Of a stretch of DNA of 64,000 bases, positions 1 through 64,000 are shown in pieces (positions within the stretch are counted from its first letter, which is position 1; the number at the start of each line of letters is the position of its first letter). Made by a program: the position numbers and the translations under genes. Location of the stretch: contig LDXJ01000058.1 of the NCBI GenBank assembly GCA_001029295.1, positions 1 to 64,000 of the forward strand. The letters are read 5' to 3'. The notes beneath the pieces are model-generated. The model did not search any database, was not told the DNA's origin, and saw only the letters and a list, made by a program, of their open reading frames with translations. Origin of the DNA: Peptococcaceae bacterium CEB3 (GTDB taxonomy: Bacteria > Bacillota > Desulfitobacteriia > Desulfitobacteriales > Desulfitobacteriaceae).

Positions 1-134
1 TGCGAGCGACTTATACTTTCTGATAGGATAAAGAAAACTCGGCTGGCGCCGCGATCGCTCACTTGAGCGATCGGTTGAATCAGGGCTGACGCAAGTTTTC
101 TTATCCTGCGAGCGACTTATACTTTCTGATAGGA
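1..134 (+). repeat. 28-bp direct repeat pair, outer arms of a larger inverted structure
   Basis: The 28-bp sequence starting TGCGAGCGACTTATAC occurs at 1-28 and again, with the same 28 bases, at 107-134. Between them AGGATAAAGAAAACT (25-39) is nearly the reverse complement of AGTTTTCTTATCCT (94-107), and CGATCGCTC/GAGCGATCG forms an inner hairpin. A diverged third copy lies at 42741-42766. The function is unknown; it looks like a dispersed non-coding element. Confidence 0.7.
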
Positions 135-135
135 C

Positions 136-166
136 AAAAAAATCCCCGGGTTCTGCAGGAACCCGG
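136..166 (-). terminator. Rho-independent terminator for the oligoendopeptidase gene
   Basis: On the minus strand an 8-bp stem CCGGGTTC/GAACCCGG with a 5-nt loop (146-166) is followed by GGGGA and seven T residues (136-142 as A on the plus strand). It lies 260 bp after the stop of the minus-strand peptidase gene, beyond the dispersed repeats. Confidence 0.75.
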
Positions 167-200
167 AGAAACATAGCCACAGAAGCCCATCAGAGGGAGT

Positions 201-300
201 GGACTCGTTCGGCCGAAACTGAACATCACGACAGTGTCCTGTGTGGACTCGTTCAGCCGAAGCTGAACATCACGATAGTGTCCTGTGGACACTATCGCCG
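201..300 (+). repeat. Two tandem copies of a dispersed hairpin element
   Basis: Copies start at 201 and 245 with GGACTCGTTC followed by a small hairpin (TTCAGC-CGAA-GCTGAA in copy 2), GAACATCACG and AGTGTCCTGTG. Copy 2 ends in a perfect 11-bp hairpin, CGATAGTGTCC-TGT-GGACACTATCG (273-297). Related copies lie at 35689-35756, 43319-43350 and, on the minus strand, near 28295-28325. It resembles a REP- or MITE-like intergenic element. Confidence 0.75.
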
Positions 301-330
301 AACCGGAACCGGAACCGCAAACTTCCAAAA

Positions 331-378
331 CGAGGAACCCCTCCTACAAGTAGGAGTGGAAGTCTCTCGATTGGATCA
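331..378 (+). repeat. Left copy of an inverted repeat flanking the oligoendopeptidase gene
   Basis: This stretch (CCTACAAGTAGGAGTGG, then AGTCTCTCGATTGGAT) matches the reverse complement of 2253-2299 at most positions over about 45 bp. Each copy contains its own small palindrome. Palindromic subterminal ends of this sort are typical of IS200/IS605-type elements, but no transposase lies between the copies. Confidence 0.6.
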
Positions 379-428
379 AACTGAACCCCCGGTCAGGCGG
401 TAACCCGGACCGAGAACCCTTATCACCA

Positions 429-2123
429 TCAGAAAGCTGAATCGTCGATCCCGTTCAGCCAGTCTTCGATGACGGCGACCGTCGCCTTGAGCGAACCCTC
501 CGCAAAAGGTGACACCAAGTTGGCCAGTTCCACCAGACCTAAGAACGAGCGGCTCCCGCCCGCCCGGCAAAGCCGCAGATAATCCGCCCAAGCTTCTTCC
601 CGCTTTTCCCGGGAGCGTTGCCAAAACTGGAACGCACAAACCTGGGCCAGGGTGTAGTCAATATAATAGAACGGACTGCCGAAAATATGCCCCTGCTGGT
701 GCCAATAGCCTCCCCGTTCCAGATAATCGTTGTCTTCGTAGTTCCGGTCGGGAAGGTACTTCTTTTCGAGCCCCCGCCAAGCCGCTCTGCGTTCCCCGGG
801 CGATGCCTCCGGATGGGCGTAGACAAAGTGCTGAAATTCGTCCACACAAACCCCGTAAGGAATAAAGAGCAGGGCCTCGCTCAGATGAGAAAACCTGTAT
901 TTGTCCGCATCTTCCCGGAAGAAGAGATCCATCCAGGGCCAAGCGAAAAATTCCATGCTCATCGAGTGGATCTCACAAGCCTCATAGGTAGGCCAGTAGT
1001 ATTCGGGGATTTGAAAGTCCCGGCTGCAGTAGGTTTGGAAAGCGTGCCCGGCCTCATGGGTCATAACATCGATATCCCCCGAGGTCCCGTTAAAATTGGA
1101 GAAGATAAACGGTGCCTGGTACTTGCTCAAATAGGTGCAGTAGCCGCCTCCGGCTTTGCCTTTCTTGCTGACCAAATCCATAAGCGCCCGCTCGACCATG
1201 AGCCTGAAAAAGGCCCCGGTGTCGGCCGATAATTCGCCATACATTTTCTGCCCATTGGCTACGATCCAGGCCGGGTCCCCTTTAGGTTTGGCATTACCCG
1301 TTTGGAAGCTGAACTTTTCATCATAGTAAGCGAGCTCCGACAGCCCCAGCCGCTTTCTCTGCCTCTCGCGCAGCTGGCTCGCCACCGGGACGATGACTTC
1401 CTCAACCTGGCGGCGGAAATGTGCCACCATCTCGGGGTTATAATCCGAGCGCAGCATTCTGGCATAGCCCAGTTCGGTGTAGTTGGCATAGCCCAGTTTG
1501 TGAGCGATGCGGGTCCTCACTTTCACCAATTCATCATAAATCTGATCCAGCTTCCCTTCATGGGTCGTAAAAAAGGAATACTTGGCTTCGTGGGCTCGCT
1601 TGCGCATCATCCTGTCGGTTGACAACTGGAAAGGCACCAAACCGGGAAGGTTGCGTTCTTCCCCCTCGAAAGGGATCTTGGCCGAAGCGATCAGCTTGGT
1701 GTATTCGGTTGAGAGTTTGTTTTCCTGCCGCAAATCTTCAACAATTTCCGGGATAAAGGTTCGCATCGTCAGTTCCGCCTTGGTAAAGAGTTGGTTTCCC
1801 CACTTCTTTTCCAAATCCGTCCGGAACTTAGAATCGACCAAGGCCCGGTAGTAGCGGGAAACCAAGCCCTGGTACACTGGGGTCGCTTCATCGAAAAAGT
1901 TCTGTTCTCCTTCGTAAAAAGGGTCCGTGGTATCGATGGTATGCCGGATGTAAGCAAGCTGTTCCATCGACTCGAATTCGTTTCTGAGGGCATTGATCGC
2001 GACCATGAGTGCATCCTGCTCCGCGAAAGTTCCGGCCTGGTTAAACTTGGCCAAGAGAGCGTCAAACTCGGATTCCAGCCCCGACACATCCGGCCTTTGA
2101 TAAGGAAACTCACTGAACTTCAT
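429..2123 (-). CDS. M3 family oligoendopeptidase (PepF-like)
   Basis: A cytoplasmic zinc metallopeptidase of the thimet/PepF family, which cleaves short peptides and recycles amino acids. The protein is about 564 residues, usual for the family. The zinc motif HEAGH lies near residue 354 (HExxH), followed by the downstream glutamate region EACEIHSMSMEFFAW that supplies the third ligand in M3 enzymes. The N-terminal half is the helical M3 N domain. I chose the ATG at 2123 because AGGAAGGTGG lies 8 nt upstream; a GTG at 2135 sits inside that ribosome binding site. The gene stands alone between a chemotaxis receptor (same strand, upstream) and a terminator at 136-166, and is bracketed by inverted repeats at 331-378 and 2253-2299. 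The family assignment is firm; the peptide substrates are unknown. Confidence 0.93.
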   Translation of the reverse strand: MKFSEFPYQRPDVSGLESEFDALLAKFNQAGTFAEQDALMVAINALRNEFESMEQLAYIRHTIDTTDPFYEGEQNFFDEATPVYQGLVSRYYRALVDSKFRTDLEKKWGNQLFTKAELTMRTFIPEIVEDLRQENKLSTEYTKLIASAKIPFEGEERNLPGLVPFQLSTDRMMRKRAHEAKYSFFTTHEGKLDQIYDELVKVRTRIAHKLGYANYTELGYARMLRSDYNPEMVAHFRRQVEEVIVPVASQLRERQRKRLGLSELAYYDEKFSFQTGNAKPKGDPAWIVANGQKMYGELSADTGAFFRLMVERALMDLVSKKGKAGGGYCTYLSKYQAPFIFSNFNGTSGDIDVMTHEAGHAFQTYCSRDFQIPEYYWPTYEACEIHSMSMEFFAWPWMDLFFREDADKYRFSHLSEALLFIPYGVCVDEFQHFVYAHPEASPGERRAAWRGLEKKYLPDRNYEDNDYLERGGYWHQQGHIFGSPFYYIDYTLAQVCAFQFWQRSREKREEAWADYLRLCRAGGSRSFLGLVELANLVSPFAEGSLKATVAVIEDWLNGIDDSAF

Positions 2124-2252
2124 AACGACTTCCACCTTCCTCGTTTCTATCTGCCGCCTTTACCTCCTGCTGCCCTAACCTCCTGTAGGCTCAACCTCAC
2201 TCTTTCTTAATTCTACGCCAGGGCCCTTTCTCCTTCGTATCTCTAAACTTCA

Positions 2253-2299
2253 TCCAATCGTGAGACTCCCACTTCTACAAGTGGGAATGGTTCCCCCCC
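2253..2299 (-). repeat. Right copy of the inverted repeat flanking the oligoendopeptidase gene
   Basis: Read on the minus strand it gives GAACC, then CCCACTTGTAGAAGTGGG, AGTCTC and CGATTGGAT, matching 331-378 in inverted orientation. It sits between the peptidase gene and the end of the chemotaxis receptor gene. It could also work as a hairpin in the mRNA between the two genes. Confidence 0.55.
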
Positions 2300-2301
2300 G
2301 C

Positions 2302-4284
2302 TCAGATTTTAAACTTATCGACTTCTTGGCTCAAAATCGCTGCCAACTCATTCATCTTCTCGGCTGTCCTGGCGACTTCTTCGACAGCACCGGCTGTCTG
2401 CTCCATGGAGGCCGTGACCTCCTGGGACGAAGCGGCTGTCTGTTGGGAAACCGACGAGATGTTGCCGATCATTTGCACCATTTCTTGACCGCTGGCATTA
2501 ACCTGCTCAACATTCGCAAAGATTCCTTGAATCTTCGCCGCAATCTCATTAATCCCGGCAGAAATCTTCTGGAAGGAACTTCCGGCTTTATGCACAGCGT
2601 CAACTTGGGCCCGAGTACGGGAGCGCACTTCTGCCATGACAGCCACTGCTTGGCCACTCTCCTTTTGAATCTCGAAAATAATCGTGCGGATGCCTGCCGT
2701 GGACTTTGAAGATTGTTCGGCCAATTTGCGAATCTCATCCGCCACCACGGAAAAGCCCCGGCCGGCGTCCCCGGCGCGCGCCGCCTCAATCGACGCGTTG
2801 AGGGCCAAGAGATTGGTCTGTTCCGCAATGGAATTGATCGCCTGGAGAATCTCCCCGATGGACTGAGCCTTGGTATTGAGGGCATAGATGGTTGCCTCAA
2901 TCTTGTTGATGGCTTCACTATTGTGATTGGTCTTTTCTGTTAAATCCCCCACGGTGCCGGCGCCGTTTTCTTCGGCTGCCCGCACCTCGGCCGAGGCCGC
3001 CGCCATGTCTTCTGAACTTGCCGCCAGGTCTGCCAGTCGCCGGGCCATCTCCTGAACCAGAGCCGCGGTCCGCTCCCCCGCCGCAGCCTGTTCCGAGGCA
3101 CCCGCGGCAATCTCGGTCACGGTAGCCGTCACTTCCTCGCTGGCCGCGCTGGTTTCCTCCGCGCTCGACGCCAATGAGTTCGCAAACTGACTCACTTGAG
3201 AGGCATGGCCTTTGACATTCCCCATCAGCCGCCCCAGTTGTTCAACCATCCCGTTGAGAGTAGCGGCCAAAGCACCGATTTCGTCTTTGGATTTAACCCG
3301 GGTGCGCACCGTGAAATCGCCGCCACCGATTTTCTTGGCCTCCTGAACCAAGGTTTTCAGGTTTTTGACAATCGAGTCAGAAAACCAAAGTCCCAGCAGA
3401 ATGGCTAAAACCACGACAATCAGACTGGCAATCAGTGTTTCCCACAGGATGGATCCTGTCGCCGCCTGGATCTCATTGTAGCTCACCGCTCCGATGATCT
3501 TCCAGCCGATGTCAGGTAAGGTTTCGAAGACACCGAACCGGTTTTGCCCTTGATAGGCGTAATTAACACTGCCCGACTGTGCTCCGGTCAAAGCCTGCCG
3601 GAGAGCGGCAATAGGCACCGTCTTTCCGATCAGAGAACTATCCGGATGAACCATGACTTTGCCTTCTTTGTCCACCATGATGACATAGCCATGATTGCCT
3701 ATTTTAATGTTCCCCAGCATCTTGCTCAAAGTGTCTAAAGAAATGTCGATGCCCACAACACCCAGAACCTTCCCGGTTTTGGGGTCAAGCACGGGTTTAG
3801 CCACACTTACGACCAGTTTCTTAGTACCCGTGTCAATATAAGGCTCCGTCCAAGCGATCCCTTTGGCCTCCACCGCCAGCTTATACCAAGGACGGGAAGT
3901 CGGGTCGAAATTCGGAGGCAGGGGCGACCTGGGGTAGACAAACATCTGCTTGCCAGCCGTGCCATAATAGACATTTTGCACATCCGGATGAGACTCCCGG
4001 TAGATTTTAAACGCCGCCATCGCTTTGACCGCCTTCGGCTGGCTCGGTGCTGTGATGACATCCTCGTCCATGCTTAAGCGATCGGCGCTGTGCTCGGCTT
4101 CACCCATAAGTGTCTGAGTCAACGTACCGGCTTTGGCCACCGACTGGGATGCCGCCAGGCGCAGTTGGCTTTCCAGCACTCTGTAGGCATTGAAATAGCT
4201 GGTGACCCCCAAAACCAGCGTAGGGACCAGAGCCAGCATAAGTACCAGGGTCGTAATTTTGCCTTTGACAGATAACCTAAACAC
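2302..4284 (-). CDS. Methyl-accepting chemotaxis protein with a dCache sensor domain
   Basis: A membrane receptor that senses an outside ligand and signals to CheA/CheW. It is 660 residues long. TM1 is at about 7-30, then a roughly 250-residue extracellular dCache_1-type domain ([20 protein letters not shown], with VVGIDISL) to about 280. TM2 is at about 282-305, a HAMP domain at 306-360, and the cytoplasmic signalling coiled coil reaches about 650. The conserved hairpin tip ([12 protein letters not shown], then [10 protein letters not shown]) is intact near 495-525. The start is the GTG at 4284, preceded by TTGGGGGAG 9 nt upstream. The dCache subtype commonly binds amino acids or carboxylates, but the ligand cannot be read here. 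No other chemotaxis gene is nearby, so this is an orphan receptor. Confidence 0.95.
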
Positions 4285-4326
4285 TGCTTAATCTCCCCCA
4301 ATTATGAATCCGTAACTTAGATCTGC

Positions 4327-4407
4327 AACCTGGATTCTGTTTTTTCTAAACCGGACAACCTGGATTCTGTTTTTTTGTAACCCGGATAACCTGATTCTTT
4401 TTTTGTA
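4327..4407. repeat. Three ~30-bp tandem repeats in the 4285-4742 gene-free stretch
   Basis: Units starting AACCTGGATTCTG begin at 4327, 4357 and 4388 (30, 31 and about 20 bp, the last degenerate). Minus-strand translation of this block gives a repetitive 81-residue frame (KKTESRLSGLEKTESRL) with no family likeness, so I do not call a gene. The rest of the 460-bp spacer is AT-rich and shows nothing else clear apart from its use as the leader of the receptor gene. Confidence 0.75.
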
Positions 4408-4742
4408 ACCTGGTTTGCTTTGATTCGTCCTTTCTGCTTTTTGTGACTTATTCTAATGTTTTTCTTCCTTTCCCGCAATCCGCCAATGGTCCCTAATTGG
4501 ATATCCGGCCCTGAATCTCCCCATGGCTGAAGCCAGGGCTCGCGGCTAAGCTTTTTGGTCAAGAATTTTACCTGTCCCTGTTACCCAGTTTTCGCCAACC
4601 AAGAATACAACCGAAAATCAAGAAAAGTAACAATACTCCTTTCAAATATATTGAAAAAAGAAAAAAATCATGCTTCAGCTCAGATAAGCATCCTATTGTA
4701 CTGACTCCCGTCAAGTATTATACTAAATTAGGGGTGGTTGAT

Positions 4743-5090
4743 GTGCCTTTGGGTTTCTTTAGGCAAGTTTATATGAACGATGCAAGGGCGATGTTTATAT
4801 TCGCCACGCTGATCCTTCTCATTGCGCTTGTTCAAAAAGCAAAACCGACATTGTCAGTCACCTTTTACCTTCACAATGATCCTCTTTATCTGAAAGCCAA
4901 ATTTCTCTCCAAGTTAATCACCTCGGCTATATTATACGTGTTTGGTTTCTATTTTTACTATTTCGTTGATCTGACAAAGCCAACCATGGACACGGCTTAT
5001 GCGTTGGGCATTTCCATCCTATTGTACCATGGATTAAAATGGGCATTCGCCAAGCTTTTCGGACACGCAAATATGGATATAGGAGAGTAA
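4743..5090 (+). CDS. Small integral membrane protein of unknown function
   Basis: About 116 residues with three likely membrane segments: residues ~15-33 (AMFIFATLILLIALVQ), ~63-83 (ITSAILYVFGFYFYYFV) and ~91-110 (YALGISILLYHGLKWAF). I do not recognise a family. The frame is open from a GTG at 4734, but the GTG at 4743 is better placed behind TTAGGGGTGG. It is the only plus-strand gene in the first 9 kb and is convergent with the methionine gamma-lyase gene, sharing the terminator at 5161-5190. Segment distribution and base composition support real coding, but no role can be assigned. Confidence 0.65.
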   Translation: MPLGFFRQVYMNDARAMFIFATLILLIALVQKAKPTLSVTFYLHNDPLYLKAKFLSKLITSAILYVFGFYFYYFVDLTKPTMDTAYALGISILLYHGLKWAFAKLFGHANMDIGE

Positions 5091-5160
5091 CTGCGCGCCT
5101 CCCGGGGTCGTAACCGCACGGAATCGGGACTCTGTCAATTCGCAACCAATCATAATGGAG

Positions 5161-5190
5161 GGTCCCGGGGAGGTAAACCTCCCCGGGACC
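5161..5190. terminator. Bidirectional terminator hairpin between convergent genes
   Basis: GGTCCCGGGGAGGT (5161-5174) pairs perfectly with ACCTCCCCGGGACC (5177-5190), followed on the plus strand by TTCTT. It lies between the plus-strand membrane gene and the minus-strand lyase gene and can serve both. The T tail is weak in both directions. Confidence 0.7.
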
Positions 5191-5221
5191 TTCTTGCACG
5201 GCCTTGGCCAAGAGTGATAAT

Positions 5222-6415
5222 TTAGGAGATCGCATCCAGGGCCTGCTTCAGATCCATGATAATATCGTCAACCGTTTCCAGGCCCACGGCCAACCGGATC
5301 AAACCGTCACTGATCCCAGCCTGCCGTCTTTCCTCTTCTGTATAAGGGGAATGGGTCATCGAGGCCGGGTGTTGAATGAGGGTTTCCGCATCGCCCAGGC
5401 TGACCGCCAAACTGGCCAAGTGTACGTTGTTCATGACAGCCTTTCCTTCTTCGACCCCGCCCTTGATCTCGAAAGCGATAATCGCGCCGGGGAGGCGCAT
5501 TTGTTTTTGGGCCAGATCGTGCTGGGCAAAGCTCTCGAGTCCCGGATAGTAAACCCGCTCCACCGCCGGATGCCCCTCGAGAACCTTGGCGACAGCCAAG
5601 GCGTTGCTGCAATGTCTGTCCATGCGCACCTCCAGAGTCTTTAAGCCGCGCAGGAGCAAAAAGGCCTCGAACGGGCTCAACACCGCTCCCGTCATGTCTT
5701 TGACTCCCACCAGCCGGACCTGGTCGATCAGTTCCTTCCCGCCCGCGACAAAGCCGGCGATGACATCCCCGTGTCCGTTGAGAAACTTCGTGGCCGAGTG
5801 CACCACCGCGTCCGCCCCCAGAGCCAAGGGCTGTTGCAAATACGGCGTGCAAAAGGTATTATCGACAACCAACATACAGCCGGGATTGCGGTGGGCGATC
5901 GAGGAAATCGCGCGGATATCGCTGATTTCCAGGGTGGGATTAGCCGGAGTTTCGAGATAAACCACCCTTGTGTTTTCTTTCATAGCTTGACGGATGTTTT
6001 CCGGATCGGTCGCGTCCACAAAAGTCACTTCAACACCAAAGCGGGTCAAGCCGTGATTCAGCAGGGCGAAAGTACAGCCGTAAAGGGTTTTCGCCGCTAC
6101 AATATGGTCTCCGGCTCGCAGAACGGTCCACATGAGCGCTGAGATGGCGCCCATGCCGGAAGCCGTTGAAATGCAGGCCTCCGCTCCCTCCAACAGGGCA
6201 ACCTTCTCTTCCAGCTCCGCATTGGTCGGATTGCCCAATCGTGAATAAATATACCCGTCTTCCTTTCCGGCAAAGCGTTTCCCTCCCTGCTCGGCTGAAT
6301 CAAAGACGAAGGTGGCTGTTTGGTAGATCGGCGTGGCCAAGGCGCCGGCAGGATTCTTCCGATGAGTTCCATGGATGGCCAAGGTGCCAAACCCATCTTG
6401 AGCGTGGTCATGCAT
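5222..6415 (-). CDS. Methionine gamma-lyase-like PLP enzyme (Cys/Met metabolism family)
   Basis: Likely cleaves L-methionine to methanethiol, 2-oxobutyrate and ammonia, or homocysteine in a similar way. About 397 residues, the usual length. The PLP lysine lies in [16 protein letters not shown], with the phosphate and ring-stacking motif SGMGAIS and TLYGCT before it and YSRLGNPT at the N terminus. GCTF after TLYG matches methionine gamma-lyases, in which a cysteine lies near this active-site tyrosine; cystathionine lyases usually differ here, though other family members cannot be ruled out. The ATG at 6415 is preceded by GAGGGGGAG; the frame extends 33 bp further upstream without a binding site. 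A sigma-54 promoter at 6458-6473, two activator sites at 6606-6656 and an adjacent sigma-54 activator gene strongly suggest inducible catabolism of a sulfur amino acid. Confidence 0.9.
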
Positions 6416-6457
6416 CTGTCTCTCCCCCTCACAATCTTGCTGCTTCACTCTTTATCT

Positions 6458-6473
6458 TGCAAGTATTGTGCCG
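6458..6473 (-). promoter_or_regulatory. Sigma-54 (-24/-12) promoter of the methionine gamma-lyase gene
   Basis: On the minus strand CGGCACAATACTTGCA matches the sigma-54 consensus (TGGCAC-N5-TTGCA). The GG and GC dinucleotides are separated by exactly 10 bp (6461-6470). Transcription would start near 6447, about 30 nt before the ATG at 6415, leaving room for the GAGGGGGAG binding site. Confidence 0.88.
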
Positions 6474-6600
6474 GAATTATTTATGTTCCAAGCCACACTC
6501 CTCCCCAGGCAGGGCTTGCGTCCCTCGCCCGCTCAGCCATCCCTCATTGCCCAAAGCCGCCCATACTCGGCGCCTCGGCCCATAACCTGGCTGCCCCTCC

Positions 6601-6656
6601 GCTAATGGCAACATATGTTTCCATTAGCCCCCTGATAGTGGAAACTTTTCGTTCCA
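6601..6656. promoter_or_regulatory. Twin palindromic upstream activator sites for the sigma-54 regulator
   Basis: Site 1 (6606-6623) reads TGGCAACATATGTTTCCA and extends to a nearly perfect 28-bp palindrome (GCTAATGG...CCATTAGC, 6601-6628). Site 2 (6639-6656) reads TGGAAACTTTTCGTTCCA. The centres are 33 bp apart, three helical turns, and lie about 170-200 bp upstream of the predicted start point. This is the expected layout for an enhancer-binding protein that loops to sigma-54 polymerase. Confidence 0.8.
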
Positions 6657-6745
6657 TTTGGCAGCCTCAGCTAACGGTTTGGCCGTCGGCTTTTCTGCCA
6701 AACTTGTGGACAATGCTCAAGAAATTAAAGGTGGTTGAAAAAACC

Positions 6746-8503
6746 TTACCTCTTCAGGGGTAGGAGGATGTCAGCGTGAAAATATTTCTTCACCTTCTTC
6801 ATCAAGGCCGTATGAGAAATGCCCAAAATTCTGGCCGCCCCGCGGTAGCTCTTGCTTTGTGCCAAGGCCTGTTCGATGACCTCACGCTCGCATGTTTGAA
6901 TGGCCGCCCGCAAGTTTAGATTCCCGCCTCCGGGCAGGGGCTGAGACCCATCCCCTTCATCGCCATTTTGTCGGGAATGTTCCAAGCTCAAAGCCAGGCT
7001 CTGCAAGCTCAAAATGGTATCATCTCCGAGAACCAGTGCCCGCTCGATCACATTTTGCAGTTCACGCACATTTCCAGGCCAATCATGTTCAAGCAGTTTA
7101 TCCATAAAAGCCCTGTCTGTACCGGATACCCGGCAGTTCAGCTTCTCGTTGTAAACCGCGATGAAGTGGTTGACCAGGAGGGGAATATCCTCCTTCCGTT
7201 TGCGCAATGGAGGAAGGAAAATCGGCACGACATTTAAGCGGTAGAACAAGTCCTCGCGGAAGAGAGACTGCCGCATCATCTCCTCCAAGTTCTTGTTGGT
7301 CGCCGCAATCACACGGACATTGACCGGTTCTTCGCGATTGCTGCCAATTTTGCGAATAACTCCCTCCTGAAGGACACGCAGCAGCTTGGCTTGAAGCCTT
7401 ACCGACAGTTCGCCTATCTCATCAAGGCACAATGTCCCGCCGTCAGCCTCCCTGAAAAGCCCGTCTTTGCCGGACCGGGCGGCTCCGGTGAAACTTCCCC
7501 ATACATAACCGAAGAGCTCGCTTTCAATCAGACTCTCCGGCAAAGCAGCGCAATTAATTGTCACAAACGGCTGCTCCTTTCTTTGACTCAACCGGTGAAT
7601 CGCCTTGGCGAACAGTTCCTTACCGGTTCCGCTCTCCCCGCGCAAGAGAATGGTAGAATTGCTCTTGGCCACGGCGGCACACATTTTCTTGACCGTTTCG
7701 ATCGCCTGGCTGTTGCCTACGATTTCCTTAAACGCTCCTTCTCTCGTCCGGGATACGGCATTGGCTAGCTCAATCGCTTTCCGGATATCTTTAATCGAAG
7801 CCACCGCCCCGATAATGTGCTCGTCATCATCCCGCACGGGCCTGCCATTAATAATATAGTGACTGTCGCCCCATCGATTATGCCCGGAGATTTCCTTGTT
7901 TTTACAGGCCGCACCGTCCCGCATCAGGCGCAGCAAAGGGGAATCAGGCCCCATGAGCCGGCGGATGTCCTGACCGAGAACGTCTTCCTTTTTCACCTTA
8001 AATACACTTTCACAGTAGCTATTAAACAACTCCACGCGAAACTCTTTGTTGACGGCCACAATTCCTTCGTCAATGGCATCAAGAATAGCCAAGAGCCGGC
8101 GCTCACTTTTTTCGAAATCAAACAGATCCACCACGCCCACAGAATCAACACCTTGGACGTTTTTCAGGTCGCGCTGGATGATTTGCAACCTTCCCGCGTC
8201 AAGCACCTCTGTTTTTACTCGCACTTTGCGCGAGAAAACTTCCAGTGAATTCAGATTAATACCCAGCTTATGAAGCACCTTGAGAATCTCTGAAGTTATA
8301 CCCATCCTATCTTCCGCCCTAATTTCCAGCCGGGTAAAGCGTTCCAACCCTTCGTCACCTACTTCCTTTAAAGTTCCTTGGTCTCCCCTAAGCTTGGGGA
8401 ATAAGTCGTCGCGAGAGACACCGTCACGCGTATACCTCCCGGGTACCCCCAACTCCCAGTCCCGGAGGAAAGAACAGCCCATCCGGACCGGACCCAAAAG
8501 CAA
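6746..8503 (-). CDS. Sigma-54-dependent transcriptional activator (ACT-PAS-AAA+-Fis)
   Basis: Enhancer-binding protein of 585 residues. The N-terminal ACT domain lies at about 57-120 (RLEIRAEDRMGITSEIL), an amino-acid-binding fold also found in TyrR. A PAS domain follows at about 130-240, then the AAA+ domain at about 262-490 with Walker A GESGTGKE, Walker B LDEIGE and arginine-finger region, and a Fis-type HTH at about 540-575 (YRGAARILGISHTALMKKVK). The sigma-54 contact loop reads GSFTGA instead of GAFTGA. The start is probably the TTG at 8503 behind GAGGG; later starts are possible because the first 50 residues have no domain. It begins 11 bp after the XRE gene on the same strand, and its stop faces the activator sites of the lyase gene. 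The ACT domain suggests it senses an amino acid, plausibly methionine. Confidence 0.93.
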   Translation of the reverse strand: MLLGPVRMGCSFLRDWELGVPGRYTRDGVSRDDLFPKLRGDQGTLKEVGDEGLERFTRLEIRAEDRMGITSEILKVLHKLGINLNSLEVFSRKVRVKTEVLDAGRLQIIQRDLKNVQGVDSVGVVDLFDFEKSERRLLAILDAIDEGIVAVNKEFRVELFNSYCESVFKVKKEDVLGQDIRRLMGPDSPLLRLMRDGAACKNKEISGHNRWGDSHYIINGRPVRDDDEHIIGAVASIKDIRKAIELANAVSRTREGAFKEIVGNSQAIETVKKMCAAVAKSNSTILLRGESGTGKELFAKAIHRLSQRKEQPFVTINCAALPESLIESELFGYVWGSFTGAARSGKDGLFREADGGTLCLDEIGELSVRLQAKLLRVLQEGVIRKIGSNREEPVNVRVIAATNKNLEEMMRQSLFREDLFYRLNVVPIFLPPLRKRKEDIPLLVNHFIAVYNEKLNCRVSGTDRAFMDKLLEHDWPGNVRELQNVIERALVLGDDTILSLQSLALSLEHSRQNGDEGDGSQPLPGGGNLNLRAAIQTCEREVIEQALAQSKSYRGAARILGISHTALMKKVKKYFHADILLPLKR

Positions 8504-8514
8504 AATACCCTCGC

Positions 8515-9108
8515 TTATGGCTTAGGGGGAGGATCCTCCCCCAAATAGATCAGGACCACCAGAAACTCACAGTCGGACCCTCCCGGGTTGATATATGTAT
8601 GTTCCACGTTGGCGGCAAAATGCAGAGCATCCCCCGCTGCCAGTGCATAGGTCTTCCCTCCGATGGCCAGAGTGAGCCGGCCCTGTTGGATCCAGACCCC
8701 TTCCGTAACATTGCTTCCATGGGCCTCGGCTTTATGTGCACAACCGCGTTCCAAGTGAACATGAAACAGATCGGTAGGTTGTATGGTTTTTAAAGCCATG
8801 ATACTGCGCACGACATATTGTCCCTCGTCGTCCACGACGATCCGTTGGCTTGAGGCTCTCATGACTGTGACCTCAGGATTATCCAAGTCTTCCAGGAAAG
8901 TTGAAAAAGGCACTCTCAACCCGGTGGCAATCTTCCACAGGGTTACTACGGTTGGGTTTGTCTCACCGCGTTCGATTTGACTGAGCATGGGTTTGCTGAC
9001 CCCGCTCAGGTCCGACACTTGTTCGAGTGTCAGTTGCTTCCGCCGGCGAAGAACTCTGAGAGTCTGACCAATCTGAAACGGCAGGCGCTCCGGCTCCAAC
9101 AGACTCAC
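8515..9108 (-). CDS. XRE-family transcriptional regulator with C-terminal cupin
   Basis: About 197 residues. The N-terminal HTH (about 13-67) has the typical LRRRKQLTLEQVSDLSGVSK then MLSQIERGETNPTVVTLWKI. The C-terminal cupin (about 115-190, HLERGCAHKAEAHGSNVTEGV to AGDALHFAANVEHTYIN) is a small-molecule sensing barrel. Such proteins often control amino-acid transport or catabolism. The GTG at 9108 follows AAGGA by 8 nt; a TTG at 9099 behind GAGGTGAG is an alternative. The gene is divergent from azlD-azlC and directly upstream of the sigma-54 activator gene, so it may control both sides and link amino-acid export with lyase induction. Confidence 0.9.
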   Translation of the reverse strand: MSLLEPERLPFQIGQTLRVLRRRKQLTLEQVSDLSGVSKPMLSQIERGETNPTVVTLWKIATGLRVPFSTFLEDLDNPEVTVMRASSQRIVVDDEGQYVVRSIMALKTIQPTDLFHVHLERGCAHKAEAHGSNVTEGVWIQQGRLTLAIGGKTYALAAGDALHFAANVEHTYINPGGSDCEFLVVLIYLGEDPPPKP

Positions 9109-9134
9109 CTCGTTTTTCCTTAATTTCGAATTAT

Positions 9135-9143
9135 ATTATACCA
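9135..9143 (-). promoter_or_regulatory. Extended -10 promoter for the XRE regulator gene
   Basis: On the minus strand TGGTATAAT gives a perfect extended -10 (TGnTATAAT) 27 bp before the GTG start. No convincing -35 is seen, as is common with extended -10 promoters. The AT-rich divergent region to 9314 must also hold the azlD promoter, which I cannot place with confidence. Confidence 0.55.
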
Positions 9144-9314
9144 TACTGCACAAAAATATGTTATATTAGACTTGTGTGAGGATGTCTTTCACTGCGGCCG
9201 CCTCGCAGCCGCATTATCTGTTATCAATAATCTGTAATCGGAAAACTCTATCTGTAATGCAAAAGCTCAGCCCAGTGATTAGAGTCGGCAGACCGGGAGG
9301 AGGAGATCCGCTTT

Positions 9315-9635
9315 ATGCCCCCAGTCCTAATCGAAACACTTTTTATCGGTGCCGGAACCTATTTGTTAAGAGCCGGTTCCCTCAGTCTGGGCAGTCGGGT
9401 AACTTGGCCGTCATGGGCGCGCAAATGGCTCTCCTTCGTTACTCCCGCTGTCTTGGGAGCATTGTTAGGACCCATGCTCCTCTTGGACGGCAAGGGACAT
9501 TGGCTCCCCGTCACCCATAATCCCACCTTAATCGCCGCTCTGCCTACCGTTCTCGTCGCTTGGGTCAGCCGGCATCTCTTACTAACCGTCGCGGCAGGGG
9601 TGGTCTGTTTTGCCGTGGTCAGTCATCTGTTCTAA
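9315..9635 (+). CDS. azlD: AzlD-family branched-chain amino acid export subunit
   Basis: A 106-residue membrane protein with about four hydrophobic segments and the AzlD pattern TYLLRAGSLSLG, FVTPAVLGALLGPMLL and LTVAAGVVCFAVVSHLF. AzlD is the small partner of AzlC; together they export branched-chain amino acids and analogues. The ATG at 9315 is behind GGAGGAG. Here azlD comes before azlC, the reverse of the usual order, with a 95-bp gap. The divergent XRE-cupin gene is the likely regulator. Confidence 0.88.
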   Translation: MPPVLIETLFIGAGTYLLRAGSLSLGSRVTWPSWARKWLSFVTPAVLGALLGPMLLLDGKGHWLPVTHNPTLIAALPTVLVAWVSRHLLLTVAAGVVCFAVVSHLF

Positions 9636-9730
9636 AGACCCGTGGCAACCCCTGTTTAACAAGTGTCGGACGAGACAACGATCAGTGAAGCAGGAAGCCG
9701 ACGCTTAAGTCAGAAAAGAGGGGAAGGAAC

Positions 9731-10450
9731 GTGAAAGGGGGGCAAACTGTGCCTGCTTCACCTGTCAAAGCTGCCTTACAAGACTCCATGCCGATCGTGA
9801 CGGCTTATTTTCCTATCGCTATGACCTTTGGAGTTCTTTCCGTCGCCGGCGGCATCGTCTGGTGGATGACCATCCTCATTTCTGCCTGTGTTTACGCGGG
9901 TGGCGCTCAGTTCATGCTCGTGGGCCTGGTTTTGGCCAACAGCTCGCCCGTCTCAACCGTCGTCACCGTCTTGCTGGTTAATCTGCGACACTTTCTTTAT
10001 GGAACGACCCTTGGCCCCGCCTTCCAGAAATGGACGGAAAAACACAAGTGGATAGCAGCCTTTGGCTTGACCGACGAAGTATTCGCCGTCACTAGCAGTC
10101 GTCTCCAGGAAAAAGCTCCTACTCCGCTTTATCAATTTGTTTTTGTCTTTGCCTGTTATGGTTCTTGGGTCGCCGGCACCATTGCGGGTGTCGGGATTGG
10201 CAGTGCCGTCCCAACAGCGATTTCTCAAGTGCTCGGGTTTGCCCTGCCGGCACTTTTCCTCGCCCTTCTTTTCCTCGGTGAGCGTTCGGCCGCCCACCTA
10301 ATTGCCGCCCTGAGCGGGGCTCTCCTGGCTATCGCCGCCACCCTTCTGCATATGGGAAGTGCCGGTATCGTTATCGGCGCTGTGGCAGGAGCTACCCTCG
10401 GCCTGCTAGCCCGGGAATACAGCGGAAAACTACGGCAAAAGGTAGAGTAA
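9731..10450 (+). CDS. azlC: AzlC-family branched-chain amino acid exporter
   Basis: A 239-residue integral membrane protein of the AzlC family. The diagnostic N-terminal region SMPIVTAYFPIAMTFGVLS is followed by GGAQFMLVGLVL and NLRHFLYGTTLGPAF, then several more membrane segments. It acts with AzlD in exporting branched-chain amino acids. The GTG at 9731 is preceded by GAGGGGAAGGA. It likely shares a transcript with azlD. The substrate in this organism is inferred from the family only; the neighbouring methionine catabolism genes leave open export of methionine or its products. Confidence 0.9.
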   Translation: MKGGQTVPASPVKAALQDSMPIVTAYFPIAMTFGVLSVAGGIVWWMTILISACVYAGGAQFMLVGLVLANSSPVSTVVTVLLVNLRHFLYGTTLGPAFQKWTEKHKWIAAFGLTDEVFAVTSSRLQEKAPTPLYQFVFVFACYGSWVAGTIAGVGIGSAVPTAISQVLGFALPALFLALLFLGERSAAHLIAALSGALLAIAATLLHMGSAGIVIGAVAGATLGLLAREYSGKLRQKVE

Positions 10451-10580
10451 AAGGCCTGCCACTGCGCACATCTCTAAAGCCGGCTTTTGCCAAAGCAAAA
10501 TATAGGCACCTTGGCTTCTTCGTGCAAAATATCTCACTTTTGTTCTCGACCGTCCAATTCTTTTAGACAGCGCGCGCGTG

Positions 10581-10609
10581 TTTACTAAAACATCCGATTG
10601 TAGTATACT
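10581..10609 (+). promoter_or_regulatory. Sigma-A-type promoter of the rubrerythrin-like gene
   Basis: TTTACT (10581-10586), a 17-bp spacer and TATACT (10604-10609) precede the GAGGGGGG binding site and the ATG at 10637. No PerR-like operator was obvious. Confidence 0.65.
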
Positions 10610-10636
10610 AGAAGCCAAGGATTGAGGGGGGTTGGA

Positions 10637-11101
10637 ATGATGACAAATACTTATAGCTTTAAAGATGCCATAATTTTCGCAATCCATAATGAAGTGGAAG
10701 CCTATGAATTTTATCGCGATGCGGGTAAGAAAATAACTTCAGACCGCAATCTTGCGGATACATTTGAAGAATTGGCTGTCGAGGAACAAAAACACAGGGA
10801 TTTCTTACAGGACTACTTGGATGGAGACATGCCGGACTTCCAACTGAACGATTTTGATGATTATCATGTGTCAGAAGGTGTGGAGAAGCCAAAGCTTACT
10901 ACAAACATGAAGTTTGTTGAGGCCGTCGCTTTAGCGATGAAAAAAGAAGAAGAAGCCATGAACATGTACAAAAAGTTAGCTGCTTCCAGCGCCAACGATC
11001 AGCAAAAGGAACTCTTCTTAGACCTTTCGAGGATGGAAGAAATGCACAAGGTAAAATTGGAGAAGATTTACGTTAATGCCGCCTATGTCGAAGTCTGGTA
11101 A
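10637..11101 (+). CDS. Rubrerythrin/ferritin-like diiron protein
   Basis: A cytoplasmic four-helix-bundle protein of about 154 residues in the rubrerythrin-like ferritin superfamily. Both halves carry the metal-ligand pattern: AIHNEVEAYEFYR with VEEQKHRDF in the first, and AMKKEEEAMNMYKKLA with SRMEEMHKVKLEKIY in the second, i.e. paired E and ExxH motifs. There is no C-terminal rubredoxin domain, so it is a rubrerythrin-fold protein rather than classic rubrerythrin. Such proteins reduce peroxide or handle iron in anaerobes. The ATG at 10637 lies behind GAGGGGGG; an upstream frame start at 10622 overlaps that site. It is monocistronic, with its own promoter and the terminator at 11118-11149. 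Confidence 0.85.
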   Translation: MMTNTYSFKDAIIFAIHNEVEAYEFYRDAGKKITSDRNLADTFEELAVEEQKHRDFLQDYLDGDMPDFQLNDFDDYHVSEGVEKPKLTTNMKFVEAVALAMKKEEEAMNMYKKLAASSANDQQKELFLDLSRMEEMHKVKLEKIYVNAAYVEVW

Positions 11102-11117
11102 CAAGAACCGAAAGCAA

Positions 11118-11149
11118 CACCGCTGCTTAGAATTGCAGCGGTATTTTTC
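11118..11149 (+). terminator. Rho-independent terminator of the rubrerythrin-like gene
   Basis: CCGCTGC (11120-11126) pairs with GCAGCGG (11135-11141) across an 8-nt loop and is followed by TATTTTTCT. It lies 18 bp after the stop codon. Confidence 0.9.
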
Positions 11150-11239
11150 TATTCTCGGGACGATGGTTTCCGCCTGCTGGCCCAGAATCGTCTTGAGAAT
11201 ATGCGTGGGCAATTCATGGCTCCGCGTTAATCGATTAAG

Positions 11240-12139
11240 CTACAGGGTCTGGTCCCCCCCAAGCAGCGAACCGTTGGCCGCATCGACAAATATCGTCGCA
11301 ATTGTCCCATGTGGATCTTTGAAAGAAACCGTCCAAGCTAAAGTCACGTATCCTATTGCGCCATTATTTGGACTGAGCCAAACACCGTTGGCTTGCTCAA
11401 TACCCAACTTGGCTCCGGTTAAGGTACTAAAGCCGTGGGCATGAGCAAGCGGCCGCGCTGCGGTAACAGCCTGCTCTTCACTGACCTTCCTCGCCACAGA
11501 TTTCGGAGAGAGATCAAAGAGACGATAATTCAGTAAACTCCCGTCGCCGGCCGAAAAGTAAAGGTTAACCGATTCATATTTCGAAAAGATTCCGGGAAGC
11601 ACCTCCTTTTGCCACGTTGTCAGCCACTGATCATTACCCCAAGTTGTCTTGATTGCCGTCAACTGATAGGATGGCGGAGCTCCCAACTTCGCGTACCACA
11701 GATGCGCAAGCTTCTCCGCTTCCTTCCGACTTTTAACTCTCTCCCCTGTTGAGACCAAGGATGAGACCGGCTTAGCCGAAAAGCCCCGCAAACCCCCGCT
11801 GGACGGATCAATCTCAGCTGAAGCATTGACAAATTGAATGTCCCAGTATTCCCAGGCATACACCGGATCTTCGACTAATTCGTCCCTTTCCAAGGCACCC
11901 GGATTGATCCCCAGCTTCTGCGCCCAGTCTTTGGCTTGCTGCACAGCTTCTGTCCCGGAGATTTTTTGTCCGACAGATACCCCGGTTCGGTTTTCCGGTG
12001 TGTCAGAGTGAAGTCCTGAGGTCCCAGACCCAGTACCCAAGCCGGGACTGGAACCGGAGCCGGAAATGCTATCCGTACGTGAACATCCCAACAAGGCGCA
12101 ACTAACCATAAGCACAACGATTATGCCGGCACGGCGCAA
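11240..12139 (-). CDS. Secreted lipoprotein with PepSY/YcdB-like repeats
   Basis: A 299-residue lipoprotein. The signal peptide ends in the lipobox LLGC at about 16-19, followed by a serine/glycine-rich linker. After residue 60 come blocks resembling PepSY/YcdB domains: a helix ending AKDWAQKLGINPG, then YAWEYWDIQFVNASAEIDPSSG; later SRKEAEKLAHLWYAKLG; then EEQAVTAARPLAHAHGF and VTLAWTVSFKDPHGT with FVDAANGSLLGG at the end. In spore formers such proteins act as protease-inhibitor-like or wall-associated factors. The TTG at 12139 follows GGAGA by 8 nt. It stands alone. The domain match is by eye only, so the function is left open. Confidence 0.72.
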   Translation of the reverse strand: MRRAGIIVVLMVSCALLGCSRTDSISGSGSSPGLGTGSGTSGLHSDTPENRTGVSVGQKISGTEAVQQAKDWAQKLGINPGALERDELVEDPVYAWEYWDIQFVNASAEIDPSSGGLRGFSAKPVSSLVSTGERVKSRKEAEKLAHLWYAKLGAPPSYQLTAIKTTWGNDQWLTTWQKEVLPGIFSKYESVNLYFSAGDGSLLNYRLFDLSPKSVARKVSEEQAVTAARPLAHAHGFSTLTGAKLGIEQANGVWLSPNNGAIGYVTLAWTVSFKDPHGTIATIFVDAANGSLLGGDQTL

Positions 12140-12405
12140 GGCGATCGTCTCCTTCCCCTACTTTACAGAATAAGACGCGCCATAGTCCCCAAATCTGACA
12201 CGAAACCTGTGCCGATGGCCGCGGATCTTACTTAACCATACGCCACCCAGGTGAGAACAAAGCAGCCTGCCCGGCCCGCGCAAACTGCTTTTGTTTTCTC
12301 ACTTGCAGGCAGGGGAACCGGCATTCCAGCCGGCACGCTCGGCCGGAAAACCCGGCTGATAAACAGGCGGGGCTGGCCCCGCAATCGCCATGCATGGTGC
12401 ACTAG

Positions 12406-12439
12406 AGAGCGGAAGGCCCCAAAAGGTGCCTTCCGCTCT
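12406..12439. terminator. 12-bp perfect hairpin downstream of the pyruvate oxidoreductase gene
   Basis: AGAGCGGAAGGC (12406-12417) pairs perfectly with GCCTTCCGCTCT (12428-12439). The T-rich tails are modest on both strands. It lies in the 440-bp gap 12140-12579 and probably ends the minus-strand oxidoreductase transcript. GC-rich inverted repeats at about 12313-12382 may extend the structure. Confidence 0.6.
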
Positions 12440-12463
12440 TCTTATTAATACCCGCTATAGAGC

Positions 12464-12548
12464 AATACTCTCCCCGGGGTCACACTCTCCCTGAGTTAAT
12501 ACTTTCCCTGGGCTAATACTTTCCCTGGGCTAATACTCTCCCCAAGGT
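12464..12548. repeat. Five 17-bp tandem repeats after the pyruvate oxidoreductase gene
   Basis: Units of the type AATACTTTCCCTGGGCT run at 12464, 12481, 12498, 12515 and 12532; the third and fourth are identical. They lie 30-115 bp downstream of the stop codon at 12580 on the minus strand. Confidence 0.8.
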
Positions 12549-12579
12549 TTCCCCGCTTCGGCGCTTTCCCACACGCCTC

Positions 12580-15500
12580 TCATTCCCCGTACTTCATCTC
12601 CGTCATGCGCTTGTAAGACTCATAGCGTTCTTTGGCGTGTTTGGCAGCCGCCTCGAACAACTGGTCCGCCGCCTCCGGGAAAATGGTAGCCAGAGAGGCA
12701 TAGCGAATCTCGCCCAGAATGAAGTCTTTGAAAGATGCCGTGGGCTCTTTGGAATCCAGGGTGAAAGGATTCTTCCCTTCTTCCCTGAGCGTTGGGTTAT
12801 AGCGGTAGAGATGCCAGTAACCGGCCTCCACCGCCCGTTTGCCTTCAGCCACGCTCTTTGACATGCCGGCTTTGATGCCGTGGTTGATACAGGGTGCGTA
12901 GGCAATTACGATAGAAGGTCCTTTGTGGGCTTCGGCTTCCGTGATCGCTTTCAGCGCTTGGTTCATGTTGGCACCCAAAGAAATCTGGGCCACGTAGATG
13001 TAGCCATAGCTCATGGAAATCATGCCGAGGTCCTTTTTACGCACTTTTTTCCCGGAAGCCGCGAATTTGGCGATAGCCGCGGTCGGAGTGGCTTTTGAAG
13101 ACTGCCCGCCGGTATTGGAATAAACTTCTGTATCAACAACTAGGATGTTGACATCGTCCCCGGAAGCCAAGACGTGATCCAAACCGCCATAGCCGATATC
13201 ATAGGCCCAACCGTCACCGCCGACGATCCACTGGGATTTCTTGACTAGGTGGTCTTTTTTGGCCATGATCTGTTGGAAAAGCGGATCCTGAGGCTTCCCA
13301 TCCGCCGTTAAAGCTGCGAGCAATTTGGCGGAAGCGGCTTTGGAGCCCTCACCCTCATCAAAATTGTCCAGCCATTCCTGGCAGGCGGAAGCGAGCTGTT
13401 GACTGACCCCTTGCGCCATGGCCTTTTTAACCAGTTCCGCCAACTGCAGGCGTGCTTGACTCACCCCCAGGTACATGCCGTAACCGAACTCTGCGTTATC
13501 TTCGAAGAGGGAGTTAGCCCAGGTCGGCCCTTGACCTTTGGCGTTGGTGGTATAGGGAATGGAGGGTGCGCTTCCACCCCAGATGGATGAGCAGCCGGTC
13601 GCGTTGGCGATCATCAAGCGGTCGCCGAAAAGCTGAGTCAGAAGCTTAACATAGGCCGTCTCGCCGCAGCCCGGGCAAGCGCCGTTAAACTCCAGGAGCG
13701 GCTTGTTGAACTGGCTGCCTTTGAGAGTCTTGGGATCCATGATATTGTGCTTTTCGCTCAAGGTCATGGCAAATTCCCAGTTAGCCGCTTCCCTGGCACT
13801 CAGTTCTTCCGCGGGCTTCATCACAAGTGCCTTGCCCTTGGCCGGACAGACGTCGGCACAGTTGCCGCAGCCCGTGCAATCGAGGGGACTGACCTGAACC
13901 CGGTACTCCATTCCTTCCAAGGCTTTACCCAAGGCCTTCTTGGTCACAAAAGCCTGCGGGGCCCTCTTCTGTTCCTCCTGATTGAGGAGGAAGGGGCGAA
14001 TGGCCGCGTGCGGGCAAACGTAAGAGCATTGGGTACACTGAATGCACTTCTCCACATCCCATTCCGGAACCAGCACAGCGATGCCGCGCTTCTCATAGGC
14101 CGCGGTGCCCATAGGGAAGGTCCCGTCTTCCCGGCCGCTGAAGGCGCTGACCGGAAGGGCGTCCCCTTCGTGACGTTCCATCTTATTGTGGACATCGCGG
14201 ATGAAAGCCGGAAGTTCGGTTTCGACCGTGGCCGCCGCCTCCTCAGCCGCGCCGGCCCAAGCGGCGGGTACATCCACCTTCACCAGGGCCTCGATCCCTT
14301 CATCCACGGCTTTCCAGTTCATCTCGACGATGTTCTGACCCTTTTTGCCGTAGGTTTTAACGATGGATTCTTTCAGGTATTTCACCGCATCCTCCACCGG
14401 GATCACGCTAGACAACTTAAAGAATGCCGCTTGCATGATCATATTGATTCGGCCGCCCAAACCGATCCTGCTGGCAATGGAAATCGCGTCGATGGTGTAA
14501 AACTTGATCCCGTTGGCCGCGATATAACGTTTGACTGAGGCCGGCAGGTTCTCCTCCAGTTCAGCCGGAGTCCAATTGCAGTTCAAGACGAAAGTGCCGT
14601 TTTTCTTTAATCCAGCCAAAAGATCGTATTGACCCAGAAAAGCCTTATTGTGACAAGCCACATAGTGGGCATCCGAAACGAGGTAAGAAGACTTGATCTT
14701 TTCCCTGCCGAAGCGCAAGTGGGAAATGGTCACTCCACCGGATTTTTTGGAATCATACTCGAAGTATCCCTGAGCGTACAGGTCCGTATTGTCCCCGATA
14801 ATCTTGATAGCAGACTTATTGGCCCCGACCGTCCCGTCCGAACCCAAACCCCAGAACTTGCAGCTGATCGTACCGTCCGGCGTCGTGTCCGTTGCCTCCG
14901 CCAACGGGAGAGAAGCATAGGTCACGTCGTCGATGATGCCGATAGTAAAATTGTTCTTCGGTTCATTCGCTGCCAAGTTCTTGTAAACGGCAAAGAGTTG
15001 GGCGGGAGTGGTATCTTTCGAACCCAAACCATAACGGCCGCCCACAATTACAGGCTTTGTTTCCCAGTTGTAGAAAACATTGACCACATCCAAGTACAGC
15101 GGTTCGCCCAAGGAACCGGGCTCTTTGGTCCGATCCAGAACGGCAATTTTTTTCACGCTCTTAGGCAAAACGTTGAAGAAATACTTGGCTGAGAAAGGAC
15201 GATAGAGATGGACTTTCAGAACGCCCACTTTTTCACCGCCGGCTCTGAGGTGATCCACCACTTCTTCGGCCGCGTCGCAAACCGAGCCCATCGCCACAAT
15301 GATCCGCTCGGCATCGGGTGCCCCATAATAAGTAAAAGGATGATACTCCCTACCCGTAAGCTTTTGGTACTCCCGCATATAGTGCTCGACGAGGTCGGGC
15401 ACCGCCTCATAAAACCGGTTGGAAGCTTCGCGGCCCTGGAAATAGATATCGGGGTTCTGGGCTGTGCCGCGCAGCACCGGATGCTCGGGATTGAGCCCCC

Positions 15501-16116
15501 GGCTGCGGAACGTCTCAATGGCTTGCCAATCGATCAACGGCGCCAAGTCTTCATAATCGAGGACTTCGATCTTTTGTATTTCATGCGAAGTACGAAAACC
15601 GTCAAAGAAGTGGAGGAAAGGCAAGCTCGCTTTCAGCGCGCTGAGGTGAGCAATGAAACCCAGATCTAAGGCCTCCTGCACGTTGGCCGAAGACAAGAGG
15701 GCGAAGCCGGTTTGCCGGGTCGCCATAACATCTTGATGGTCGCCGAAAATGGAAAGGGCATGGGTAGCCAGAGCGCGCGCGCTCACCTGGAATACGCCCG
15801 GCAAGAGTTCGCCGGCGATTTTATACATATTGGGAATCATAAGAAGCAAGCCTTGAGAAGCCGTGTACGTGGTCGTCAAAGCGCCTGCCTGCAAGGAACC
15901 GTGGAAAGCCCCCGCCGCACCTCCCTCTGACTGCATCTCTACCACTTTCACCGGCTGCCCGAAGATGTTTTTCTTGCCATGGGCCGCCCACTCATCCACG
16001 AGTTCGGCCATGGGAGAGGAAGGTGTGATCGGGAAAATTGTCGCGACCTCAGTAAAAGCATAGGATGCATGGGCCGCGGCGGTGTTCCCATCCATCGTCT
16101 TCATCTTTCTTGCCAC
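12580..16116 (-). CDS. nifJ: Pyruvate:ferredoxin (flavodoxin) oxidoreductase, single-chain
   Basis: Converts pyruvate and CoA to acetyl-CoA and CO2 with reduction of ferredoxin, the central carbon step in anaerobes. About 1,178 residues, the full length of the fused homodimeric type. Domain order is pyruvate-binding domain I (from about 5), domain II, the gamma domain (about 410-600), the EKR linker, a two-cluster ferredoxin domain (CIQCTQCSYVCP and CTGCGNCADVCP near 690-760), and a TPP domain with GACPGCGETAYVK, GGDGWAYDIGYGG and EVYSNTGGQ. The GTG at 16116 follows AAGGGGGA by 7 nt; the frame opens 18 bp earlier inside that site. It is monocistronic, with a promoter about 370 bp upstream (16489-16517) and a hairpin in the long leader. 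Confidence 0.97.
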   Translation of the reverse strand: MARKMKTMDGNTAAAHASYAFTEVATIFPITPSSPMAELVDEWAAHGKKNIFGQPVKVVEMQSEGGAAGAFHGSLQAGALTTTYTASQGLLLMIPNMYKIAGELLPGVFQVSARALATHALSIFGDHQDVMATRQTGFALLSSANVQEALDLGFIAHLSALKASLPFLHFFDGFRTSHEIQKIEVLDYEDLAPLIDWQAIETFRSRGLNPEHPVLRGTAQNPDIYFQGREASNRFYEAVPDLVEHYMREYQKLTGREYHPFTYYGAPDAERIIVAMGSVCDAAEEVVDHLRAGGEKVGVLKVHLYRPFSAKYFFNVLPKSVKKIAVLDRTKEPGSLGEPLYLDVVNVFYNWETKPVIVGGRYGLGSKDTTPAQLFAVYKNLAANEPKNNFTIGIIDDVTYASLPLAEATDTTPDGTISCKFWGLGSDGTVGANKSAIKIIGDNTDLYAQGYFEYDSKKSGGVTISHLRFGREKIKSSYLVSDAHYVACHNKAFLGQYDLLAGLKKNGTFVLNCNWTPAELEENLPASVKRYIAANGIKFYTIDAISIASRIGLGGRINMIMQAAFFKLSSVIPVEDAVKYLKESIVKTYGKKGQNIVEMNWKAVDEGIEALVKVDVPAAWAGAAEEAAATVETELPAFIRDVHNKMERHEGDALPVSAFSGREDGTFPMGTAAYEKRGIAVLVPEWDVEKCIQCTQCSYVCPHAAIRPFLLNQEEQKRAPQAFVTKKALGKALEGMEYRVQVSPLDCTGCGNCADVCPAKGKALVMKPAEELSAREAANWEFAMTLSEKHNIMDPKTLKGSQFNKPLLEFNGACPGCGETAYVKLLTQLFGDRLMIANATGCSSIWGGSAPSIPYTTNAKGQGPTWANSLFEDNAEFGYGMYLGVSQARLQLAELVKKAMAQGVSQQLASACQEWLDNFDEGEGSKAASAKLLAALTADGKPQDPLFQQIMAKKDHLVKKSQWIVGGDGWAYDIGYGGLDHVLASGDDVNILVVDTEVYSNTGGQSSKATPTAAIAKFAASGKKVRKKDLGMISMSYGYIYVAQISLGANMNQALKAITEAEAHKGPSIVIAYAPCINHGIKAGMSKSVAEGKRAVEAGYWHLYRYNPTLREEGKNPFTLDSKEPTASFKDFILGEIRYASLATIFPEAADQLFEAAAKHAKERYESYKRMTEMKYGE

Positions 16117-16316
16117 TGAAAAGTCCCCCTTCAATTCGAATCAGGTCATCCGGAATATGGTCATCCTGGGTACCCGGAAAAAACACCTTTGCCTTTTGGC
16201 CATGGCGGCCCCTCTGTGCCGCTTTTCGTCCGCCGGACCTTCGTCTCTCGGACCTTTCTCACCCTCCTGATGGCCATACCAGCGTTTTTATCCGACACGC
16301 GCAAACACACCTCTAT

Positions 16317-16340
16317 CCCGTTCCCTTATATGGAAACGGG
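16317..16340 (-). promoter_or_regulatory. Hairpin in the long leader of the pyruvate oxidoreductase mRNA
   Basis: CCCGTT...AACGGG, continued by CC/GG with one bulge, forms a stem around a short AT-rich loop. It lies about 200 nt upstream of the start codon, inside the untranslated leader defined by the promoter at 16489-16517. I could not match it to a riboswitch class. The rest of the 16117-16734 gap shows nothing else except the copper-operon terminator. Confidence 0.4.
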
Positions 16341-16488
16341 TAACCTCCGTATTTTTCTCTCTTGAAACCTCCTCCCCCTTGCACCACGCCAAATTCCAAG
16401 CCGTCTTATGCGAGACTTTGCACCGGATTTTCAGGGGGCAAGGCCCCCCTGCCAGGGCCGAGTACGTTCCCGCTCATTCCATATCATC

Positions 16489-16517
16489 ACTATAGAATCC
16501 CCAGCCCCGTCCGTCAA
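16489..16517 (-). promoter_or_regulatory. Sigma-A-type promoter for the pyruvate oxidoreductase gene
   Basis: On the minus strand TTGACG (16517-16512), a 17-bp spacer and TATAGT (16494-16489). This is the only good match in the gap and implies a leader of about 370 nt. Confidence 0.6.
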
Positions 16518-16639
16518 GCGGAAAAAGTATTTCGATTATTCCAGATGTGGTTTGGCCCCGCCAATAAGCTTCATTGACCATCGCTTGATCCAACACTTTG
16601 ACGCGCCGCAAACACTTAAGTCCTTGAGGGGAACAAGGT

Positions 16640-16677
16640 GAAGAAAAACAGGGGAAAGGGAAAAGTCTTCCCTTTCC
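16640..16677 (-). terminator. Terminator of the csoR-copA-copZ operon
   Basis: On the minus strand GGAAAGGGAA pairs with TTCCCTTTCC (16653-16677) across a 5-nt loop and is followed by CCTGTTTTTCTT. It lies about 60 bp after the copZ stop codon. Confidence 0.8.
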
Positions 16678-16734
16678 TTTCCACCCGCACTCGCGGGCTC
16701 AGTCCGCAACGGTTGCGGTGTGGTGGAGGTAGGC

Positions 16735-16935
16735 TCAGCCCGCCACTTTGTAGCCGGCCGCGGCAACGGCTTTGGCCATCTCATCCCGGCTGGCGGAACC
16801 GCTGACGACCGCTTCGTTCTTGCCCAGGTCCACCTGAGCATTCGTAACGCCCGCCACACCTTTCAGAGCCTTCTCAACATTCATTTTGCAGTGCATGCAG
16901 GTCATGCCCTCAATCTTCAGAACGGTTTCACTCAT
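16735..16935 (-). CDS. copZ: Copper chaperone, HMA domain (CopZ)
   Basis: A 66-residue cytoplasmic chaperone that carries Cu(I) to CopA and CsoR. It is a single ferredoxin-like HMA fold with the metal motif GMTCMHC at about residues 8-14 and the usual AAAGYKV end. The ATG at 16935 is behind AAGGAGGTG; the frame extends 48 bp upstream without support. It begins 56 bp after copA ends and is the last gene of the csoR-copA-copZ operon. Confidence 0.95.
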   Translation of the reverse strand: MSETVLKIEGMTCMHCKMNVEKALKGVAGVTNAQVDLGKNEAVVSGSASRDEMAKAVAAAGYKVAG

Positions 16936-16990
16936 GATATTCACCTCCTTAATTTGATCTAAATCGGGCAGGAGGCAGACCATTATTGGG

Positions 16991-19954
16991 CTAGTCGACC
17001 AACCTCCGGCCGTAGCGGCGCAAGAGTAAAGAATTTGTCACCACCGAGACCGAGGAGAAAGCCATAGCCAGCCCCGCCCATTCCGGCGGCAAGAGCCTTC
17101 CGGTCCAAGGATAGAGCACGCCTGCCGCCACGGGAATCCCGACCGTATTGTAAACAAGGGCCCAAAAGAGATTCTGCTTGATTTTGTTTAAGGTCTTCCG
17201 GCCCAAGCGGATGGCCCGCTCAACATCCAAAAGATCATTACGGACTAGGATCACATCCCCGGTTTCTTTGGCCACATCTGTGCCGGAGCCGATGGCGATA
17301 CCGATATCCGCCTGGGCCAAAGCCGGGGCATCATTAATCCCGTCTCCGACCATGGCCACCTTCAGGCCCTGGTCCTGGTACTTCTTCACGATTTGGATCT
17401 TGTCACCGGGTAAAATCTCGGCCACCACCTCGTCCATACCCACTTCCCGGGCGACGACCTCTGCAACCTTTTGATTGTCACCGGTAACCATGAATGTCTT
17501 CAGTCCCAAGTCATGCAAGCGTCGGATCGCCGCCTGACTGCTCTCTTTCAGGACATCCGCCAGAGCCATGATCCCGATCCCCCGGCCGGCCAAGGCGACA
17601 TACATGGTGGTCTTGCCTTTTTGCGCCAGGCGCTCAAAATCTCGTTCGAGGGGAAGAATATCGATGCGGCGGTTCTCCATGAGCTTCCGGTTGCCGATCA
17701 AGAGAGGCTGTCCCCGGTAGGAGCACGTGATACCCTGGCCGCTTTCTTCATGATAGTTCTCCACCTGTTCAAACTCGATGCCTTCCCGCCGGGCCCTGGC
17801 CGCTACCGCCTGGGCCAGAGGATGAACAGACGGATTTTCTCCCGCCGCGGCAATCCGCAAAAGCTCCTGGCTGCTTAAGCCTTCACCGGGGACGATATCG
17901 GTGACCTCCGGCTTCCCTTTGGTCAAGGTTCCGGTCTTGTCAAAGCCGATGGCCTGAAGACTTGATATGCGTTCCAAGACAGCAGCGGATTTAAAGAGAA
18001 TGCCGCGGTTCAAACCCACACCACTTCCCACCATGATAGCCGTCGGAGTCGCCAAGCCCAAAGCGCAGGGACACGCGATAACCAGGACTGCGATAGCCGC
18101 GGTGAAAGCGAAGACAAAGGACTGATGGATGAGAAAATACCAGATCAGGAAGGTGATAACCGCCAGAGAAACCACGGTCGGGACAAAATAATTGGAAATC
18201 GTATCCGCCAGCCGCTGAATCGGCGGTTTAACCCCCTGGGCCTCCTCCACCATTTTCACAATCCCTGCCAGAACCGTGTCTTGGCCGGTCTTGGCAATCC
18301 GGACCTTAATCTGGCCAGATTGGTTGATCGTCGCCCCAACCACCGTCTCACCCGGTCCCCTTTCCACCGGCAGAGACTCTCCGGTTAGCATGGACTCGTC
18401 TACACTGCTTTGACCCTCAACGATCTCTCCGTCCAAAGGGATTTTCTCGCCCGGTTTGACCACGACGAGATCGCCGACCCGCAGTTCGGAAGCGGCAATT
18501 TCCTTCTCTTCCCCATTGACCCAAAGACGGGCGCGATCGGCCTGAAGTTCCAACAGGCGTTTGAGCGCCTGCCCGGCGCGGCCCTTCGCTTTCGCCTCCA
18601 GATACTTCCCGAAGCGAACAAAGGTAATCAGAACGGCGGATGCGTCAAAAAACGTCGGCCCGGAGAAAAAGATCCGCGGAAAAGCGGTCAGTACACTGTA
18701 GCCATAAGCGGCTGTAATGCCCATCGCGACGAGGACATCCATATTGGCCGATCGGTTCTTCAGGGCATGATACGCACCCCGGTAAAATGTCCAGCCGGCG
18801 GTGAACTGGACAACTGTCGCCATAAGAAAGGCAGTGTAGGTAACCGCCGGGGTCATGGGTAAAAACCACATCATCGGCATCAAGGGCAGGGAGAGGATGG
18901 CGCTGAAAATGAGCCAGTTTCGCTGCCTGATCGCCGTCCGGTCTTCCTCCGCTTCCTCTTGGGTCTCCAGGGGAATGTAACCGGCATCCCGCACCCGTTC
19001 AAAAATGTCCGCCCGGCTAACCTGACCCGGGTCATATTCAACCGTGACCGTTTCATTGGCAAAATTGACCGCCGCTTGGCGTACGCCCGCCGTGCCTTTC
19101 AATGTCTTCTCGATCGTCAAAGCGCAGTTGGCACAAGTCATCCCGCTCACCTTGAATTGTTCTTTTCCGCCCGCACCCTCTTCGCCCCGGGCCCCATAAC
19201 CGAGATCCTTGATTTTGTTCAGGATCTCGTCTTCCGAGATAAGCGCGGGGTCCAATTCTAACGTGAGCTTTTCCGAAGCGAAATTGACAGCGGCCGACTT
19301 CACCCCCGGCATTTTGCCTACCCCTTTTTCAATGGTTAACGCACAGTTGGCGCAGGTCATCCCGCTCACTTTAAACTGTTTCTTTGTCTCAGGGGCCGTT
19401 GCGGATGGATCTTGCCCCCGTAGAACCCCCGGCAGAACTAGAGCCGGAGCCGGAGTCTGAGACAAAGCGGGAGCAGGAACGGGTTCCGCTTCCACCGGCT
19501 CTTGCCCGGGGCCTTCCGCCCCCACAAGCCCGGCCTCTCCCGTGGCCGGCCCCGTTCCCGACCCCTCAGTCAGCCCCACTCGCGGCACCTCGGTCGTCTT
19601 CTCTGCCGGACCCGTTCCCGAGCCCTTGATCAGCCCCGCTCCGGGCCCCTCGGTCAGCCCCGCTCCGGCCGCCTCAGCCGGTTGCCCGGCTTCCGTCTCT
19701 CCTTCCTCGGGGAGAGGACTGACTGAATAACCGGCCTCCGCAATTGCCCGGGCTATCTCTTCCGAGCTTACCCTACCGGGCTCATAGGTGAAATTGGCCT
19801 TCTTTCCCGCTAAAGAGACCTCCACTCGGCTTACACCCGGCAGGCCCTCCAACGCCTGGGTCACGTGCCGCACACAATGCTCACACATCATCCCGTAGAC
19901 CGGAATCTCGGTATCTACAAAACTATCCGTGATTTTTTCCGCCGGCTCCGACAT
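16991..19954 (-). CDS. copA: Cu(I)-exporting P1B-type ATPase with three HMA domains (CopA)
   Basis: Inner-membrane pump that exports Cu(I), about 987 residues, longer than the usual 750-850. It has three N-terminal metal-binding domains: an atypical one with GMMCEHC near 21-27, and two with GMTCANC near 200 and 273. Between the first and second lies a roughly 110-residue low-complexity linker (about 90-195) made of [11 protein letters not shown]-like repeats. The pump core has the TM4 motif CPC (about 626), [12 protein letters not shown] (about 671), SVHPLAQAV for the nucleotide site and [10 protein letters not shown]. The ATG at 19954 is behind AAGGTGAGGAG. It lies between csoR and copZ. The GC-rich repetitive linker probably arose by local duplication. 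Confidence 0.97.
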
Positions 19955-20063
19955 GCTCCTCACCTTCCCAGCACTCCTTGTCCTTCCTCAATACTTTCTC
20001 TATCATTCCCCTAAGCGTTATCTTCATTATCTTGGTGCTTTTTCTATCTTGGCGCTTTCTCGC

Positions 20064-20402
20064 CTACCTTATGAGCTTAAATATAGTCTTCAAAACCTCA
20101 TCCACGACCTCTTCATCACCTGCCCGCAGTTGTTCCTTAACACAAGACTTCATATGCTTTTCCAACAGTAATTTGGCAACTCCGTGCAAAGCCGCCTGGG
20201 CCGAAGCAATTTGATTCAGAACGTCATCACAATAGACATGCCGCTCAATCATACCCCGGATTCCGCGCACCTGGCCCTCGATCCGGTTCATTCGGTTCAC
20301 CAGTTCCCGAATCGTCCTCTCATCATGATGACTCCTGCGTTCACCGTCCCCTTCGCCTTCGCCTTCGTGGCAGACCGGACAGGAGACCTCCGGCTTATCC
20401 AA
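20064..20402 (-). CDS. csoR: Copper-sensing repressor CsoR
   Basis: A 112-residue all-helical repressor of the CsoR/RcnR family that releases DNA on binding Cu(I). The ligands C58, H83 and C87 (HVYCDD, EKHMKSC) keep the C-x24-H-x3-C spacing of true CsoR. It carries an extra N-terminal tail of about 25 residues with CPVCHEGEGEGDG and HH, which could bind more metal. The start is a TTG behind AAGGTGGTG. It is the first gene of the operon with copA and copZ, with an operator/promoter at 20434-20462 that would give autoregulation. Confidence 0.93.
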   Translation of the reverse strand: MDKPEVSCPVCHEGEGEGDGERRSHHDERTIRELVNRMNRIEGQVRGIRGMIERHVYCDDVLNQIASAQAALHGVAKLLLEKHMKSCVKEQLRAGDEEVVDEVLKTIFKLIR

Positions 20403-20433
20403 GTTCGTTCACCACCTTTGTTATGTATAGTAT

Positions 20434-20462
20434 ATAGTATACCCCCCTAGGCTACATGTCAA
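20434..20462 (-). promoter_or_regulatory. Promoter of the cop operon with CsoR site in the spacer
   Basis: On the minus strand TTGACA (20462-20457), a 17-bp spacer and TACTAT (20439-20434). The spacer contains GTAGCCTAGGGGGGTAT, the G-run pseudo-palindrome typical of CsoR operators. A bound repressor would cover both polymerase contacts. Confidence 0.82.
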
Positions 20463-20644
20463 TTCCTTTTTTCGTTTCATCACCGCCTGCCTGAAACAAG
20501 CACTGATCCTTTGGCCAAATAGCCCCATCGGGGTGGGATGCGGCAGTTCGCACTGCCCCCCACGAACTATCTCCTCCTTCACAGCGACCGGCCGCGCTAT
20601 CTCCCCTCCTCGGCTCACGGGCAGGCGTCCGCTCTGCTTCCGCC

Positions 20645-22036
20645 TTAGAACTCGGCCGACTTAACTGTCCTCGGAAATGAGATGACATCGCGAATGTTCG
20701 ACATGCCAGTTAAGTACATGATAACTCGCTCAAAGCCCAGACCATACCCGGCGTGCTTGGTCCCGCCATACCGGCGCAGATCCAGATACCAGCCATAGTC
20801 CTCTTGCTTAAGCCCCAGTTCCGCCATCCGTTGTTCCAAAACATCCAGCCTTTCTTCCCTCTGGCTGCCCCCGATGATCTCCCCAACTCCCGGCACCAGC
20901 AGATCCATGGCCGCCACTGTTTGCCGATCGTCATTGAGCCTCATGTAGAAAGCCTTTATCTCGGCCGGATAATCCGTGACGAACAGGGGCTTTTTGAACA
21001 CTTGCTCAGTCAAATACCTTTCATGTTCCGTCTGCAGATCGCGCCCCCACTCTATGGGATACTCAAACTTGTTGCCGGATTTCTGCAAGATCTCGATGGC
21101 TTCGCTATAAGTGATGTGGCCGAAGTCGGACTTGACCACATTCTCCAGCCTGGCAAAGAGGTCTTTATCCACAAACTGATTGAAAAAAGCCATTTCCTCC
21201 GGCGCGTTCTCCGTGACATAATGAATAATGAATTTCAGCATCTCCTCTGCCAATTTCATATTGTCCGTGAGATCGGCAAAGGCGATTTCCGGTTCAATCA
21301 TCCAGAACTCGGCCGCATGCCGGGCCGTATTGGAATTTTCCGCCCGAAACGTGGGCCCGAACGTATAAACTTTGTTGAACGCCAGGCAATAAGTCTCCAC
21401 TTCCAGTTGCCCGCTGACCGTAAGGTTGGTCTCCTTGCCGAAAAAGTCTCCTTCGAAGTCGACCCTGCCAGACTCATCCCGGGGAAGCTGATTTAAGTCC
21501 AAGGTGGTAACCCTGAACATCTCCCCCGCGCCTTCGGCATCACTCCCGGTAATGATCGGGGTATGGACATAGACAAAGCCTCTTTCTTGGAAAAACTTGT
21601 GGATAGCATAGGCAACGACAGACCTTACCCTAAATACAGCGGCAAACGTATTGGTCCGCGGGCGCAGGTGGGCAATCGTCCTCAGGTATTCAAAGGTGTG
21701 CCTTTTCTTCTGCAAGGGGTATTCGGGCGAGCAAAGACTGATTATTTCAATCTGTTCCGCTTTGAGCTCAAACGGCTGTTTGGCCCCGGGCGACTCAACC
21801 AGTTGTCCCTCCACGGTGATGGCAGAGCTCAGCGTCACTTTGGCGATTTGGGCAAAGTTGGCCACTTCTTCAGCAAAGACTACCTGAAGATTCGCGAAAA
21901 ACGTCCCGTCATTGAGTTCTATAAAACCAAAAGTCTTTGAAGTTCGAATTGTCCGGACCCAGCCGTTGACTTTGATGTTCTGCCCCAGATAAGCGGGGGC
22001 GTTGCGAAAGATCTCTTTGATATCCACTTTTTCCAT
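20645..22036 (-). CDS. asnS: Asparaginyl-tRNA synthetase
   Basis: Class IIb aminoacyl-tRNA synthetase charging tRNA-Asn, about 463 residues, the normal length. The N-terminal OB-fold anticodon domain (about 15-105, [22 protein letters not shown]) precedes the catalytic domain with motif 2 ([20 protein letters not shown]) and motif 3 ([15 protein letters not shown]). The ATG at 22036 has AAAGGAG upstream; the frame runs 111 bp further without support. The 334-bp gap to the germination genes (22037-22370) holds no gene and no clear T-box element that I could recognise. Convincing terminator not found. Confidence 0.97.
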
Positions 22037-22370
22037 AAGAATAACTCCTTTTCTTCTTTCTGCGGCGGATAAGCACGGCCCCCGGCGGCCGTAAACCCAG
22101 ACCCGTAAACCCAGACCTATTGTAATATACCGGGACACCTTTCTCAACCAAGCCGACTGGCGGTATACGGTGAGGGCAAAAAGATCCCGGGCAGCCGCCC
22201 CGGCTGCCGCCGTACCCAGCCCCCCTTACCCTCTCCGGTGTGCAGCCGTGGGGCCTTTTGCTAAACATCCTTCTCCTCCGGCCCTCCCGGACGCACCCGG
22301 GCTCCGGCCACGCCCTTGCGGCCCTTCCCCGGGTCCCGCCTGCCGCCCGGGTTGCTCAAGATCCTTTACT

Positions 22371-22607
22371 CTATCGGGGTGGCACCTGATAACCCAGAAA
22401 ATGATAAATTCCGTTCATTAAGAGAATCAGGGCTTTGACCGGGCTGAAGATGGGCCAATTGAGGGCGTAGGAAAGGGCGGTGAACAGGGCCCAGAGGAAA
22501 ATGAAGCTATATACCCCAAGATCGCGCCACCACCTCTTCCGCCACATAGGGGGCACCTGGATCACTGCCATAAGAGTAAATCCGACCAAAACCGCTGCGA
22601 CCGCCAT
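22371..22607 (-). CDS. Small membrane protein at the end of the germination operon
   Basis: About 78 residues with two hydrophobic segments (MAVAAVLVGFTLMAVIQVP and YSFIFLWALFTALSYALNW), separated by a basic loop with paired tryptophans (RKRWWRD), and a short C-terminal hydrophobic end. The ATG at 22607 follows GGGAGG. Small two-TM proteins of this kind are found with ger operons (GerD/GerQ-unrelated 'D' subunits), so I infer a receptor accessory role. It lies 315 bp after the last GerKB gene on the same strand; the gap 22608-22922 holds no gene. Confidence 0.6.
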   Translation of the reverse strand: MAVAAVLVGFTLMAVIQVPPMWRKRWWRDLGVYSFIFLWALFTALSYALNWPIFSPVKALILLMNGIYHFLGYQVPPR

Positions 22608-22922
22608 CGAACCCCAACCTCCCTTCAATCATTCCCGCGCTCCATTTTCCTTCATCACAATCGGGTAGGAGGCTGACCATTATTTGGTCAGCCGAACGAT
22701 TTCCTTTTTCCACTCCATCTTCTATCCATCCCTGCGCACGCCCCTCCTCGCTCAACGCATCTTGCCCTATCCCTGCGGCAACGGGCGTACTCGGATGCAA
22801 CCGGCGACCTTTGGTGTACCCTCTTTGTCCTTGGGCACCTTTTACGGCATCAGGGCGTCCCCCGAACCAGTCGCATCCGCACTGTGGTCACGGCCGTCTC
22901 CCGCAGCCGGCCTGCGGAACCC

Positions 22923-24020
22923 CTACCCGTTTCCGGGGGCACGACGCCGCCGTTTGAACAGGGAAACGACATAGAGCAGAAGGGGTATCCCCACTTCGAA
23001 GGTCGGCAGGGCGAAATGCGGCCAGATGGAACGGCCGTAGTGACCCATCTCCCAGATATTCCCGACTCCCGTGTAAGCCGTGATGCTAAGCAGGATGACG
23101 AGCGGCGGCAGCAAGGAGCCGCGGCTCCGCAGGCGAAAAATATCCCCCAGGAGCACCAGACCCGCGTAGAGCCATAAAGCGACTTTGACGCTGACGGCCG
23201 TGACCCAGACCGTCATAATCAGAGCGTCGTACCCGCGCACACTGCCGCCAAAAGTGGCAATGCGAGCGAGTTCCAGGGTCGGAAACTCATAAAAGGACGG
23301 CAATTTAGCCCCCATCGTCGCGAGGATAATCAAAATGAGAAACTCAAAAGCCAAGGCGTTGATAATGACCGTTGTAAGAAGGGTTCGACGAGAAATGTGG
23401 CGGACTTCCGGAGCGAAGAACAGGACCAGAATGATCTGGGCAAACCAGCCGATCGGATCGACCACGCCCGTCAAAACGGGAGCCATCCCATGCTCCAGCG
23501 GCGGCAATAGGTGTTCAAAATTAAAATGGTTGTAATTAGCCAAGGCCAGCACGACGAAAGTCGAGAACATGGGAGGAATGACAAAAGCATTGAAGCGGGC
23601 CAAAGTTTCTAAACCCAGATACACCCCATACCCCGCCAAGGCCATTAACAAAAAAACCAAGACTAACATAGGCGTGTTAGGCATGAAAGCGGTACGAATT
23701 ATCGACCCGCCCGGGGCAACAATTGTAAGCACCGTGATGAAGAAAAACGCCACATAAGAGAGGGCCACCAAAGTTCCCAGCGGTTTGCCTAAGAGCCCCG
23801 TGAAAAGCGTCAAGGCTCGAGTCTGAGGGCCGCGTTGGCACAGGCTTCCGATCAACCACACGGCAGGGAGGCTGAGAAGAGCGCTGAGTGGAAGAGTAAG
23901 GTAGGCATCCCTCCCCGAATTGGCCAAAAGACTAGAGGGAACGTAGATCAACCCGGTTGCCAGCACACTCACGATGATGAGCCCCACCAGTTGGCGCTCC
24001 GAGATCCTGCCTGATTCCAC
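22923..24020 (-). CDS. Spore germination permease, B subunit (second copy)
   Basis: A 365-residue inner spore membrane protein of the GerAB/GerKB family, an APC-fold amino-acid permease relative with about ten membrane segments. Its N terminus ISERQLVGLIIVSVLATGLI is typical. B subunits form the germinant pocket. The GTG at 24020 is behind GAGGAGGGG and starts directly after the previous B subunit's stop. It is clearly diverged from that neighbour, so the two are not a recent duplicate. Two B subunits in one operon suggest two germinant specificities sharing A and C subunits. Confidence 0.9.
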   Translation of the reverse strand: MESGRISERQLVGLIIVSVLATGLIYVPSSLLANSGRDAYLTLPLSALLSLPAVWLIGSLCQRGPQTRALTLFTGLLGKPLGTLVALSYVAFFFITVLTIVAPGGSIIRTAFMPNTPMLVLVFLLMALAGYGVYLGLETLARFNAFVIPPMFSTFVVLALANYNHFNFEHLLPPLEHGMAPVLTGVVDPIGWFAQIILVLFFAPEVRHISRRTLLTTVIINALAFEFLILIILATMGAKLPSFYEFPTLELARIATFGGSVRGYDALIMTVWVTAVSVKVALWLYAGLVLLGDIFRLRSRGSLLPPLVILLSITAYTGVGNIWEMGHYGRSIWPHFALPTFEVGIPLLLYVVSLFKRRRRAPGNG

Positions 24021-24021
24021 C

Positions 24022-25122
24022 TTAAGCCCCTCCTCTCTTTTTCAGGTAGCGAAGAATAAACGGAAAAAGGAGGATGGGGACAATTCCCTCATATGTTCCC
24101 AGGGTCAAAAAAGGGGCGAGGTAGCGCATGACATATTCCAGTTCTTTGACACTGTCCATAGAGGTTACGCTTAAGACCTGAAACAGAACACCTCCCGGTA
24201 AAATCAGGCTTTTCATATTTTCAACCTTAAATATGTGACAGATTTCGTGGAGCCCGTAGTAGAGGAGAAAGGACAGTTTGGTAATCACTCCCATCACCCA
24301 GATCGTCATGATCAAGACGTCAAGCCCTCTCAGGCTCTCCCGGGAAAAGAGGGAGCGTCCTACTTGCAGGATAGGAAAAGTATAGAGGTGACCGAGGCCC
24401 CAACCCAAGGAAATCTGGATGGTGATGATGTTTAAGGTCATCAAAGCGCCCGCGGCGACAGTAACAAAATACAGAAAGAACGGTGTTCCCTGCGCCGCGG
24501 GGTTGAGATCGGGAATGAGAAAGACGATGACCACAAGTTCGCCGAGCCACGATAAAGGGGCGAAAGCACCCGCGAAAACGGGGCCTATCCCGAATTCCAA
24601 AGGGTGCCACAAATTGGTCCACTCGGGATGCACGAGAGCGGCCAGAAAAAGGAGAATGAAGGAAAGCAAGAAAAAAGGAAAGACCAAAACATTGAAACGT
24701 GAGACGGCTTCCATGCCCAAGAGGGCTCCGTACATGGAAACAAGGGCCAGGCCGGAGGTGACTACATCCAGAGGGGTATCAGGCAGAAAAGAGATTCTGA
24801 CCAGTTCGCTTCCCTCCCGGATGACGAGAATATAGCTGAACAGGATAAACAGAGCAAAAACCAAACCGGTGACCGTGCCCGGGCCCCTGCCCAGCAGGAG
24901 CCGAAAACGTTCGGTTATCCGGAGGCGGGGCTGCCAAGAAACGAGTTTGACGACGAAAAAAGTGAGGCTGACTCCCAGGAAGGTCGCGAGCAGAGAGGAC
25001 AGCCAGGCCCCTCTGCGGGCCAGCTCTAAAGGAGCGCCCGGAATCATGAGCACGTCCGTACTCAAAACAAAAGGGAGCAGAAGTCCAATCACCTGAGGTT
25101 TGGACAGTTTTCCGGGTTGCAT
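24022..25122 (-). CDS. Spore germination permease, B subunit (first copy)
   Basis: A 366-residue GerAB/GerKB-family membrane protein with about ten segments (KLSKPQVIGLLLPFVLSTDV at the N terminus, FPFFLLSFILLFLAALVHPE in the middle). It is likely part of the germinant receptor in the inner spore membrane. The ATG at 25122 uses AAGGAGTGA, which overlaps the stop codon of the C-subunit gene, so translation is probably coupled. It is followed at once by a second B gene. Confidence 0.92.
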   Translation of the reverse strand: MQPGKLSKPQVIGLLLPFVLSTDVLMIPGAPLELARRGAWLSSLLATFLGVSLTFFVVKLVSWQPRLRITERFRLLLGRGPGTVTGLVFALFILFSYILVIREGSELVRISFLPDTPLDVVTSGLALVSMYGALLGMEAVSRFNVLVFPFFLLSFILLFLAALVHPEWTNLWHPLEFGIGPVFAGAFAPLSWLGELVVIVFLIPDLNPAAQGTPFFLYFVTVAAGALMTLNIITIQISLGWGLGHLYTFPILQVGRSLFSRESLRGLDVLIMTIWVMGVITKLSFLLYYGLHEICHIFKVENMKSLILPGGVLFQVLSVTSMDSVKELEYVMRYLAPFLTLGTYEGIVPILLFPFILRYLKKRGGA

Positions 25123-25126
25123 GTAC

Positions 25127-26311
25127 TCACTCCTTGAAGCCGGGATATTTGGTCATTACGCCGGAATGGCGAAAATGGCTGTTGACTGTGATTTCGACCG
25201 GTAACTTGGCATAAAGCTCCGGCCAACGGTCTTTGTCTTTCTCCCAAAGTGCCAAATGGTAAGCATGCACCTTTTCGGCCAGGTTAAAGACATCCGTTTT
25301 GTCCTCTTGCAGGTGGGCAAAAAGCAAACTGAAACGTTGGCTCAAGACTTGATCCAATTTACTTTCCAGCTCGCGGATAGCGGCCGGACTGTTCAAGGGA
25401 GAAGGAATGTCCTCCGTCACACTGAAGTTGCAATCTACCTCGACCCGGACCCCTAATTCAGGGGTTGAGAAGACCCGGAATTGGGCCGGAGCACCAGTGA
25501 GGCTGACGCCCAGGGCGGGAGCACCATTGACTGTGCTCACAGGAAAAGAGAAGGACGTTCCCTGAAACCCGTATTCCAGCCAAGCATAAGCCTCACAATC
25601 AGAACTGTTCAGGTAACCCACGAGCTTATCCCCCTGAAAAATCGCATTCGGCTGCAAGCGCAGCTGCTCCATTTGGTAGCCGGACGGCGCCGTCTTATTC
25701 TTTGCGGCGGCCGCACTCACCAAAATCTGGCAACTGCTGTTGTCATGGTAATGCAGCAGAAACTGAAACAGCGTCGGAATGTGCACTTGATGGGCACGCA
25801 CCGTCTGAGCCAAACCCATGGAAGGATATTTGGCGACGAGGTTGGTGGTGGTCAGCAGTTGCTGACCCGTCCCGTCTCTGGCAATGACGACCCAAGCGGA
25901 TTCCTGACTCCATTGGCTGCGAGCGAAAAGGTCCAGGTACGGCATGATGCCCTCGCGGGCCAGGCTTTCTCCGATAAAGAAGACCTGATTGTGCCCGCCG
26001 TAAATAAAACGGGGAACGCGCCGGGTGATCTTCTGCAGGGCCTCTTGCACGGAATCCCCATCAGCTGAAAGGAGGGAAAAAGGAGGCTGATCACTCCCGC
26101 CGGATCCCGTCGGTGAAGACGCAGTTGAGATGGACGCTTCCGGCCGGATCCCCTGGACGGTGAGCCGGACTTTGTCCCCCACCTTATCCAGACCGATGCC
26201 GAGTACAATCAGCTGGTCCGTCAACTCGTGCCCGCTCCAACAGCCCGGTATGAGCAACAGAACACACAGTAATATCACCGGCAAAGCACGGTGCCCTCTG
26301 AGGAAACGCAT
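25127..26311 (-). CDS. Spore germination lipoprotein, Ger(x)C family
   Basis: A 394-residue lipoprotein. The signal peptide ends in the lipobox IPGC near residues 21-24, followed by WSGHELTDQLIVLGIGLDK, the conserved start of Ger(x)C proteins. The family adopts a three-domain fold on the outer face of the inner spore membrane and is needed for receptor function. The ATG is at 26311 with GGAGAGGAG somewhat far upstream. It lies between the A gene (162 bp upstream) and the two B genes. Confidence 0.93.
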   Translation of the reverse strand: MRFLRGHRALPVILLCVLLLIPGCWSGHELTDQLIVLGIGLDKVGDKVRLTVQGIRPEASISTASSPTGSGGSDQPPFSLLSADGDSVQEALQKITRRVPRFIYGGHNQVFFIGESLAREGIMPYLDLFARSQWSQESAWVVIARDGTGQQLLTTTNLVAKYPSMGLAQTVRAHQVHIPTLFQFLLHYHDNSSCQILVSAAAAKNKTAPSGYQMEQLRLQPNAIFQGDKLVGYLNSSDCEAYAWLEYGFQGTSFSFPVSTVNGAPALGVSLTGAPAQFRVFSTPELGVRVEVDCNFSVTEDIPSPLNSPAAIRELESKLDQVLSQRFSLLFAHLQEDKTDVFNLAEKVHAYHLALWEKDKDRWPELYAKLPVEITVNSHFRHSGVMTKYPGFKE

Positions 26312-26473
26312 AAAGCCGTATCTTTCTCCTCTCCATGATTACGTTTGCCAAAATCCGCATCCCGGGCGATCCGCAAACATCCTTCCAACTCTTCAACGCT
26401 TATTCCGGCCCTGACCAAAATCCGCTTCACTTAACCACTGCTAAGACCGTTCCACCCTTCAACGCTTGTTCCC

Positions 26474-27946
26474 TCAACGCTTGTTCTGCCGCTGGGCTTT
26501 TATCCTCTGTTGTTTGCTCCCGATAACCGGCCAGGGCGCCCGCAGGAATACGTCCTGCCACTCCCTCCAGTGCAAAGTGGCCACCGGGGCAAAATAAGGA
26601 ACACCCAGGCTGTCCAGGGAACAGGCATGGAGGAGAATAGCACTGGCCCCGAGGAGAAAGCCGTAGAGACCGAGAACAGAAGAGAGCAAAACGAGCGCAT
26701 AGGAGAAGATGCGCACCGTGGAGCGCAAATCTTCCGTAGGTATGGCAAAGGTGGAGATCGCAGTCAAGGCCAGGACAATGACCATAATCGGGGAGATAAT
26801 GCCGGCGGAAACAGCGGCTTCACCCAGGACCAAGGCGCCGACAATGCCGATGGCCGGCCCGATGCTGCGCGGAAGCCGCAGTGCGGCCTCCCGGAAAATG
26901 TCCAAAGCAATGAGCATGATCACGATCTCCACCACCGTGGGCACGGGGACATTTTCCCGGGCCGCGGACAAGGAGAAAAGGAAGCGCAAAGGCAGCATGT
27001 CCGGCTGAAAAACGGTAAAAGCCAGATAGAGGGCTGGCAGGGCCGCCGCGAGGATGTAAGCCAAGTAACGGATCCAGCGGATAATAGTCCCCACGAAAAA
27101 GCTCTGAAAATAATCGTCCGGAGACTGAAAAAAGTGCCAGAAAGTCGTCGGCAGGAGCAAGGCAAAAGGGCTGCCGTCAACCAGAACCGCGCCTCTGCCT
27201 TCCAGCATAGCCGCTACAACTTTGTCCGGGCGCTCGGTCGACTGGACCAAGGGAAAAGGAGTATAGGTATTACGGGCCAGAAATTCCGTCAGAAAGCCGG
27301 ATTCCTGCACACTGGGGAGCTTGATAGCACTCAGGCGCTTGCGGATCTCCGCCAGAAGAGCGGGCTGAATCTCTCCTTCCAAGTACGCCAAGGCAACCTT
27401 GGTATGGGATTTTTCCCCCAACTTGATCAGATGGATCTTGAGGCTGGGATTCTTCATCCGGCCGCGAATGATAGCCAAATTCGGATCCAGAGCTTCTGTG
27501 AAGGCGTCCTGGGGGCCGCGGATAACCGGCTCCGTTTCGGAACGCTCAATACTGCGATGTTCCACTTGCGCCGTCGCCGCGGGAAACGTCTCCGCTACCC
27601 CGTCCAGGAGAATCAGCGTGCTGCCGCCGGTGAGAGAAATCAAGGCTTCCGGCCAGTAGGTAAAAGCCTTTTCCGGCAGGAACGGCAGCCTATCCCGGAT
27701 AGCCTCAGGAAAAAAACCCCGTTCCGGCCTCATCTCCAAGCGGTAAAGAGCGGGCAGGACGGTCTGGCTGAGGTATTTTTGGTCGGTTGAGAGAGCAGAA
27801 TAGACGAGCATACCCGGGATATCGGCCGCGGTCCGGAACGGGCGGAAGACAAAGTCATCACAACCCTTAAGCGTCTGGTGCAGGTAGATAAGATTTTCCT
27901 CTAAAGAAAGCTTGATGGCATCCGGCGACGAAGCAGTTTGGGACAT
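26474..27946 (-). CDS. Spore germination receptor A subunit (GerA family)
   Basis: A 490-residue A subunit. An N-terminal soluble domain of about 280 residues (containing VEHRSIERSETEPVIRGPQD, the signature region of GerAA/SpoVAF proteins) is followed by about five membrane segments from about 290 (with FSLSAARENVPVPTVVEI and IGPAIGIVGALVLGEAAV). It forms the oligomeric ion-channel part of the germinant receptor. The ATG at 27946 follows AAGGAGAG. It is the first gene of the operon A-C-B-B-small protein, and a candidate sigma-G promoter lies at 28105-28134, fitting forespore expression. Confidence 0.95.
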   Translation of the reverse strand: MSQTASSPDAIKLSLEENLIYLHQTLKGCDDFVFRPFRTAADIPGMLVYSALSTDQKYLSQTVLPALYRLEMRPERGFFPEAIRDRLPFLPEKAFTYWPEALISLTGGSTLILLDGVAETFPAATAQVEHRSIERSETEPVIRGPQDAFTEALDPNLAIIRGRMKNPSLKIHLIKLGEKSHTKVALAYLEGEIQPALLAEIRKRLSAIKLPSVQESGFLTEFLARNTYTPFPLVQSTERPDKVVAAMLEGRGAVLVDGSPFALLLPTTFWHFFQSPDDYFQSFFVGTIIRWIRYLAYILAAALPALYLAFTVFQPDMLPLRFLFSLSAARENVPVPTVVEIVIMLIALDIFREAALRLPRSIGPAIGIVGALVLGEAAVSAGIISPIMVIVLALTAISTFAIPTEDLRSTVRIFSYALVLLSSVLGLYGFLLGASAILLHACSLDSLGVPYFAPVATLHWREWQDVFLRAPWPVIGSKQQRIKAQRQNKR

Positions 27947-28021
27947 GCGGACTCTCCTTTCCCGTGTTCTGCACTAAGCGGCGCTAAGCAGGACGCACAT
28001 CACCCTTTGACAGCGGCTCAG

Positions 28022-28080
28022 GTACCCATGGATACCACTCCTGTACTCACGGATACCACCGCGGTACCCATGGGTACTTC
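28022..28080. repeat. 21-bp tandem repeats in the leader of the germination operon
   Basis: Units starting GTACCCATGGATACCAC begin at 28022 and 28043 with a partial third at 28064. The core GGTACCCATGG is itself palindromic. They lie between the candidate sigma-G promoter and the A-subunit start. Confidence 0.7.
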
Positions 28081-28104
28081 CTCCTGCCGCCGGCCCTACT
28101 CCCG

Positions 28105-28134
28105 TAGTGTGAGAGAAATTCCGCCTATCTATGC
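28105..28134 (-). promoter_or_regulatory. Candidate sigma-G promoter of the germination operon
   Basis: On the minus strand GCATA (28134-28130), an 18-bp spacer and CACACTA (28111-28105), against the forespore consensus GHATR-N17/18-CATNMTA, one mismatch in the -10. It lies about 160 bp upstream of the first ger gene. Confidence 0.5.
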
Positions 28135-28263
28135 ACGAAAATTTCCCTCAAGTGCCTCCCCCTGTTTCTGCTCCGGTCCCCACGCCATAACGTGCGCTTC
28201 CTCTTCCTGCCGACATCTCGTGCCGGAGTTTCGCACCCGCCTTGAATGACAGAAATACACAAC

Positions 28264-28309
28264 AACAAAGGGTGGCGATATTCTTAGCAGAATATCGCCA
28301 CCCTTTGTT
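28264..28309. terminator. Perfect 20-bp-stem terminator hairpin after the VTT gene
   Basis: AACAAAGGGTGGCGATATTC (28264-28283) pairs without mismatch to 28290-28309 across TTAGCA. On the minus strand it is preceded by GAACTCGTTCAGC-TAAA-GCTGAAC, the dispersed hairpin element; the TGA of the VTT gene is the first bases of that element. The ACTCGTTCAGC element thus forms a double hairpin with the terminator. Confidence 0.85.
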
Positions 28310-28328
28310 CAGCTTTAGCTGAACGAGT

Positions 28329-29006
28329 TCACTGCAGCGGATCTCTCAGAGGGTGACGGTTAAGCAAGAAACCGATCCCCCAAAAAGCCAGGATGGCCGC
28401 GCCCCCGACCATAAGCCAAGTCCACAGTTCCTTGGAGACCCCCAGGAAGACGAGTGCCGTACCGATGTAATAGGGAATGATAGACACGGCGGCGGTCCAA
28501 AAATAGGGCCAAAGCTTGATCGAAGGCAGCCCCCCCGCGACGTAATTGACGATTACCGCCGGAATCGGCAGCAGACGGGCTATCAGCAAACCGACAGTTC
28601 CCTTGCGTTTGACCCAATTATCAACCATCTTGAAATTTTCCGCCGTGACAAACCTGGCTATGAACATGCGTCCGTAATAGCGGGCAATCGCAAAAATAAT
28701 TAAAGCGCTTACACAGGACCCGAACCAGGCGACGAACGTTCCCAAATAGACCCCATAGATTTTGAGAAAGAGCACGACAATTCCTTCCGAGGGTATGGGA
28801 GTGAGACAGACCGCCGCCATCAAGAGGACGGCCAGCACGAGACCCAGAGGACCCAGGCTCTGAATCATCAAGGAAATTTGGTTGGTCCGGTCAAAATAAA
28901 AGAAGGCCAAAATGAGTATAACGAAAATCCCCAAGGCCAGGGGAAGCCAGACATACTTTTCGATTCGTACCCGATTAAGAGGCCCACGCGATTTTGTACT
29001 TGACAT
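28329..29006 (-). CDS. VTT (TVP38/DedA-like) domain membrane protein
   Basis: About 225 residues. TM1 at about 20-38 (WLPLALGIFVILILAFFYF), a VTT domain with re-entrant loop region (AVCLTPIPSEGIVVLFLKIYGVYLGTF) and the conserved ARLLPIPAVIVNYVAG near residue 145. VTT proteins act as lipid scramblases or help recycle carrier lipids. The ATG at 29006 has AGGTG upstream; the frame opens 54 bp earlier with a TTG. It is the gene nearest to the DUF445/P-type ATPase cluster but is divergent from it. The 29007-29446 spacer holds AT-rich promoter-like sequence (TATAAT twice near 29110-29135) and repeats. Confidence 0.85.
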   Translation of the reverse strand: MSSTKSRGPLNRVRIEKYVWLPLALGIFVILILAFFYFDRTNQISLMIQSLGPLGLVLAVLLMAAVCLTPIPSEGIVVLFLKIYGVYLGTFVAWFGSCVSALIIFAIARYYGRMFIARFVTAENFKMVDNWVKRKGTVGLLIARLLPIPAVIVNYVAGGLPSIKLWPYFWTAAVSIIPYYIGTALVFLGVSKELWTWLMVGGAAILAFWGIGFLLNRHPLRDPLQ

Positions 29007-29372
29007 GTTTGCACCTGTCTTCTTCAGAAGTCGGAAGGTAAGACTACCGTTATTCCCCAAGTCTTCCGCTTAGGGCGGTACGGGAATCGACTCCCTTAAC
29101 TTATCCAATTATATGTACTCTTATTATATGTGCTAGCTCTATCTTTACGATCATTCAACTCCCTTCCGATAACTGAACTGCCTTTAGCTTACCCTTTTTT
29201 CGCCGCCCGATCAAGAACCCCCGTCCCCGGCCGTGAAGCGGCCGGAGGTTGTTGAGCTGTCAAGCGCTTCAAGCAGCCGCGTTATTGACAGGGAGACGGT
29301 TTTGTGGATCAATATCAATAGTGATGAGGGAAAACATAACCATGAGGATCTGAGGCCTAGGGGAGCCAACCC

Positions 29373-29406
29373 ATGGGCATCTGAGACCTATGGGCATCTG
29401 AAACCT
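29373..29406. repeat. 17-bp tandem repeat upstream of the first DUF445 gene
   Basis: ATGGGCATCTGA-(G/A)-ACCT occurs twice head to tail (29373-29389, 29390-29406), with degenerate related units on both sides (29341-29372, 29407-29428). Confidence 0.65.
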
Positions 29407-29446
29407 CTGAGACCCGAAGGACTGAGGTAGTTGGCTGAGGTGTTTA

Positions 29447-30793
29447 ATGAACAGTAACGGTTTCGGACCCAGCGAAAAGAAACGTGACCGAAATAATCCT
29501 GCAACTGAGGCAACTGATAATCGTACAAATGGAAAAAGGCAGGCTGAACTGCCCAGAAACTACGGCCATTGGGCCACTCTGACCTTGGTCCTGGTGAGCG
29601 TCGGCTTCCTCTTCAGTTATCCTTATCGGGGCGAATTCTGGGGTGGGCTGATATCCACGGCCTGCCGCGCGGGGATGCTGGCCGGCCTCGCCGACTGGTT
29701 CGCGGTCACCGCCCTTTTCCGCCGCCCGCTCGGGATTCGCCCGGGCCGGATTTTGCGCACCGAAATCATTCCCCGCAATCGTGAAAGGCTTTTTGAGGCC
29801 TTGGCGGATATGGTGGAAAATGATCTTTTAAGCAAAAAAGCCCTTAAAGAACGCCTCGCCCACTACAACAGTGCCGCTTTTCTCCTCGATTATCTGTCCC
29901 AGCCCGAAGTTTTGGCGGAATTGAGCACCTTCCTCGCCGGCCTGATCCGGGACCTGACCGGTCAAACTGAGCCACAGGCCTTGATTAACTTTCTGGAAGA
30001 GTTAACCTGTGAAGAGTTCCTCTTCGAAGACCTTACGCCGCTCTTAGTTGAGGCTCTGAACTTATCGGAAAAAAAAGGCTACCTCGAGCTTACGGCAGCA
30101 TTCGCCAACCGTTCGCTGCTTGCTCTTGTCGACTCGCCCCAGTTGAAGCAAGCCCTGGCCCTCTGGTTACAGAAAGCCTACCAAACCTATGAAGCGAGAA
30201 ATACCGCCCGCAAACTGGTTGACACCTTCCTCCCTTCGGCCGGAGAGCTGGCGGCTGCTGTACAGGAACAGCTGCGCCTTTTTCTCGCGGGCCCCGAAGC
30301 GCAAGAACTCCTCATGTCTTGGCTGAGGGAATATGCCGGCGAACTGGTCACTTCCCGGGCCGCCAGGACCAATTTGAGTCAAACCCTCTTTGACCTTCTA
30401 CGCCACACCCCATTCCGGGCCCACGGGCCGGGAAATGGCGAAGTGTCTTCCGCTAAAATCGGGACTTTCCGGACGGACGGTGATACCCTCAAACTCTTGA
30501 TCGAGGACGTCATCCGGGAAATCGTCATCACCCGAAGAAACCCCAAGTGGGAAGCCAACCTGGACAGTTGGCTAAAAGATTCCCTCCTCCGCTTCATTGA
30601 CACCCAGCACGCCATCATCGGTCACATGGTGAGGCAAAATTTAAAACCACTGAGCAACGAACGATTGGTGGAACTCATAGAATCCCGGGCGGGCAATGAC
30701 CTGCAAATGATCCGGATCAACGGTTCCGTAGTCGGCAGTCTGGCCGGATCGCTCATCTATTTGGTCAACTTTCTAATCCAGCAAAAGTGGTGA
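29447..30793 (+). CDS. DUF445 family membrane protein, first of a tandem pair
   Basis: A 448-residue protein of the DUF445 (YheB/YjiN) family. It has an N-terminal membrane segment (about 40-57), the strongly conserved motif GMLAGLADWFAVTALFRRPLG (about 75-95, slightly shortened here in words: LADWFAVTALF), a long helical middle, and the C-terminal family end NDLQMIRINGSVVGSLAGSL with a last membrane segment. The function of DUF445 is not known; the layout predicts a long helical domain between two membrane anchors. The ATG at 29447 is behind GAGGTG. Its stop overlaps the region before the second DUF445 gene, so the two are co-translated and may form a heteromer. Confidence 0.88.
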   Translation: MNSNGFGPSEKKRDRNNPATEATDNRTNGKRQAELPRNYGHWATLTLVLVSVGFLFSYPYRGEFWGGLISTACRAGMLAGLADWFAVTALFRRPLGIRPGRILRTEIIPRNRERLFEALADMVENDLLSKKALKERLAHYNSAAFLLDYLSQPEVLAELSTFLAGLIRDLTGQTEPQALINFLEELTCEEFLFEDLTPLLVEALNLSEKKGYLELTAAFANRSLLALVDSPQLKQALALWLQKAYQTYEARNTARKLVDTFLPSAGELAAAVQEQLRLFLAGPEAQELLMSWLREYAGELVTSRAARTNLSQTLFDLLRHTPFRAHGPGNGEVSSAKIGTFRTDGDTLKLLIEDVIREIVITRRNPKWEANLDSWLKDSLLRFIDTQHAIIGHMVRQNLKPLSNERLVELIESRAGNDLQMIRINGSVVGSLAGSLIYLVNFLIQQKW

Positions 30794-30798
30794 ACAAG

Positions 30799-32220
30799 AT
30801 GAACTACCGTCATAAAGCGAACGTTACCCTCGCTGTCGTCTTTTTGCTTTTTGTGCTTTCCACAATTTTTAAACTCAACGAACCCAGGCTCTTTTCCTTG
30901 CGGCTTTTGAATTTTGTGCTCGAGGCTGCTCTGGTCGGCGGAATCGCTGATTGGTTCGCTGTGACGGCACTTTTTCAACGCCCTTTGGGCTGGCCTTTCC
31001 ATACCGCTCTCATCCCCAGAAACCGGGATAAAGTCATTCTCTCGGTGAGCCAGATGGTCGAAAACGATCTGCTCAGCCTGGAACTCATCCAAGAAAAACT
31101 TGCCCGAGTCTCTTTTACGGATGGGCTCAGAGCCTGGGTCGAACAAAATGGTGGCGTGGCCGCTCTGACCCGGCTCCTCTTCATTTATTTGGACGAAAGA
31201 AAAGATAAAATCCCCGCCAGGAGTGCCCAATTTATCGCTGCCAAAATCAAGCAGGAAATCGGCAGCGCTTCTCTGGACCGGGAACTTTATAGACTGAGCC
31301 GGATATTCCCGACCGGCGACGGCCTCGATTACGCCCTCGATCAACTGCGCGGGATCGTGAACGGACCTCTGGTAAGAGAAAATCTTTACCGGCTTCTGTT
31401 GGACCAAAAAGAAACCCGGGAGGCCGATTCCCGTTTCAACCGCTATCTGCTCGATTTCGTCCAAAAAATCGACGGACTCAACTTGAGAGAAGCCGCGACC
31501 GTCTTGCAAAAACAGTTGGGCCTGGCCCTCCGGGAACTGGAGAACCCCAGCCATCCCTTGCGGCAGCGCATCCTAGAGCTTTTAGCCACGGAAGCGGATA
31601 CCCAATCTCTGGGACAAACACTGGAACAGTGGAAAACGGAGGTCCTCTTAAAGCTGCCCTGGGAGGAAACCTTGTGCCAATTTTTGACCACGGTCCTCAG
31701 CCAGGTCATGAACCCGCCTAAAGCGCCGACAGCCCCAGCCGCAGCCCCCGAAAATTCAGCACCGACGGTTGCCGGAGACCCCGTGCCCCAGCCGAACCCG
31801 ATACATACCGCAGAGAACCCTGCGCGGAACATTCCGGAGGATAAGGTTCTGCCGGAGAAAAATTCCCCGCTCTTTATCTGGCTCAGTGAAGGAGCCAGCC
31901 GACTGTGGCAGGACTTTCTCAAGGATCAACCTTTACAAAACCGCCTAAACGCCTATATCCGTTCCACCTTGGGCCGGCTGGCGGCCGCCGAGCACCGCAT
32001 GATCGGCAGTATTGCCAGGAACACACTTGAGTCCTTAAGCGAAACCGACTTGAATTCTTTCATTGAGGGCAAAGCCGGGGAGGACCTGCAGTGGATCCGG
32101 ATCAACGGTTCCCTCGTGGGTGGTTTTGCCGGTTTGTTCCTTTTCTTCTTTTTGGATCTAATCTATCAACCTTGGCTTCTGCCTCTCTTTCATCGCCTAT
32201 TCCCTTTTCTGAACCACTGA
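30799..32220 (+). CDS. DUF445 family membrane protein, second of a tandem pair
   Basis: About 473 residues, same architecture as the preceding gene: N-terminal TM (about 10-26, VTLAVVFLLFVLSTIFKL), the motif GGIADWFAVTALFQRPLG, a helical middle, and the end GEDLQWIRINGSLVGGFAG with a C-terminal TM. It differs by a proline/alanine-rich insertion at about 310-350 (AAPENSAPTVAGDPVPQPNP). ATG 30799 has GGTG 6 nt upstream; an in-frame GTG at 30787 has no binding site. The N- and C-terminal signatures are well kept between the paralogues while the middle differs, suggesting an old duplication with distinct roles. Confidence 0.88.
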   Translation: MNYRHKANVTLAVVFLLFVLSTIFKLNEPRLFSLRLLNFVLEAALVGGIADWFAVTALFQRPLGWPFHTALIPRNRDKVILSVSQMVENDLLSLELIQEKLARVSFTDGLRAWVEQNGGVAALTRLLFIYLDERKDKIPARSAQFIAAKIKQEIGSASLDRELYRLSRIFPTGDGLDYALDQLRGIVNGPLVRENLYRLLLDQKETREADSRFNRYLLDFVQKIDGLNLREAATVLQKQLGLALRELENPSHPLRQRILELLATEADTQSLGQTLEQWKTEVLLKLPWEETLCQFLTTVLSQVMNPPKAPTAPAAAPENSAPTVAGDPVPQPNPIHTAENPARNIPEDKVLPEKNSPLFIWLSEGASRLWQDFLKDQPLQNRLNAYIRSTLGRLAAAEHRMIGSIARNTLESLSETDLNSFIEGKAGEDLQWIRINGSLVGGFAGLFLFFFLDLIYQPWLLPLFHRLFPFLNH

Positions 32221-32378
32221 TCAAGAGCAAGAGGGTAAAGGAACATTCAAATGCATCTTTGGCATCTTGTGCATCTTTCGCACCTCACACGCGCATACTA
32301 GCCGTATGAGACGCTCAAATGCGTACCCGCTTTTGGGAGCATTTGCTTGCTCAATCTTTTGGTGGAGGAGGGCTATCA

Positions 32379-32798
32379 GTGAAAGGTATACCCGAGTTTT
32401 TGGGGGAATCCTCCTTGTTGGGCGTGGTTCTGGCCGGAACGGCCATCGTAGTTCTGGCTCCCGTCCTTAAAAACGTCGTTAAGGGAGTTGCGGTGACCAC
32501 GGTGAAAGGGGCGATGTCCTTGGCGCAAGGAGGCTCAGCCTTAGCCAATAATGTCAAAGAAGGATGGGAAGATGTCGTCGCCAAAGCCCAACAACAGAAG
32601 GGACTCTCCAGACCGGACATGAACACAGTCCTCGGCGCCGGTGCCGGCGGCGCGGTGGGAGCCACCATCGGCGGAATGGCCGGTCCCGTTGGCGCTGCCG
32701 TGGGCGGCGGTTTGGGAGGAGCGGCCGGTGCGAGTGCGGGCAAAACATCGGATAAGCAGCATGACGCGGCAAGCCCAGCACACCCGGCAAACCCATGA
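32379..32798 (+). CDS. Small membrane protein with glycine-zipper hairpin
   Basis: 139 residues from a GTG at 32379 behind a strong GGAGGAGGG; an ATG 60 bp upstream has no site. Segment 1 (about 13-30, LLGVVLAGTAIVVLAPVLKN) leads into VVKGVAVTTVKGAMSLAQGG and an acidic helix (EGWEDVVAKAQ). Segment 2 (about 88-122) is a glycine-zipper hairpin (GAGAGGAVGATIGGMAGPVG then AAVGGGLGG), followed by a polar tail. The first part resembles the proteins at 37459-37710 and 42955-43257 and, by memory, DUF5132-type proteins that accompany unusual P-type ATPases. It is the third gene of the plus-strand unit and faces the ATPase gene across the terminator at 32910. Confidence 0.75.
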   Translation: MKGIPEFLGESSLLGVVLAGTAIVVLAPVLKNVVKGVAVTTVKGAMSLAQGGSALANNVKEGWEDVVAKAQQQKGLSRPDMNTVLGAGAGGAVGATIGGMAGPVGAAVGGGLGGAAGASAGKTSDKQHDAASPAHPANP

Positions 32799-32909
32799 AA
32801 GCAGGGATTCTCTTGACCGCAATTTCCCGTCATCCCAAGCGGAAAGCGGGGAATACCGTGACCCTTGTGACTTTGCTGAGTGCCGATAAAAACTGTTCTG
32901 GTTAGGCGA

Positions 32910-32942
32910 GAATAAGCTCCGAAGACTTTTCGGAGCTTATTC
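32910..32942. terminator. Bidirectional terminator between convergent units
   Basis: GAATAAGCTCCGAA (32910-32923) pairs perfectly with TTCGGAGCTTATTC (32929-32942) across GACTT. It ends the plus-strand DUF445 unit and probably the minus-strand ATPase unit. Confidence 0.8.
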
Positions 32943-33061
32943 TTTACGTCCGGCCCTCGAAGAAGGGCAGACGGTGCAATCCCTTGTCAGACGGAACAAG
33001 GTACAGTGTGGACTCGAACTCAGTTCGGCCGGACCCAGTGGGCAATACTTCCATCAGGAAG

Positions 33062-35488
33062 CTACGGTACCGGTACTACCGGCGGCAGGCTCCCTCCGTA
33101 TAGCAGTGGGGCATGCCTGACCTCCCCGACCCCGCCGGACACTTCCTCCGCCCAAGTTTTGCCGTAGGTATTGGCGATCACCGCTATGACCCCGATATTT
33201 CCCACGACTGAAGCGCCCACAGTCGTTAGAATGCCTGCCGCGCCCAGTCCCAAACCCGTGACATTCAGTCCGAAAGCAATGCTTAAATTTTGATTAATCC
33301 GCTCCTTTAGCCGTTGTCCCAAGTAAATCACTTCCGCCACTCTTTGCGGTTCGCGCTGCGGAATCACGATCCCCGCCACCTTGGCGGCGGAATCCACTCC
33401 CATGCAGCCGACGGCAATTCCCAACTCCGCCTCCGCCATGGCCGGAGCATCATCCAGCCCGTCGCCCGCCACCGCGACTTTGAACCCTTCTCCTTTGAGA
33501 GAGCGGACCAGAGCGGCCTTGTCTTCCGGGGTCAATTCCCCATAGTATTCAGTGATTCCCAGTTCATCCGCCGCCCGCTTTGCCGCCTCCCTCGTGTCCC
33601 TCGTCACGAGGACAATCTTCCCGATTCCGCCGGCGCGCAGGGCCGTGATGAGTTGGGCGCTTTGGGGCGAGATTTCCTCATGTACCGCCAGCAGAGCGCG
33701 AACTTGGCCGTTAACCGCTATAAAAACGGGATCAAGGCCCAAATGCTGATGGCGCCGGGCTTTGGCTTCAACCTTGGCCAGGTCCACTTTCTCCCTCTCC
33801 ATAAAGCGAAAGTTCCCGATCAGGACTTCTTCGTCTTTGAAGCGAGCCTTGACCCCAAAGCCGGAAATTTCCTCACTCTTCTCGGGCGCAGGCATGGGGG
33901 TGCCGTGCAGGGTCACGGCTTGGGCACGCAAAGCCTGGGCGACGGGATGACCTGCTCTCCTTTCGGCCGCGGCTGCAAGGCGAATGATTCCCGCTTTTGT
34001 GTACTCCCTGCCAATCACCGTGATCTCGCGAATTTCCGCCTTTTCCTCGGTGAGCGTGCCGGTTTTGTCGAGCACCAAGGCATTAATATCGGCCGCCGTC
34101 AGTAAGTGCTTTTCATCTCTCACATATATTCCGCGATCCAGGGCCTGGCCGACCGCCACCCCGGCCGCCGTAGGCAGGGCTAAACCAGCCGCGGCGGGAG
34201 CTCCGGCGAATAGGACAGCCAAAGTACGTTCGGCATCCCGGGTGAGAAGGAAGACACCCCCGGCCAGCAGGAGCGAGAACAGGACTATTCGGTCCATGCG
34301 CTCTTGGTACACCCGGTCGGCCAAGCTTTTGCGCCGTGCCGCCGAGCGAATCATAGCTCCGATCCGCGTCGACCGCCCGGTCCGCTCCACCCGGATGCGC
34401 AGATGTCCTTGCAGTACCTCCGAGCCCGCGAGCACAGGGTATTCCCGCCCTTTCCAGACAGGCCGGGGAATACCGGTTAATTGACTCTCACCCACGTCTG
34501 CCTCTCCGCCCGCGACCCGGCCGTCCACAGGAATAGTCTCACCCTGATGCACCGCAATCAGGTCGCCCGCAGCCAGGCGCCTGGTCGGCACCGGTACTTC
34601 GACCCCTTGGGCGATCAGCCAAGACCTTTGCGGCAAGATTCCGACCTGACGAATAATCTGCCGGGCCTTGGCCTGGTCTATCCCCATGGAAAGCTTGGAA
34701 AGGTGTACTAGTAAAGTCAAAAGCAGTCCCCCGATACTTTCCTGCAGCACAAGCAAAGTGAAGGAGAGCGCATTAATAATCGCGTCATAAGGTAAGCGTT
34801 TTGCCTGTTGCGGATGTTTCAACCCCCAGAGAAAAAGCGGATAAGCCGCAATCAGACCTACGACAGTGGCTCCGTCCGCGACCGCTTCCGAACCCACCAA
34901 GGGCGAGCGACCCAGAATTTGGCGCTTAAGTAAAAGCAGCACGAGAGTAAACCCGGTGAAAATCGTCTTCAGTGAACGCCGGGTTACACTGGGGCTTGTC
35001 AAGACTCCCCGCAGGTCCTCTCTTCCCCGCGGCGCCGCTTCGGGAGTGTTTACCCGTTCCGGAGCCTGCTCGCGCCCTGCCCGCTCTTCGTCGGCCAGAC
35101 GGCGCTGCCAACCGCTGCGCCGTCCTTCCTCAACGTGCCGGTCGCCGCCCCGCCAGCCCTGCTCAAGCATTCTGTGTTCTCTTGGAGCGGACCATGTCCG
35201 GACCGCTTCCCGAACGCCACGGCCTGTTTCTTGCTCGGGTTCGGAAAATCGCGCCTTCCTTTTTTCTTCGACACTCAGGATTACCCCCGGCTCATCCCAG
35301 TACTGGGAACTATACTCGACCAAAATAGTCCCCGTATGAACATTGACCCGAGCCGCCGAAATTCCGGGGGAACTCGCGAAATGACTGGCGATGGCCTCCG
35401 CCAACACAGGATCTCCCCTCAAGCCCGGCACTCTGAGCCGGATTCTCCCGGGAAGGGAGTGTACCGCTTTATTTCTTCGAGTCGCCAT
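33062..35488 (-). CDS. P1B-like P-type ATPase with HMA2-type N terminus and APA in TM4
   Basis: About 808 residues. Residues ~5-65 form an HMA_2-like ferredoxin fold without the CxxC metal motif (HSLPGRIRLRVPGLRG, then VNVHTGTILVEYSS), followed by a charged arginine/glutamate-rich linker (about 80-160). The ATPase core has LTGIP (actuator TGE variant), DKTGTLTEEKAEI near residue 472, AGHPVAQAL in the nucleotide domain and GDGLDDAPAM near 674. In TM4, where metal pumps carry CPC, SPC or CPH, the sequence is FAGAPAAAGLALPTA near 427, so no thiol or imidazole ligand is present. The catalytic residues are complete, so it should hydrolyse ATP. The transported ion is unknown. I prefer the ATG at 35488; the frame is open to 35689 with no good binding site. 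Confidence 0.85.
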   Translation of the reverse strand: MATRRNKAVHSLPGRIRLRVPGLRGDPVLAEAIASHFASSPGISAARVNVHTGTILVEYSSQYWDEPGVILSVEEKRKARFSEPEQETGRGVREAVRTWSAPREHRMLEQGWRGGDRHVEEGRRSGWQRRLADEERAGREQAPERVNTPEAAPRGREDLRGVLTSPSVTRRSLKTIFTGFTLVLLLLKRQILGRSPLVGSEAVADGATVVGLIAAYPLFLWGLKHPQQAKRLPYDAIINALSFTLLVLQESIGGLLLTLLVHLSKLSMGIDQAKARQIIRQVGILPQRSWLIAQGVEVPVPTRRLAAGDLIAVHQGETIPVDGRVAGGEADVGESQLTGIPRPVWKGREYPVLAGSEVLQGHLRIRVERTGRSTRIGAMIRSAARRKSLADRVYQERMDRIVLFSLLLAGGVFLLTRDAERTLAVLFAGAPAAAGLALPTAAGVAVGQALDRGIYVRDEKHLLTAADINALVLDKTGTLTEEKAEIREITVIGREYTKAGIIRLAAAAERRAGHPVAQALRAQAVTLHGTPMPAPEKSEEISGFGVKARFKDEEVLIGNFRFMEREKVDLAKVEAKARRHQHLGLDPVFIAVNGQVRALLAVHEEISPQSAQLITALRAGGIGKIVLVTRDTREAAKRAADELGITEYYGELTPEDKAALVRSLKGEGFKVAVAGDGLDDAPAMAEAELGIAVGCMGVDSAAKVAGIVIPQREPQRVAEVIYLGQRLKERINQNLSIAFGLNVTGLGLGAAGILTTVGASVVGNIGVIAVIANTYGKTWAEEVSGGVGEVRHAPLLYGGSLPPVVPVP

Positions 35489-35688
35489 ACGCACCCCCAA
35501 GATCGACGTTTTCAGATCGAAGTTTTCAACTGCGCTTAATTTTTCTGCAGTCAATTCGTCGGACAGCCAGCACTTGCCCTCTTTCCGGAGGACGATACGG
35601 ATGCTTTGACAGTCCTTAACAGATTCTCCACTCACAAACAACAATATGTAAATCGTCGGGCGGAAGGTTCTGCCAACTCCGGAGTGCA

Positions 35689-35756
35689 TTCGTTCAGCTT
35701 AAGCTGAACATCACTTTAGTGTCCTGTGGACTCGATCGCCGAACCGCAAGCTTTCA
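35689..35756 (+). repeat. Dispersed hairpin element, third copy
   Basis: CGTTCAGC-TTAA-GCTGAACATCAC followed by TTTAGTGTCCTGTGGACTCG and ATCGCCGAACCG matches the copies at 201-300 over about 60 bp. It lies in the gap between the ATPase gene and the terminator of the next minus-strand gene. Confidence 0.75.
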
Positions 35757-35793
35757 GCGAATACTTGTGCGGTGAGGATGCCGGATAAAAATA

Positions 35794-35810
35794 ACTGCCC
35801 GACGGGCAGT
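35794..35810 (-). terminator. Terminator after the coiled-coil protein gene
   Basis: On the minus strand ACTGCCCGTCGGGCAGT forms a tight 7-bp hairpin followed by TATTTTTATCC. It lies 66 bp after the stop at 35876, so the ATPase gene downstream needs its own promoter or read-through. Confidence 0.8.
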
Positions 35811-35875
35811 CATTCCCTATCCATCCGGATCATCTCCGTCAGGATCATTTCTCTTATCCAGGATCAATCATATCG

Positions 35876-36646
35876 TTAGGCTTCTCGGGCCAGTAACTCG
35901 GGTTCGTATGCGGACAGGGTTGCCTCCAGAACTTCCGTTTTGGCCGCAAACCGACGCTCAATAACTCTGTCATGCAGGGAGTAAAGGATCTGGGCCGCCC
36001 CGCGGCTCGCTTCGCGTTTCAGCCGCTCTTCCAGGGCCAAGAGAGCGCCCTCTCGACGCTGTTCCAGCCCCCGGGTCAATTCTTCTTTCTCCCACCGCGA
36101 ATCAATACCCAAAGAAGCGACCATTTTTTCCCCCGCCCCCGCTTGTTCGGCCAGTGCCGCCAAAAGGGGATGGGGAATCAGGCGATGTGCCGCTTCTCCC
36201 CACACTCTGCGGCTCCAATATTCAGCCTGCCCCGCCCAAAAAACGCTTCCCTCTTTTTCCGCCCGCCAGCCTTCTATTAGGCCTGACACATCCCCAAGAA
36301 AATCTTCCACCATTCGTTCTTGCCAGAGATCCGACGCAAGGTGCTCCTGTGCCAGCAGGCTTATGGCCTGTTCCCCGTCCATGTCGAAACGCCGCCCGAT
36401 CCGTTCCAGCAAACCTGCCTGCAGGGTTTGACGCAAATCCGCCAATTCTTCCATCAAAGCGGGAAGATCAAAACGGGATCCGGCGGCTGCGTGCCTGCGA
36501 CAGACTTCAAACCATCGCCCAATCTCATCTGTTAAGAAAGACAGCGTTTCGTCAACCGCCTCGACGGTCTCCCATTCCGCCCGTTGACGGCGGATTTCGT
36601 GCGCATAAAGAAGAACTTCTTTTTTGAATATCTCTTCTCTAACCAT
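35876..36646 (-). CDS. Cytoplasmic helical/coiled-coil protein of unknown function
   Basis: 256 residues, no signal peptide or membrane segment. Nearly all of it is predicted amphipathic helix rich in E, R, A, L and W, with long heptad-like stretches at the end (WEKEELTRGLEQRREGALLA, LEERLKREASRGAAQ). I do not recognise a family. The ATG at 36646 follows GGGGTGAAAAG. It lies 159 bp downstream of the glycine-zipper gene and ends at its own terminator (35794-35810). Context with two ATPases and small membrane proteins suggests a structural or adaptor role, which is inference only. Confidence 0.7.
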   Translation of the reverse strand: MVREEIFKKEVLLYAHEIRRQRAEWETVEAVDETLSFLTDEIGRWFEVCRRHAAAGSRFDLPALMEELADLRQTLQAGLLERIGRRFDMDGEQAISLLAQEHLASDLWQERMVEDFLGDVSGLIEGWRAEKEGSVFWAGQAEYWSRRVWGEAAHRLIPHPLLAALAEQAGAGEKMVASLGIDSRWEKEELTRGLEQRREGALLALEERLKREASRGAAQILYSLHDRVIERRFAAKTEVLEATLSAYEPELLAREA

Positions 36647-36805
36647 CTTTTCACCCCGGCACCAGATTTCTAACAGTATTTTAAATCAATCCGGAACCGG
36701 CGTTGTTAATTCTATGTAAAACTTAGGTCAACAAGTGAGATTTTCACCCGATCAATTTTTTCCAGTCGGCTTCAGGCCGGATGTCAGGTCTTGGTCATGC
36801 CTCGA

Positions 36806-37150
36806 TTACGTGTGGTTTTGCATGGGGTTACGTTCAGAGATTCCCTGAGGACTCCGCTCCGGAAACAGAGCCGAACCCGCACCCTGCCCCAGGGCTTGGC
36901 CCAGACGGTCCCCCACAATTCCTCCGAGAATCGTTCCGATGACGGCCCCGGCTCCCGGCAAAACGGCCGAGCCAAGGTAGGCCCCATACTCAAATCCTGC
37001 CATTAGACCCAAGGCTGAAGTCAGGTCGGAAGTCGTGTGTACGGCATACTCCCGGTCATCCAGACTGCCGGACCGGTGTGCCCCGACATCCCGCCACAGA
37101 GCGAAGCTCGCGGAAATAGCCCCGGCCCACAATGTTCCCTTACTAAACAC
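36806..37150 (-). CDS. Small membrane protein with glycine-zipper hairpin
   Basis: 114 residues from a GTG at 37150 behind AAAGGGGAAA. A short N-terminal hydrophobic stretch (GTLWAGAISASFALWRDVG) is followed by a charged loop and a long glycine-patterned hydrophobic hairpin at about 45-95 (LGLMAGFEYGAYLGSAVLPG, AGAVIGTILGGIVGDRLGQ, ALGQGAGSALF). G-x3-G spacing repeats through it, typical of glycine-zipper proteins that pack or oligomerise in membranes. The polar tail has no known motif. It comes 25 bp after the helical protein gene at 37176-37472 and belongs to the same minus-strand operon. Confidence 0.75.
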   Translation of the reverse strand: MFSKGTLWAGAISASFALWRDVGAHRSGSLDDREYAVHTTSDLTSALGLMAGFEYGAYLGSAVLPGAGAVIGTILGGIVGDRLGQALGQGAGSALFPERSPQGISERNPMQNHT

Positions 37151-37175
37151 GGTCGATTTCCCCTTTCACTTCCAA

Positions 37176-37472
37176 CTAACGGCGCAAGCGCGGAAAAGAA
37201 ATTAAGTTGAAAAGATTCACCCCGTATTGCTTCCCTTTTTCCCGCACACTGCCCAAAAAGTCCCCCAAGAAAAGTTCCCAGGCGCGGGCAAGCTCCTTCT
37301 GCGCAGCCGGTTCCCGGACGATCATCCGCACACTCTGCTCAATCGCTTGCTCCAGATGGGAAAGCGCTTCTTTTAAATGCTCATCAATATCCGGCAGCTC
37401 TTCCACAGCATCCCTTCTCCCGACTTTATTCTTTCCCCAGACCCGTTCAAACCAAGTTTCAGCGAGCGCCAA
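37176..37472 (-). CDS. Small soluble helical protein of unknown function
   Basis: 98 residues. An acidic N-terminal part (VEELPDIDEHLKEALSHLEQ), then a helical stretch (AIEQSVRMIVREPAAQKELA, RAWELFLGDFLGSVREKGKQ) and a basic end (LISFPRLRR). No membrane segment. I do not recognise a family. The annotated start is a TTG at 37472 inside the end of the upstream gene (14-nt overlap), and its ribosome site is poor, so the true start may differ. It is flanked by small membrane-protein genes in the ATPase operon. Confidence 0.6.
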   Translation of the reverse strand: MALAETWFERVWGKNKVGRRDAVEELPDIDEHLKEALSHLEQAIEQSVRMIVREPAAQKELARAWELFLGDFLGSVREKGKQYGVNLFNLISFPRLRR

Positions 37473-37710
37473 TCTCCCGATCCACTTCCTTTTTCAGACG
37501 TTCAAATTGCGCTTCGGCAACGATGTCTTCCGCTTCTTCCTTCGCCAATTCAAAGGTCGTTCTGGCCGCAGCGACTACCCCGACCACTCCCCGCAAACCC
37601 AAAAGAACGAGCGGTTTGAGGGCATCCCTGAGCACCGGCAACAGGGCAGGGGCCGCTACGACCAAGGCTGTCCCTGTGATCAAATCCGTTTTATCCAGCT
37701 CCTTCAACAT
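37459..37710 (-). CDS. Small membrane protein, DUF5132-like
   Basis: About 83 residues from the ATG at 37710, which has GAGGAGGT 8 nt upstream. One hydrophobic segment at about 9-42 (LITGTALVVAAPALLPVLRD then ALKPLVLLGLRGVVGVVAAA), followed by an acidic amphipathic helix (FELAKEEAEDIVAEAQFERL). The pattern hydrophobic-AP-x-L-K-P-x-hydrophobic-acidic helix matches my memory of DUF5132 proteins and resembles the genes at 32379 and 42955. The frame is open to an ATG at 37863 that overlaps the ATPase stop codon (ATGA), so a longer 134-residue form by coupled translation is possible. Confidence 0.72.
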   Translation of the reverse strand: MLKELDKTDLITGTALVVAAPALLPVLRDALKPLVLLGLRGVVGVVAAARTTFELAKEEAEDIVAEAQFERLKKEVDREIGAR

Positions 37711-37859
37711 AGCTGAAGACCTCCTCTGAGTTTCTTCCGTACTTACCTTCCCCTGAATTTCCTTGGCACTTCTACCCTCGTCTGAGTATCTTTCAACTCC
37801 CACCCTCCTTGTAAGTTTCTCATGCACCTTGCCCTCCTTCTCTCCATTGACCGACGGGT

Positions 37860-40800
37860 TCATTTCCCGGCCATCAAGGTGGGAATCCGGCCGGTGAAAT
37901 CTCCTCTTCCGGCTTTGGGCAGCACTCGGAGCTCACCCCCGGCTTGGCCGCCGGACGGCTCGTCCTCCGCCCCGGCCATGAGACTGAGAAACGGCTGGGC
38001 CAAGAGGGATACCGTTCCCGCCAAGAGGAAAATCAGGAGCCAGTGCCGGACCTGCAAGGGAGCCGTGTGGAAGAAACCGGCCACAGGAGGGATGTAAATG
38101 GCGCCAAGCAAAGCCAAGAATGAAGCGACCAAACTCCCGACCAAATAACGGTCCTTGACCGACTCCCGCACCCCACCGGAGGAACCTTCCTGATGCCAGG
38201 AAAAGGTCTGGCCCAACTGTCCCAACACCAAAGTGGTGAAAGCCACGGTTTGGGCAACGGCCAACGGTGCCCCGGCGCTCAGAGTCAGCCCGAACAGTCC
38301 CAGAGCGCCGGCCCCCAGGAGGAGCCCCCGCGTAACGACTTTGCGGTAGAGACTCCTGTCAACAATATCCTGGCGTTTTGTGTACTGCTTCGTATTGCCG
38401 GGATTCACCGCCAGGATCATGGCGGGAATCGCGTCGGTGAGGAGATTCATAAGCAAAATCTGAATCGGCACCAGGGGCATGGGCAAGCCTGCGATGACCG
38501 CCGTGGCCGTGACCAAGATCTCAGCCAGGTTCCCGGTCAGCAGACAGCCAATGGCTCTGCGCATGTTGGCAATAATCGTGCGTCCTTCTTTCACCCCTTC
38601 CAGAATGGCGCCGAAGTGATCTTTCTTGAGCACCATGTCTGCCGTAGCCTTAGTAACCTCCGTCCCCGTACCGCCCATGGCGATGCCGGTATTGGACTGT
38701 TTAATGGCTGGGGTATCATTCACTCCGTCTCCCGTCATGGCCACAATGTGGCCCGCTTTCTGGTAAGCCTTCACGATCCTCAGCTTATGTTCGGGAGTCA
38801 CCCGGGCAAAGATGGCCACCTGTTCCACCACTTGGGCCAGTTCCCGATCGGACAGTCCATCCAGTTCCTGACCGGTCATGACCCGGCTGCCGTCCCCACC
38901 CAAACCCAAGTCCCTGGCGATAGCCAAGGCGGTCACCGGGTGGTCCCCCGTAATCATCACGGGTTTAACCCCGAGGGCATAAGCCTCGCGAATGCTCGCT
39001 TCCACCTCCGGCTTGGCAGGATCCATCATGCCAGCCAATCCAACATAGATCAGCTCGTCGTCGACCCCGGGACCGGGCTCTTGCGTATCTACCCATTCCG
39101 TGGGGCAGTAGGCAAAGCCCAAAACCCGCAGGGCATCACTGGCCAGCTTTTCGTTCTGCCGGTAAATGAGTTCTTTTTTGGCCTCCGTCATGGGATAGAT
39201 GGCCCCATCCTCCTGATAATGACTGCAACGCCGGAGCACGGTTTCCACAGAACCTTTGCAGAACACAAAACAGTCCGTGTCCTGACGCGTGTCCCGGCAG
39301 ACAACACTCATGGTACCCGCCTTGGAATCGAACGGCACCTCGTGAACCCGGTGCCAATGTCCCATAGTTTCCGCGCGCACTCCCGCTTTGGCGGCAAGTG
39401 TGAGCAGTGCCCCTTCTGTCGGGTCCCCTCTGACGGCCCATCTTTCTCCTTCCCGCTCTAACCGGCTGTTATTGCAAAGCAAGGCAATGGTGGTCAAGCG
39501 TTCAAGTTCCGGACTGTATGACTGGGCCGGCTCCGACTGAGGCAGACACACGATCTCTCCGGTCGGTTCATACCCTTCTCCGGTCACTTTCCAAGTACGG
39601 TTAGCCGTCACGATCCGGGTAACCGTCATTTCATTCTTGGTCAGAGTTCCGGTCTTATCGGTGCAGATAACCGTGGTCCTGCCCAACGTCTCCAGAGCGG
39701 AGAGTTTGCGGATGAGGGCATGATGCTTGGCCATCCGATAGATTCCGGCGCTGAGCGCGATGGTGATGGTCACCGGAAGCCCTTCCGGAACGGCCGAAGC
39801 GGCCAGGGTGATAGAAGTCGTAATCATCTCTGTCAGGGGCCTTCCCCGCAGGAGCCCCACCACGAAGACCAGTGCGCCGGCTAAGGCGGCTCCCTTGACA
39901 AACATTTTGCTGATACCCGTCACTTTATCGTGCAAAGGGGTGCTCACGACATCCTGGTTTTTCATCAAAGACATAAGATGTCCGATCTCAGTTTGCATTC
40001 CCGTTCCGACGACCACGCCGTTTCCCTTGCCCCGCGTGACGTCCGTACCCATAAATAACATGTTCGTCTGTTCTGCCAGCGGACAGCCATCCTGAAGGCC
40101 CTGAGGATTCTTGCCTACCGGCAGAGATTCCCCCGAAAGTGCCGATTCATTAACTTCCAAATTCCAGGACTGGAGAAGGCGCAAATCCGCGGGCACCCGA
40201 TCACCGGCTTCCAACCTCACGATATCCCCCGGCACCAATTCGGTGCCTACGACGACCGCCTCCTGACCGCCGCGCACAACCCGGCAGGAAGGGGGCTGGA
40301 ATTGGTTGAGCGCATCGATAACGCGCTCCGCCTTGCGTTCCTGCAGGGTGCCGATGGCCGCATTGGCCAGCAGAATTGCCCCCATAGCCAAACCGTCGAA
40401 GACGGCCCCCGTGACTAGAGCTAAGACCGATGTCCCCAAAACGATCAAGGTGGTGAACTCGGTAAACTGGGCTAGATAGGATACGAGCCAGGGCCGGGTT
40501 TTTTTAGGCTCCAGATGGTTCGGCCCGTACTCTTTGCGCAGCACCTCCACCTGTTGGGGCGAGAGACCCCGGTCTTCGCTGACTGCAAAACGGTGCAAGA
40601 CTTCATCCGTACTCGTGCAATACCAGCGCCCCGCCTGATTCTTGGGCAACCGTGCCGCCTTGGGCTCTTTCGCATCTCTTGCCGGTACGCTCTCTCCACT
40701 CAAAGTTTGGCCGGCCCGCTTGCTGTCGGCCATGAAGGCCAGCGTCAGCGCATCGGTCAGAAGCTTGGCCATCGGTGCCGTTATAACGCCTAAAGCCGCC

Positions 40801-42689
40801 AAACCCATCCCCGCATAATTCCACAACCTGGAAAAACGGAAGTGCCGGGTGATGACCGCGTTCATAGATCGGGCGTAGGCCAGAGAACGGTTGAAGGCCG
40901 AAATTTTCTCCGGCGCTGCCAAGGGCACTCCCGCCAAGGACCCTTCCTCATCTTGCCCGATGAAAAAGACCTCTTCACCCCGTTCGCGTGCAACTGCCAA
41001 CATCTCCCAAGTATCGGAAGTTGTGCCAGGCAGAATTCCGTCGATTCCGCACTCTCTCAACTCCTCTTCACTGAGGCCCGAAGTGTTATTTAGTACCCCA
41101 GTCTTGACCCCTATACTCCGCCAGTAGTTTAAACCTTGGGCAAGTTCCGGCGGAGTTTCACCTTTGTACCTCGTCAAGACGCCAAGATAATTAGAATCCC
41201 GGGCCAGGCAGAAGACTTCATGCCCAGTACGTTGAAGCCTGCGAATCTCCACCAGATGGGAATCACAATCCACCCCGTTTTCCTGCAAGTATTCCAGGCT
41301 GCCAAGGAGAACTTCGGAACCCCGGATTGTTCCTTTCACTCCGTTTATCCCGCGTTCGACTTTGAAAGCGGTTCGGATCGTCCCTCCGAACCTTGATGCC
41401 CTGCTTAAAACCTCCTCCAGCCAAGGATGCTGCGCCCGCTTCATCAAGGATGCCGCCAAACGCCACACTTCGTCCTCATTTTCCGGATCAGCCGAACAGC
41501 GTATTTCTTCCTCGCTCCCTTGTCGCAGAAGTGCGCTGTCTGTCAGCACAACTTGTTTAACCTGAGCAAGCTGCGCCAGTGACATGCCGTCCGGAATAAA
41601 GCAACCCTTTTCCTTGGCGGTCCACTGCGCCTGTTCCCAGGTATAGCGGGCAGGAACCGTAGCCACTCGCGGACTCCCCGCGAGCAGAACCCCCAACCCT
41701 CGTGACGGTTGTCCGCTCAGCACCGCGGCCCCTGCGGCAAGGGCAAGATGAGGTTTGCCAACCCGGCCGGCGTAAGCTTGAATTTCCGGGCTGTTCTGCC
41801 ACTCCTCCGGGAACCCGGCCCTTCCGCTTTGCTCCACTTGCCGGTGGAGGTACTGGATGAGCGCAATTCCCGCCAGAACCACGAGGTTTTCCCGGGCCAA
41901 GGCTAAACCAAGAGTCACCGCTCCCAGCAAAGCCTCTCCGCGCCAGCCGTCTGCCCCAGACAGAGGCGTACGGGGCCGTGGTCCCCGGCTTGCAATGTCA
42001 GGCCGGCCTCCTCCGGAAAACGACGGCACATCCTCCGCAGAGACCGGCGGGACAGAACCCGACCCCGACAGGTCCTCAACCTGCCTGCGCGCCGGCGGAT
42101 AGTCGCGCAAAACAGCCACCAAAGCCGCCAAGTAGAACAAAGCGGGGACCTCGGCCAAAGCGGATTTACCCATAAACACCCGTTTTACGGCCAGAATCCC
42201 CAACCCGGCAACGGAGAGCACCAGAGCCGGATAGCGGCCGACCCCCGCAAGGCCGCCCCAGGCCAGGCTCATCCCGGCCTGGCCTATCCCTGCCTGGCCT
42301 GGGGCTGGCGAACCCGCGGCGGCAGCGGTCTGATCCCAGTTTCGGTTAAAAGCGCGGTAACCCATTTCCGCCCCGCATACACTTGCGTTCGGGCCCCGCT
42401 CCCGGCCATCGATCCGCCGGATTTCAGAAGGCGTCGTCTCCAGCTTCTCGATCATGACCAGAAGATCACCGAGACCGATCCGTTCCTCATCGAAAAGAAT
42501 AAGCATCCGGCCCGTATGGGCACTGGGGGAGATTTCCTCCACCCCCGGACAAATGCTGAGAGTCTCCAGCAAGAGCCGAACCAAGGCCAAATTGCCTTTC
42601 AGCCCTTGTACGCCGAGGCGGATTCTCCCCGGCAAAACCCGAATAAATCTTCCTTCTTCCTTTGCTTCGGCCAGACGCCCCAGACCCAT
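37860..42689 (-). CDS. Giant fused P-type ATPase: dead P1B-like half plus active P2-like pump (CtpI-like)
   Basis: About 1,609 residues. (1) HMA_2-like N-terminal fold at about 12-80 (RVLPGRIRLGVQGLKG, no CxxC). (2) A whole but inactive P1B-like ATPase at about 130-670: DKTGT is replaced by TDSALLRQG near 381, TM4 reads AGSPRVATVP near 333, HP is kept in AQHPWLEE, and GDGxND is lost (GQDEEGSLAG). (3) From about 696 a full P2-type cation ATPase: N-terminal LSPQQVEVLRKEYGPNHLE, GESLPVGK, TM4 [27 protein letters not shown] near 1009 and TGDGVNDTPAIKQ. This is the architecture of mycobacterial CtpI/CtpH. The ATG at 42689 has GGAGG 5 nt upstream; a GTG at 42716 opens the frame. It is the first gene of the minus-strand cluster. 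Confidence 0.88.
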   Translation of the reverse strand: MGLGRLAEAKEEGRFIRVLPGRIRLGVQGLKGNLALVRLLLETLSICPGVEEISPSAHTGRMLILFDEERIGLGDLLVMIEKLETTPSEIRRIDGRERGPNASVCGAEMGYRAFNRNWDQTAAAAGSPAPGQAGIGQAGMSLAWGGLAGVGRYPALVLSVAGLGILAVKRVFMGKSALAEVPALFYLAALVAVLRDYPPARRQVEDLSGSGSVPPVSAEDVPSFSGGGRPDIASRGPRPRTPLSGADGWRGEALLGAVTLGLALARENLVVLAGIALIQYLHRQVEQSGRAGFPEEWQNSPEIQAYAGRVGKPHLALAAGAAVLSGQPSRGLGVLLAGSPRVATVPARYTWEQAQWTAKEKGCFIPDGMSLAQLAQVKQVVLTDSALLRQGSEEEIRCSADPENEDEVWRLAASLMKRAQHPWLEEVLSRASRFGGTIRTAFKVERGINGVKGTIRGSEVLLGSLEYLQENGVDCDSHLVEIRRLQRTGHEVFCLARDSNYLGVLTRYKGETPPELAQGLNYWRSIGVKTGVLNNTSGLSEEELRECGIDGILPGTTSDTWEMLAVARERGEEVFFIGQDEEGSLAGVPLAAPEKISAFNRSLAYARSMNAVITRHFRFSRLWNYAGMGLAALGVITAPMAKLLTDALTLAFMADSKRAGQTLSGESVPARDAKEPKAARLPKNQAGRWYCTSTDEVLHRFAVSEDRGLSPQQVEVLRKEYGPNHLEPKKTRPWLVSYLAQFTEFTTLIVLGTSVLALVTGAVFDGLAMGAILLANAAIGTLQERKAERVIDALNQFQPPSCRVVRGGQEAVVVGTELVPGDIVRLEAGDRVPADLRLLQSWNLEVNESALSGESLPVGKNPQGLQDGCPLAEQTNMLFMGTDVTRGKGNGVVVGTGMQTEIGHLMSLMKNQDVVSTPLHDKVTGISKMFVKGAALAGALVFVVGLLRGRPLTEMITTSITLAASAVPEGLPVTITIALSAGIYRMAKHHALIRKLSALETLGRTTVICTDKTGTLTKNEMTVTRIVTANRTWKVTGEGYEPTGEIVCLPQSEPAQSYSPELERLTTIALLCNNSRLEREGERWAVRGDPTEGALLTLAAKAGVRAETMGHWHRVHEVPFDSKAGTMSVVCRDTRQDTDCFVFCKGSVETVLRRCSHYQEDGAIYPMTEAKKELIYRQNEKLASDALRVLGFAYCPTEWVDTQEPGPGVDDELIYVGLAGMMDPAKPEVEASIREAYALGVKPVMITGDHPVTALAIARDLGLGGDGSRVMTGQELDGLSDRELAQVVEQVAIFARVTPEHKLRIVKAYQKAGHIVAMTGDGVNDTPAIKQSNTGIAMGGTGTEVTKATADMVLKKDHFGAILEGVKEGRTIIANMRRAIGCLLTGNLAEILVTATAVIAGLPMPLVPIQILLMNLLTDAIPAMILAVNPGNTKQYTKRQDIVDRSLYRKVVTRGLLLGAGALGLFGLTLSAGAPLAVAQTVAFTTLVLGQLGQTFSWHQEGSSGGVRESVKDRYLVGSLVASFLALLGAIYIPPVAGFFHTAPLQVRHWLLIFLLAGTVSLLAQPFLSLMAGAEDEPSGGQAGGELRVLPKAGRGDFTGRIPTLMAGK

Positions 42690-42740
42690 AAATTCCTCCC
42701 GCATCCGGTAGACCACTCCATCCCGCTTTATCTTAGCCCC

Positions 42741-42766
42741 CGCAGACTTATGCTTTCAGATAAGGA
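42741..42766 (+). repeat. Diverged third copy of the 28-bp element from the window start
   Basis: CGCAGACTTATGCTTTCAG followed by ATAAGGA matches GCGACTTATACTTTCTGATAGGA at 1-28 with a few changes. It lies just upstream of the giant ATPase gene and 190 bp before the plus-strand small protein gene. Confidence 0.5.
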
Positions 42767-42954
42767 CCCCCGTCAGCCATGAAGGCGGCGCACGTGAACA
42801 GCACTGTTGTTGTAAGGGTAACAGACTTTAGTATTCACGGGTCCGCCCGCAAATATGAGAGGTTAAGGCAAAAAAAGCATGCATAACCTCTGCCCAGCGG
42901 GAAACACTATGTCTTTAGCGAACAACATCATAACTTTTTGAGGGAGGGAAAACC

Positions 42955-43257
42955 ATGCTGGATTTTATCCGAAAATCTCCGCTGGGGTTTATTCTAACAG
43001 CAACCGCCTTAGTGCTGGTGGCGTCTCCTAAAGCCCGGGAAGCTGCCCGGAACTGGCTGGTGAAGGGGACGGCGACCATCCTCGATCTCGTCGACGAAAG
43101 CAAAGCCCCCGCAGCCACCCGCACCGCCGGGCAAACCAATGTGTACGAGATGGGAGCCTACCCATCCAAGGCAGAGCCCACCGCTGAGCAGGCTTCGCCC
43201 GGCCCCGGTCGTCCGGCACCCTCGCGGCCCGACCCGGATAATACCTCTCCGTCCTAA
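42955..43257 (+). CDS. Small membrane protein, related to the DUF5132-like members of the cluster
   Basis: 100 residues. One membrane segment at about 8-25 (SPLGFILTATALVLVASPKA), an amphipathic stretch (REAARNWLVKGTATILDLVD) and a disordered proline-rich tail (SPGPGRPAPSRPDPDNTSPS). The hydrophobic-SP/AP-basic-WLVKG pattern parallels the segment in the proteins at 32379 (VVLAPVLKNVVKGVA) and 37459 (VAAPALLPVLRDALKPLV). The ATG at 42955 is behind GAGGGAGG. It is divergent from the giant ATPase gene with a 265-bp shared promoter region, and ends at the terminator at 43353-43383. Confidence 0.75.
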   Translation: MLDFIRKSPLGFILTATALVLVASPKAREAARNWLVKGTATILDLVDESKAPAATRTAGQTNVYEMGAYPSKAEPTAEQASPGPGRPAPSRPDPDNTSPS

Positions 43258-43318
43258 AGGCACACCTCCATTAACATCCAACAGGACCTTATGACGCTTT
43301 GCAAGACGCTTTCGCCAG

Positions 43319-43385
43319 TGAACTCGTTCAGCAGAAGCAGAACATCGATCAAAAAGACATCGCCCGCAGTGAGCGATGTCTTTGT
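43319..43385 (+). terminator. Dispersed hairpin element joined to a terminator
   Basis: GAACTCGTTCAGC-AGAA-GCAGAAC (43319-43344) is followed by AAAGACATCGC/GCGATGTCTTT (43353-43363 with 43373-43383) and GTCTT. The same element-plus-terminator pairing is seen after the VTT gene near 28264-28325. It ends the 42955-43257 transcript. Remaining sequence of the 43258-43591 gap holds the pstS terminator. Confidence 0.75.
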
Positions 43386-43436
43386 CTTAAGACGCAAAGG
43401 CAATAGCGAAAGGTAGTGACGAAAGGCAAAGAAAAC

Positions 43437-43455
43437 GGCACCGTTAGCCGGTGCC
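43437..43455 (-). terminator. Terminator of the pstS gene
   Basis: On the minus strand GGCACCG-GCTAA-CGGTGCC is followed by GTTTTCTTTGCCTTTCG. It lies about 135 bp after the pstS stop codon. Confidence 0.75.
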
Positions 43456-43591
43456 TCAAAACCAGGAGGAGCAGTTCAAACTCCTCTATATGTGAAACAG
43501 GGGAAGAACATGTCTTACTTTACCACAGTCTTCTTAAGAAAAAGTGAACAAGGCGTAAAAGGAATGCAAAGTTTTTGTGAAAACTTTTCTA

Positions 43592-44464
43592 CTACGACTT
43601 CTTCTTCATCGCACCGATCGGCAGAAATCCCGCCTTCACCACATTGCGGTTCTGGAAATCGGGACTCATCATATAGTCAAGAAAAGCTTTCACATTCCCA
43701 GTGGGCTCACCTTTTGTATACATATGCTCAAAAGCATAAATAGGATACTGCCCATTCTCCACAGTCGCTGCGCTGTAGGCGACACCGTTGTATTTGAGGG
43801 CTTTCACTTTTTTAGTCAAATAAGCGGCGTCGATGTAGCCGATAGCTCCCGGAGTTTGCGCGACACTCTCAATTAAATTCCCGGTGGAATCCTGGGAAGC
43901 CGCCGAAGGGGTAAAATCTTTTCCGTCCAGAACAACCTTGCTGATCGTGGCGCGGGATCCTGACGATGTGGCCCGCCCGATAATGGAGATTTTTTCGTTC
44001 TTGCCCCCAACCTGCTGCCAATTCGTTACCTTGCCGGTGAAGATGTCTTGCAATTGAGCTTGGCTCAGGTTGTCCACGGGAACGTCGTTGTTGACGATGA
44101 TGAGGAACGGGGCGACGGCCACTTGGTGGTCCACCAGGCCCTTCCCTTTCAACTCAGGAGTCACGAAGACATCGGAGTTGCCAATATCGATGGCGCCGCT
44201 CGCCACATTGTTAAGACCGGTAAAAGAACCACCCCCGCTAACGGTGACTTGAACCCCGTTGTTTTTCTGCATAAATTCATCTGCGGCAATCTTGACTAAC
44301 GGCTCCAAAGCTGTCGAGCCGGCCGTGTTCACCGTCTTCTTCCCGCCCGCTGAGGGCGTGCCTCCGGCTTGACCCGCCGAACCGCTTTGGCCGCATCCGC
44401 TCAGAGCGAGGGCTGCCACCAATGCCACACTCAGAAGGGCAATCTTGGACTTCCTACTAAACAT
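43592..44464 (-). CDS. pstS: Phosphate-binding lipoprotein PstS
   Basis: High-affinity phosphate-binding protein of the ABC importer, about 290 residues. The lipobox LSGC (about 20-23) is followed by a GS-rich linker and the mature domain beginning VNTAGSTALEPLVKIAADEF. The phosphate-binding signatures are present: SGGGSFTGL, IDIGNSD and GRATSSGSRATISKVVL. The ATG at 44464 is behind AAAGGGGAA. No pstC, pstA, pstB or phoU follows; a terminator comes next, so this is a solitary pstS. A four-repeat PhoP box at 44517-44555 predicts induction by phosphate limitation. Confidence 0.95.
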   Translation of the reverse strand: MFSRKSKIALLSVALVAALALSGCGQSGSAGQAGGTPSAGGKKTVNTAGSTALEPLVKIAADEFMQKNNGVQVTVSGGGSFTGLNNVASGAIDIGNSDVFVTPELKGKGLVDHQVAVAPFLIIVNNDVPVDNLSQAQLQDIFTGKVTNWQQVGGKNEKISIIGRATSSGSRATISKVVLDGKDFTPSAASQDSTGNLIESVAQTPGAIGYIDAAYLTKKVKALKYNGVAYSAATVENGQYPIYAFEHMYTKGEPTGNVKAFLDYMMSPDFQNRNVVKAGFLPIGAMKKKS

Positions 44465-44516
44465 TGTCTTAATTTCCCCTTTCAAAATCCTTCACCACCA
44501 AATTCTAGAGGAAAAA

Positions 44517-44555
44517 TGTCAACGAACTGTTAAGCCAATGTAAAGCCTGTGTTAA
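44517..44555 (-). promoter_or_regulatory. PhoP (Pho) box upstream of pstS
   Basis: On the minus strand four direct repeats TTAACA, TTTACA, TTAACA, TTGACA lie at an exact 11-bp period (starts on the plus strand 44550, 44539, 44528, 44517), each separated by 5 nt. This matches the Bacillus-type PhoP box TT(A/T/C)ACA-N4-6. The last repeat could also act as a -35 region. Confidence 0.88.
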
Positions 44556-44574
44556 CTTCGGGTATGCCAAAAAA

Positions 44575-44610
44575 GCGAAGGGCTGACCCCGCAATCTGTG
44601 GGGCCAGCCC
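44575..44610 (-). terminator. Terminator of the amino-acid permease gene
   Basis: On the minus strand GGGCTGGCCCC pairs with GGGGTCAGCCC (one mismatch) across a 9-nt loop, followed by TTCGCTTTTTTGG. It lies about 40 bp after the permease stop. Confidence 0.85.
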
Positions 44611-44649
44611 TTGAAATGATCTATCTCCTTTTTTAGCTACTGGAAAACC

Positions 44650-46224
44650 TTAATATTCACCATTAGCAATTTGCCGGCTGGTTTCGGCAATTTCTTCCGT
44701 ACGATAGCCGGAACGCATGCCCCAGGCAAAAGCTGCCAGGCTGACGATGGCAAAGATGATCGTATCCCAAGGGGCACCTACCCAGTTCTTACCGCCAAAC
44801 GACTTGCTTCCCACATATGACCAGACGATAATGAACAGAAGATAGACCGCCAGCCAGAGCCCTGAACGGAGATGGCGGGCCTTGAAGTTGCCCTTGCTGT
44901 AGTAATAAAAATAGATCAAGAGGCCAATCACAACCGCCCCCAGAGCATAGCCGGTGTTGGGCCATCCGGTCCAGTAGACAATCAGACCGGCTACAATAAA
45001 CGCCAAGGGTGATATGATGGACAGACCCCCGATCTTTACGGGGCGCTCAATTTCCGGAGCTGTCCGCCGCAGCACGCTGGCCGCCACCGGACCCAAGAGG
45101 TAGCTAATTACGCCGGTAACCGAAACAAATGCTATAATCTTGCTCCATGAGGAAAATGGCAGTAAAGTTAAGATACCGATGATCATGTTGAAGATAAGGG
45201 CATTGACCGGTACCCTCCATTTGGGATGGACCTTGAGAAAGACCTTGGGCAAATAGCCGTTCTCCGCCATGGCCAAAACCCCCCGGGCTGTCGAGGCTGT
45301 GTAAACCAAACCCGTGCCCGCCGGGGAAACCATGGCATCCGCTTGCAAAATGATCGCCAGCCAGCCCAGGTTCAGCGCTACCGCCAGTTCGGCAAAAGGT
45401 GCGTCAAGATTCAGTGAATGCCAGCCTTTGGCCAACATGGCCGGAGAAAGCGCTCCCACAAAGGCAATCTCTAGCAAGACATAGATAGCAACACAGATAA
45501 GTACCGTCAAAATCACAGCCAGAGGAAGGTCCCTTTTCGGGTTACGCGCTTCGCCGGCCAATTCGACCGCCTGGCGGAAACCCTGCAAGGAGAAAATGAT
45601 CCCGGAGCTTCCTATGGCCATGAGGGTGGCGGAAAAGCCATCGGGGAAAAAGCCGCCGTGGGCAACAAAATTTCCGCCGTGAAAGCCGAAAACCATGATC
45701 AAGACGGCCGTGGCCACGGGAATGACAAACTTAATCCAGGTGACGCTGGTGTTGACCTTGGCAAAAAGTTTTACCCCGAAATAGTTAAGGACAAAGAAAA
45801 GCACCGTTAAGAGGATAGAAACGACCAGACCGCTCAGGGTCAAAAGTCCGGTTTTATCATTATAAAGGATGTGGACAAAATTGTTGGCATATTGGGTAAT
45901 GGCTTCGGCCTCCGCCGGCGGAGTGGCCACCCAACTCAGCCAACCGCCCCAGCCAATAATAAAGCTCACCAAACTGCCGTGGGAATATTGGGGGTAACGG
46001 ACTGTTCCTCCCGCTTCCGGCAGAGCCCCGGCCAATTCGGCATAGACCAGAGCGACAAGAATAATGGCGATACCGCCGATCAGCCAGGACAAGATGGCTG
46101 AGGGCCCTGCGACAGAAGCCGCGACTTGGGAGGCTAAGAGCCAGCCCGAGCCAATGATGCCTCCGACACCGACGAAAGTGAGGTCCAATAAAGAGAGGTC
46201 CCGTTTCAGTCCAACCGGTTTCAT
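44650..46224 (-). CDS. APC-family amino acid permease
   Basis: About 524 residues with 12-14 membrane segments. The N-terminal DLTFVGVGGIIGSGWLLASQ holds the glycine-rich substrate motif of TM1 in APC transporters; EAGGTVRYPQYSHGSLVSFI is the TM3 region. The C-terminal end is a short polar tail. It probably imports an amino acid or amine; the family alone does not fix which. The ATG at 46224 is behind GAGGAAGGTGG. It is monocistronic, with a terminator at 44575-44610. The gap 46225-46602 upstream holds no gene and no clear regulatory element. Confidence 0.9.
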   Translation of the reverse strand: MKPVGLKRDLSLLDLTFVGVGGIIGSGWLLASQVAASVAGPSAILSWLIGGIAIILVALVYAELAGALPEAGGTVRYPQYSHGSLVSFIIGWGGWLSWVATPPAEAEAITQYANNFVHILYNDKTGLLTLSGLVVSILLTVLFFVLNYFGVKLFAKVNTSVTWIKFVIPVATAVLIMVFGFHGGNFVAHGGFFPDGFSATLMAIGSSGIIFSLQGFRQAVELAGEARNPKRDLPLAVILTVLICVAIYVLLEIAFVGALSPAMLAKGWHSLNLDAPFAELAVALNLGWLAIILQADAMVSPAGTGLVYTASTARGVLAMAENGYLPKVFLKVHPKWRVPVNALIFNMIIGILTLLPFSSWSKIIAFVSVTGVISYLLGPVAASVLRRTAPEIERPVKIGGLSIISPLAFIVAGLIVYWTGWPNTGYALGAVVIGLLIYFYYYSKGNFKARHLRSGLWLAVYLLFIIVWSYVGSKSFGGKNWVGAPWDTIIFAIVSLAAFAWGMRSGYRTEEIAETSRQIANGEY

Positions 46225-46602
46225 GATGTGACCACCTTCCTCAAGCATTATTTTTCTTTGACTGCCATGCCTATTTTGCTCCCATCACCTCCTTCTCGCA
46301 GAAAGGCACCCTGTGTGTTATCCCCGTTATTAAGTTCTAATTTTAACATAAATTTCGTGCCTGGGACAGGAATCTTTTGCCTTCTCTCCTCATCCAGGCG
46401 AGTATCGACCTTCCGACGAAACAGTCATACCAAACCCGATGAAGGCAAAGCGTCCGCAAGGTGCCCTTACGCAAGATATTTTGCTCACCCGCCGCTCTCC
46501 GCCTCTGTCCACTGCCAACAAATTTGCTGTGGAATCCATATGCAAAACTCTTTGCTAAAGCAGCATAGACCAAACAAGAAATCAAGATAAGGAGTGAAAC
46601 CC

Positions 46603-47613
46603 ATGAGCCTAACATTTCAGCGGGAAACACGCCAATCCGTCTTTCGAGACCCTCGGCGCGATTTTCAGGAAAGCAAAGCGGAATTTGAAATCCGCTTCGA
46701 CCCCATCACCGGAGAACTGACACGCATCTTCCCTCTGCACAATTTCCGGCTCCAACGCCGGGATTGGGCTCCTCTCGCCACTCTGACCCGAGAAAAAGGC
46801 TGTCCTTTTTGTCCGGAGGCGCTCAAGACAGCCACTCCCCTGTTTCCGGAGGCCATGATTCCCACGGGGCGACTCAACCGTGGAGGCGCCACCGTAATAC
46901 CGAACCTTTCGCCTTATGCCCCCTATTCCGCTGTCGTCATCATGTGCCAAGAGCACTACCTTCCTCTGGCTCACTTTTCCACAGGGGCAATCGAAGACGG
47001 CTTCGGCGCCGCCCTCGCTTTTCTGGAGCAGGCTCAAGCCTACGACCCCGAGAACGCCCGCTACCCGACCGTTGGTTGGAATTACATGCCCTTTGCCGGA
47101 GGGTCCATCATCCATCCCCATCTTCAAGCTCTGGCCGGACCGGAACCGAGCAACAGACATAGGCTGTCAGTGGAGCGTTCACTCTCCTATTACCGGGAGA
47201 CAGGCCGCAATATCTGGAAGGACTTGGTCGAGAAGGAAAAAGAGCGTGGAGACCGCTACCTCTGGCAAGAAGGAGCCCTTCACTGGCTGGCGTCTTTCGC
47301 TCCGCGCGGTCTGGGGGACCTCACCCTGGTATTCGAAGGAAAATCAACCTTGCGGGATCTCACGTCCCAAGATATCCACCATTTGGCTCAAGGCCTGCAA
47401 AGGGTCTTTCGCTTCTACGATTCCCTCAACCTGCCCAGTTTCAACCTGGCCCTCTTCCCCGCGCCGGAGAAGCAGCCGGGCTACTGGCTAAACGCCCGCC
47501 TGACCGGTCGCTTCACTGTTTTTGACTGGACCAGTGACATCAATTCCCTTCAGCTGCTCCTCGGCGACTTCTATTCTTTCCTGTCTCCGGAGAGCATCCG
47601 GGCCAAAATTTAG
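46603..47613 (+). CDS. GalT-like nucleotidyltransferase of the HIT superfamily
   Basis: About 336 residues. FEIRFDPITGELTRIFPLHN opens the protein, then CPFCPEALKTATP (a CxxC zinc-like pair) and the catalytic motif IIHPHLQALAG near residue 170, the HPHxQ of galactose-1-phosphate uridylyltransferases. The NYMPFAGGSIIHPHLQ context is close to the GalT fold with a nucleophilic histidine. It may act on a sugar phosphate or nucleotide; the lack of galactose genes argues against a Leloir role. The ATG at 46603 follows AAGGAG by 9 nt. It stands alone, followed by a decayed hydrolase fragment on the other strand. Confidence 0.82.
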   Translation: MSLTFQRETRQSVFRDPRRDFQESKAEFEIRFDPITGELTRIFPLHNFRLQRRDWAPLATLTREKGCPFCPEALKTATPLFPEAMIPTGRLNRGGATVIPNLSPYAPYSAVVIMCQEHYLPLAHFSTGAIEDGFGAALAFLEQAQAYDPENARYPTVGWNYMPFAGGSIIHPHLQALAGPEPSNRHRLSVERSLSYYRETGRNIWKDLVEKEKERGDRYLWQEGALHWLASFAPRGLGDLTLVFEGKSTLRDLTSQDIHHLAQGLQRVFRFYDSLNLPSFNLALFPAPEKQPGYWLNARLTGRFTVFDWTSDINSLQLLLGDFYSFLSPESIRAKI

Positions 47614-47840
47614 CTTTGCCCGCGGGCGACCAAAGGACCAAGGTCCTAATTGCGTCCGGCCTGCGGGCTGCTGCCAGCCCGGCTACCCACCCGCCCAGGC
47701 TATATCCTAGGAGGGCCAGACGGCGGCTGTCGACATATGGCAATTCCCGGGCAAAGTCGATAATATCCAGGGTGTCTTGACCCCACGTTTCCGCCTCCCA
47801 GGCGAAGAATGCGCAGGCAACTATGGCCCTCACCTGCCGT
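47610..47840 (-). pseudogene. Fragment of an alpha/beta hydrolase
   Basis: The minus-strand frame here translates to a piece of an alpha/beta hydrolase: DTLDIIDFARELPYVDSRRL followed by ALLGYSLGGWVAGLAAARRP and DAIRTLVLWSPAG, i.e. the nucleophile elbow GYSLGG and the next strand. The upstream part (oxyanion strand and cap) and the downstream acid and histidine regions are missing, and the frame has no sensible start. This is a relic of a deleted gene between the GalT-like and radical SAM genes. Confidence 0.7.
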
Positions 47841-47901
47841 GAAAAACTGAATTGCGATGATAGGAAAACAGACCTGCACAGAAATCGAGGGGAAAAACTA
47901 T

Positions 47902-48813
47902 ATGAGTCAGGAAGCGCGAAACGATCCATTCAATGATTCATTCTATGAAGGAGTTATTTACCGTCCGCCCAGCGAAGCCTCCAGCCTCATCCTGCAAGTC
48001 ACGGTGGGCTGCCGGCATAATCAGTGCACATTCTGCAGTATGTATAAAGGAAAATCCTTTCGCGTCAAGTCTGATGAAGAAATCCGCCGCCTTATTGGAA
48101 TGGGTCAGGCGCAGTACCCTTGGGCCGAACGGATCTTCTTGGCGGACGGAGATGCTTTAACGTTGGATACGGAACTCTTGCTTTCTATCCTCCGTCAACT
48201 TTATCGGGAGTTTCCGCGTTTGCAACGGGTGGGAATTTACGGCGGACCCAAAGATATCTTAGCTAAATCCCCACAAGAGCTTAATGCACTCAAAAGGCAG
48301 GGTTTGGGCATCGTTTATCTTGGCGTTGAAAGCGGAAGCCCCGTCGTACTAGAGCAAGTGAAAAAAGGGGTCACACCCCAAGAAATGGTCTTAGCCGGAC
48401 AACGAATTGTCGCTGCCGGCCTCAAGTTATCCTGCACGGTTATCTTAGGTTTGGGGGGAAAAGAACTTTCCCGGGAACATGCCTTCGGCACAGCCAATAT
48501 CCTCAGTGCCATTGATCCGCACTATCTTGGAGCCTTAACCCTGATGCCGGAACCGGATGCTCCTCTCTACCGCCGGGTAAAAGGCGGGGAGTTTAAGCAG
48601 CTGACTGCCTGGGAAACCCTGCATGAGCTCTATGAAATGATCGAGCCTTTAGAAGTTACGGATTGCATTTTTCGCAGCAATCATGCCTCAAATTATCTTC
48701 CCCTCAAGGCACGTCTTCCTCAGGAAAAAGGGCAGTTGCTGCGAACTCTGACCCAGATTGTCGGCCAAGCGCAGAGTCATCTTTTAAGGCCCGAAGAATG
48801 GCGGGGACTTTAG
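47902..48813 (+). CDS. Radical SAM protein
   Basis: 303 residues. The Fe-S motif CRHNQCTFC (Cx4Cx2C) near residue 37 lies in VTVGCRHNQCTFCSMYKGK, followed by LADGDAL, RVGIYGGP and GVESGSPVVLEQVKKGVTP, all typical of the radical SAM barrel (Elp3/MiaB-type SMART family). The C-terminal part has ALTLMPEPDAPLYRRVKGGE and SNHASNYLPLKARLPQEK, characteristic of a group of uncharacterised radical SAM proteins in anaerobes. The ATG at 47902 is behind GAGGGG. Substrate unknown; no neighbouring gene offers a hint. Confidence 0.88.
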   Translation: MSQEARNDPFNDSFYEGVIYRPPSEASSLILQVTVGCRHNQCTFCSMYKGKSFRVKSDEEIRRLIGMGQAQYPWAERIFLADGDALTLDTELLLSILRQLYREFPRLQRVGIYGGPKDILAKSPQELNALKRQGLGIVYLGVESGSPVVLEQVKKGVTPQEMVLAGQRIVAAGLKLSCTVILGLGGKELSREHAFGTANILSAIDPHYLGALTLMPEPDAPLYRRVKGGEFKQLTAWETLHELYEMIEPLEVTDCIFRSNHASNYLPLKARLPQEKGQLLRTLTQIVGQAQSHLLRPEEWRGL

Positions 48814-48915
48814 CCATGCTTTGGTGATGACCCGTTAATTCTCACCGCTGACTTTAAATCTTTGTCCTGAGAGTGGCTGTCTGTTATCTGTTTCTTCATC
48901 ATGCAAGGAACCCCC

Positions 48916-49494
48916 CTAAATATTAGGAAAAACTGATTTCAAATCCACTGTAAGTTCCTGAAGAAAACCGACCTTTATTTCATCATCTTCTGAATAGACG
49001 TCCGGCCTGCCGTACCTGTTATTTTCTTCTAAATGAAAGACGTTAACAAGCTTATTCTCCGGCTCAACAATCCAATATTCCTTAACACCGGCTTTTTCGT
49101 ATTTATTAAATTTGATCAGTTTATCCTTCCTTGCAGTGGAAGGCGAGGAAATCTCAATTATGAGTGATGGCACCCCAAAATATCCGGTCTTTCGGAGCTT
49201 GCTTTCATCACAGACCACAACAATATCGGGCTGAGAAATGACATTAGAGATTTCCTCATCTCTTTCGTCTTCAACGGAAATACAAAGGTCAAATGGCGCG
49301 GCAAATACCTTACACGGTTTATCAACCAAGTAATTTGAAATTTGTCTGTATAGCTCACCGGATATGCTCTGATGTTGCCAGGTTGGAGCCGCTTGCATGT
49401 ACGGAACTCCATCAATGATCTCCCATCTTTCCTCTTCCGGCCAGGTCAGGTAATCAGCATAGGTATATTTCTCCTTCGATTCCGGGTTAGGCAC
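48916..49494 (-). CDS. Uma2 family (DUF820) nuclease-like protein
   Basis: 192 residues of the Uma2/DUF820 group, a restriction-endonuclease-like PD-(D/E)xK fold. Seen are YTYADYLTWPEEERWEIIDG, VPYMQAAPTWQHQSISGEL, then QPDIVVVCD, PSLIIEISSPSTARKDKLIK (the E-x-S-S and catalytic K region) and FNKYEKAGVKEYWIVEPENK. The role is not settled; many copies occur in mobile or accessory DNA. The GTG at 49494 follows GGAG. It begins an AT-richer accessory stretch (48.9-51 kb) with toxin-antitoxin remnants. Confidence 0.9.
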   Translation of the reverse strand: MPNPESKEKYTYADYLTWPEEERWEIIDGVPYMQAAPTWQHQSISGELYRQISNYLVDKPCKVFAAPFDLCISVEDERDEEISNVISQPDIVVVCDESKLRKTGYFGVPSLIIEISSPSTARKDKLIKFNKYEKAGVKEYWIVEPENKLVNVFHLEENNRYGRPDVYSEDDEIKVGFLQELTVDLKSVFPNI

Positions 49495-49965
49495 TGTCCA
49501 TCAACTCCTCATATATATCATTAACACAATGTGAATCATACATTCCAGCGCCATGTTCAAAACGGGTTAATTAACAGCCCAAATACCGGGCCCAGACATA
49601 ATCTGTACAACCTGATTTTCTACGTTGTTGTGGTCGTCGATGTGCTCGGCGGAGTTGTCTCGGCCATGGCAACGGATGGCATGAGCAGTGACAAACAAAC
49701 GAGAACTGGCAAGATCTTTTTCGAGACCAACAAATAAAACACTTCCTTTCTTTTGGGGAATATCCATTAAATTCATTCGTCCTGCCAAAATAGTCGGTAA
49801 GTACAAGGTATAGGACAGCCAAAATGAGAAGGTCTTGCTGCCATACGGGTTTTTTGGGGGAATATGTGAGCAAAATAGCCAGGGCAATAAAAGGAAAAAT
49901 GAAATTAATATTCGCAGTTCCGCGGCGTTATCCCCATTATTATAACTTTTTTGACCTGCGGTATT
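49495..49965. other. Gene-free accessory stretch
   Basis: A minus-strand frame at 49567-49887 (106 codons) has no recognisable family and a poor start; a second minus frame overlaps it. I see no supported gene, only AT-rich sequence between the Uma2 gene and the toxin fragment. It may be decayed coding DNA. Confidence 0.4.
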
Positions 49966-50165
49966 TTACTCTATCTCCATCTGCGAAAGCTGTTTTAGCT
50001 GGTCACGCTGGCCATAAATAACGGCAGTAACCTGTACCCTGCTATTTTCTTCGTCAATCCAGAAGTAAATGAGAAAGCCTTTTACAGGCATTTTATGAAC
50101 ACCATCGCTGCGCCACGGTTCTTCTTCAGTCAATGTAACGCGTTGCGGGAACTGAGAAAGTGATG
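49966..50165 (-). pseudogene. RelE/ParE-type toxin lacking its N terminus
   Basis: Right after the antitoxin stop, another frame reads SQFPQRVTLTEEEPWRSDGV, then HKMPVKGFLIYFWIDEENSR, then VQVTAVIYGQRDQLKQLSQM to a stop at 49966. This is the C-terminal two-thirds of a RelE/ParE toxin. The first ~35 residues (the helical hairpin) and any start codon are missing, as if a deletion joined the antitoxin end to the middle of the toxin gene. It should be inactive. Confidence 0.75.
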
Positions 50166-50167
50166 AA

Positions 50168-50467
50168 TTACAATCCCCGTCTTAAATCTGCAAACACCTC
50201 AGAAGCAGGACGGGAACGGTCAGCCTTTGCCTCGTTCAATCCATTCTGCATAACTGTGTCAAATGCGGCGGCATCCATTTCATCCCGCGCAGTCGGAGCA
50301 GCAGGAAGCGATAGAGAAAACGGAATACTCTTAGTCATAACGATTTGCTTATAGAGCATATTGATTACAACGGAAGCCGGAATTCCCAGCTTTGCTAAGA
50401 TGGATTCCGCTTTTTCTTTTATATCAGGCTCAACGCGAGCGAGGACATTTGCTGTTTTATTAGCCAT
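50168..50467 (-). CDS. RelB/DinJ family antitoxin
   Basis: A 99-residue antitoxin. The N terminus (ANVLARVEPDIKEKAESILA then KLGIPASVVINMLYKQIVM) is the ribbon-helix-helix DNA-binding domain of RelB/DinJ proteins; the C-terminal part binds the toxin. The ATG at 50467 has GGAAAGGTGG upstream. Its cognate toxin gene just downstream is truncated, leaving an orphan antitoxin that could still regulate its own promoter or neutralise related toxins. Confidence 0.9.
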   Translation of the reverse strand: MANKTANVLARVEPDIKEKAESILAKLGIPASVVINMLYKQIVMTKSIPFSLSLPAAPTARDEMDAAAFDTVMQNGLNEAKADRSRPASEVFADLRRGL

Positions 50468-50749
50468 AATAGTTCCACCTTTCCTTTTTCTTCATTATAT
50501 TCTATTGTATAACGTTTAGCAATACATTAATACGGTTTTATTTCTAACTCAAAAAACTTCAGCGTTTCGACGTTTCAAATTCTATGATGCCGTTGTGGTT
50601 TGATTAATTAAAAATGCATGTATAGCGACAGCCTCCAGCGTGCTGTCCGAACCTTTTCTCAGCCGTTACACCCCGGAAGACTTTCCCCGTTTAAAATTCA
50701 TCTGGGAGAGGCTCACTGACAATCCGGGCGAAAATCCCTCCTGCCTATA

Positions 50750-50932
50750 TCAAGTGAACCTGTCCAGTAATACGTCCTCCACATTTCTTCGTCCATCAAT
50801 TACTGCAAGCACCCATACTTTATTTTCTTCAATCCTATAAATCATTCGCCAAGGCGGGTTCATTAATTCCCGGTAAGTTAAAATACCGGAATACCTTAAT
50901 TCCGGAACCTCCGGTACAAATATGGTACCAAC
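50750..50932 (-). pseudogene. Second ParE-type toxin fragment
   Basis: The minus frame translates as TIFVPEVPELRYSGILTYRE, then LMNPPWRMIYRIEENKVWVL and AVIDGRRNVEDVLLDRFT before a stop at 50750. This is the end of a RelE/ParE toxin (PELR, YRIEENKV, AVIDGRR). A stop at 50933-50935 and no start remove the N-terminal half. Upstream in another frame lies GELTASFGLPVAEHYLY and a stop near 50960, perhaps the antitoxin end. The rest of the 50468-51145 gap shows no gene. Confidence 0.65.
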
Positions 50933-51145
50933 TTAGGACCGGTGCGTCAAGATACTCAATATAGATAATGTTCTGCCACAGGCAAACCAAAAGACGCAGT
51001 TAACTCACCGTCGAGCCCTTTTTGGGGCCCCGCCTTTTTTCGCTTCGTTCAGTGGTACCCGAAACATAACCCACCGAGAAAATAACAGGCAGCGGGATGG
51101 GAAATAAGGTGTAACTGATAAAAAACTGCATACACTACCGTCACC

Positions 51146-52057
51146 ATGAAAACAACGCGTTTATGGCTCATCGACCGGACCAGGGCCGGCGCCATCCTCC
51201 TCATGATCACCTATCACCTGGTTTACGACTTGAATAGATTTGCGGGAGTGGGCATCAATTATGAGTCCCCTGTTTGGTATGCCATTGGCAAAGCTTCGGC
51301 ACTTTTGTTCATCTTTCTCTCCGGCTTCTGCAGTGCCCTGAGCCGCCATCCCGTGCGGCGGGGAATTCGTCTTCTGGCCTATGGCTTGGGCATTAGCGCC
51401 GTAACCTTCCTTTTCCTGCCCGCGGCCTACGTTCGCTTCGGAATTCTTCATTTCCTGGCAGTTGCACTCATCCTCTCCCCGCTTTGGCAAGCCCTGCCAC
51501 AACGCTTGCTGCCGCTGCTTGCCCTTCTCGCCGGCCTGGCGGGTTGGAAAGTCGCGCAGCTTTCCGGCCCCACCGGCCTCGGAGCGAGCTTCCTGCTGCC
51601 TTTGGGACTCAAATACCCGGGATTCGATTCGATTGACTATTTTCCGCTTTTGCCTTACCTCGGCGTCACCCTGCTGGGAATCTATGCGTCTAAAGCTTAT
51701 CGAAAAAACCGGAGATCCGCTCCGAAACCACGGGTGGCCGAGGGAAGCTTTTCACTGAGTAAAACCCTCAGTCAACACTCCTTAAAAATTTACCTTATCC
51801 ATCAACCACTGATTCTTGGAGCCCTTTTGGCCTGGCGTTGGATCTTTGCGCCAGGCTCAAAGGCCCTATCCAGCGCCCACACTCGCTTGTTCCCCGTGTT
51901 CTTCATGCTCTGGCAGCATGCAAATACGCCGGGTAAAATCGCGGGCACCCTGGAAACACTCCTCCCCGGTTCCCATCTCCTCTTGCTGGCAGAAGCGCTG
52001 GGCCTTTTACTCGTCGGTCTCTTCATCTACCTGAGGGCCCGCCAAACCCGGGAGTAA
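51146..52057 (+). CDS. Membrane acyltransferase-like protein (HGSNAT/DUF1624 type)
   Basis: 303 residues with about eight membrane segments. The N-terminal RLWLIDRTRAGAILLMITYH with VYDLNRF matches the DUF1624/heparan-alpha-glucosaminide N-acetyltransferase catalytic-like family (ID-x-R-x-hydrophobic-x3-H). Later LIFLSGFC and LKIYLIHQPLI are typical family elements. In bacteria these proteins may acetylate wall or envelope sugars; no substrate can be inferred. The ATG at 51146 lacks a clear ribosome binding site. It precedes the cupredoxin gene by 190 bp on the same strand. Confidence 0.83.
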   Translation: MKTTRLWLIDRTRAGAILLMITYHLVYDLNRFAGVGINYESPVWYAIGKASALLFIFLSGFCSALSRHPVRRGIRLLAYGLGISAVTFLFLPAAYVRFGILHFLAVALILSPLWQALPQRLLPLLALLAGLAGWKVAQLSGPTGLGASFLLPLGLKYPGFDSIDYFPLLPYLGVTLLGIYASKAYRKNRRSAPKPRVAEGSFSLSKTLSQHSLKIYLIHQPLILGALLAWRWIFAPGSKALSSAHTRLFPVFFMLWQHANTPGKIAGTLETLLPGSHLLLLAEALGLLLVGLFIYLRARQTRE

Positions 52058-52249
52058 ACTGGCGTCAACGTCCGACTGTCGCCGGAAAACTGACCACGTT
52101 CACGACAAATTCACAACTCTTTCATGTCCGCGTCGCAAGCCCAAATTATACTTGAACCATAGAGAACGCCGAAGACAACACGAGTCTATACATCTTTGGT
52201 AACGGTCACAAACAAGAGCTTGCATGGGCAGAAGGAGGAAACCACCATC

Positions 52250-53290
52250 ATGAAACAAAAATATTGGATCGCCGCTCTATCTCTGGCTGGAATTCTGGCG
52301 GTCACAGGAACCGCCGCGGCACTCACTTCCGGACATACCGCCGGGCTGTCCGGCCTTCACACTTCCGGCTCTACACCCGCTTCGGCTCTGTCGGCTTACT
52401 CCTCGTCAAGCGGCACTTCCCGGAGCATCGTTTCCGCGGGAACCGCCACCCCTACATCCGCGGCTAAAACCGCTCAGTCCACCGCTGTCACTCAATCCCC
52501 CTCACCGGCAAATGCTCTGCCCCCGGAAAAATCAACTCCCTCAATCCCCGAAAATCCCGGCGCCTCATCCACTCCCCCATCCGTTCCCTCAGCCGGCGGT
52601 CAATATCCCTACGGTCCGGGCATGATGGGGGGATACGGTGGATCCGGTTCCGCCAACGGTTCTTGGGGTTATGGCATGATGGGCGGATACCGCGGTTCCG
52701 GTTCCGCCAACGGTTCTTGGGGTTACGGCATGATGGGCGGATACCGCGGTTCCGGTTCCGCTAACGGTTCTTGGGGTTACGGCATGATGGGCGGCTCATT
52801 TAACGGCGCTAATTACAGCTCAGCCGTCACGGATCCAACCGGCGCGGCCAATGATATGAAAGCCTCTTTGGTTAACGCGACTGTCGACAAGAGCGCAAAC
52901 ACGGTAACCTATACCGGCTCCGACGTAAAAATAGTCATGCTGGGCGGACCGCAATATGCCGACGGCAAGTTTGTCATCGGCGGCTTGGTCAACCCGACTT
53001 TAAACATCCCCAGAGGAGCCAAGGTAACTATGGAATTCATCAACGAGGATACCGGCATGCCCCACGGCGTTGAAATCACCGCCGCGGCCCCTCCCTACGC
53101 CTATATGGCCATGATGCAAGGAGGCATTTACTCCGGTGCCTTCATCCATCCGCTGCCACCGGCCACGGCTGGTAAGTATCCGGCTGTCACGACCTCTTTC
53201 ACCGCAAGCCAAGCGGGCAGTTTTTACTATATCTGCCAGTACCCAGGCCATGCGCAAAAGGGAATGTACGGAAAAGTTATCGTCGGTTAA
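52250..53290 (+). CDS. Secreted cupredoxin with glycine-rich 18-residue repeats (sulfocyanin-like)
   Basis: An exported copper protein of about 346 residues. The signal sequence (KYWIAALSLAGILAVTGTAA) is followed by an S/T/P/A-rich linker (to about 120), then three 18-residue repeats of the type YGMMGGYRGSGSANGSWG at about 124-180, rich in M, G, Y and W. The C-terminal ~140 residues form a cupredoxin: GAKVTMEFINEDTGMPHGVE supplies the first copper histidine, and YYICQYPGHAQKGMYGKVIV gives C-x4-H-x4-M, a type-1 copper site. The domain is closest in pattern to sulfocyanin/rusticyanin. The ATG at 52250 is behind AAGGAGGAA. It probably carries electrons or binds copper outside the cell; the methionine-rich repeats may bind Cu(I). 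Confidence 0.87.
   Translation: MKQKYWIAALSLAGILAVTGTAAALTSGHTAGLSGLHTSGSTPASALSAYSSSSGTSRSIVSAGTATPTSAAKTAQSTAVTQSPSPANALPPEKSTPSIPENPGASSTPPSVPSAGGQYPYGPGMMGGYGGSGSANGSWGYGMMGGYRGSGSANGSWGYGMMGGYRGSGSANGSWGYGMMGGSFNGANYSSAVTDPTGAANDMKASLVNATVDKSANTVTYTGSDVKIVMLGGPQYADGKFVIGGLVNPTLNIPRGAKVTMEFINEDTGMPHGVEITAAAPPYAYMAMMQGGIYSGAFIHPLPPATAGKYPAVTTSFTASQAGSFYYICQYPGHAQKGMYGKVIVG
52619..52794 (+). repeat. Three 54-bp coding tandem repeats in the cupredoxin gene
   Basis: 54-bp units begin at 52619, 52673 and 52727, with a partial fourth at 52781. Units 2 and 3 differ by one base in the region checked, so the array is recent and in frame (18 codons). Confidence 0.9.
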
Positions 53291-53302
53291 GTACCGCTGG
53301 TA

Positions 53303-53377
53303 AACCCTTTTAAAATGAACCCTTTTACGCTGAACTCTCTTATGATCAACCCTTTTAAGATGAACCTTTTACGGTTT
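53303..53377. repeat. Five 15-bp tandem repeats after the cupredoxin gene
   Basis: Units of the type AACCCTTTTAAGATG at 53303, 53318, 53333, 53348 and 53363, starting 12 bp after the stop codon; AACCTTTT recurs once more at 53384. Confidence 0.75.
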
Positions 53378-53390
53378 GCGGCGAACCTTT

Positions 53391-53434
53391 TAGGCAGAAA
53401 TCCCCGGGATATATCCCAGGGATTTCTTCTGCCT
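53391..53434. terminator. Terminator between the convergent cupredoxin and SQR-like genes
   Basis: AGGCAGAAATCCC pairs with GGGATTTCTTCTGCCT (one bulge) around a short CGGGATATATCCCA inner hairpin. It is positioned to end both transcripts. Confidence 0.7.
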
Positions 53435-53468
53435 CTCCTTCGTTATGGCCTCGCCACAGACCACCGAT

Positions 53469-54638
53469 CTACATGCCAGGCAAACGGGGAATCTTATCCA
53501 TCTTAGAGAGTTTGTAATACACACCCCAGCTCTTTTTGAGCCAATGCCCGAAAAACGGCATAAGGATTATCTTCTCGCGCCGGGCATCACGTTCGACGTA
53601 GGCGGCACCGTTGCCGCTGTCCATAACGCAAAGGATGCCAACGTGCTCTGCATAACCATGAAGATCCTGCCCGCCCTCCTCGCGGGTTGCTATATTGTGA
53701 GCTAGATTGCGAGCCATCACTTCGGCCAAATGACCTTGCTTGGCCGTCCATTCCGGCCCCTTGAGGGCTGCCGAATCGCCAATCGCGTAGACATGATCAA
53801 ACCCCGTAACTTGACAATAGTCATCAATTTCCACAAATCCCGCCGCTGACAAAGGAAGGTCCGAATCCAGACAAGCCTTATGACCCGCCCCTGCCGGGAT
53901 AAACATCGTCAAGTCGCTTGCCAGGACGGAGCCATCTTCGAAGACGACCCCATCGGGCTCAAACCGCGCAATCTTCCTGCCAAAACGCGTACTGATGCCC
54001 AAGGATTGAAACATCCGCCCCATTTTTTCTACCGCTTTTTTGCCCATTCTGGCACCCGGGCTTTCCATTGGCGCGAAGAAGACCAAATCAAAAGTTTTGC
54101 GCAATCCTCTCCGGCGCAAAAAATGGTCGATATTGAACGCGACCTCAAAAGCCGGGCCGCCCCGGACAGCGGATTGATCTTGGGGATTGCCGCCAAAGCC
54201 GATGGCAATTTTGCCCTGACCACGCCGAACCAACGTTTCCAAACGTTCATGGAGCATGGCGGCTTCCCTGGGCTCGCCGCAAATGGATAAGGTGTGTTCC
54301 GCCCCCTGTGGTTTCAGCTTACTCGCACCCAACGCGATCACCAGATAATCGAAGTCCCTATACTCCCCTAGGGTTTTGAGAACAACGCTCCCTTCCACAG
54401 CCCGTATGCTTACCACTTCATCCACAATCACCTTGAAACCGTGCTTCCAAGCCAATTTCGCCAGCGGCACACTGACATCTGGGAGAGTCTTTTCTCCGGT
54501 GGGCACCCAAATGGAAATCGGGTAGATATAAACGTAGTCACGATTGGAAACCACGGTTACTTCAAAGTTTTTCTTTCTTAAGTGAATCGCCGCTTCGACC
54601 CCGGCTATTCCCCCGCCCAGAATGGTTACCTTCTTCAT
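53469..54638 (-). CDS. Sulfide:quinone oxidoreductase-like FAD protein
   Basis: About 389 residues. The N-terminal FAD motif VTILGGGIAGVEAAIHL and the family signature DFDYLVIALGASK, GPAFEVAFNIDHFLRRRGLR, and VYAIGDSAALKGPEWTAKQG place it in the SQR/flavocytochrome c reductase family. It is a membrane-associated flavoprotein that in this family oxidises sulfide to polysulfide with reduction of quinone. Cysteines occur in LSICGEP, HKACLD, DDYCQV and VGILCVMD; I cannot confirm the catalytic pair by eye. The ATG at 54638 follows AGGGAGAG. It ends a same-strand series of NifX, Mrp-type and DUF134 genes but sits behind a terminator, so it is likely its own unit. Confidence 0.83.
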   Translation of the reverse strand: MKKVTILGGGIAGVEAAIHLRKKNFEVTVVSNRDYVYIYPISIWVPTGEKTLPDVSVPLAKLAWKHGFKVIVDEVVSIRAVEGSVVLKTLGEYRDFDYLVIALGASKLKPQGAEHTLSICGEPREAAMLHERLETLVRRGQGKIAIGFGGNPQDQSAVRGGPAFEVAFNIDHFLRRRGLRKTFDLVFFAPMESPGARMGKKAVEKMGRMFQSLGISTRFGRKIARFEPDGVVFEDGSVLASDLTMFIPAGAGHKACLDSDLPLSAAGFVEIDDYCQVTGFDHVYAIGDSAALKGPEWTAKQGHLAEVMARNLAHNIATREEGGQDLHGYAEHVGILCVMDSGNGAAYVERDARREKIILMPFFGHWLKKSWGVYYKLSKMDKIPRLPGM

Positions 54639-54734
54639 ACATCTCTCTCCCTTCTTGTTTTCCGAATCTCCCCCTGCCATTTGTCTTAACGATCCCTCTC
54701 TATGGCCTTTCTGTGGTGGCCTCTCAAGACCAAA

Positions 54735-54759
54735 ATCCCCGGGAGGTCATCCCAGGGAT
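54735..54759 (-). terminator. Terminator after the NifX-like gene
   Basis: On the minus strand ATCCC-T-GGGA-TGACC-TCCC-G-GGGAT folds with one mismatch and is followed by TTTTGG. It lies about 170 bp after the stop of the gene at 54929, upstream of the SQR-like gene. Confidence 0.6.
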
Positions 54760-54928
54760 ATTATTGGCTCTCTAACCAGTTGGCAAGTTAGCGGGGCTCA
54801 GTCACATCTGATTGGCAAAGCCCGGTCAGCTTTGAAATGCTCGGCAATATTTGGCGATATCCGGCAGCATCAGGCCGCATCCGGGGCATTACCCAGCAGG
54901 CGGGCGCTGCCAGTCAAAAACTTCCCGT

Positions 54929-55285
54929 TTAATGGTGATGATGCTCCTGACAGACCGAACCGGTGCTGACCAAGGTCCCCGCAGCATAGGACTGGGCCAC
55001 ATCCTTCGTGAGGCCCGAAGCTCCGGTGACCAGGTCCAGGCCGGCATGATTGAGACTGTCAATCATCCCTCCGCCGATCCCTCCGCAAACCAAGACGTCT
55101 ATGCGGTTGCGTTTGAACATGCTTGCCAGACCTTCATGCTGATGTTCCAATCCCGAGGCACTTAAAACCTCCACCTGCCGGGCTTGATTGCCTTCAACTT
55201 CAAACACCGTAAAGGCCTGAGCCCGGCCAAAATGGGCATCCAATAATTCTCCGCTGCTTGGAATCGCGATTCTCTTTGACATCAT
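54929..55285 (-). CDS. NifX/NifB-C-type cofactor-binding domain protein
   Basis: 118 residues of the dinitrogenase iron-molybdenum cofactor (NifX/NafY) family. Typical opening IAIPSSGELLDAHFGRAQAF, then IDVLVCGGIGGGMIDSLNHAG. The C terminus has CQEHHHH, a natural His cluster likely to bind metal. Free-standing NifX-like proteins in anaerobes go with Mrp-type ATPases and are thought to bind Fe-S or Mo-Fe precursors; no nitrogenase gene is seen here. ATG at 55285 (or 55282) behind AGGAGGT. Its promoter at 55345-55372 shares a conserved operator with two other genes of the region. Confidence 0.88.
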   Translation of the reverse strand: MMSKRIAIPSSGELLDAHFGRAQAFTVFEVEGNQARQVEVLSASGLEHQHEGLASMFKRNRIDVLVCGGIGGGMIDSLNHAGLDLVTGASGLTKDVAQSYAAGTLVSTGSVCQEHHHH

Positions 55286-55344
55286 TAATACCTCCTGAAC
55301 TTCCTATTATTTTTTTCTGGCATACGCCATCTATTCCTTCATTA

Positions 55345-55372
55345 ATTATAGACATTTCTGAACGTATGTCAA
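55345..55372 (-). promoter_or_regulatory. Promoter with shared operator, NifX-like gene
   Basis: On the minus strand TTGACA (55372-55367), 16-bp spacer, TATAAT (55350-55345). The -35 and spacer read TTGACATACGTTCAGAAATG, nearly the same as upstream of the DUF5320 gene (58729) and similar to the one at 59393. Confidence 0.85.
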
Positions 55373-55400
55373 TTAAAATCATTTTCGTGATCGTCAAGGT

Positions 55401-56378
55401 TTAGCCTGCCAGCTCCTCCCGCATCCTTCCCCATAACTTGCGAATGGCAGCGGCAGCGGGCGAATCAAAGTGAGTAATCGCCTGGGCCGCGGCAATGGCT
55501 TGCGGAACTGTCGCATCAAAAGGTATCTTGCCCGCTACCTCAACCCCCTCGGTCCGGCACAGTTCTTCTATTTCTGCCGCCACATCCGGATTCAGGTCCC
55601 ATTTGTTAATGGCGACAAAGGCCGGAACATGAAAATGCTGCGTGATCTTCAGTACCCTTGACAGATCGTGTTTGCCCGACTGAGTCGGTTCTGTTACAAT
55701 CAGCACTGCCTGACAACCCGTGATCGTGGAGATAACCACACAACCAATCCCCGGCGAACCATCGATAATAACCAGCTTATCATCGCGGAGCGCTTCCTGC
55801 TGAGCCAGGCGACGCACTTCCGATACCAGCTTGCCTGAGCCGTCCGCCGCCAGGAAGAGTTCCGCATGGGCAAACTGACCGGCCGGGCTGTCCGAAAGAA
55901 ATATCTTCCCGGTGTCTTCCAACCGAAGCTCCACCGCCCCGGCCGGACAGGCATATACACAGGCCGCGCACCCTTCGCAACGCTTCGGGTCAATCCAAAA
56001 TAGAGATTTGGCGCCGGAGTCCGGATGACCGGCGGTCTCTCCGCTAACGCCTTGCCCGGCCCTGCCCCCACCGTGGCCAGCATCTGGCGAACCTGCAACG
56101 GTGTCTTCCGCCTGGCCAAGCTCCTCAACGGCCTGATAGCGGCAAACCTCCCGGCACTTCCCACACGAGACGCACAATTCGGGGTCAATGTGAGCACAAC
56201 GGTTCCCTTGAAACAAGTTTTCCTGGCGGATACGGTGTTCCAAGAGCAAGTGCAAATTCGGCGCCTCAACGTCACAGTCCGCGACGATTTTCTGGGAAGC
56301 CAGTTCGGTGAAGGCAGCCGCAATCGTCGTTTTTCCGGTACCGCCTTTCCCCGATATAATCGCAATTTGCTTCATCAT
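55401..56378 (-). CDS. Mrp/MinD-type P-loop ATPase with inserted ferredoxin domain
   Basis: 325 residues. A deviant Walker A near the start (IAIISGKGGTGKTTIAAA), then two [4Fe-4S] motifs (CVSCGKCREVCRYQ and CEGCAACVYACPAGA) inserted at about 65-160, then the rest of the MinD fold (LVIIDGSPGIGCVVISTITG, FVAINKWDLN). Between the two cluster motifs is a glycine-rich insertion (about 90-120) not seen in the sister gene. Such ATPases are thought to load or move Fe-S units. The ATG at 56378 is behind GGGGAGG. The sister gene at 56529-57401 lies 150 bp upstream. Confidence 0.9.
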   Translation of the reverse strand: MMKQIAIISGKGGTGKTTIAAAFTELASQKIVADCDVEAPNLHLLLEHRIRQENLFQGNRCAHIDPELCVSCGKCREVCRYQAVEELGQAEDTVAGSPDAGHGGGRAGQGVSGETAGHPDSGAKSLFWIDPKRCEGCAACVYACPAGAVELRLEDTGKIFLSDSPAGQFAHAELFLAADGSGKLVSEVRRLAQQEALRDDKLVIIDGSPGIGCVVISTITGCQAVLIVTEPTQSGKHDLSRVLKITQHFHVPAFVAINKWDLNPDVAAEIEELCRTEGVEVAGKIPFDATVPQAIAAAQAITHFDSPAAAAIRKLWGRMREELAG

Positions 56379-56528
56379 TGTCCTCCCCATTTTACTCCCG
56401 GTCCTTCTTATCCTATCCCAACGTCATCTCCTACGAGATCAGATTGAACTCTAGAATCGACGGGTGCATACAAGCGATAGAATCCTAGAATCAGATAGGG
56501 TCGGAAGAATCGGCTCAGTCGCCTTCGC

Positions 56529-57401
56529 CTATGGCTTGACACCGGCGTGGCTTTTTTGCGTCTCTCGCACGAGCTTGTCCCTCAGGTCCGTAAAGAGAGC
56601 AGCCCAGCGGCTGTCTGCAAGCAAAGGGAGTCCTCTGGAATAGGTCTTGGCAATGTCGATGTCAAAGGGAATGGAAGCCACAAGCGGTATATCTTCCGCC
56701 ATGCAATAATCACGGATCAACCTGCCCCCGTCATCTTTGTTTAAGACTACCCCATGGCGCAACCCTAATTCACGCACCAACCGCACCGCTATTTTTAAAT
56801 CGTGCAACCCAAAAGCCGTTGGCTCCGTAACTAAGAGCGCCAAATCACTGGCCTCAACTGAGTGAATCACACTGCAGGAACTGCCGGGTGGGCAGTCGGC
56901 GACGGTTACCTCGAAACTTTCCGTGCTCCTTCCTTCCGCCCGGGAACGGACCGCCTGAATCACCGGGACCGCCAAGGCTTCCCCTTCCCGCAGAATGCCC
57001 TGAACGCAGCGCAGGTTGCCGTGATAACCTAACTCAACCATACCCAGCGGCCGTTCACGCTCGAGAACCGCCCCATGCCGGCACACAATGGAACAGGTAC
57101 CACAACCGTGACAGAGTTCGGGAAAAACCAACACCTTTTTGCCGACCTGGGCCAAAGCGTGATATTGGCAGGCCTTACTGCACTCCCCGCACAGCGTGCA
57201 CTTGTCACTGATTTCTGGGTAGAGCAGCGGAACAACAACCTGTTCTTTAACCTCCGGCCGGAGGAACAAAAAACCGTTGGGCTCTTCTACATCATAATCA
57301 AGATATTGTGTTTTATGGGTTTGGGCGAAACTGAGTGCCAGATTCACGGCCACTGTCGTTTTCCCGGTTCCGCCCTTGCCGCTAAGAACCCCTATTCTCA
57401 T
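56529..57401 (-). CDS. Mrp/MinD-type P-loop ATPase with ferredoxin domain
   Basis: 290 residues, paralogue of the next gene. Walker A IGVLSGKGGTGKTTVAVNLA, then cysteine motifs CTLCGECSKACQYHALA and CHGCGTCSIVCRHGAV at about 65-115 for two [4Fe-4S] clusters, then VADCPPGSSCSVIHSVEASD and VLNKDDGG. The pairs of such genes next to NifX-like proteins are frequent in anaerobes. The ATG at 57401 is behind GAGGTGG. It lies 200 bp downstream of a NifX-like gene on the same strand and may be read from the promoter at 58701-58729. Confidence 0.92.
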   Translation of the reverse strand: MRIGVLSGKGGTGKTTVAVNLALSFAQTHKTQYLDYDVEEPNGFLFLRPEVKEQVVVPLLYPEISDKCTLCGECSKACQYHALAQVGKKVLVFPELCHGCGTCSIVCRHGAVLERERPLGMVELGYHGNLRCVQGILREGEALAVPVIQAVRSRAEGRSTESFEVTVADCPPGSSCSVIHSVEASDLALLVTEPTAFGLHDLKIAVRLVRELGLRHGVVLNKDDGGRLIRDYCMAEDIPLVASIPFDIDIAKTYSRGLPLLADSRWAALFTDLRDKLVRETQKSHAGVKP

Positions 57402-57602
57402 CTTGCCACCTCGTGCGCTAAGTCATTCATGCGAACGTACCCACCGCCTTTCTACTGCGTGTGGGCATTTCCACCACTCTACTCCGACCGTCCCCCTCCC
57501 GGCAGAGGCTTCTTTTTCCTTTACCCTGCCATTGTCCACAAATCTTCCAGTTCGGGCTCCCAATCGCGGTCTACGCGAGCCGTCGGTCGGACGCGTACGC
57601 GC

Positions 57603-57974
57603 TCAGCGCTCTCCGGCATGAGCCTGACCTGCGACCGTAATCGGTGACAAACTCCCCTTTGCCCAAGCTCGGGTACTTTCCAGCACGGTCATGGATTCCG
57701 GGGCTGAAAAAGCACTGACTCCCGAGGCCTGAACCACGCGCAGTGCATTCGGTCCCAAACTTCCGGTAATCAGGACTTTTACTTTTTCCCGGTCCAGGAA
57801 CTCGCCGGCCGCAATCCCCGCACCGCCCGTGCTTGCCAGAGCGGGATTGTCTTTCCATTCCGCTGTCCCCTCGACATCGTCGGAATCGCACAGCATAAAA
57901 TAAGGACAGCGCCCAAACCGATCATCGACTAAACCACTCAGGTCCCTTTTACCTGTCGATACTGCCATCCGCAT
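57603..57974 (-). CDS. NifX/NifB-C-type cofactor-binding domain protein
   Basis: 123 residues. MAVSTGKRDLSGLVDDRFGR with CPYFMLCDSDD, then VKVLITGSLGPNALRVVQAS match the NifX-like fold; the FGRCPYF cysteine is common in free-standing members. It differs from the gene at 54929 and lacks the His tail. The ATG at 57974 has GGGTGG upstream. It lies 24 bp after a DUF134 gene, so the order DUF5320-DUF134-NifX is one transcript. Confidence 0.88.
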   Translation of the reverse strand: MRMAVSTGKRDLSGLVDDRFGRCPYFMLCDSDDVEGTAEWKDNPALASTGGAGIAAGEFLDREKVKVLITGSLGPNALRVVQASGVSAFSAPESMTVLESTRAWAKGSLSPITVAGQAHAGER

Positions 57975-57998
57975 CTAACCACCCGCTTTCCTATCTGT

Positions 57999-58412
57999 TC
58001 AGTCAATCGTCTCCGGCTCATTTGCCGGACGGGTCGGGTCGGCTTCGGCCGGTCCCCGCTCCCCGGCCCCCGGCCGTTCATGGCGACAGGCCCCATTCTT
58101 GCGACAGAGTCCCTTTTCTCCGTAGAACTTGTGATGTCCTCCCTCGATGCGTAACCCTTTCCCCTCGGTCAAGGCCAGGGCGACTTTCTTGTGGGCGCCT
58201 TGAATAATTCGAACAAAGGTGGGGCGGGATATCCGCATCTGGCGGGCACACTCTTCTTGTTCGAAGCCTTCCGCGTCTTTTAAACGGATCGCCTCAAACT
58301 CCTCAATAGTCAGAACCACTTCATCCAACTCACACCAGGGAACGCCCTGGGGTTTAAAATGAGTCGCACAGGGCCGCCCCGCTACCCAACGGTGTTTTTG
58401 CGGTCTAGGCAT
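57999..58412 (-). CDS. DUF134 (sigma-70 region 4-like HTH) protein, first copy
   Basis: 137 residues. Starts MPRPQKHRW, the family signature, then VVLTIEEFEAIRLKDAEGFE and CARQMRISRPTFVRIIQGAH, a sigma-70 region-4-type helix-turn-helix. DUF134 proteins are predicted DNA-binding regulators beside Fe-S and NifX-like genes. Unlike the other two copies it lacks the C-terminal zinc ribbon; instead it ends in CRKNGACRHERPGAGERG and a disordered tail. The ATG at 58412 overlaps the end of the DUF5320 gene by 8 bp. Confidence 0.9.
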   Translation of the reverse strand: MPRPQKHRWVAGRPCATHFKPQGVPWCELDEVVLTIEEFEAIRLKDAEGFEQEECARQMRISRPTFVRIIQGAHKKVALALTEGKGLRIEGGHHKFYGEKGLCRKNGACRHERPGAGERGPAEADPTRPANEPETID

Positions 58413-58653
58413 GCCATCCCGCCCGTCTGCCCCGGCCTCCTCCTCGGTTCACCGGACCCCCTCCTGTAAATCCCACGCCGCCCTTCGCTTGCCCGGCTCC
58501 GGCACTATGCCCCGGAGTCTCGTTTCTGCTCGGCCCACTCATTCTCCCCGGCGCGCTGGCGTAGCCCGGAACGTTCTGACCGCCGCACAAGCCGGCAGCT
58601 CTGCCTGTTTTCGGACCTTCTCCGTTGGGACCGGTATGATCTCCATGTGGCAT
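58405..58653 (-). CDS. DUF5320-like small glycine-rich protein
   Basis: About 82 residues from the ATG at 58653, behind AAGGAGG. It begins MPHGDHTGPNGEGPKTGRAA, the usual start of the DUF5320 group (MP-x-GDGTGP-x-G-x-GP-TGR), and then is almost wholly G, P, R and S. Probably disordered and possibly metal-binding through histidines. It overlaps the DUF134 start and is the first gene after the promoter at 58701-58729. Confidence 0.85.
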   Translation of the reverse strand: MPHGDHTGPNGEGPKTGRAAGLCGGQNVPGYASAPGRMSGPSRNETPGHSAGAGQAKGGVGFTGGGPVNRGGGRGRRAGWHA

Positions 58654-58700
58654 ACAAAACAACCTCCTTATTTTGAACAAATGTTCATTTTCTATGCATC

Positions 58701-58729
58701 AGTATACCCACTTTATGAACGTATGTCAA
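58701..58729 (-). promoter_or_regulatory. Promoter with shared operator, DUF5320-DUF134-NifX unit
   Basis: On the minus strand TTGACA (58729-58724), 17-bp spacer, TATACT (58706-58701). TTGACATACGTTCATAAAG matches the NifX-like promoter at 55345-55372 for its first 14 bases. Also ATGAACATTTGTTCA between the promoter and the ribosome site is palindromic (GAAC-AAAT-GTTC). Confidence 0.85.
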
Positions 58730-58865
58730 TAAGGTGGAAGAACTATTTCCAGGACGAAAGAAGACGCTGCCCAGCTATCTCCTTTTCAAGAAAGGATACC
58801 CTGCTTTCAGCGCCTTTGTTCGCGATGAAGTCCATCGGATGGGGGGCAACCGATCCGGCTCCCAC

Positions 58866-59210
58866 TTATGCTATTATTTTGTCAATATTCCGGTCACAAT
58901 ATGTCTCAGTCATCTTTTGAAATACCGCTTTGGAAATAATCCCCGCCACTCGGGTCTTTCCTTCCCCCGGCTCCGTGATAAAACCATATAACTTTCCTGT
59001 TTCCCGATCCCAGTAGGCGCGGGTATCCTTCCCGGAAATCCCTTCCCCTAACGTCACATTCAGGTTAAAATAATTCGTGACGAGACTCGTAAGTACCATG
59101 TCCTGCTGCCATTCCGGTTCAATGCGGCAATACTCGATTGATCCCAATTCTTCTTCCATGCGGTCCACGCTCACCGGGCAATGATAAAAACTTACCATGG
59201 CCTTTTGCAT
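58866..59210 (-). CDS. Conserved-looking small protein of unknown function
   Basis: 114 residues, soluble, one domain by appearance. It opens MQKAMVSFYHCPVSVDRMEE, has a central LGEGISGKDTRAYWDRETGK followed by LYGFITEPGEGKTRVAGIIS, and ends with TYCDRNIDKIIA. I do not recognise a family. The ATG at 59210 is behind GGGGGAG. It has a strong promoter with two copies of a palindromic operator (59335-59393) and shares regulatory sequence with the NifX-like and DUF5320 units, so it belongs to the same response. Confidence 0.7.
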   Translation of the reverse strand: MQKAMVSFYHCPVSVDRMEEELGSIEYCRIEPEWQQDMVLTSLVTNYFNLNVTLGEGISGKDTRAYWDRETGKLYGFITEPGEGKTRVAGIISKAVFQKMTETYCDRNIDKIIA

Positions 59211-59334
59211 CCCTGACTCCCCCTTTTCTCGTCAAAAGATTGAAACAACTCTGTCGAGACCCGCAACGCCCCCCTGTGGGAGGGACAAGAGCCCAAACAC
59301 CATCCCTCAAAGACAGCCCGCTGACTCCCCCGTA

Positions 59335-59393
59335 CATTTCAGGCATATGCCAACTAACTACCTGTATTATAATCCATTTCTGGCATATGTCAA
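59335..59393 (-). promoter_or_regulatory. Promoter flanked by a 17-bp direct repeat with palindromic core
   Basis: On the minus strand TTGACA (59393-59388), 16-bp spacer and TATAAT (59371-59366). CATTTC-(T/A)-GGCATATG-(T/C)-C occurs at 59335-59351 and 59375-59391, 40 bp apart (about four helical turns), one copy over the -35/spacer and one just after the start point. The core GGCATATGCC is a palindrome in the first copy. This is a classic repressor layout. Confidence 0.85.
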
Positions 59394-59644
59394 TAACCGT
59401 TCACCTTTTTGTGCCGAATCGTCATATTACAACTTCGCCGCCATAGAGGGTTCCGTTACGGATATACAGTACGCTGACCGCGAGCCGGAGCCGCCGGGCA
59501 CCCAAGGCACTACGTTTCTAACCCCTCGCCCCAGATGACGCCGCTGATCAACCGCTTGACCCAGGCGACAATAACCGATTAAGTGTTCGGCAAGTCCTTA
59601 TTTGAACACACGCACCGGCCCAGGGCTAAACTATCCAATACACC

Positions 59645-59673
59645 TTGGCATGGACTTATGGATACTTTATAAT
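59645..59673 (+). promoter_or_regulatory. Orphan plus-strand promoter in the 59211-59823 gap
   Basis: TTGGCA (59645-59650), 17-bp spacer and TATAAT (59668-59673) with no supported gene behind it before the convergent DUF134 gene. GGGGCAATTTGGCCCC just downstream could form a hairpin. It may drive a small RNA or be fortuitous. The rest of the gap holds no gene. Confidence 0.4.
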
Positions 59674-59753
59674 GGAACCCATAGGGTGAGACACAGGGGC
59701 AATTTGGCCCCGGCGAACGTCTGGCCTATTTTCTGTACCGAAGGATATAAGAC

Positions 59754-59776
59754 AAAAAAACACCCGGACAGGGTGT
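59754..59776 (-). terminator. Terminator of the second DUF134 gene
   Basis: On the minus strand ACACCC-TGTCC-GGGTGT is followed by seven T residues. It lies about 50 bp after the stop codon at 59824. Confidence 0.85.
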
Positions 59777-59823
59777 GCCGGATGTCGCAGGGCCTCTGTA
59801 GACCGCAAAGACCTTAAGCAAAG

Positions 59824-60300
59824 TTAAGTCCTGGGAACAGAATCACTTTGACCACTTTCACTATGGTCACTCTGACATCTAATATTACAGCCAAGTTTCT
59901 TGGTGCAAACCAAGTTCTCTGACCCGCAATGTTTGCACTTGACACCGCGCTCTTCGTAGGGAGCACTCGTCTCCCCCCCGCACTCCAAGCAGGTCAAGTG
60001 GCAGACATTTTTAGTATAGTTTCCACCCCCCACCGAGATGGCTTTGTTTTCCAGAAGAGCTGTAGTCACCTTTTTGCGAGCTTCATCGATGATGTTTTGG
60101 AAGGTCTGCCGGGAAATCTGCATCCTCTCCGCACATTCTTCCTGCGTGAGGCCAAGAACATCTTTGAGCCTCATAGCTTCGAGTTCTTCAACTTTGAGGT
60201 TGATCTCTTCCCATCTTTCGCATCCCCTTTTCGGACAGGGCGCGAAAAACACGTTCTGAGGAACATACTCGACCTTTCTCCACTTGACCGGCCTCGACAC
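59824..60300 (-). CDS. DUF134 protein with zinc ribbon, second copy
   Basis: 158 residues. MSRPVKWRKVEYVPQNVFFA opens the family domain; VEELEAMRLKDVLGLTQEEC then RMQISRQTFQNIIDEARKKV is the sigma-70 region-4-like HTH. The C-terminal part has paired cysteines CLTCLECGG-like (CHLTCLECGG) and CKHCGSENLVC, a zinc ribbon. The GTG at 60300 is behind GGTGGGGGTGA. It is monocistronic with a good terminator. Very similar in layout to the copy at 62249; both lie outside the NifX/Mrp operon and may be trans-acting regulators of it. Confidence 0.92.
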   Translation of the reverse strand: MSRPVKWRKVEYVPQNVFFAPCPKRGCERWEEINLKVEELEAMRLKDVLGLTQEECAERMQISRQTFQNIIDEARKKVTTALLENKAISVGGGNYTKNVCHLTCLECGGETSAPYEERGVKCKHCGSENLVCTKKLGCNIRCQSDHSESGQSDSVPRT

Positions 60301-60525
60301 AAAATCACCCCCACCTGAGCAGCCCGCATTTCACCCTGGAAAGGAAAACCCGCTCCTCCTGGGAATATTTTTGGGCACCGGCGCCCCCAGAGAGACTCTG
60401 GGCTTCTGGTCTGCGCCTGTGACTTTATTATATCATACATTTCCCCTTCTATCACATCTTCTAGTCCCTTGGTTTCCCTTGGTGTTCGTATTTGGCGAGG
60501 GTAGACACCGAAGCTGCACTTAAAC

Positions 60526-61194
60526 TCACTCCAGCGAATTGGCGATGTCAACCAGATCACGAAGTTTTAAGCCGTCGGTCAAGATTGAATAACCGAGATT
60601 GTCCTTATACCAGCCAAGCCGCAAAGGTTCGGTACGCCATTCTTTTTGCGAGCTGGGGTCACCTAAAGTTGGCTCCTTTACAATTGCCCAACTGCCTTCA
60701 ACCCATTTAGCTTTTACACCAGAGACATCCGCTGTGCCTTCCATTGATCCTTGCGGCCCCTTGGGTACATCGCCTCCGCTAAAATATCCTTGGATAATGG
60801 TAAATTGATTTTGACCATTGCTGTAAATGGCGGAAACGGTGTCATTATGGACAGTTTCAGGAATGTTAGGCAAATCTGGCCTCATATGTTGAAGTTGAGT
60901 TAAGTGATATCCCTGGGGTATTTTTTTGGGCACTTTCACTTTAAAAGTTGCCACCTTTTTTGTCTCCTCGAAATTAGTATAATTAATCTGCTTGGCCGCA
61001 ATAATGCTTGGAGTAACCGATTTATCAATAGCTGTTGGAGGAACCTGGGAATTTTGCATTTGATGACCTCCTCGTCCAATCTCAGGATTATTCGCAAGAT
61101 TCTGCGTAATTGATGTTATCGTTCCGCAAAAGATTATTGGGAGAACGATTACTAGGCTTCCCATAATCAGCAATTTCTTAAAAACGCTCTTCAC
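60526..61194 (-). CDS. Membrane-anchored protein with DUF4367-like domain
   Basis: About 222 residues. An N-terminal membrane segment (about 8-30, LLIMGSLVIVLPIIFCGTIT) anchors an extracellular part. From about 85 the sequence resembles DUF4367: FKVKVPKKIPQGYHLTQLQH, VSAIYSNGQNQFTIIQGYFS, VSGVKAKWVEGSW and LGWYKDNLGYSILTDGLKLR. Such domains occur in anti-sigma-factor-like and sporulation-related membrane proteins. I prefer the GTG at 61194 (GGTGAG 7 nt upstream); the frame opens at 61215. No sigma-factor gene is adjacent, so it is likely solitary. Confidence 0.72.
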   Translation of the reverse strand: MKSVFKKLLIMGSLVIVLPIIFCGTITSITQNLANNPEIGRGGHQMQNSQVPPTAIDKSVTPSIIAAKQINYTNFEETKKVATFKVKVPKKIPQGYHLTQLQHMRPDLPNIPETVHNDTVSAIYSNGQNQFTIIQGYFSGGDVPKGPQGSMEGTADVSGVKAKWVEGSWAIVKEPTLGDPSSQKEWRTEPLRLGWYKDNLGYSILTDGLKLRDLVDIANSLE

Positions 61195-61582
61195 TGCTAT
61201 ACTCACCACTTTCAAGGGTTTAGTTTGTCAAGACTATACTGTACAACTGCCACAATCCCCCTGTAGGCTCCACATGGCGAGCAGATATCTGTGTAACACA
61301 GGCTTGGGAGCACATAGCGATATTCAGTGTACTCGGGGAGCGCACATTGGCGGTATTGAACATCAGAAGCAGTAATTCCATACTAATATAGACGAGAAAG
61401 AGCAAGAAAAACTATCAGTTTTTCCCCAAAGGATTCCCCTTTAATTCGACTGTGTTCAATGCCATTCGACAAAAACTAATGGTAAGCACTATTTTCTGCC
61501 GAGTACTCTGCGCTAAAGGGTATACTGCCAGAAGGGAATCTTGTACTCTAGTGGTAGGCTGACTAAGCGGACTCGCACAAAT

Positions 61583-61633
61583 TATCGCCATTGGTGCTAG
61601 CAACCATGTCGCCGCTAAACACCAATGGCGATA
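61583..61633. repeat. 14-bp perfect inverted repeat in the 61195-61875 gap
   Basis: TATCGCCATTGGTG (61583-61596) and CACCAATGGCGATA (61620-61633) flank 23 bp. No T tail follows, so it may be an operator, an end of a small mobile element or an mRNA hairpin. The rest of the 680-bp gap is AT-rich with many stops and no gene; a promoter for the downstream regulator lies at 61783-61812 (TTGACA, 18 bp, TATGCT). Confidence 0.6.
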
Positions 61634-61782
61634 CTCTCTTGTCGATAGGTCTTTCGTAGTTTTTCTGCTTACCCCTACAACTTTACGTACGCTAATTCTG
61701 CCCCAAGTATTCCTTGCCTACCTTGTCGCCTGTTCATCCCTTCGCCAGCGTCCCGATCCTTTTAAATCTCCATTTTTCCTCA

Positions 61783-61812
61783 TTGACAGAGACCGCGTTT
61801 ATGGCGTATGCT
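61783..61812 (+). promoter_or_regulatory. Promoter of the CsoR-family regulator gene
   Basis: TTGACA (61783-61788), 18-bp spacer, TATGCT (61807-61812), 63 bp upstream of the ATG at 61876. Confidence 0.5.
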
Positions 61813-61875
61813 AATATCCAGGAAGCGCCTTAAGAGAATGCTGTCTGCAAAAACCGTGAGAAAGCTGGAGATGAC

Positions 61876-62214
61876 ATGAAGAACAGCAACCCGCTACAAA
61901 ACCGGGAAATCCTCAGCCGCCTGAAGGTGGCGAAAGGACATGTAGCGGCCGTCATAAATATGATCGAGGAAGACAAATCCTGTGAGGAAATTCTTTTGCA
62001 GCTCGACGCGATCCGCGCCTCTCTGCTCAAAATATCCGTCTTTGTGGCCCAGCATTATGCGGAAACATGCCTGCTCGATGCCCTGGACAACGGGGAAAAG
62101 CGGCGGGAAAACTTGAACAAATCGATCGAGACTTTAATGAAAGTGAACCAGTATTGTTGTCAGCCGAACTTATCCTTTTCCGAAGCTTCCGCCACGCTGC
62201 AAGTGTCAAAGTGA
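61876..62214 (+). CDS. CsoR/RcnR-family regulator without the copper histidine (CstR-like)
   Basis: A 112-residue helical repressor: NREILSRLKVAKGHVAAVIN, MIEEDKSCEEILLQLDAIRA, FVAQHYAETCLLDALDNGEK. The two conserved cysteines C36 and C65 are at the CsoR spacing, but position 61, the copper histidine, is tyrosine (H60-Y61). Two Cys without His is the pattern of CstR persulfide sensors, so I infer sensing of sulfane sulfur, supported by the SQR-like gene nearby. CYS pair near 93-94 (QYCCQ) is extra. The ATG is behind GGAG. It is divergent from nothing and convergent with a DUF134 gene. Confidence 0.82.
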   Translation: MKNSNPLQNREILSRLKVAKGHVAAVINMIEEDKSCEEILLQLDAIRASLLKISVFVAQHYAETCLLDALDNGEKRRENLNKSIETLMKVNQYCCQPNLSFSEASATLQVSK

Positions 62215-62248
62215 ACTTCCCCGCCTCCCGACAAATATTCTGCTAATT

Positions 62249-62692
62249 TCAGCGATAGCTCAGTTCGCACCCGGCGAGAGTGCTGCATTCTTCTTTTTGG
62301 CAGGCCACATTTTCAGAGCCGCAGTGGCGGCATTTTTTGGCTTCTTCGAAAGGAGCCAGCATCTCATTCCCGCAGGAACGGCAGACGAGACTGCATATAT
62401 TTTTCGTGTAGTTGCCACCACCCACGGCAATGGCCCTTTCTTCAATCAGGGCCCCGGTCACTTTTTGCCTGGCCCGATCCAAAATGTTTTGGAAGGTCTG
62501 GCGCGAGACATTCATTTTTCCCGCGCATTCCTCTTGCGTGTATCTTTTGATGTCCTTGAGCCGCATCGCTTCCAGCTCTTCTATGTTGAGCTGAACTTCA
62601 TTGCTTTGCCGACAACTTCCTTTCGAACAGGGTGCAAAATACTTGTTGTCATACTCATATTCGACCTTGCGCAGTTTGATAGGTCTCGGCAT
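62249..62692 (-). CDS. DUF134 protein with zinc ribbon, third copy
   Basis: 147 residues, a close relative of the gene at 59824: MPRPIKLRKVEYEYDNKYFA, then LEAMRLKDIKRYTQEECAGK and MNVSRQTFQNILDRARQKV (HTH), then GGGNYTKNICSLVCRSCGNE and KCRHCGSENVACQ (zinc ribbon). The ATG at 62692 is behind GGAGAG. It is convergent with the CsoR-family gene with only 34 bp between the two, and no clear terminator separates them. Confidence 0.92.
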   Translation of the reverse strand: MPRPIKLRKVEYEYDNKYFAPCSKGSCRQSNEVQLNIEELEAMRLKDIKRYTQEECAGKMNVSRQTFQNILDRARQKVTGALIEERAIAVGGGNYTKNICSLVCRSCGNEMLAPFEEAKKCRHCGSENVACQKEECSTLAGCELSYR

Positions 62693-63047
62693 TATAGGTC
62701 ACTCTCCTACAGCAAAATTTTGGGGTGATAAGCTGGTTGGTCAGTTTATCTCATGATTTCATTATCCCATTACCCCCTCCCCCTCCCCAGGGGGGTCATA
62801 AGGTGCAGACGTCCCCCCTTAGCACAACCCCAACAGACCCCCACCTCCCGCGGGAAATGGACCCGCTTCTTATGAAAGAAGTGCCGGGTGGATGTTTCCC
62901 CTGGACAACGATGTACCGGATGCACGTTCGGTAACCCTATGTCAGCGCGATAGTCTAATGGTCTGTGCCCGCACACTCGCGACTTTGGTCATGAGTTAGG
63001 GCGGTCTTCCCTACCTTCCGGTAGCTTAATTTTATAAATTATATCAC

Positions 63048-63091
63048 AAAGAAGCCTCGTGCCGCTATGAGCACAAGGTTTCTTTTTTCCG
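63048..63091. terminator. Bidirectional terminator in the 62693-63138 gap
   Basis: AAGAAGCCTCGTGC and GCACAAGGTTTCTT (about 63049-63084) form an imperfect stem with a T6 run on the plus strand and CTTCTTTGTG on the minus strand. It can end the minus-strand gene at 63139. The plus-strand T run hints at a plus transcript, but I see no gene between 62693 and 63048; that stretch is C-rich with a run of GGGG/CCCC blocks. Confidence 0.6.
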
Positions 63092-63138
63092 CGAATAGTG
63101 TTGTGGCATGGTCAGAGAACGAGTGGAGCGGTTATTGT

Positions 63139-63519
63139 TCACGTTTTCGATGAATTGCCGCAATTCTTATCGTTTGGCACCTCCGAAGTGTAGAGCCGAA
63201 CGCAATCTTCCAGCGTGACCGCCCGTTCACTCCGGACGTAAGCTTCGAAGCGGCTCAGCACGGAGTCGTCCCAAAAACGCGGCGGAATGGGGCAGACACG
63301 CTGCAGTCGGATAAATTCCCGCTTAAACCGCTCAAGCCCATCCGCCACCCACTTCTCCCTCCACCGGCCGAGACGAGTCCCGCCCAAAACGCGGAAAAAA
63401 CCTCGCACCACGAAACAAGCCCCGGGGCCAAATCTTGTATACATGACCCCGAGCCGGTGCAGCGTGTCAAGCTTGTTTCTCGTGAACCGGATATCATCAA
63501 TAAGAGGCACAGTTTCCAC
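63139..63519 (-). CDS. Hypothetical protein of about 120 residues
   Basis: No family recognised. Soluble, basic and aromatic-rich: DDIRFTRNKLDTLHRLGVMY, TRFGPGACFVVRGFFRVLGG, RLGRWREKWVADGLERFKRE, and PIPPRFWDDSVLSRFEAYVR. The amino-acid make-up and lack of competing frames support a real gene. Start GTG at 63519, or a GTG at 63510 behind AAGGACGGTGG. It lies between the DUF134 gene and a cytochrome gene on the same strand. Confidence 0.6.
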   Translation of the reverse strand: METVPLIDDIRFTRNKLDTLHRLGVMYTRFGPGACFVVRGFFRVLGGTRLGRWREKWVADGLERFKREFIRLQRVCPIPPRFWDDSVLSRFEAYVRSERAVTLEDCVRLYTSEVPNDKNCGNSSKT

Positions 63520-63679
63520 CGTCCTTATACCAGTATCCGCCGTACTTAATTACGAGGCCTGTCCGGCATCTCCATAGTGCCATGCTACCTGAGTGATACA
63601 CGAGGACGAAGTGAACGGAGAGTTTCCCGGAGATGGCCCAGTGGGCGTGTTTCCCCATTCTGGGTGATAGTCCACAGAA

Positions 63680-64000
63680 TTAGGGATGCGCCGTCGATTC
63701 GGCGTGGCATCTGTGACAGGAATCAGCCCCTTGCTGAGCGGGGTTTTGCCGGCAGGCACTCCCTTTGACCAAGGGAATGTTAAAACTCTTGCCGCTGATC
63801 CGGCTATACACTTGCCAACGGTTCCCTTCCTGGCGGACAAAAGGCATCTCCTCCCCTTTCGCCGTTACCAGAATCCGGTCACCGAGCTTGAGTGGCGGGA
63901 AGACCGGGTTCGTTATCTTCTCCTCAAACGCCGGGTCATTCAAACTGGTTACCACTTTGGTTCTGGGCAATTGCAAAGTCGTGCCGTGGCAGTCCATACA
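63680..64000 (-). CDS. C-terminal end of a multiheme c-type cytochrome, cut by the window edge
   Basis: The frame enters from the right edge and carries two CxxCH heme-attachment motifs: CMDCHG right at the edge and CHRCHAES near the end, spaced about 90 residues apart by FPPLKLGDRILVTAKGEEMP, FVRQEGNRWQVYSRISGKSF. Stop at 63680. This indicates an exported multiheme cytochrome used in anaerobic respiration or extracellular electron transfer. The rest of the gene lies outside the window, so heme number and family cannot be given. A second minus frame below 63680 suggests that the 3' end may be frameshifted. Confidence 0.6.
   Translation of the reverse strand, partial: CMDCHGTTLQLPRTKVVTSLNDPAFEEKITNPVFPPLKLGDRILVTAKGEEMPFVRQEGNRWQVYSRISGKSFNIPLVKGSACRQNPAQQGADSCHRCHAESTAHP

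Follow-up and report, generated by a model that had tools for sequence, protein, structure and literature searches.

A conserved and apparently undescribed gene block of spore-forming bacteria, encoding a double-length P-type ATPase and probably expressed in the forespore

Eight adjacent genes of Peptococcaceae bacterium CEB3 (positions 32379-43257 of the window; that is, of the 64,000-nucleotide stretch of contig LDXJ01000058.1 analysed here) constitute one conserved system of spore-forming bacteria, itself apparently undescribed, and sequence signals upstream of the pump gene suggest that the block is probably turned on in the forespore, while the spore develops. A preliminary description of this DNA had proposed a single system comprising two P-type ATPases, four small membrane proteins, two helical soluble proteins and a tandem pair of DUF445 proteins. 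All ORFs that it named exist, at or near the positions assigned to them, and the idea of one system stands insofar as the parts co-occur in conserved order; the DUF445 pair (29447-30793 and 30787-32220, plus strand; Pfam E ~1e-59 each) falls outside the conserved unit. DUF445 genes are absent from the flanks of the block in genomes G035, G036 and G056, and the linkage of the pair to the block is confined to the genus. We therefore reject the pair as a member of the system, and with it the suggestion that DUF445 proteins are structural parts.

The order of genes from 32379 to 43257 is preserved in Acididesulfobacillus, in Desulfosporosinus and in one member of another family. The genome has only two HMA_2 proteins, both encoded within the block, which also contains the sole DUF5132 match of the genome. 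Because order is kept over two families, and because the only HMA_2 and DUF5132 proteins of the genome lie inside, the block is more than a chance assembly. A five-gene core, consisting of SPsmall, a fused ATPase of ~1,600 aa, a DUF5132 protein, a 76-aa helical protein (hel98) and a glycine-zipper protein, was found at ~47 loci across Bacillota. In one Paenibacillus family, the fused ATPase and hel98 co-occur in 27/27 vs. 1/77 genomes (Fisher P 4e-24, a value that ignores relatedness of loci).

The fused double ATPase (P0008; 37860-42716, minus strand; 1618 aa) combines two P-type units of different kinds. The N-terminal half (40647-42716) is, on sequence and model evidence, a dead P1B-derived unit that retains an HMA_2 domain (42441-42638; residues 27-92, with a PGRIRL motif and without CXXC) and has neither an actuator domain nor the DKTGT phosphorylation motif; a structure model likewise has no actuator domain, with CopA and ZntA as nearest folds. 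The C-terminal half (37863-40628) is a P2A unit of Ca2+/Mn2+ type with catalytic and ion-site motifs intact: in a motif check of 24 sequences it keeps TGES, DKTGT and GDGxND, together with ion-site residues E (PEGLP), N..E (TM5) and N..TD (TM6). We infer from these motifs that the ion is Ca2+ or Mn2+. The nearest solved relatives of this half are LMCA1 and SPCA1. In a tree that included the housekeeping P2A pumps of relatives, and from which YloB itself was absent, fused C-halves and split-locus pumps form their own clade (SH-aLRT 99), apart from those housekeeping pumps. In plasmid searches, the N-half gave only generic P1B matches, the actinobacterial P2A pumps found were single-length, and DUF5132 gave no match.

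By architecture, P0008 resembles CtpH and CtpI of Mycobacterium tuberculosis, which constitute TC family FUPA 24 (PMC3573892) and are described as uncharacterised (PMC10654040): it has about twofold length, carries P-type catalytic motifs in the C-terminal half only, and shares with CtpI a PEGL motif. Unlike CtpH and CtpI, P0008 occurs in spore-forming Bacillota, has fixed small partners, and has an N-terminal half recognised as a putative dead P1B unit.

The second ATPase (P0004; ORF 33062-35689, minus strand; probable start at about residue 68, judged from homologues, giving 33062-35488) combines an HMA_2 domain, with a 'GRxR' motif, and a P1B6-like ATPase; with TGE and CPC both lost, the protein is unlikely to go through a normal transport cycle and looks inactive. 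In trees, P0004 falls in a P1B6-like clade alongside ATPases adjoining small proteins of the DUF6110 and DUF1490 families. Ferrosome and PacL-type pumps belong to the same P1B6-like group, and the kinship of P0004 with that group is thus borne out. Within the clade, P0004 is sister to, and not inside, the DUF6110-adjacent ATPases, which served as proxy for authenticated FezB. Tree and motifs exclude P0004 as an ordinary Cu/Zn pump; more generally, neither ATPase of the block clusters with ordinary pumps for Cu or Zn or with the housekeeping Ca pumps.

The remaining genes encode small membrane and helical proteins. SPsmall (P0009; 42955-43257, plus strand), divergent from the pump gene, has a single hydrophobic segment, an SP-basic hinge and an amphipathic helix. 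The DUF5132 protein (P0007; 37459-37863, minus strand) is PacL-like, with a hydrophobic segment followed by a Glu/Ala-rich helix. P0003 (32379-32798, plus strand, with an alternative ORF start at 32319), convergent with P0004, has a DUF5132-like segment and a C-terminal glycine zipper. For DUF5132, P0007 scores above the Pfam cut-off and P0003 weakly (E 0.011); for the glycine zipper, P0003 scores above the cut-off (E 1.7e-5) and P0006 (36806-37150, minus strand; 114 aa) slightly below it (E 1.1e-4), in keeping with the G-x3-G hairpins first noticed in these two proteins. AlphaFold modelled the glycine-zipper protein poorly (pLDDT 65). The helical core protein hel98 (P0010; ORF 37176-37472, minus strand, 98 aa) belongs to no known family and probably starts near residue 23, judged from homologues, giving ~76 aa (37176-37406), and hel256 (P0005; 35876-36646, minus strand) is a second helical protein. 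Kinship among the small proteins at 32379, 37459 and 42955, first proposed from a shared segment, holds by profile comparison (DUF5132a-DUF5132Gz 94%, DUF5132a-DUF6110 93%, SPsmall-DUF6110 78%; most unrelated control pairs 0-2%). By these profiles, all three are distantly related to the DUF6110/PacL scaffold proteins. None of the small proteins matches DUF1490, to which kinship is only distant, via DUF6110, and the P0003, P0007 and P0009 families have no His-rich metal-binding tail.

The link to sporulation comes from upstream sequences, searched with the sigma-G consensus GNATR-N17/18-CATNHTA. Sigma-G-like sites precede the pump (42829-42858, minus strand; TCATA-N18-AATACTA; moderate score, 10.2), SPsmall (42881-42909, plus strand; GCATA-N17-AACACTA; moderate score, 10.2) and P0003 (32271-32300, plus strand; GCATC-N18-CATACTA; strong score, 11.7, top of 57 window ORFs). 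In a first set of loci, the signal precedes the pump at 18/25 loci vs. 9% of control ORFs (P ~1e-11, relatedness ignored), with spacer lengths peaking at 17-18. In an independent second set, scored with a fixed weighted score, it does so at 16/26 loci vs. 8% (P 2e-10, relatedness ignored); the strict pattern, with zero mismatches, occurs at 4/25 second-set loci. Patterns for sigma-K, sigma-B, sigma-A and sigma-H show no excess before the pump, the sigma-E pattern has one match (1 vs. 0.2), and the sigma-F pattern is raised in the first set (9 vs. 1.6) and not in the second. As a positive control for the promoter score, gerXA failed, with a low score. Among 399 Bacilli genomes, sigma-G is present in 30/30 that carry the block vs. 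238/399 overall (P 8e-8). The sporulation genes GerW and YtaF are among the neighbours of the loci, and a germination-receptor operon lies inside the window. The forespore reading, which comes from this regulatory evidence, was not considered in the preliminary description.

On balance, and with modest confidence, we favour a reading in which the block is a membrane cation-pump assembly of endospore formers that would be made in the forespore under sigma-G. According to this reading, the live P2A half would export Ca2+ or Mn2+ from the cytoplasm, either of the forespore or of the spore as it germinates, export being the direction in which P2A pumps usually work. The dead P1B units would, with the PacL-like proteins, dock the pump and cluster it into membrane patches, and in many Bacilli the neighbouring kinase would supply polyphosphate as counter-ion. 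The likely purpose would be divalent-cation handling in spore maturation or germination, the block being an accessory system in a minority of spore formers. Spores accumulate Ca2+, with which export from the forespore conflicts, and the timing (e.g., germination) is therefore a guess. There is precedent in YloB of Bacillus subtilis, a P2A Ca2+-type ATPase of sporulation tied to spore heat resistance and germination (PMC10574481); YloB differs from P0008 in being single-length and in having none of the block partners.

A cation-storing membrane compartment, ferrosome- or acidocalcisome-like, is a less probable reading, to which we give perhaps one chance in several. The pump would fill vesicles with Ca2+, Mn2+ or Fe2+, the vesicles would be shaped by glycine-zipper and PacL-like proteins, and phosphate or polyphosphate would be the counter-ion. 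Loci in Bacilli repeatedly have polyphosphate kinase as a neighbour (PPK1 adjoins 10/23 first-set loci and 5/24 further loci), exopolyphosphatase lies near two loci, and a Ca2+-type P-ATPase adjoining polyphosphate kinase, as at many Bacilli loci, is a point of similarity to acidocalcisomes or polyphosphate granules; however, PPK1 is absent from the window's genome, which weakens a polyphosphate compartment as the main reading. The block also resembles fez loci in its P1B6-like ATPase with the HMA_2 'GRxR' motif and in its small membrane proteins related to DUF6110, and it encodes several glycine-zipper proteins. Against this, P0004 looks inactive and lies outside the DUF6110-adjacent clade, and the window's genome has no DUF6110 (FezA-like) protein, with none in either G000 or G001, so that membership of the fez family, raised in the preliminary description, is not supported. 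Nothing speaks positively for iron storage, raised with it, and the site residues in the live half of P0008 are of Ca2+/Mn2+ type.

Less probable still is a metal-resistance efflux platform of growing cells, in which case the sigma-G-like sites would be incidental. Mycobacteria have PacL1-CtpC platforms (PMC9374683) and PacL2/3 effluxosomes that pair DUF1490 proteins with a P1B ATPase (PMC9374683, PMC13043812), and the block is similar in encoding, next to a P1B6-like ATPase of a clade that includes PacL-adjacent pumps, a small membrane protein with a hydrophobic segment and a Glu/Ala-rich helix. Unlike those platforms, the block has no DUF1490 domain or metal-binding tail, and its P1B units (P0004 and the N-half of P0008) have lost catalytic motifs and look inactive, the putative live motor being the P2A half; moreover, no metal-sensing regulator was recognised among the recurrent neighbours, whose families are annotated in part, and the sigma-G signal is strong. 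That there is no joint machine, and that co-inherited neighbours have separate spore-envelope roles, is improbable: hel256, P0004 and P0003 are indeed confined to the Desulfitobacteriales version and the glycine-zipper gene varies in location, but core linkage persists over distant families despite rearrangement, with near-perfect co-occurrence and patchy distribution, and similar small proteins are known to bind P-type ATPases (PMC9374683).

A bolder form of the favoured forespore reading, which we advance tentatively and believe somewhat less than half-way, is that the forespore contains a machine not known before. Two P-type pseudo-ATPases would serve as its scaffolds; together with a live Ca2+/Mn2+ pump and with PacL-like and glycine-zipper proteins, they would build membrane patches or vesicles. 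As the spore forms or germinates, these patches or vesicles would load divalent cations or clear them, in many Bacilli with polyphosphate. Such a machine would correspond, in spores, to effluxosomes, ferrosomes or acidocalcisomes.

No function is known for double-length P-type ATPases like CtpH and CtpI (PMC10654040). For such a pump, the block supplies a fixed set of partners, it suggests that the puzzling N-terminal half originated as a P1B unit that is now dead, and it points to the forespore as where and when the pump probably acts; the role of an uncharacterised pump type thus becomes testable. The block retains apparent P-type pseudo-ATPases in a conserved gene order. It would also carry the PacL idea, by which small proteins arrange P-type pumps within the membrane, beyond metal resistance and into spore biology, and it provides candidate proteins for Ca2+ and Mn2+ handling in spores.

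Every feature named in the preliminary description is present in the window. Pfam and NCBIfam searches identify two DUF445 proteins (29447-30793 and 30787-32220), an HMA_2-bearing P-type ATPase (P0004; 33062-35689, minus strand), a DUF5132 protein (37459-37863, minus strand) and a fused double ATPase, the pump (37860-42716, minus strand), which matches P2A Ca2+-type ATPases and, more weakly, HMA_2 at its N-terminus. The glycine zipper of the protein at 32379 (P0003) scores above the Pfam cut-off and that of the protein at 36806 slightly below it; in the same searches the proteins at 35876 (hel256), 37176 (hel98) and 42955 (SPsmall) have no significant family. The block holds both HMA_2 proteins and the sole DUF5132 match of the whole 5.3 Mb genome, which belongs to the same genus as Acididesulfobacillus acetoxydans. 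Elsewhere, at 16991-19963 (minus strand), the window encodes a 990-aa CopA-like Cu+-type P1B ATPase with several metal-binding repeats at its N-terminus.

Comparison of relatives by tblastn and ORFs yields one gene order: SPsmall divergent from the fused ATPase, then DUF5132, hel98, glycine-zipper protein, hel256, the P1B-like ATPase and a convergent DUF5132/glycine-zipper gene. The full order is kept in A. acetoxydans, two Desulfosporosinus genomes and a genome of another family (G056); the block is divided between two contigs in a third Desulfosporosinus genome, and only fragments occur in another genome, G008. One Desulfosporosinus version (L047) has added genes inside the block, for a 196-aa unknown protein and a PHP-domain protein (10839-11429 and 13783-14550). 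Among the relatives compared, the DUF445 pair, proposed as part of the system, adjoins the block in A. acetoxydans only, and we do not retain it. The N-half of the fused ATPase, used as query against an 84,980-species collection, recovered 26 real loci, from Desulfosporosinus through to Bacilli, with hosts including Paenibacillus, Cohnella, Aneurinibacillus, Marinithermofilum, Melghirimyces, Metabacillus and Ectobacillus. HMM searches find all five core genes (SPsmall, fused ATPase, DUF5132, hel98, glycine-zipper) in nearly every complete locus, and about 24 additional loci, drawn separately, again hold the core genes, the glycine-zipper gene being more often missing. One Paenibacillus family, represented by 104 genomes, has hel98 in 28 of them, the fused ATPase in 27 and both in 27 (Fisher P 4e-24, a value that ignores kinship). 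hel256, P0004 and P0003 are restricted to the Desulfitobacteriales version. From the order kept across relatives and the linkage of core genes across Bacillota loci, we conclude that the parts co-occur as one system, as had been proposed. The P2A tree places the Desulfitobacteriales fused pumps (L062, L063 and the window) within those of Bacilli, with Aneurinibacillus close by, a pattern suggesting that the block spread by horizontal transfer.

The two halves of the pump differ in motif content. In 24 fused proteins the C-half retains TGES/SGES, DKTGT, GDG[VI]ND, PEGLP, GNL(A/S)E and N..TD; among solved structures it lies closest to lmo0841, a Ca2+-ATPase of Listeria, and to human SPCA1, and in a quick tree without bootstrap it forms a clade separate from housekeeping P2A pumps. 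In the N-half an HMA_2 'PGRxR' motif is followed by a degenerate P1B unit, where 'EDTSLL'-like letters stand in place of DKTGT; in the AlphaFold model of this half (mean pLDDT 72) residues 163-369, at the expected actuator-domain position, are helices only, and its top Foldseek matches are CopA and ZntA (E 3e-14, with low TM-scores). In four genomes the N-half is a standalone 616-678-aa protein encoded next to DUF5132, with a live P2A pump close by, which suggests that fusion may have united parts that already worked together; three of the four have an extra P2A-like protein without catalytic motifs. At these split loci (L148, L150, L154 and L158), the dead P1B half occurs with DUF5132, mostly also with hel98 and SPsmall, adjoining a live HMA_2-P2A pump with SEGLP replacing PEGLP. 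Two genomes with a split-type copy also hold a second, fused-ATPase copy (L175 and L176); an exopolyphosphatase and a polyphosphate kinase lie nearby. A related cluster from another family, L054 (3535-12250), combines an HMA_2-P2A pump, a second P2A pump, a degenerate 590-aa P1B ATPase, a DUF5132-like protein and perhaps a hel98-like protein.

The second ATPase, P0004, lies inside a P1B6-like clade (support 99/100, in a tree with some long branches) that includes DUF6110-adjacent pumps as well as PacL-adjacent ones from Rhodococcus and Pseudonocardia; in the same tree its own group is joined to DUF5132-adjacent ATPases (96/92). This group retains HMA_2 and has lost both TGE (TGI or SGK/SGI) and CPC in 6/6 members; the Desulfosporosinus members have lost DKTGT too (DK[VI]PSL). 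Because the TGE glutamate, required for dephosphorylation, is lost, a normal transport cycle is unlikely for P0004.

A sigma-G-type site sits in the SPsmall-pump spacer. It scores at least 10.5 in 18 of 25 first-set loci vs. 9% of control ORFs (P 1e-11), and by the same score, set in advance, the signal recurs in 16 of 26 other loci vs. 8% of controls (P 2e-10), and, in a set of 399 Bacilli genomes, sigma-G is found in 30/30 carriers vs. 238/399 over the cut-off overall (P 8e-8), all three P-values being optimistic since the loci are related to one another. Sites peak at spacer lengths 17 and 18 in the first set, and the second-set signal is far stronger with spacers of 17-18 than with others. 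Within the window, the site 5' of P0003 scores 11.7, top of 57 ORFs, those 5' of the pump and of SPsmall are moderate (10.2), and gerXA, the positive control, scores low. Locus neighbours include GerW and YtaF; in the window they are the gerXA-, gerC- and two gerB-like genes of a spore germination receptor operon (22923-27946, minus strand), which adjoins the DUF445 pair. The commonest specific neighbour is PPK1 (TIGR03705 above cut-off in 4/4 tested), which adjoins 5 of 24 further loci and 10 of the 23 in the first set, where both its side and its orientation vary; it is absent from the window's genome and is thus not a general requirement of the block.

Profile comparison relates the small proteins at 32379, 37459 and 42955, in line with the kinship first proposed: the zipper-bearing DUF5132Gz matches DUF5132a at 94%, DUF5132a matches DUF6110 at 93%, SPsmall matches DUF6110 at 78% and DUF6110 matches DUF1490 at 87%, with control pairs at 0-2% save one pair of glycine-zipper families at 13%. 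We class the block as a PacL-type pump assembly around a double ATPase, linked to sporulation; no published description of it was found in open-licence papers. From the observed parts, motifs, linkage and promoter signal, we infer that the P2A half would pump Ca2+ or Mn2+ out of the forespore or germinating spore, and that PacL-like proteins and dead P1B units would dock and cluster it. A cation-storage compartment, close to one of the earlier proposals, is a possible alternative. For the pump assembly, YloB, a P2A pump of B. subtilis sporulation that influences germination and spore heat resistance, is a precedent for a sporulation role (PMC10574481); PacL1 makes membrane foci with CtpC, whose levels depend on PacL1 (PMC9374683); and FUPA 24 (CtpH/CtpI), of no known function, has the same fused architecture (PMC3573892, PMC10654040). 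The relation of DUF6110 to DUF1490/PacL, and its presence beside P1B6 pumps, are already in the literature (PMC9374683); DUF5132 and SPsmall are the window's additions to this known theme.

Follow-up and report, generated by a model that had tools for sequence, protein, structure and literature searches.

Introduction

In FUPA24 proteins, as Chan et al. reportedly stated in 2010, a type I ATPase makes up the N-terminal part, and the type II part alone has remained functional. Members of this P-type ATPase family are described as being of about twofold length, with an unusually large N-terminal segment, the functional motifs being confined to the C-terminal part (PMC3573892). The passages of a further study that name the mycobacterial members CtpH and CtpI call them uncharacterised and isolated in the P-type ATPase tree (PMC10654040). 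A second described system with bearing on the present locus is CtpC, a P1B6-like pump which, according to the sections that deal with it, is stabilised and clustered by the small protein PacL1, the Glu/Ala repeats of PacL1 contacting the N-terminal end of CtpC (PMC9374683). In a library of open-licence papers, our search found nothing on pseudo-ATPase fusions, on DUF5132, or on FUPA24 beyond PMC3573892, the other paper listed being about CtpE; nor did it find the gene cassette, the separate pseudo-pump or the series of decay stages presented here. The locus lies in the window, a stretch of 64,000 nucleotides. To our knowledge, few pseudo-enzyme subunits of ion pumps have been described.

Results

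A dead P1B half and a live P2A half in one chain

The gene for a fused pseudo-P1B/P2A ATPase of the FUPA24 type occupies positions 37860..42689 on the minus strand and encodes 1609 aa from an ATG at 42689. This position, given as the end of the gene in the earlier note, is also the likelier start, with GGAGG ahead of it; an alternative GTG at 42716 would give an open reading frame of 1618 aa (37860-42716, minus strand). Judged by its motifs, the single chain consists of an N-terminal HMA_2 and P1B-type half and, C-terminal to it, a P2A half in which no catalytic motif is missing, and the central claim of the earlier note, a dead P1B half joined to a live P2 pump, is borne out by the motif loss in the one and the intact motifs of the other. 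The layout is that of FUPA24 (TC 3.A.3.24, mycobacterial CtpH/CtpI), which is already known and which the window protein joins; the resemblance to CtpI/CtpH had been proposed before, and both the twofold length and the restriction of functional motifs to the C-terminal part agree with the description of FUPA24. The closest named relative comes from Acididesulfobacillus acetoxydans, of the same genus as the window genome, which supports the Firmicute (Bacillota) setting given earlier. The A. acetoxydans fusion (L095, 10001-15061) has 1686 aa, and its inter-half linker carries a long additional stretch rich in Gly, Ala, Ser and Pro.

The live P2A-type half spans residues 700-1575 (37992..40619, minus strand; Pfam and NCBIfam, with matches to LMCA1 and SPCA1), and Pfam finds a complete P2 layout over residues 701-1572. 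Its DKTGT (residues 1020-1024; 39645..39659, minus strand) and GDGVND (residues 1329-1334; 38715..38732, minus strand) were located by motif search and alignment and, together with intact SGES, PEGL and TGD, uphold the statement that the second half retains every P2 catalytic motif. The same set (TGES/SGES, PEGL, DKTGT, TGD and GDGxND) is present in the C half of all 26 full-length fused chains. Among solved structures, LMCA1 and SPCA1 match the C half best (E about 1e-152). The ion-site helices read PEGL in M4, NLAE in M5 and NLLTD in M6, the last two keeping the residues of the SERCA Ca2+ sites, and the alignment places a Q in M8 where LMCA1 has Arg and SERCA has Glu908 (SERCA numbering). 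The profile TIGR01522, for PMR1-type Ca2+ ATPases, scores 608.7 bits, under its cut-off of 798.3, so the transported ion is one that we infer: the C half most resembles Ca2+ pumps (LMCA1, SPCA/PMR1, SERCA), and its probable substrate for export is a divalent cation, e.g. Ca2+ or Mn2+.

The N half (all coordinates on the minus strand) opens with an HMA_2 ferredoxin-like domain with a PGRIR motif at residues 27-92 (42441..42638; Pfam PF19991, with strands and helices in the model). The HMA_2-like start proposed earlier could thus be located, but its Pfam score is 27.4 bits on the whole protein (cut-off 30) versus 31.3 bits in a six-frame scan. The domain is followed by the MA-MB transmembrane pair (residues 161-212; 42081..42236; from the model, dN/dS 0.19) and by M1-M2 with a conserved REN motif (residues 256-299; 41820..41951; from model and alignment, dN/dS 0.13). 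At the M2-to-M3 stretch (41790..41819), sequence alignment and model agree that the actuator (A) domain is missing, the stretch measuring 34 aa in the window protein versus 131 aa in the fusion of genome G147; this loss of the whole A domain was absent from the earlier note. Although a fragment alignment put 61 residues of the window N half into A-domain columns, we take these for a misaligned long linker, since the other alignments and the model place none there. Beyond it lie pseudo P/N (HAD and nucleotide) domains at residues 371-600 (40917..41606), recognized by blastp, profile, model and structure search, in which the alignment shows TDSAL in place of DKTGT at the former phosphorylation site (residues 392-396; 41529..41543). 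The two motif losses named previously both hold, TDSALLRQ occupying the position of DKTGT and GQDEEG that of GDGxND, and the HP motif said to persist is present as QHPW. Of the features that define an active P1B pump (DKTGT, a TGE-bearing A domain and GDGxND), the N half has none.

Metal-binding motifs have gone as well. The CPC site is aligned with SPR or NPR in most fused chains, and in M5-M6 of the window protein (40701..40913; model and motif inspection) the P1B6-type HN motif of M6 has become TD, so that the CPx and HN motifs are both lost from its N half. The intact relatives at L022, L031, L059 and L077 retain HN in M6. FezB, the ATPase of the ferrosome system, is of the P1B6 type, and the HN of these intact HMA_2 P1B relatives is a P1B6 feature; small membrane proteins also accompany related HMA_2 P1Bs. 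No fez gene was identified, and even with both points in its favour, we consider it very improbable that the cluster is an iron-storage system of the ferrosome (fez-like) kind.

The N half has the predicted fold of a P1B ATPase

The earlier note had named one observation that would overturn its reading, namely an N half without a P-type ATPase fold, and the comparisons turned out otherwise. By blastp the N half matches the neighbouring HMA_2 ATPase with 24% identity over 428 aa (E 1e-10), and a profile of six N-half sequences matches CopA in the PDB (E 1.7e-12). The AlphaFold model (mean pLDDT 73.9, pTM 0.56) contains an HMA_2 domain of ferredoxin-like topology, eight helices of membrane type and paired P and N domains, with no A domain. 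A Foldseek search with this model returned CopA and ZntA as top matches (E 1e-13 to 1e-14), and P1B ATPases also rank first in VIA-align 2 (Z 17.1 over 419 residues, rmsd 10.8); the N domain alone gives Z 16.6 over 115 residues with an rmsd of 2.4. By sequence and predicted fold, the N half is a P-type ATPase.

Catalytic loss, as judged from aligned motifs, is family-wide. We aligned 29 fused chains, 26 full length and 3 partial, after the removal of three unrelated long frames. DKTGT is lost from 28 of the 29 N halves, the same 28 in which a stretch of 32-44 aa stands at the place of the A domain; the exception is G147. When three further fusions are added, not one of 32 fused N halves combines TGE, DKTGT and GDGxND. 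The pseudo-N domain of three Bacillaceae chains (L117, L118 and L120) is shorter still, in keeping with ongoing erosion.

The fusion belongs to a conserved cassette

A scan of named genomes returned 27 loci, comprising 26 fusions and one ordinary P1B, a 625-aa Mesorhizobium protein (L121) kept outside the fusion counts. A full-length fused frame is present in 23 of the 26, and the like layout of so many loci makes the fusion neither a chance event nor an assembly artefact. Hosts are Acididesulfobacillus, Desulfosporosinus, Paenibacillus, Cohnella, Aneurinibacillus, Gordonibacillus, Marinithermofilum, Melghirimyces, Metabacillus, Ectobacillus and metagenome-assembled Bacillota. Two plasmid-borne matches that were inspected as candidate fusions, from Arthrobacter and Azospirillum, proved to be single P2 pumps of about 900-930 aa, and among the matches listed for the full chain against plasmids, at least 5000, none covered 80% of the query. 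A search with the N half of the G119 fusion led to P1B-type ATPases of Rhodococcus and Pseudonocardia that have a DUF1490 gene upstream and are not fusions.

Directly downstream of the fusion in the window lies a gene for a DUF5132 small membrane protein (37459..37863, minus strand; Pfam 27.2 bits, cut-off 25). Of the 26 fusion loci, 23 have the DUF5132 gene, and at the other three the contig ends first. By inspection, these proteins consist of a membrane-helix region and then a Glu/Ala-rich helix. Next come a protein of the ~75-98-aa family (P98; 37176..37472, minus strand; 22 of 26 fusion loci, and 13 of the 17 loci annotated from the HMA_2 scan described below) and a glycine-zipper small membrane protein (36806..37150, minus strand; 22.5 bits against a cut-off of 25; 22 of 26). 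A 256-aa protein that belongs to no Pfam family (35876..36646, minus strand) is conserved in Acididesulfobacillus and Desulfosporosinus, and a divergently transcribed gene for a 100-aa membrane protein (42955..43257, plus strand) is present at 25 of the 26 fusion loci. At the far end of the cluster Pfam and locus comparison identify a DUF5132-like/glycine-zipper protein (32319..32798, plus strand). The cluster edge (29447-32220, plus strand) holds two consecutive related genes of 448 and 477 aa, presumably akin to DUF445 membrane proteins; both have conserved counterparts in A. acetoxydans, and the counterpart there of the first shares 28.6% identity with the window's second.

The window DUF5132 protein passes the Pfam cut-off for DUF5132 only, and not for DUF1490 or DUF6110. 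The small protein at L132 matches DUF5132, DUF6110 and DUF1490, all under cut-off, and the DUF6110 scores are 18.6 bits at L132 and 16.6 bits at L137 versus a cut-off of 26; the link between DUF5132 and PacL thus consists of sub-threshold Pfam matches, and for small single-helix proteins such matches are weak and partly overlapping.

The dead half is retained under selection

Between the window and A. acetoxydans, a single genome pair, dN/dS is 0.12-0.20 in the helices of the dead half, 0.28 in HMA_2, in the pseudo P/N domains and in the N half overall, and 0.11 in the live half, the pseudo P/N domains (0.28) being more loosely constrained than the pump half (0.11). The membrane helices of the dead half are therefore maintained under purifying selection. 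Across 25 chains the invariant positions include PGR.R, K178, G183, L273/R275/E276 in M2 and LL...P in M4. Constrained helices and invariant residues point to a structural role of the N half in the membrane and not to catalysis.

The best-kept parts of the N half are the helices and the PGRxR region of HMA_2. That combination would also suit an autoinhibitory or metal-sensing domain, in which HMA_2 binds a transition metal and thereby releases or activates the P2 pump, one ion gating another; moreover, 12 of the treed chains join HMA_2 directly to a P2 pump with no P1B module, which indicates that HMA_2 alone can serve such a pump. The PGRxR motif, however, lacks a pair of Cys residues that could bind a metal, and neither CPC nor HN, the metal motifs of the membrane part, survives in the N half, so that we regard metal sensing as unlikely.

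The neighbouring HMA_2 ATPase is an unlikely general partner

A second HMA2-type ATPase had been noted beside the fusion. It is there, as an HMA_2 P1B-like ATPase (33062..35689, minus strand; Pfam), but four small genes intervene and its motifs are abnormal: DKTGT is kept, TGE has become TGI and CPC has become APA. Three Desulfosporosinus orthologues have DKVPS or DKIPS in place of DKTGT, and with the altered motifs of the window copy this suggests that the neighbour, too, is losing pump function.

The dead half and this neighbour share strand and cluster in Acididesulfobacillus and Desulfosporosinus, and a separate HMA_2 P1B adjoins the P2 pump in 9 of the 17 annotated loci, as would suit a heterodimer between the dead half and the ATPase at 33062-35689. 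Yet the neighbour accompanies the fusion in only 3 of 26 loci, all of Acididesulfobacillus or Desulfosporosinus. A fourth Desulfosporosinus genome, G327, also encodes the ATPase, on a contig other than that of the fusion, which breaks off early. At none of the 16 fusion loci outside these two genera whose downstream sequence reaches at least 7.0 kb does the neighbour occur, an absence that speaks against a general partnership. The alignment proposed earlier as a test of common origin finds a match between the two, but in the P1B tree the window N half is not sister to the neighbour; this position and the low identity rule out a recent copy of the neighbour as its source. Linkage and tree together exclude the heterodimer as a general rule and weaken it as the earlier note had put it, and we judge such pairing with the neighbour distinctly improbable.

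Split and intermediate forms

From an HMA_2 scan of 398 genomes of the phylum, long frames were followed up at 15 loci which, with those of G147 and G119, made up 17 annotated loci. Further fusions, of 1528-1636 aa, were found in G119, G203, G108, G021 and G147; G068, with its P1B and P2 parts in two overlapping frames, was left outside both the fused count and the P1B tree. HMA_2-P2 pumps of 955-1082 aa have no P1B module, and at the loci of five of them (G057, G218, G479, G104 and G385) no such module was found within the stretch examined, indicating that a dead half is not universally needed.

Genome G237 encodes the two parts separately. Its cassette consists of a free 613-aa pseudo-P1B, which lacks the A domain and has CRGELLT for DKTGT, a DUF5132 protein, an HMA_2-P2 pump of 1005 aa and a 96-aa protein of the ~75-aa family. 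Compared with the fused G108 protein, the free dead pump shares 46.2% identity with the N half over 630 aa, the P2 parts share 46.6% over 871 aa, and the pseudo-P1Bs group together at 100/100 in the P1B tree. G237 and G108 are thus a fusion/fission pair, which favours a functional link of the dead half to the pump. A separate 590-aa P1B that has lost the N domain and DKTGT occurs in G231, clustered at L127 (3535-11399) with two divergent HMA_2-P2 pumps of 1026 and 1012 aa.

Other chains have lost less. The P1B half of the G147 fusion keeps DKTGT and GDG and has TGS for TGE; its HMA_2 sits in a separate overlapping upstream frame, perhaps through an error in sequencing or assembly. At this locus (L076, 4980-10015) DKTGT and GDGxND occur in both halves of the fused P1B-P2 frame. 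In G021 DKTGT is kept, TGA stands for TGE and GDS for GDG, and the N domain is shortened. Separate P1B partners in G203, G119 and G409 keep TGE, DKTGT and GDG/GEG. At L137, L138 and L139 (G120, G085 and G429) the gene for a 955-aa HMA_2-P2 pump forms a divergent pair with that for an HMA_2 P1B in which CPC and DKTGT are present and RGKV replaces TGES.

These forms can be arranged as stepwise decay, from G147 (DKTGT and GDG kept) through the partial G021 to G119, G203, G108 and the window clade (dead, no A domain) and then to L117, L118 and L120 with their trimmed pseudo-N domain, as would be expected if the N half were a decaying remnant, partnerless and kept only as an upstream membrane segment for the folding of the P2 half. 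Mere decay is hard to reconcile with dN/dS values of 0.12-0.20 in its helices, and the free dead protein of G237 cannot serve as a leader for a pump; we hold the remnant to be an improbable account.

In the P2 tree the window-type fusions form one clade of 10 chains (100/100), and in the P1B tree the halves of six window-type chains do so as well (100/100). On the P2 tree the fused state requires four changes, at least two of them forced by well-supported branches, so that repeated fusion or fission is likely, a reading weakened by long branches and composition changes. A single fusion event accordingly finds no support in that tree, subject to the same weakness.

Discussion

The reading to which we give about even chances is that the protein is a single-chain complex in which a P2A pump for divalent cations has the dead half as its membrane-embedded docking or regulatory subunit in cis. 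The N half would descend from a P1B6-like HMA_2 pump and, having lost its A domain, phosphorylation site, GDGxND hinge motif and metal motifs, would neither transport nor hydrolyse ATP; the C-terminal P2A half alone would pump, exporting a divalent cation. The HMA_2 domain and the eight-helix bundle would hold the live pump beside the co-encoded DUF5132, ~75-aa and glycine-zipper proteins. By analogy, the model could be PacL1, whose binding to the N-terminal end of CtpC stabilises and clusters that pump, and the PacL-like DUF5132 protein is perhaps the docking client of the dead half. We propose a docking or regulatory subunit in cis because HMA_2 and the helix bundle, to which such a partner would bind, are retained in the dead half. 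The earlier suggestion that the dead half regulates the pump or binds a partner is therefore compatible with the data and is the one we favour, with its mechanism, including contact between the two halves and docking of the small proteins, a matter of inference. An AlphaFold prediction of the packing of N and C halves, run on a 1200-aa piece of the Ectobacillus protein at L118, gave a pTM of 0.49 with 174 of 1200 residues at pLDDT below 50, and a model of such low confidence shows no interface between them.

With somewhat less assurance, we extend this docking or regulatory role beyond the window clade. HMA_2-P2 pumps with PacL-like small proteins may use dead P1B pseudo-pumps as subunits dedicated to them, whether in trans (the 613-aa protein of G237 and the 590-aa protein of G231) or in cis (FUPA24), several lineages having arrived there separately and by different losses: of the A domain, the N domain, TGE or DKTGT. 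If this is true, CtpH and CtpI are one-chain pump-plus-subunit complexes and not odd pumps. In a Bacillota family with fixed small partner genes, and with a split homologue whose parts can be expressed one at a time, the role of the dead half can be tested directly.

Among known systems, the C half resembles LMCA1 (lmo0841), SPCA1 and SERCA in PEGL of M4, N..E of M5 and N..TD of M6; it differs in sitting behind a 690-aa dead pump and in its Q at the LMCA1 Arg position of M8. With CtpC and PacL1 (DUF1490) the locus shares an N-terminal domain of metal-binding type, an eight-helix P1B membrane part and a co-encoded small membrane protein with a Glu/Ala-rich helix. CtpC, however, is an active single pump, whereas the P1B part of the window protein is dead and has a P2 pump fused to it. 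With FUPA24 the window protein shares the roughly twofold length (1609-1618 aa, the P2 module beginning at about residue 700) and an N-terminal segment that is the relic of a type I (P1B) ATPase. In contrast to CtpH and CtpI, with which the comparison is by description, the window family belongs to Bacillota and is accompanied by the DUF5132, ~75-aa and glycine-zipper cassette.
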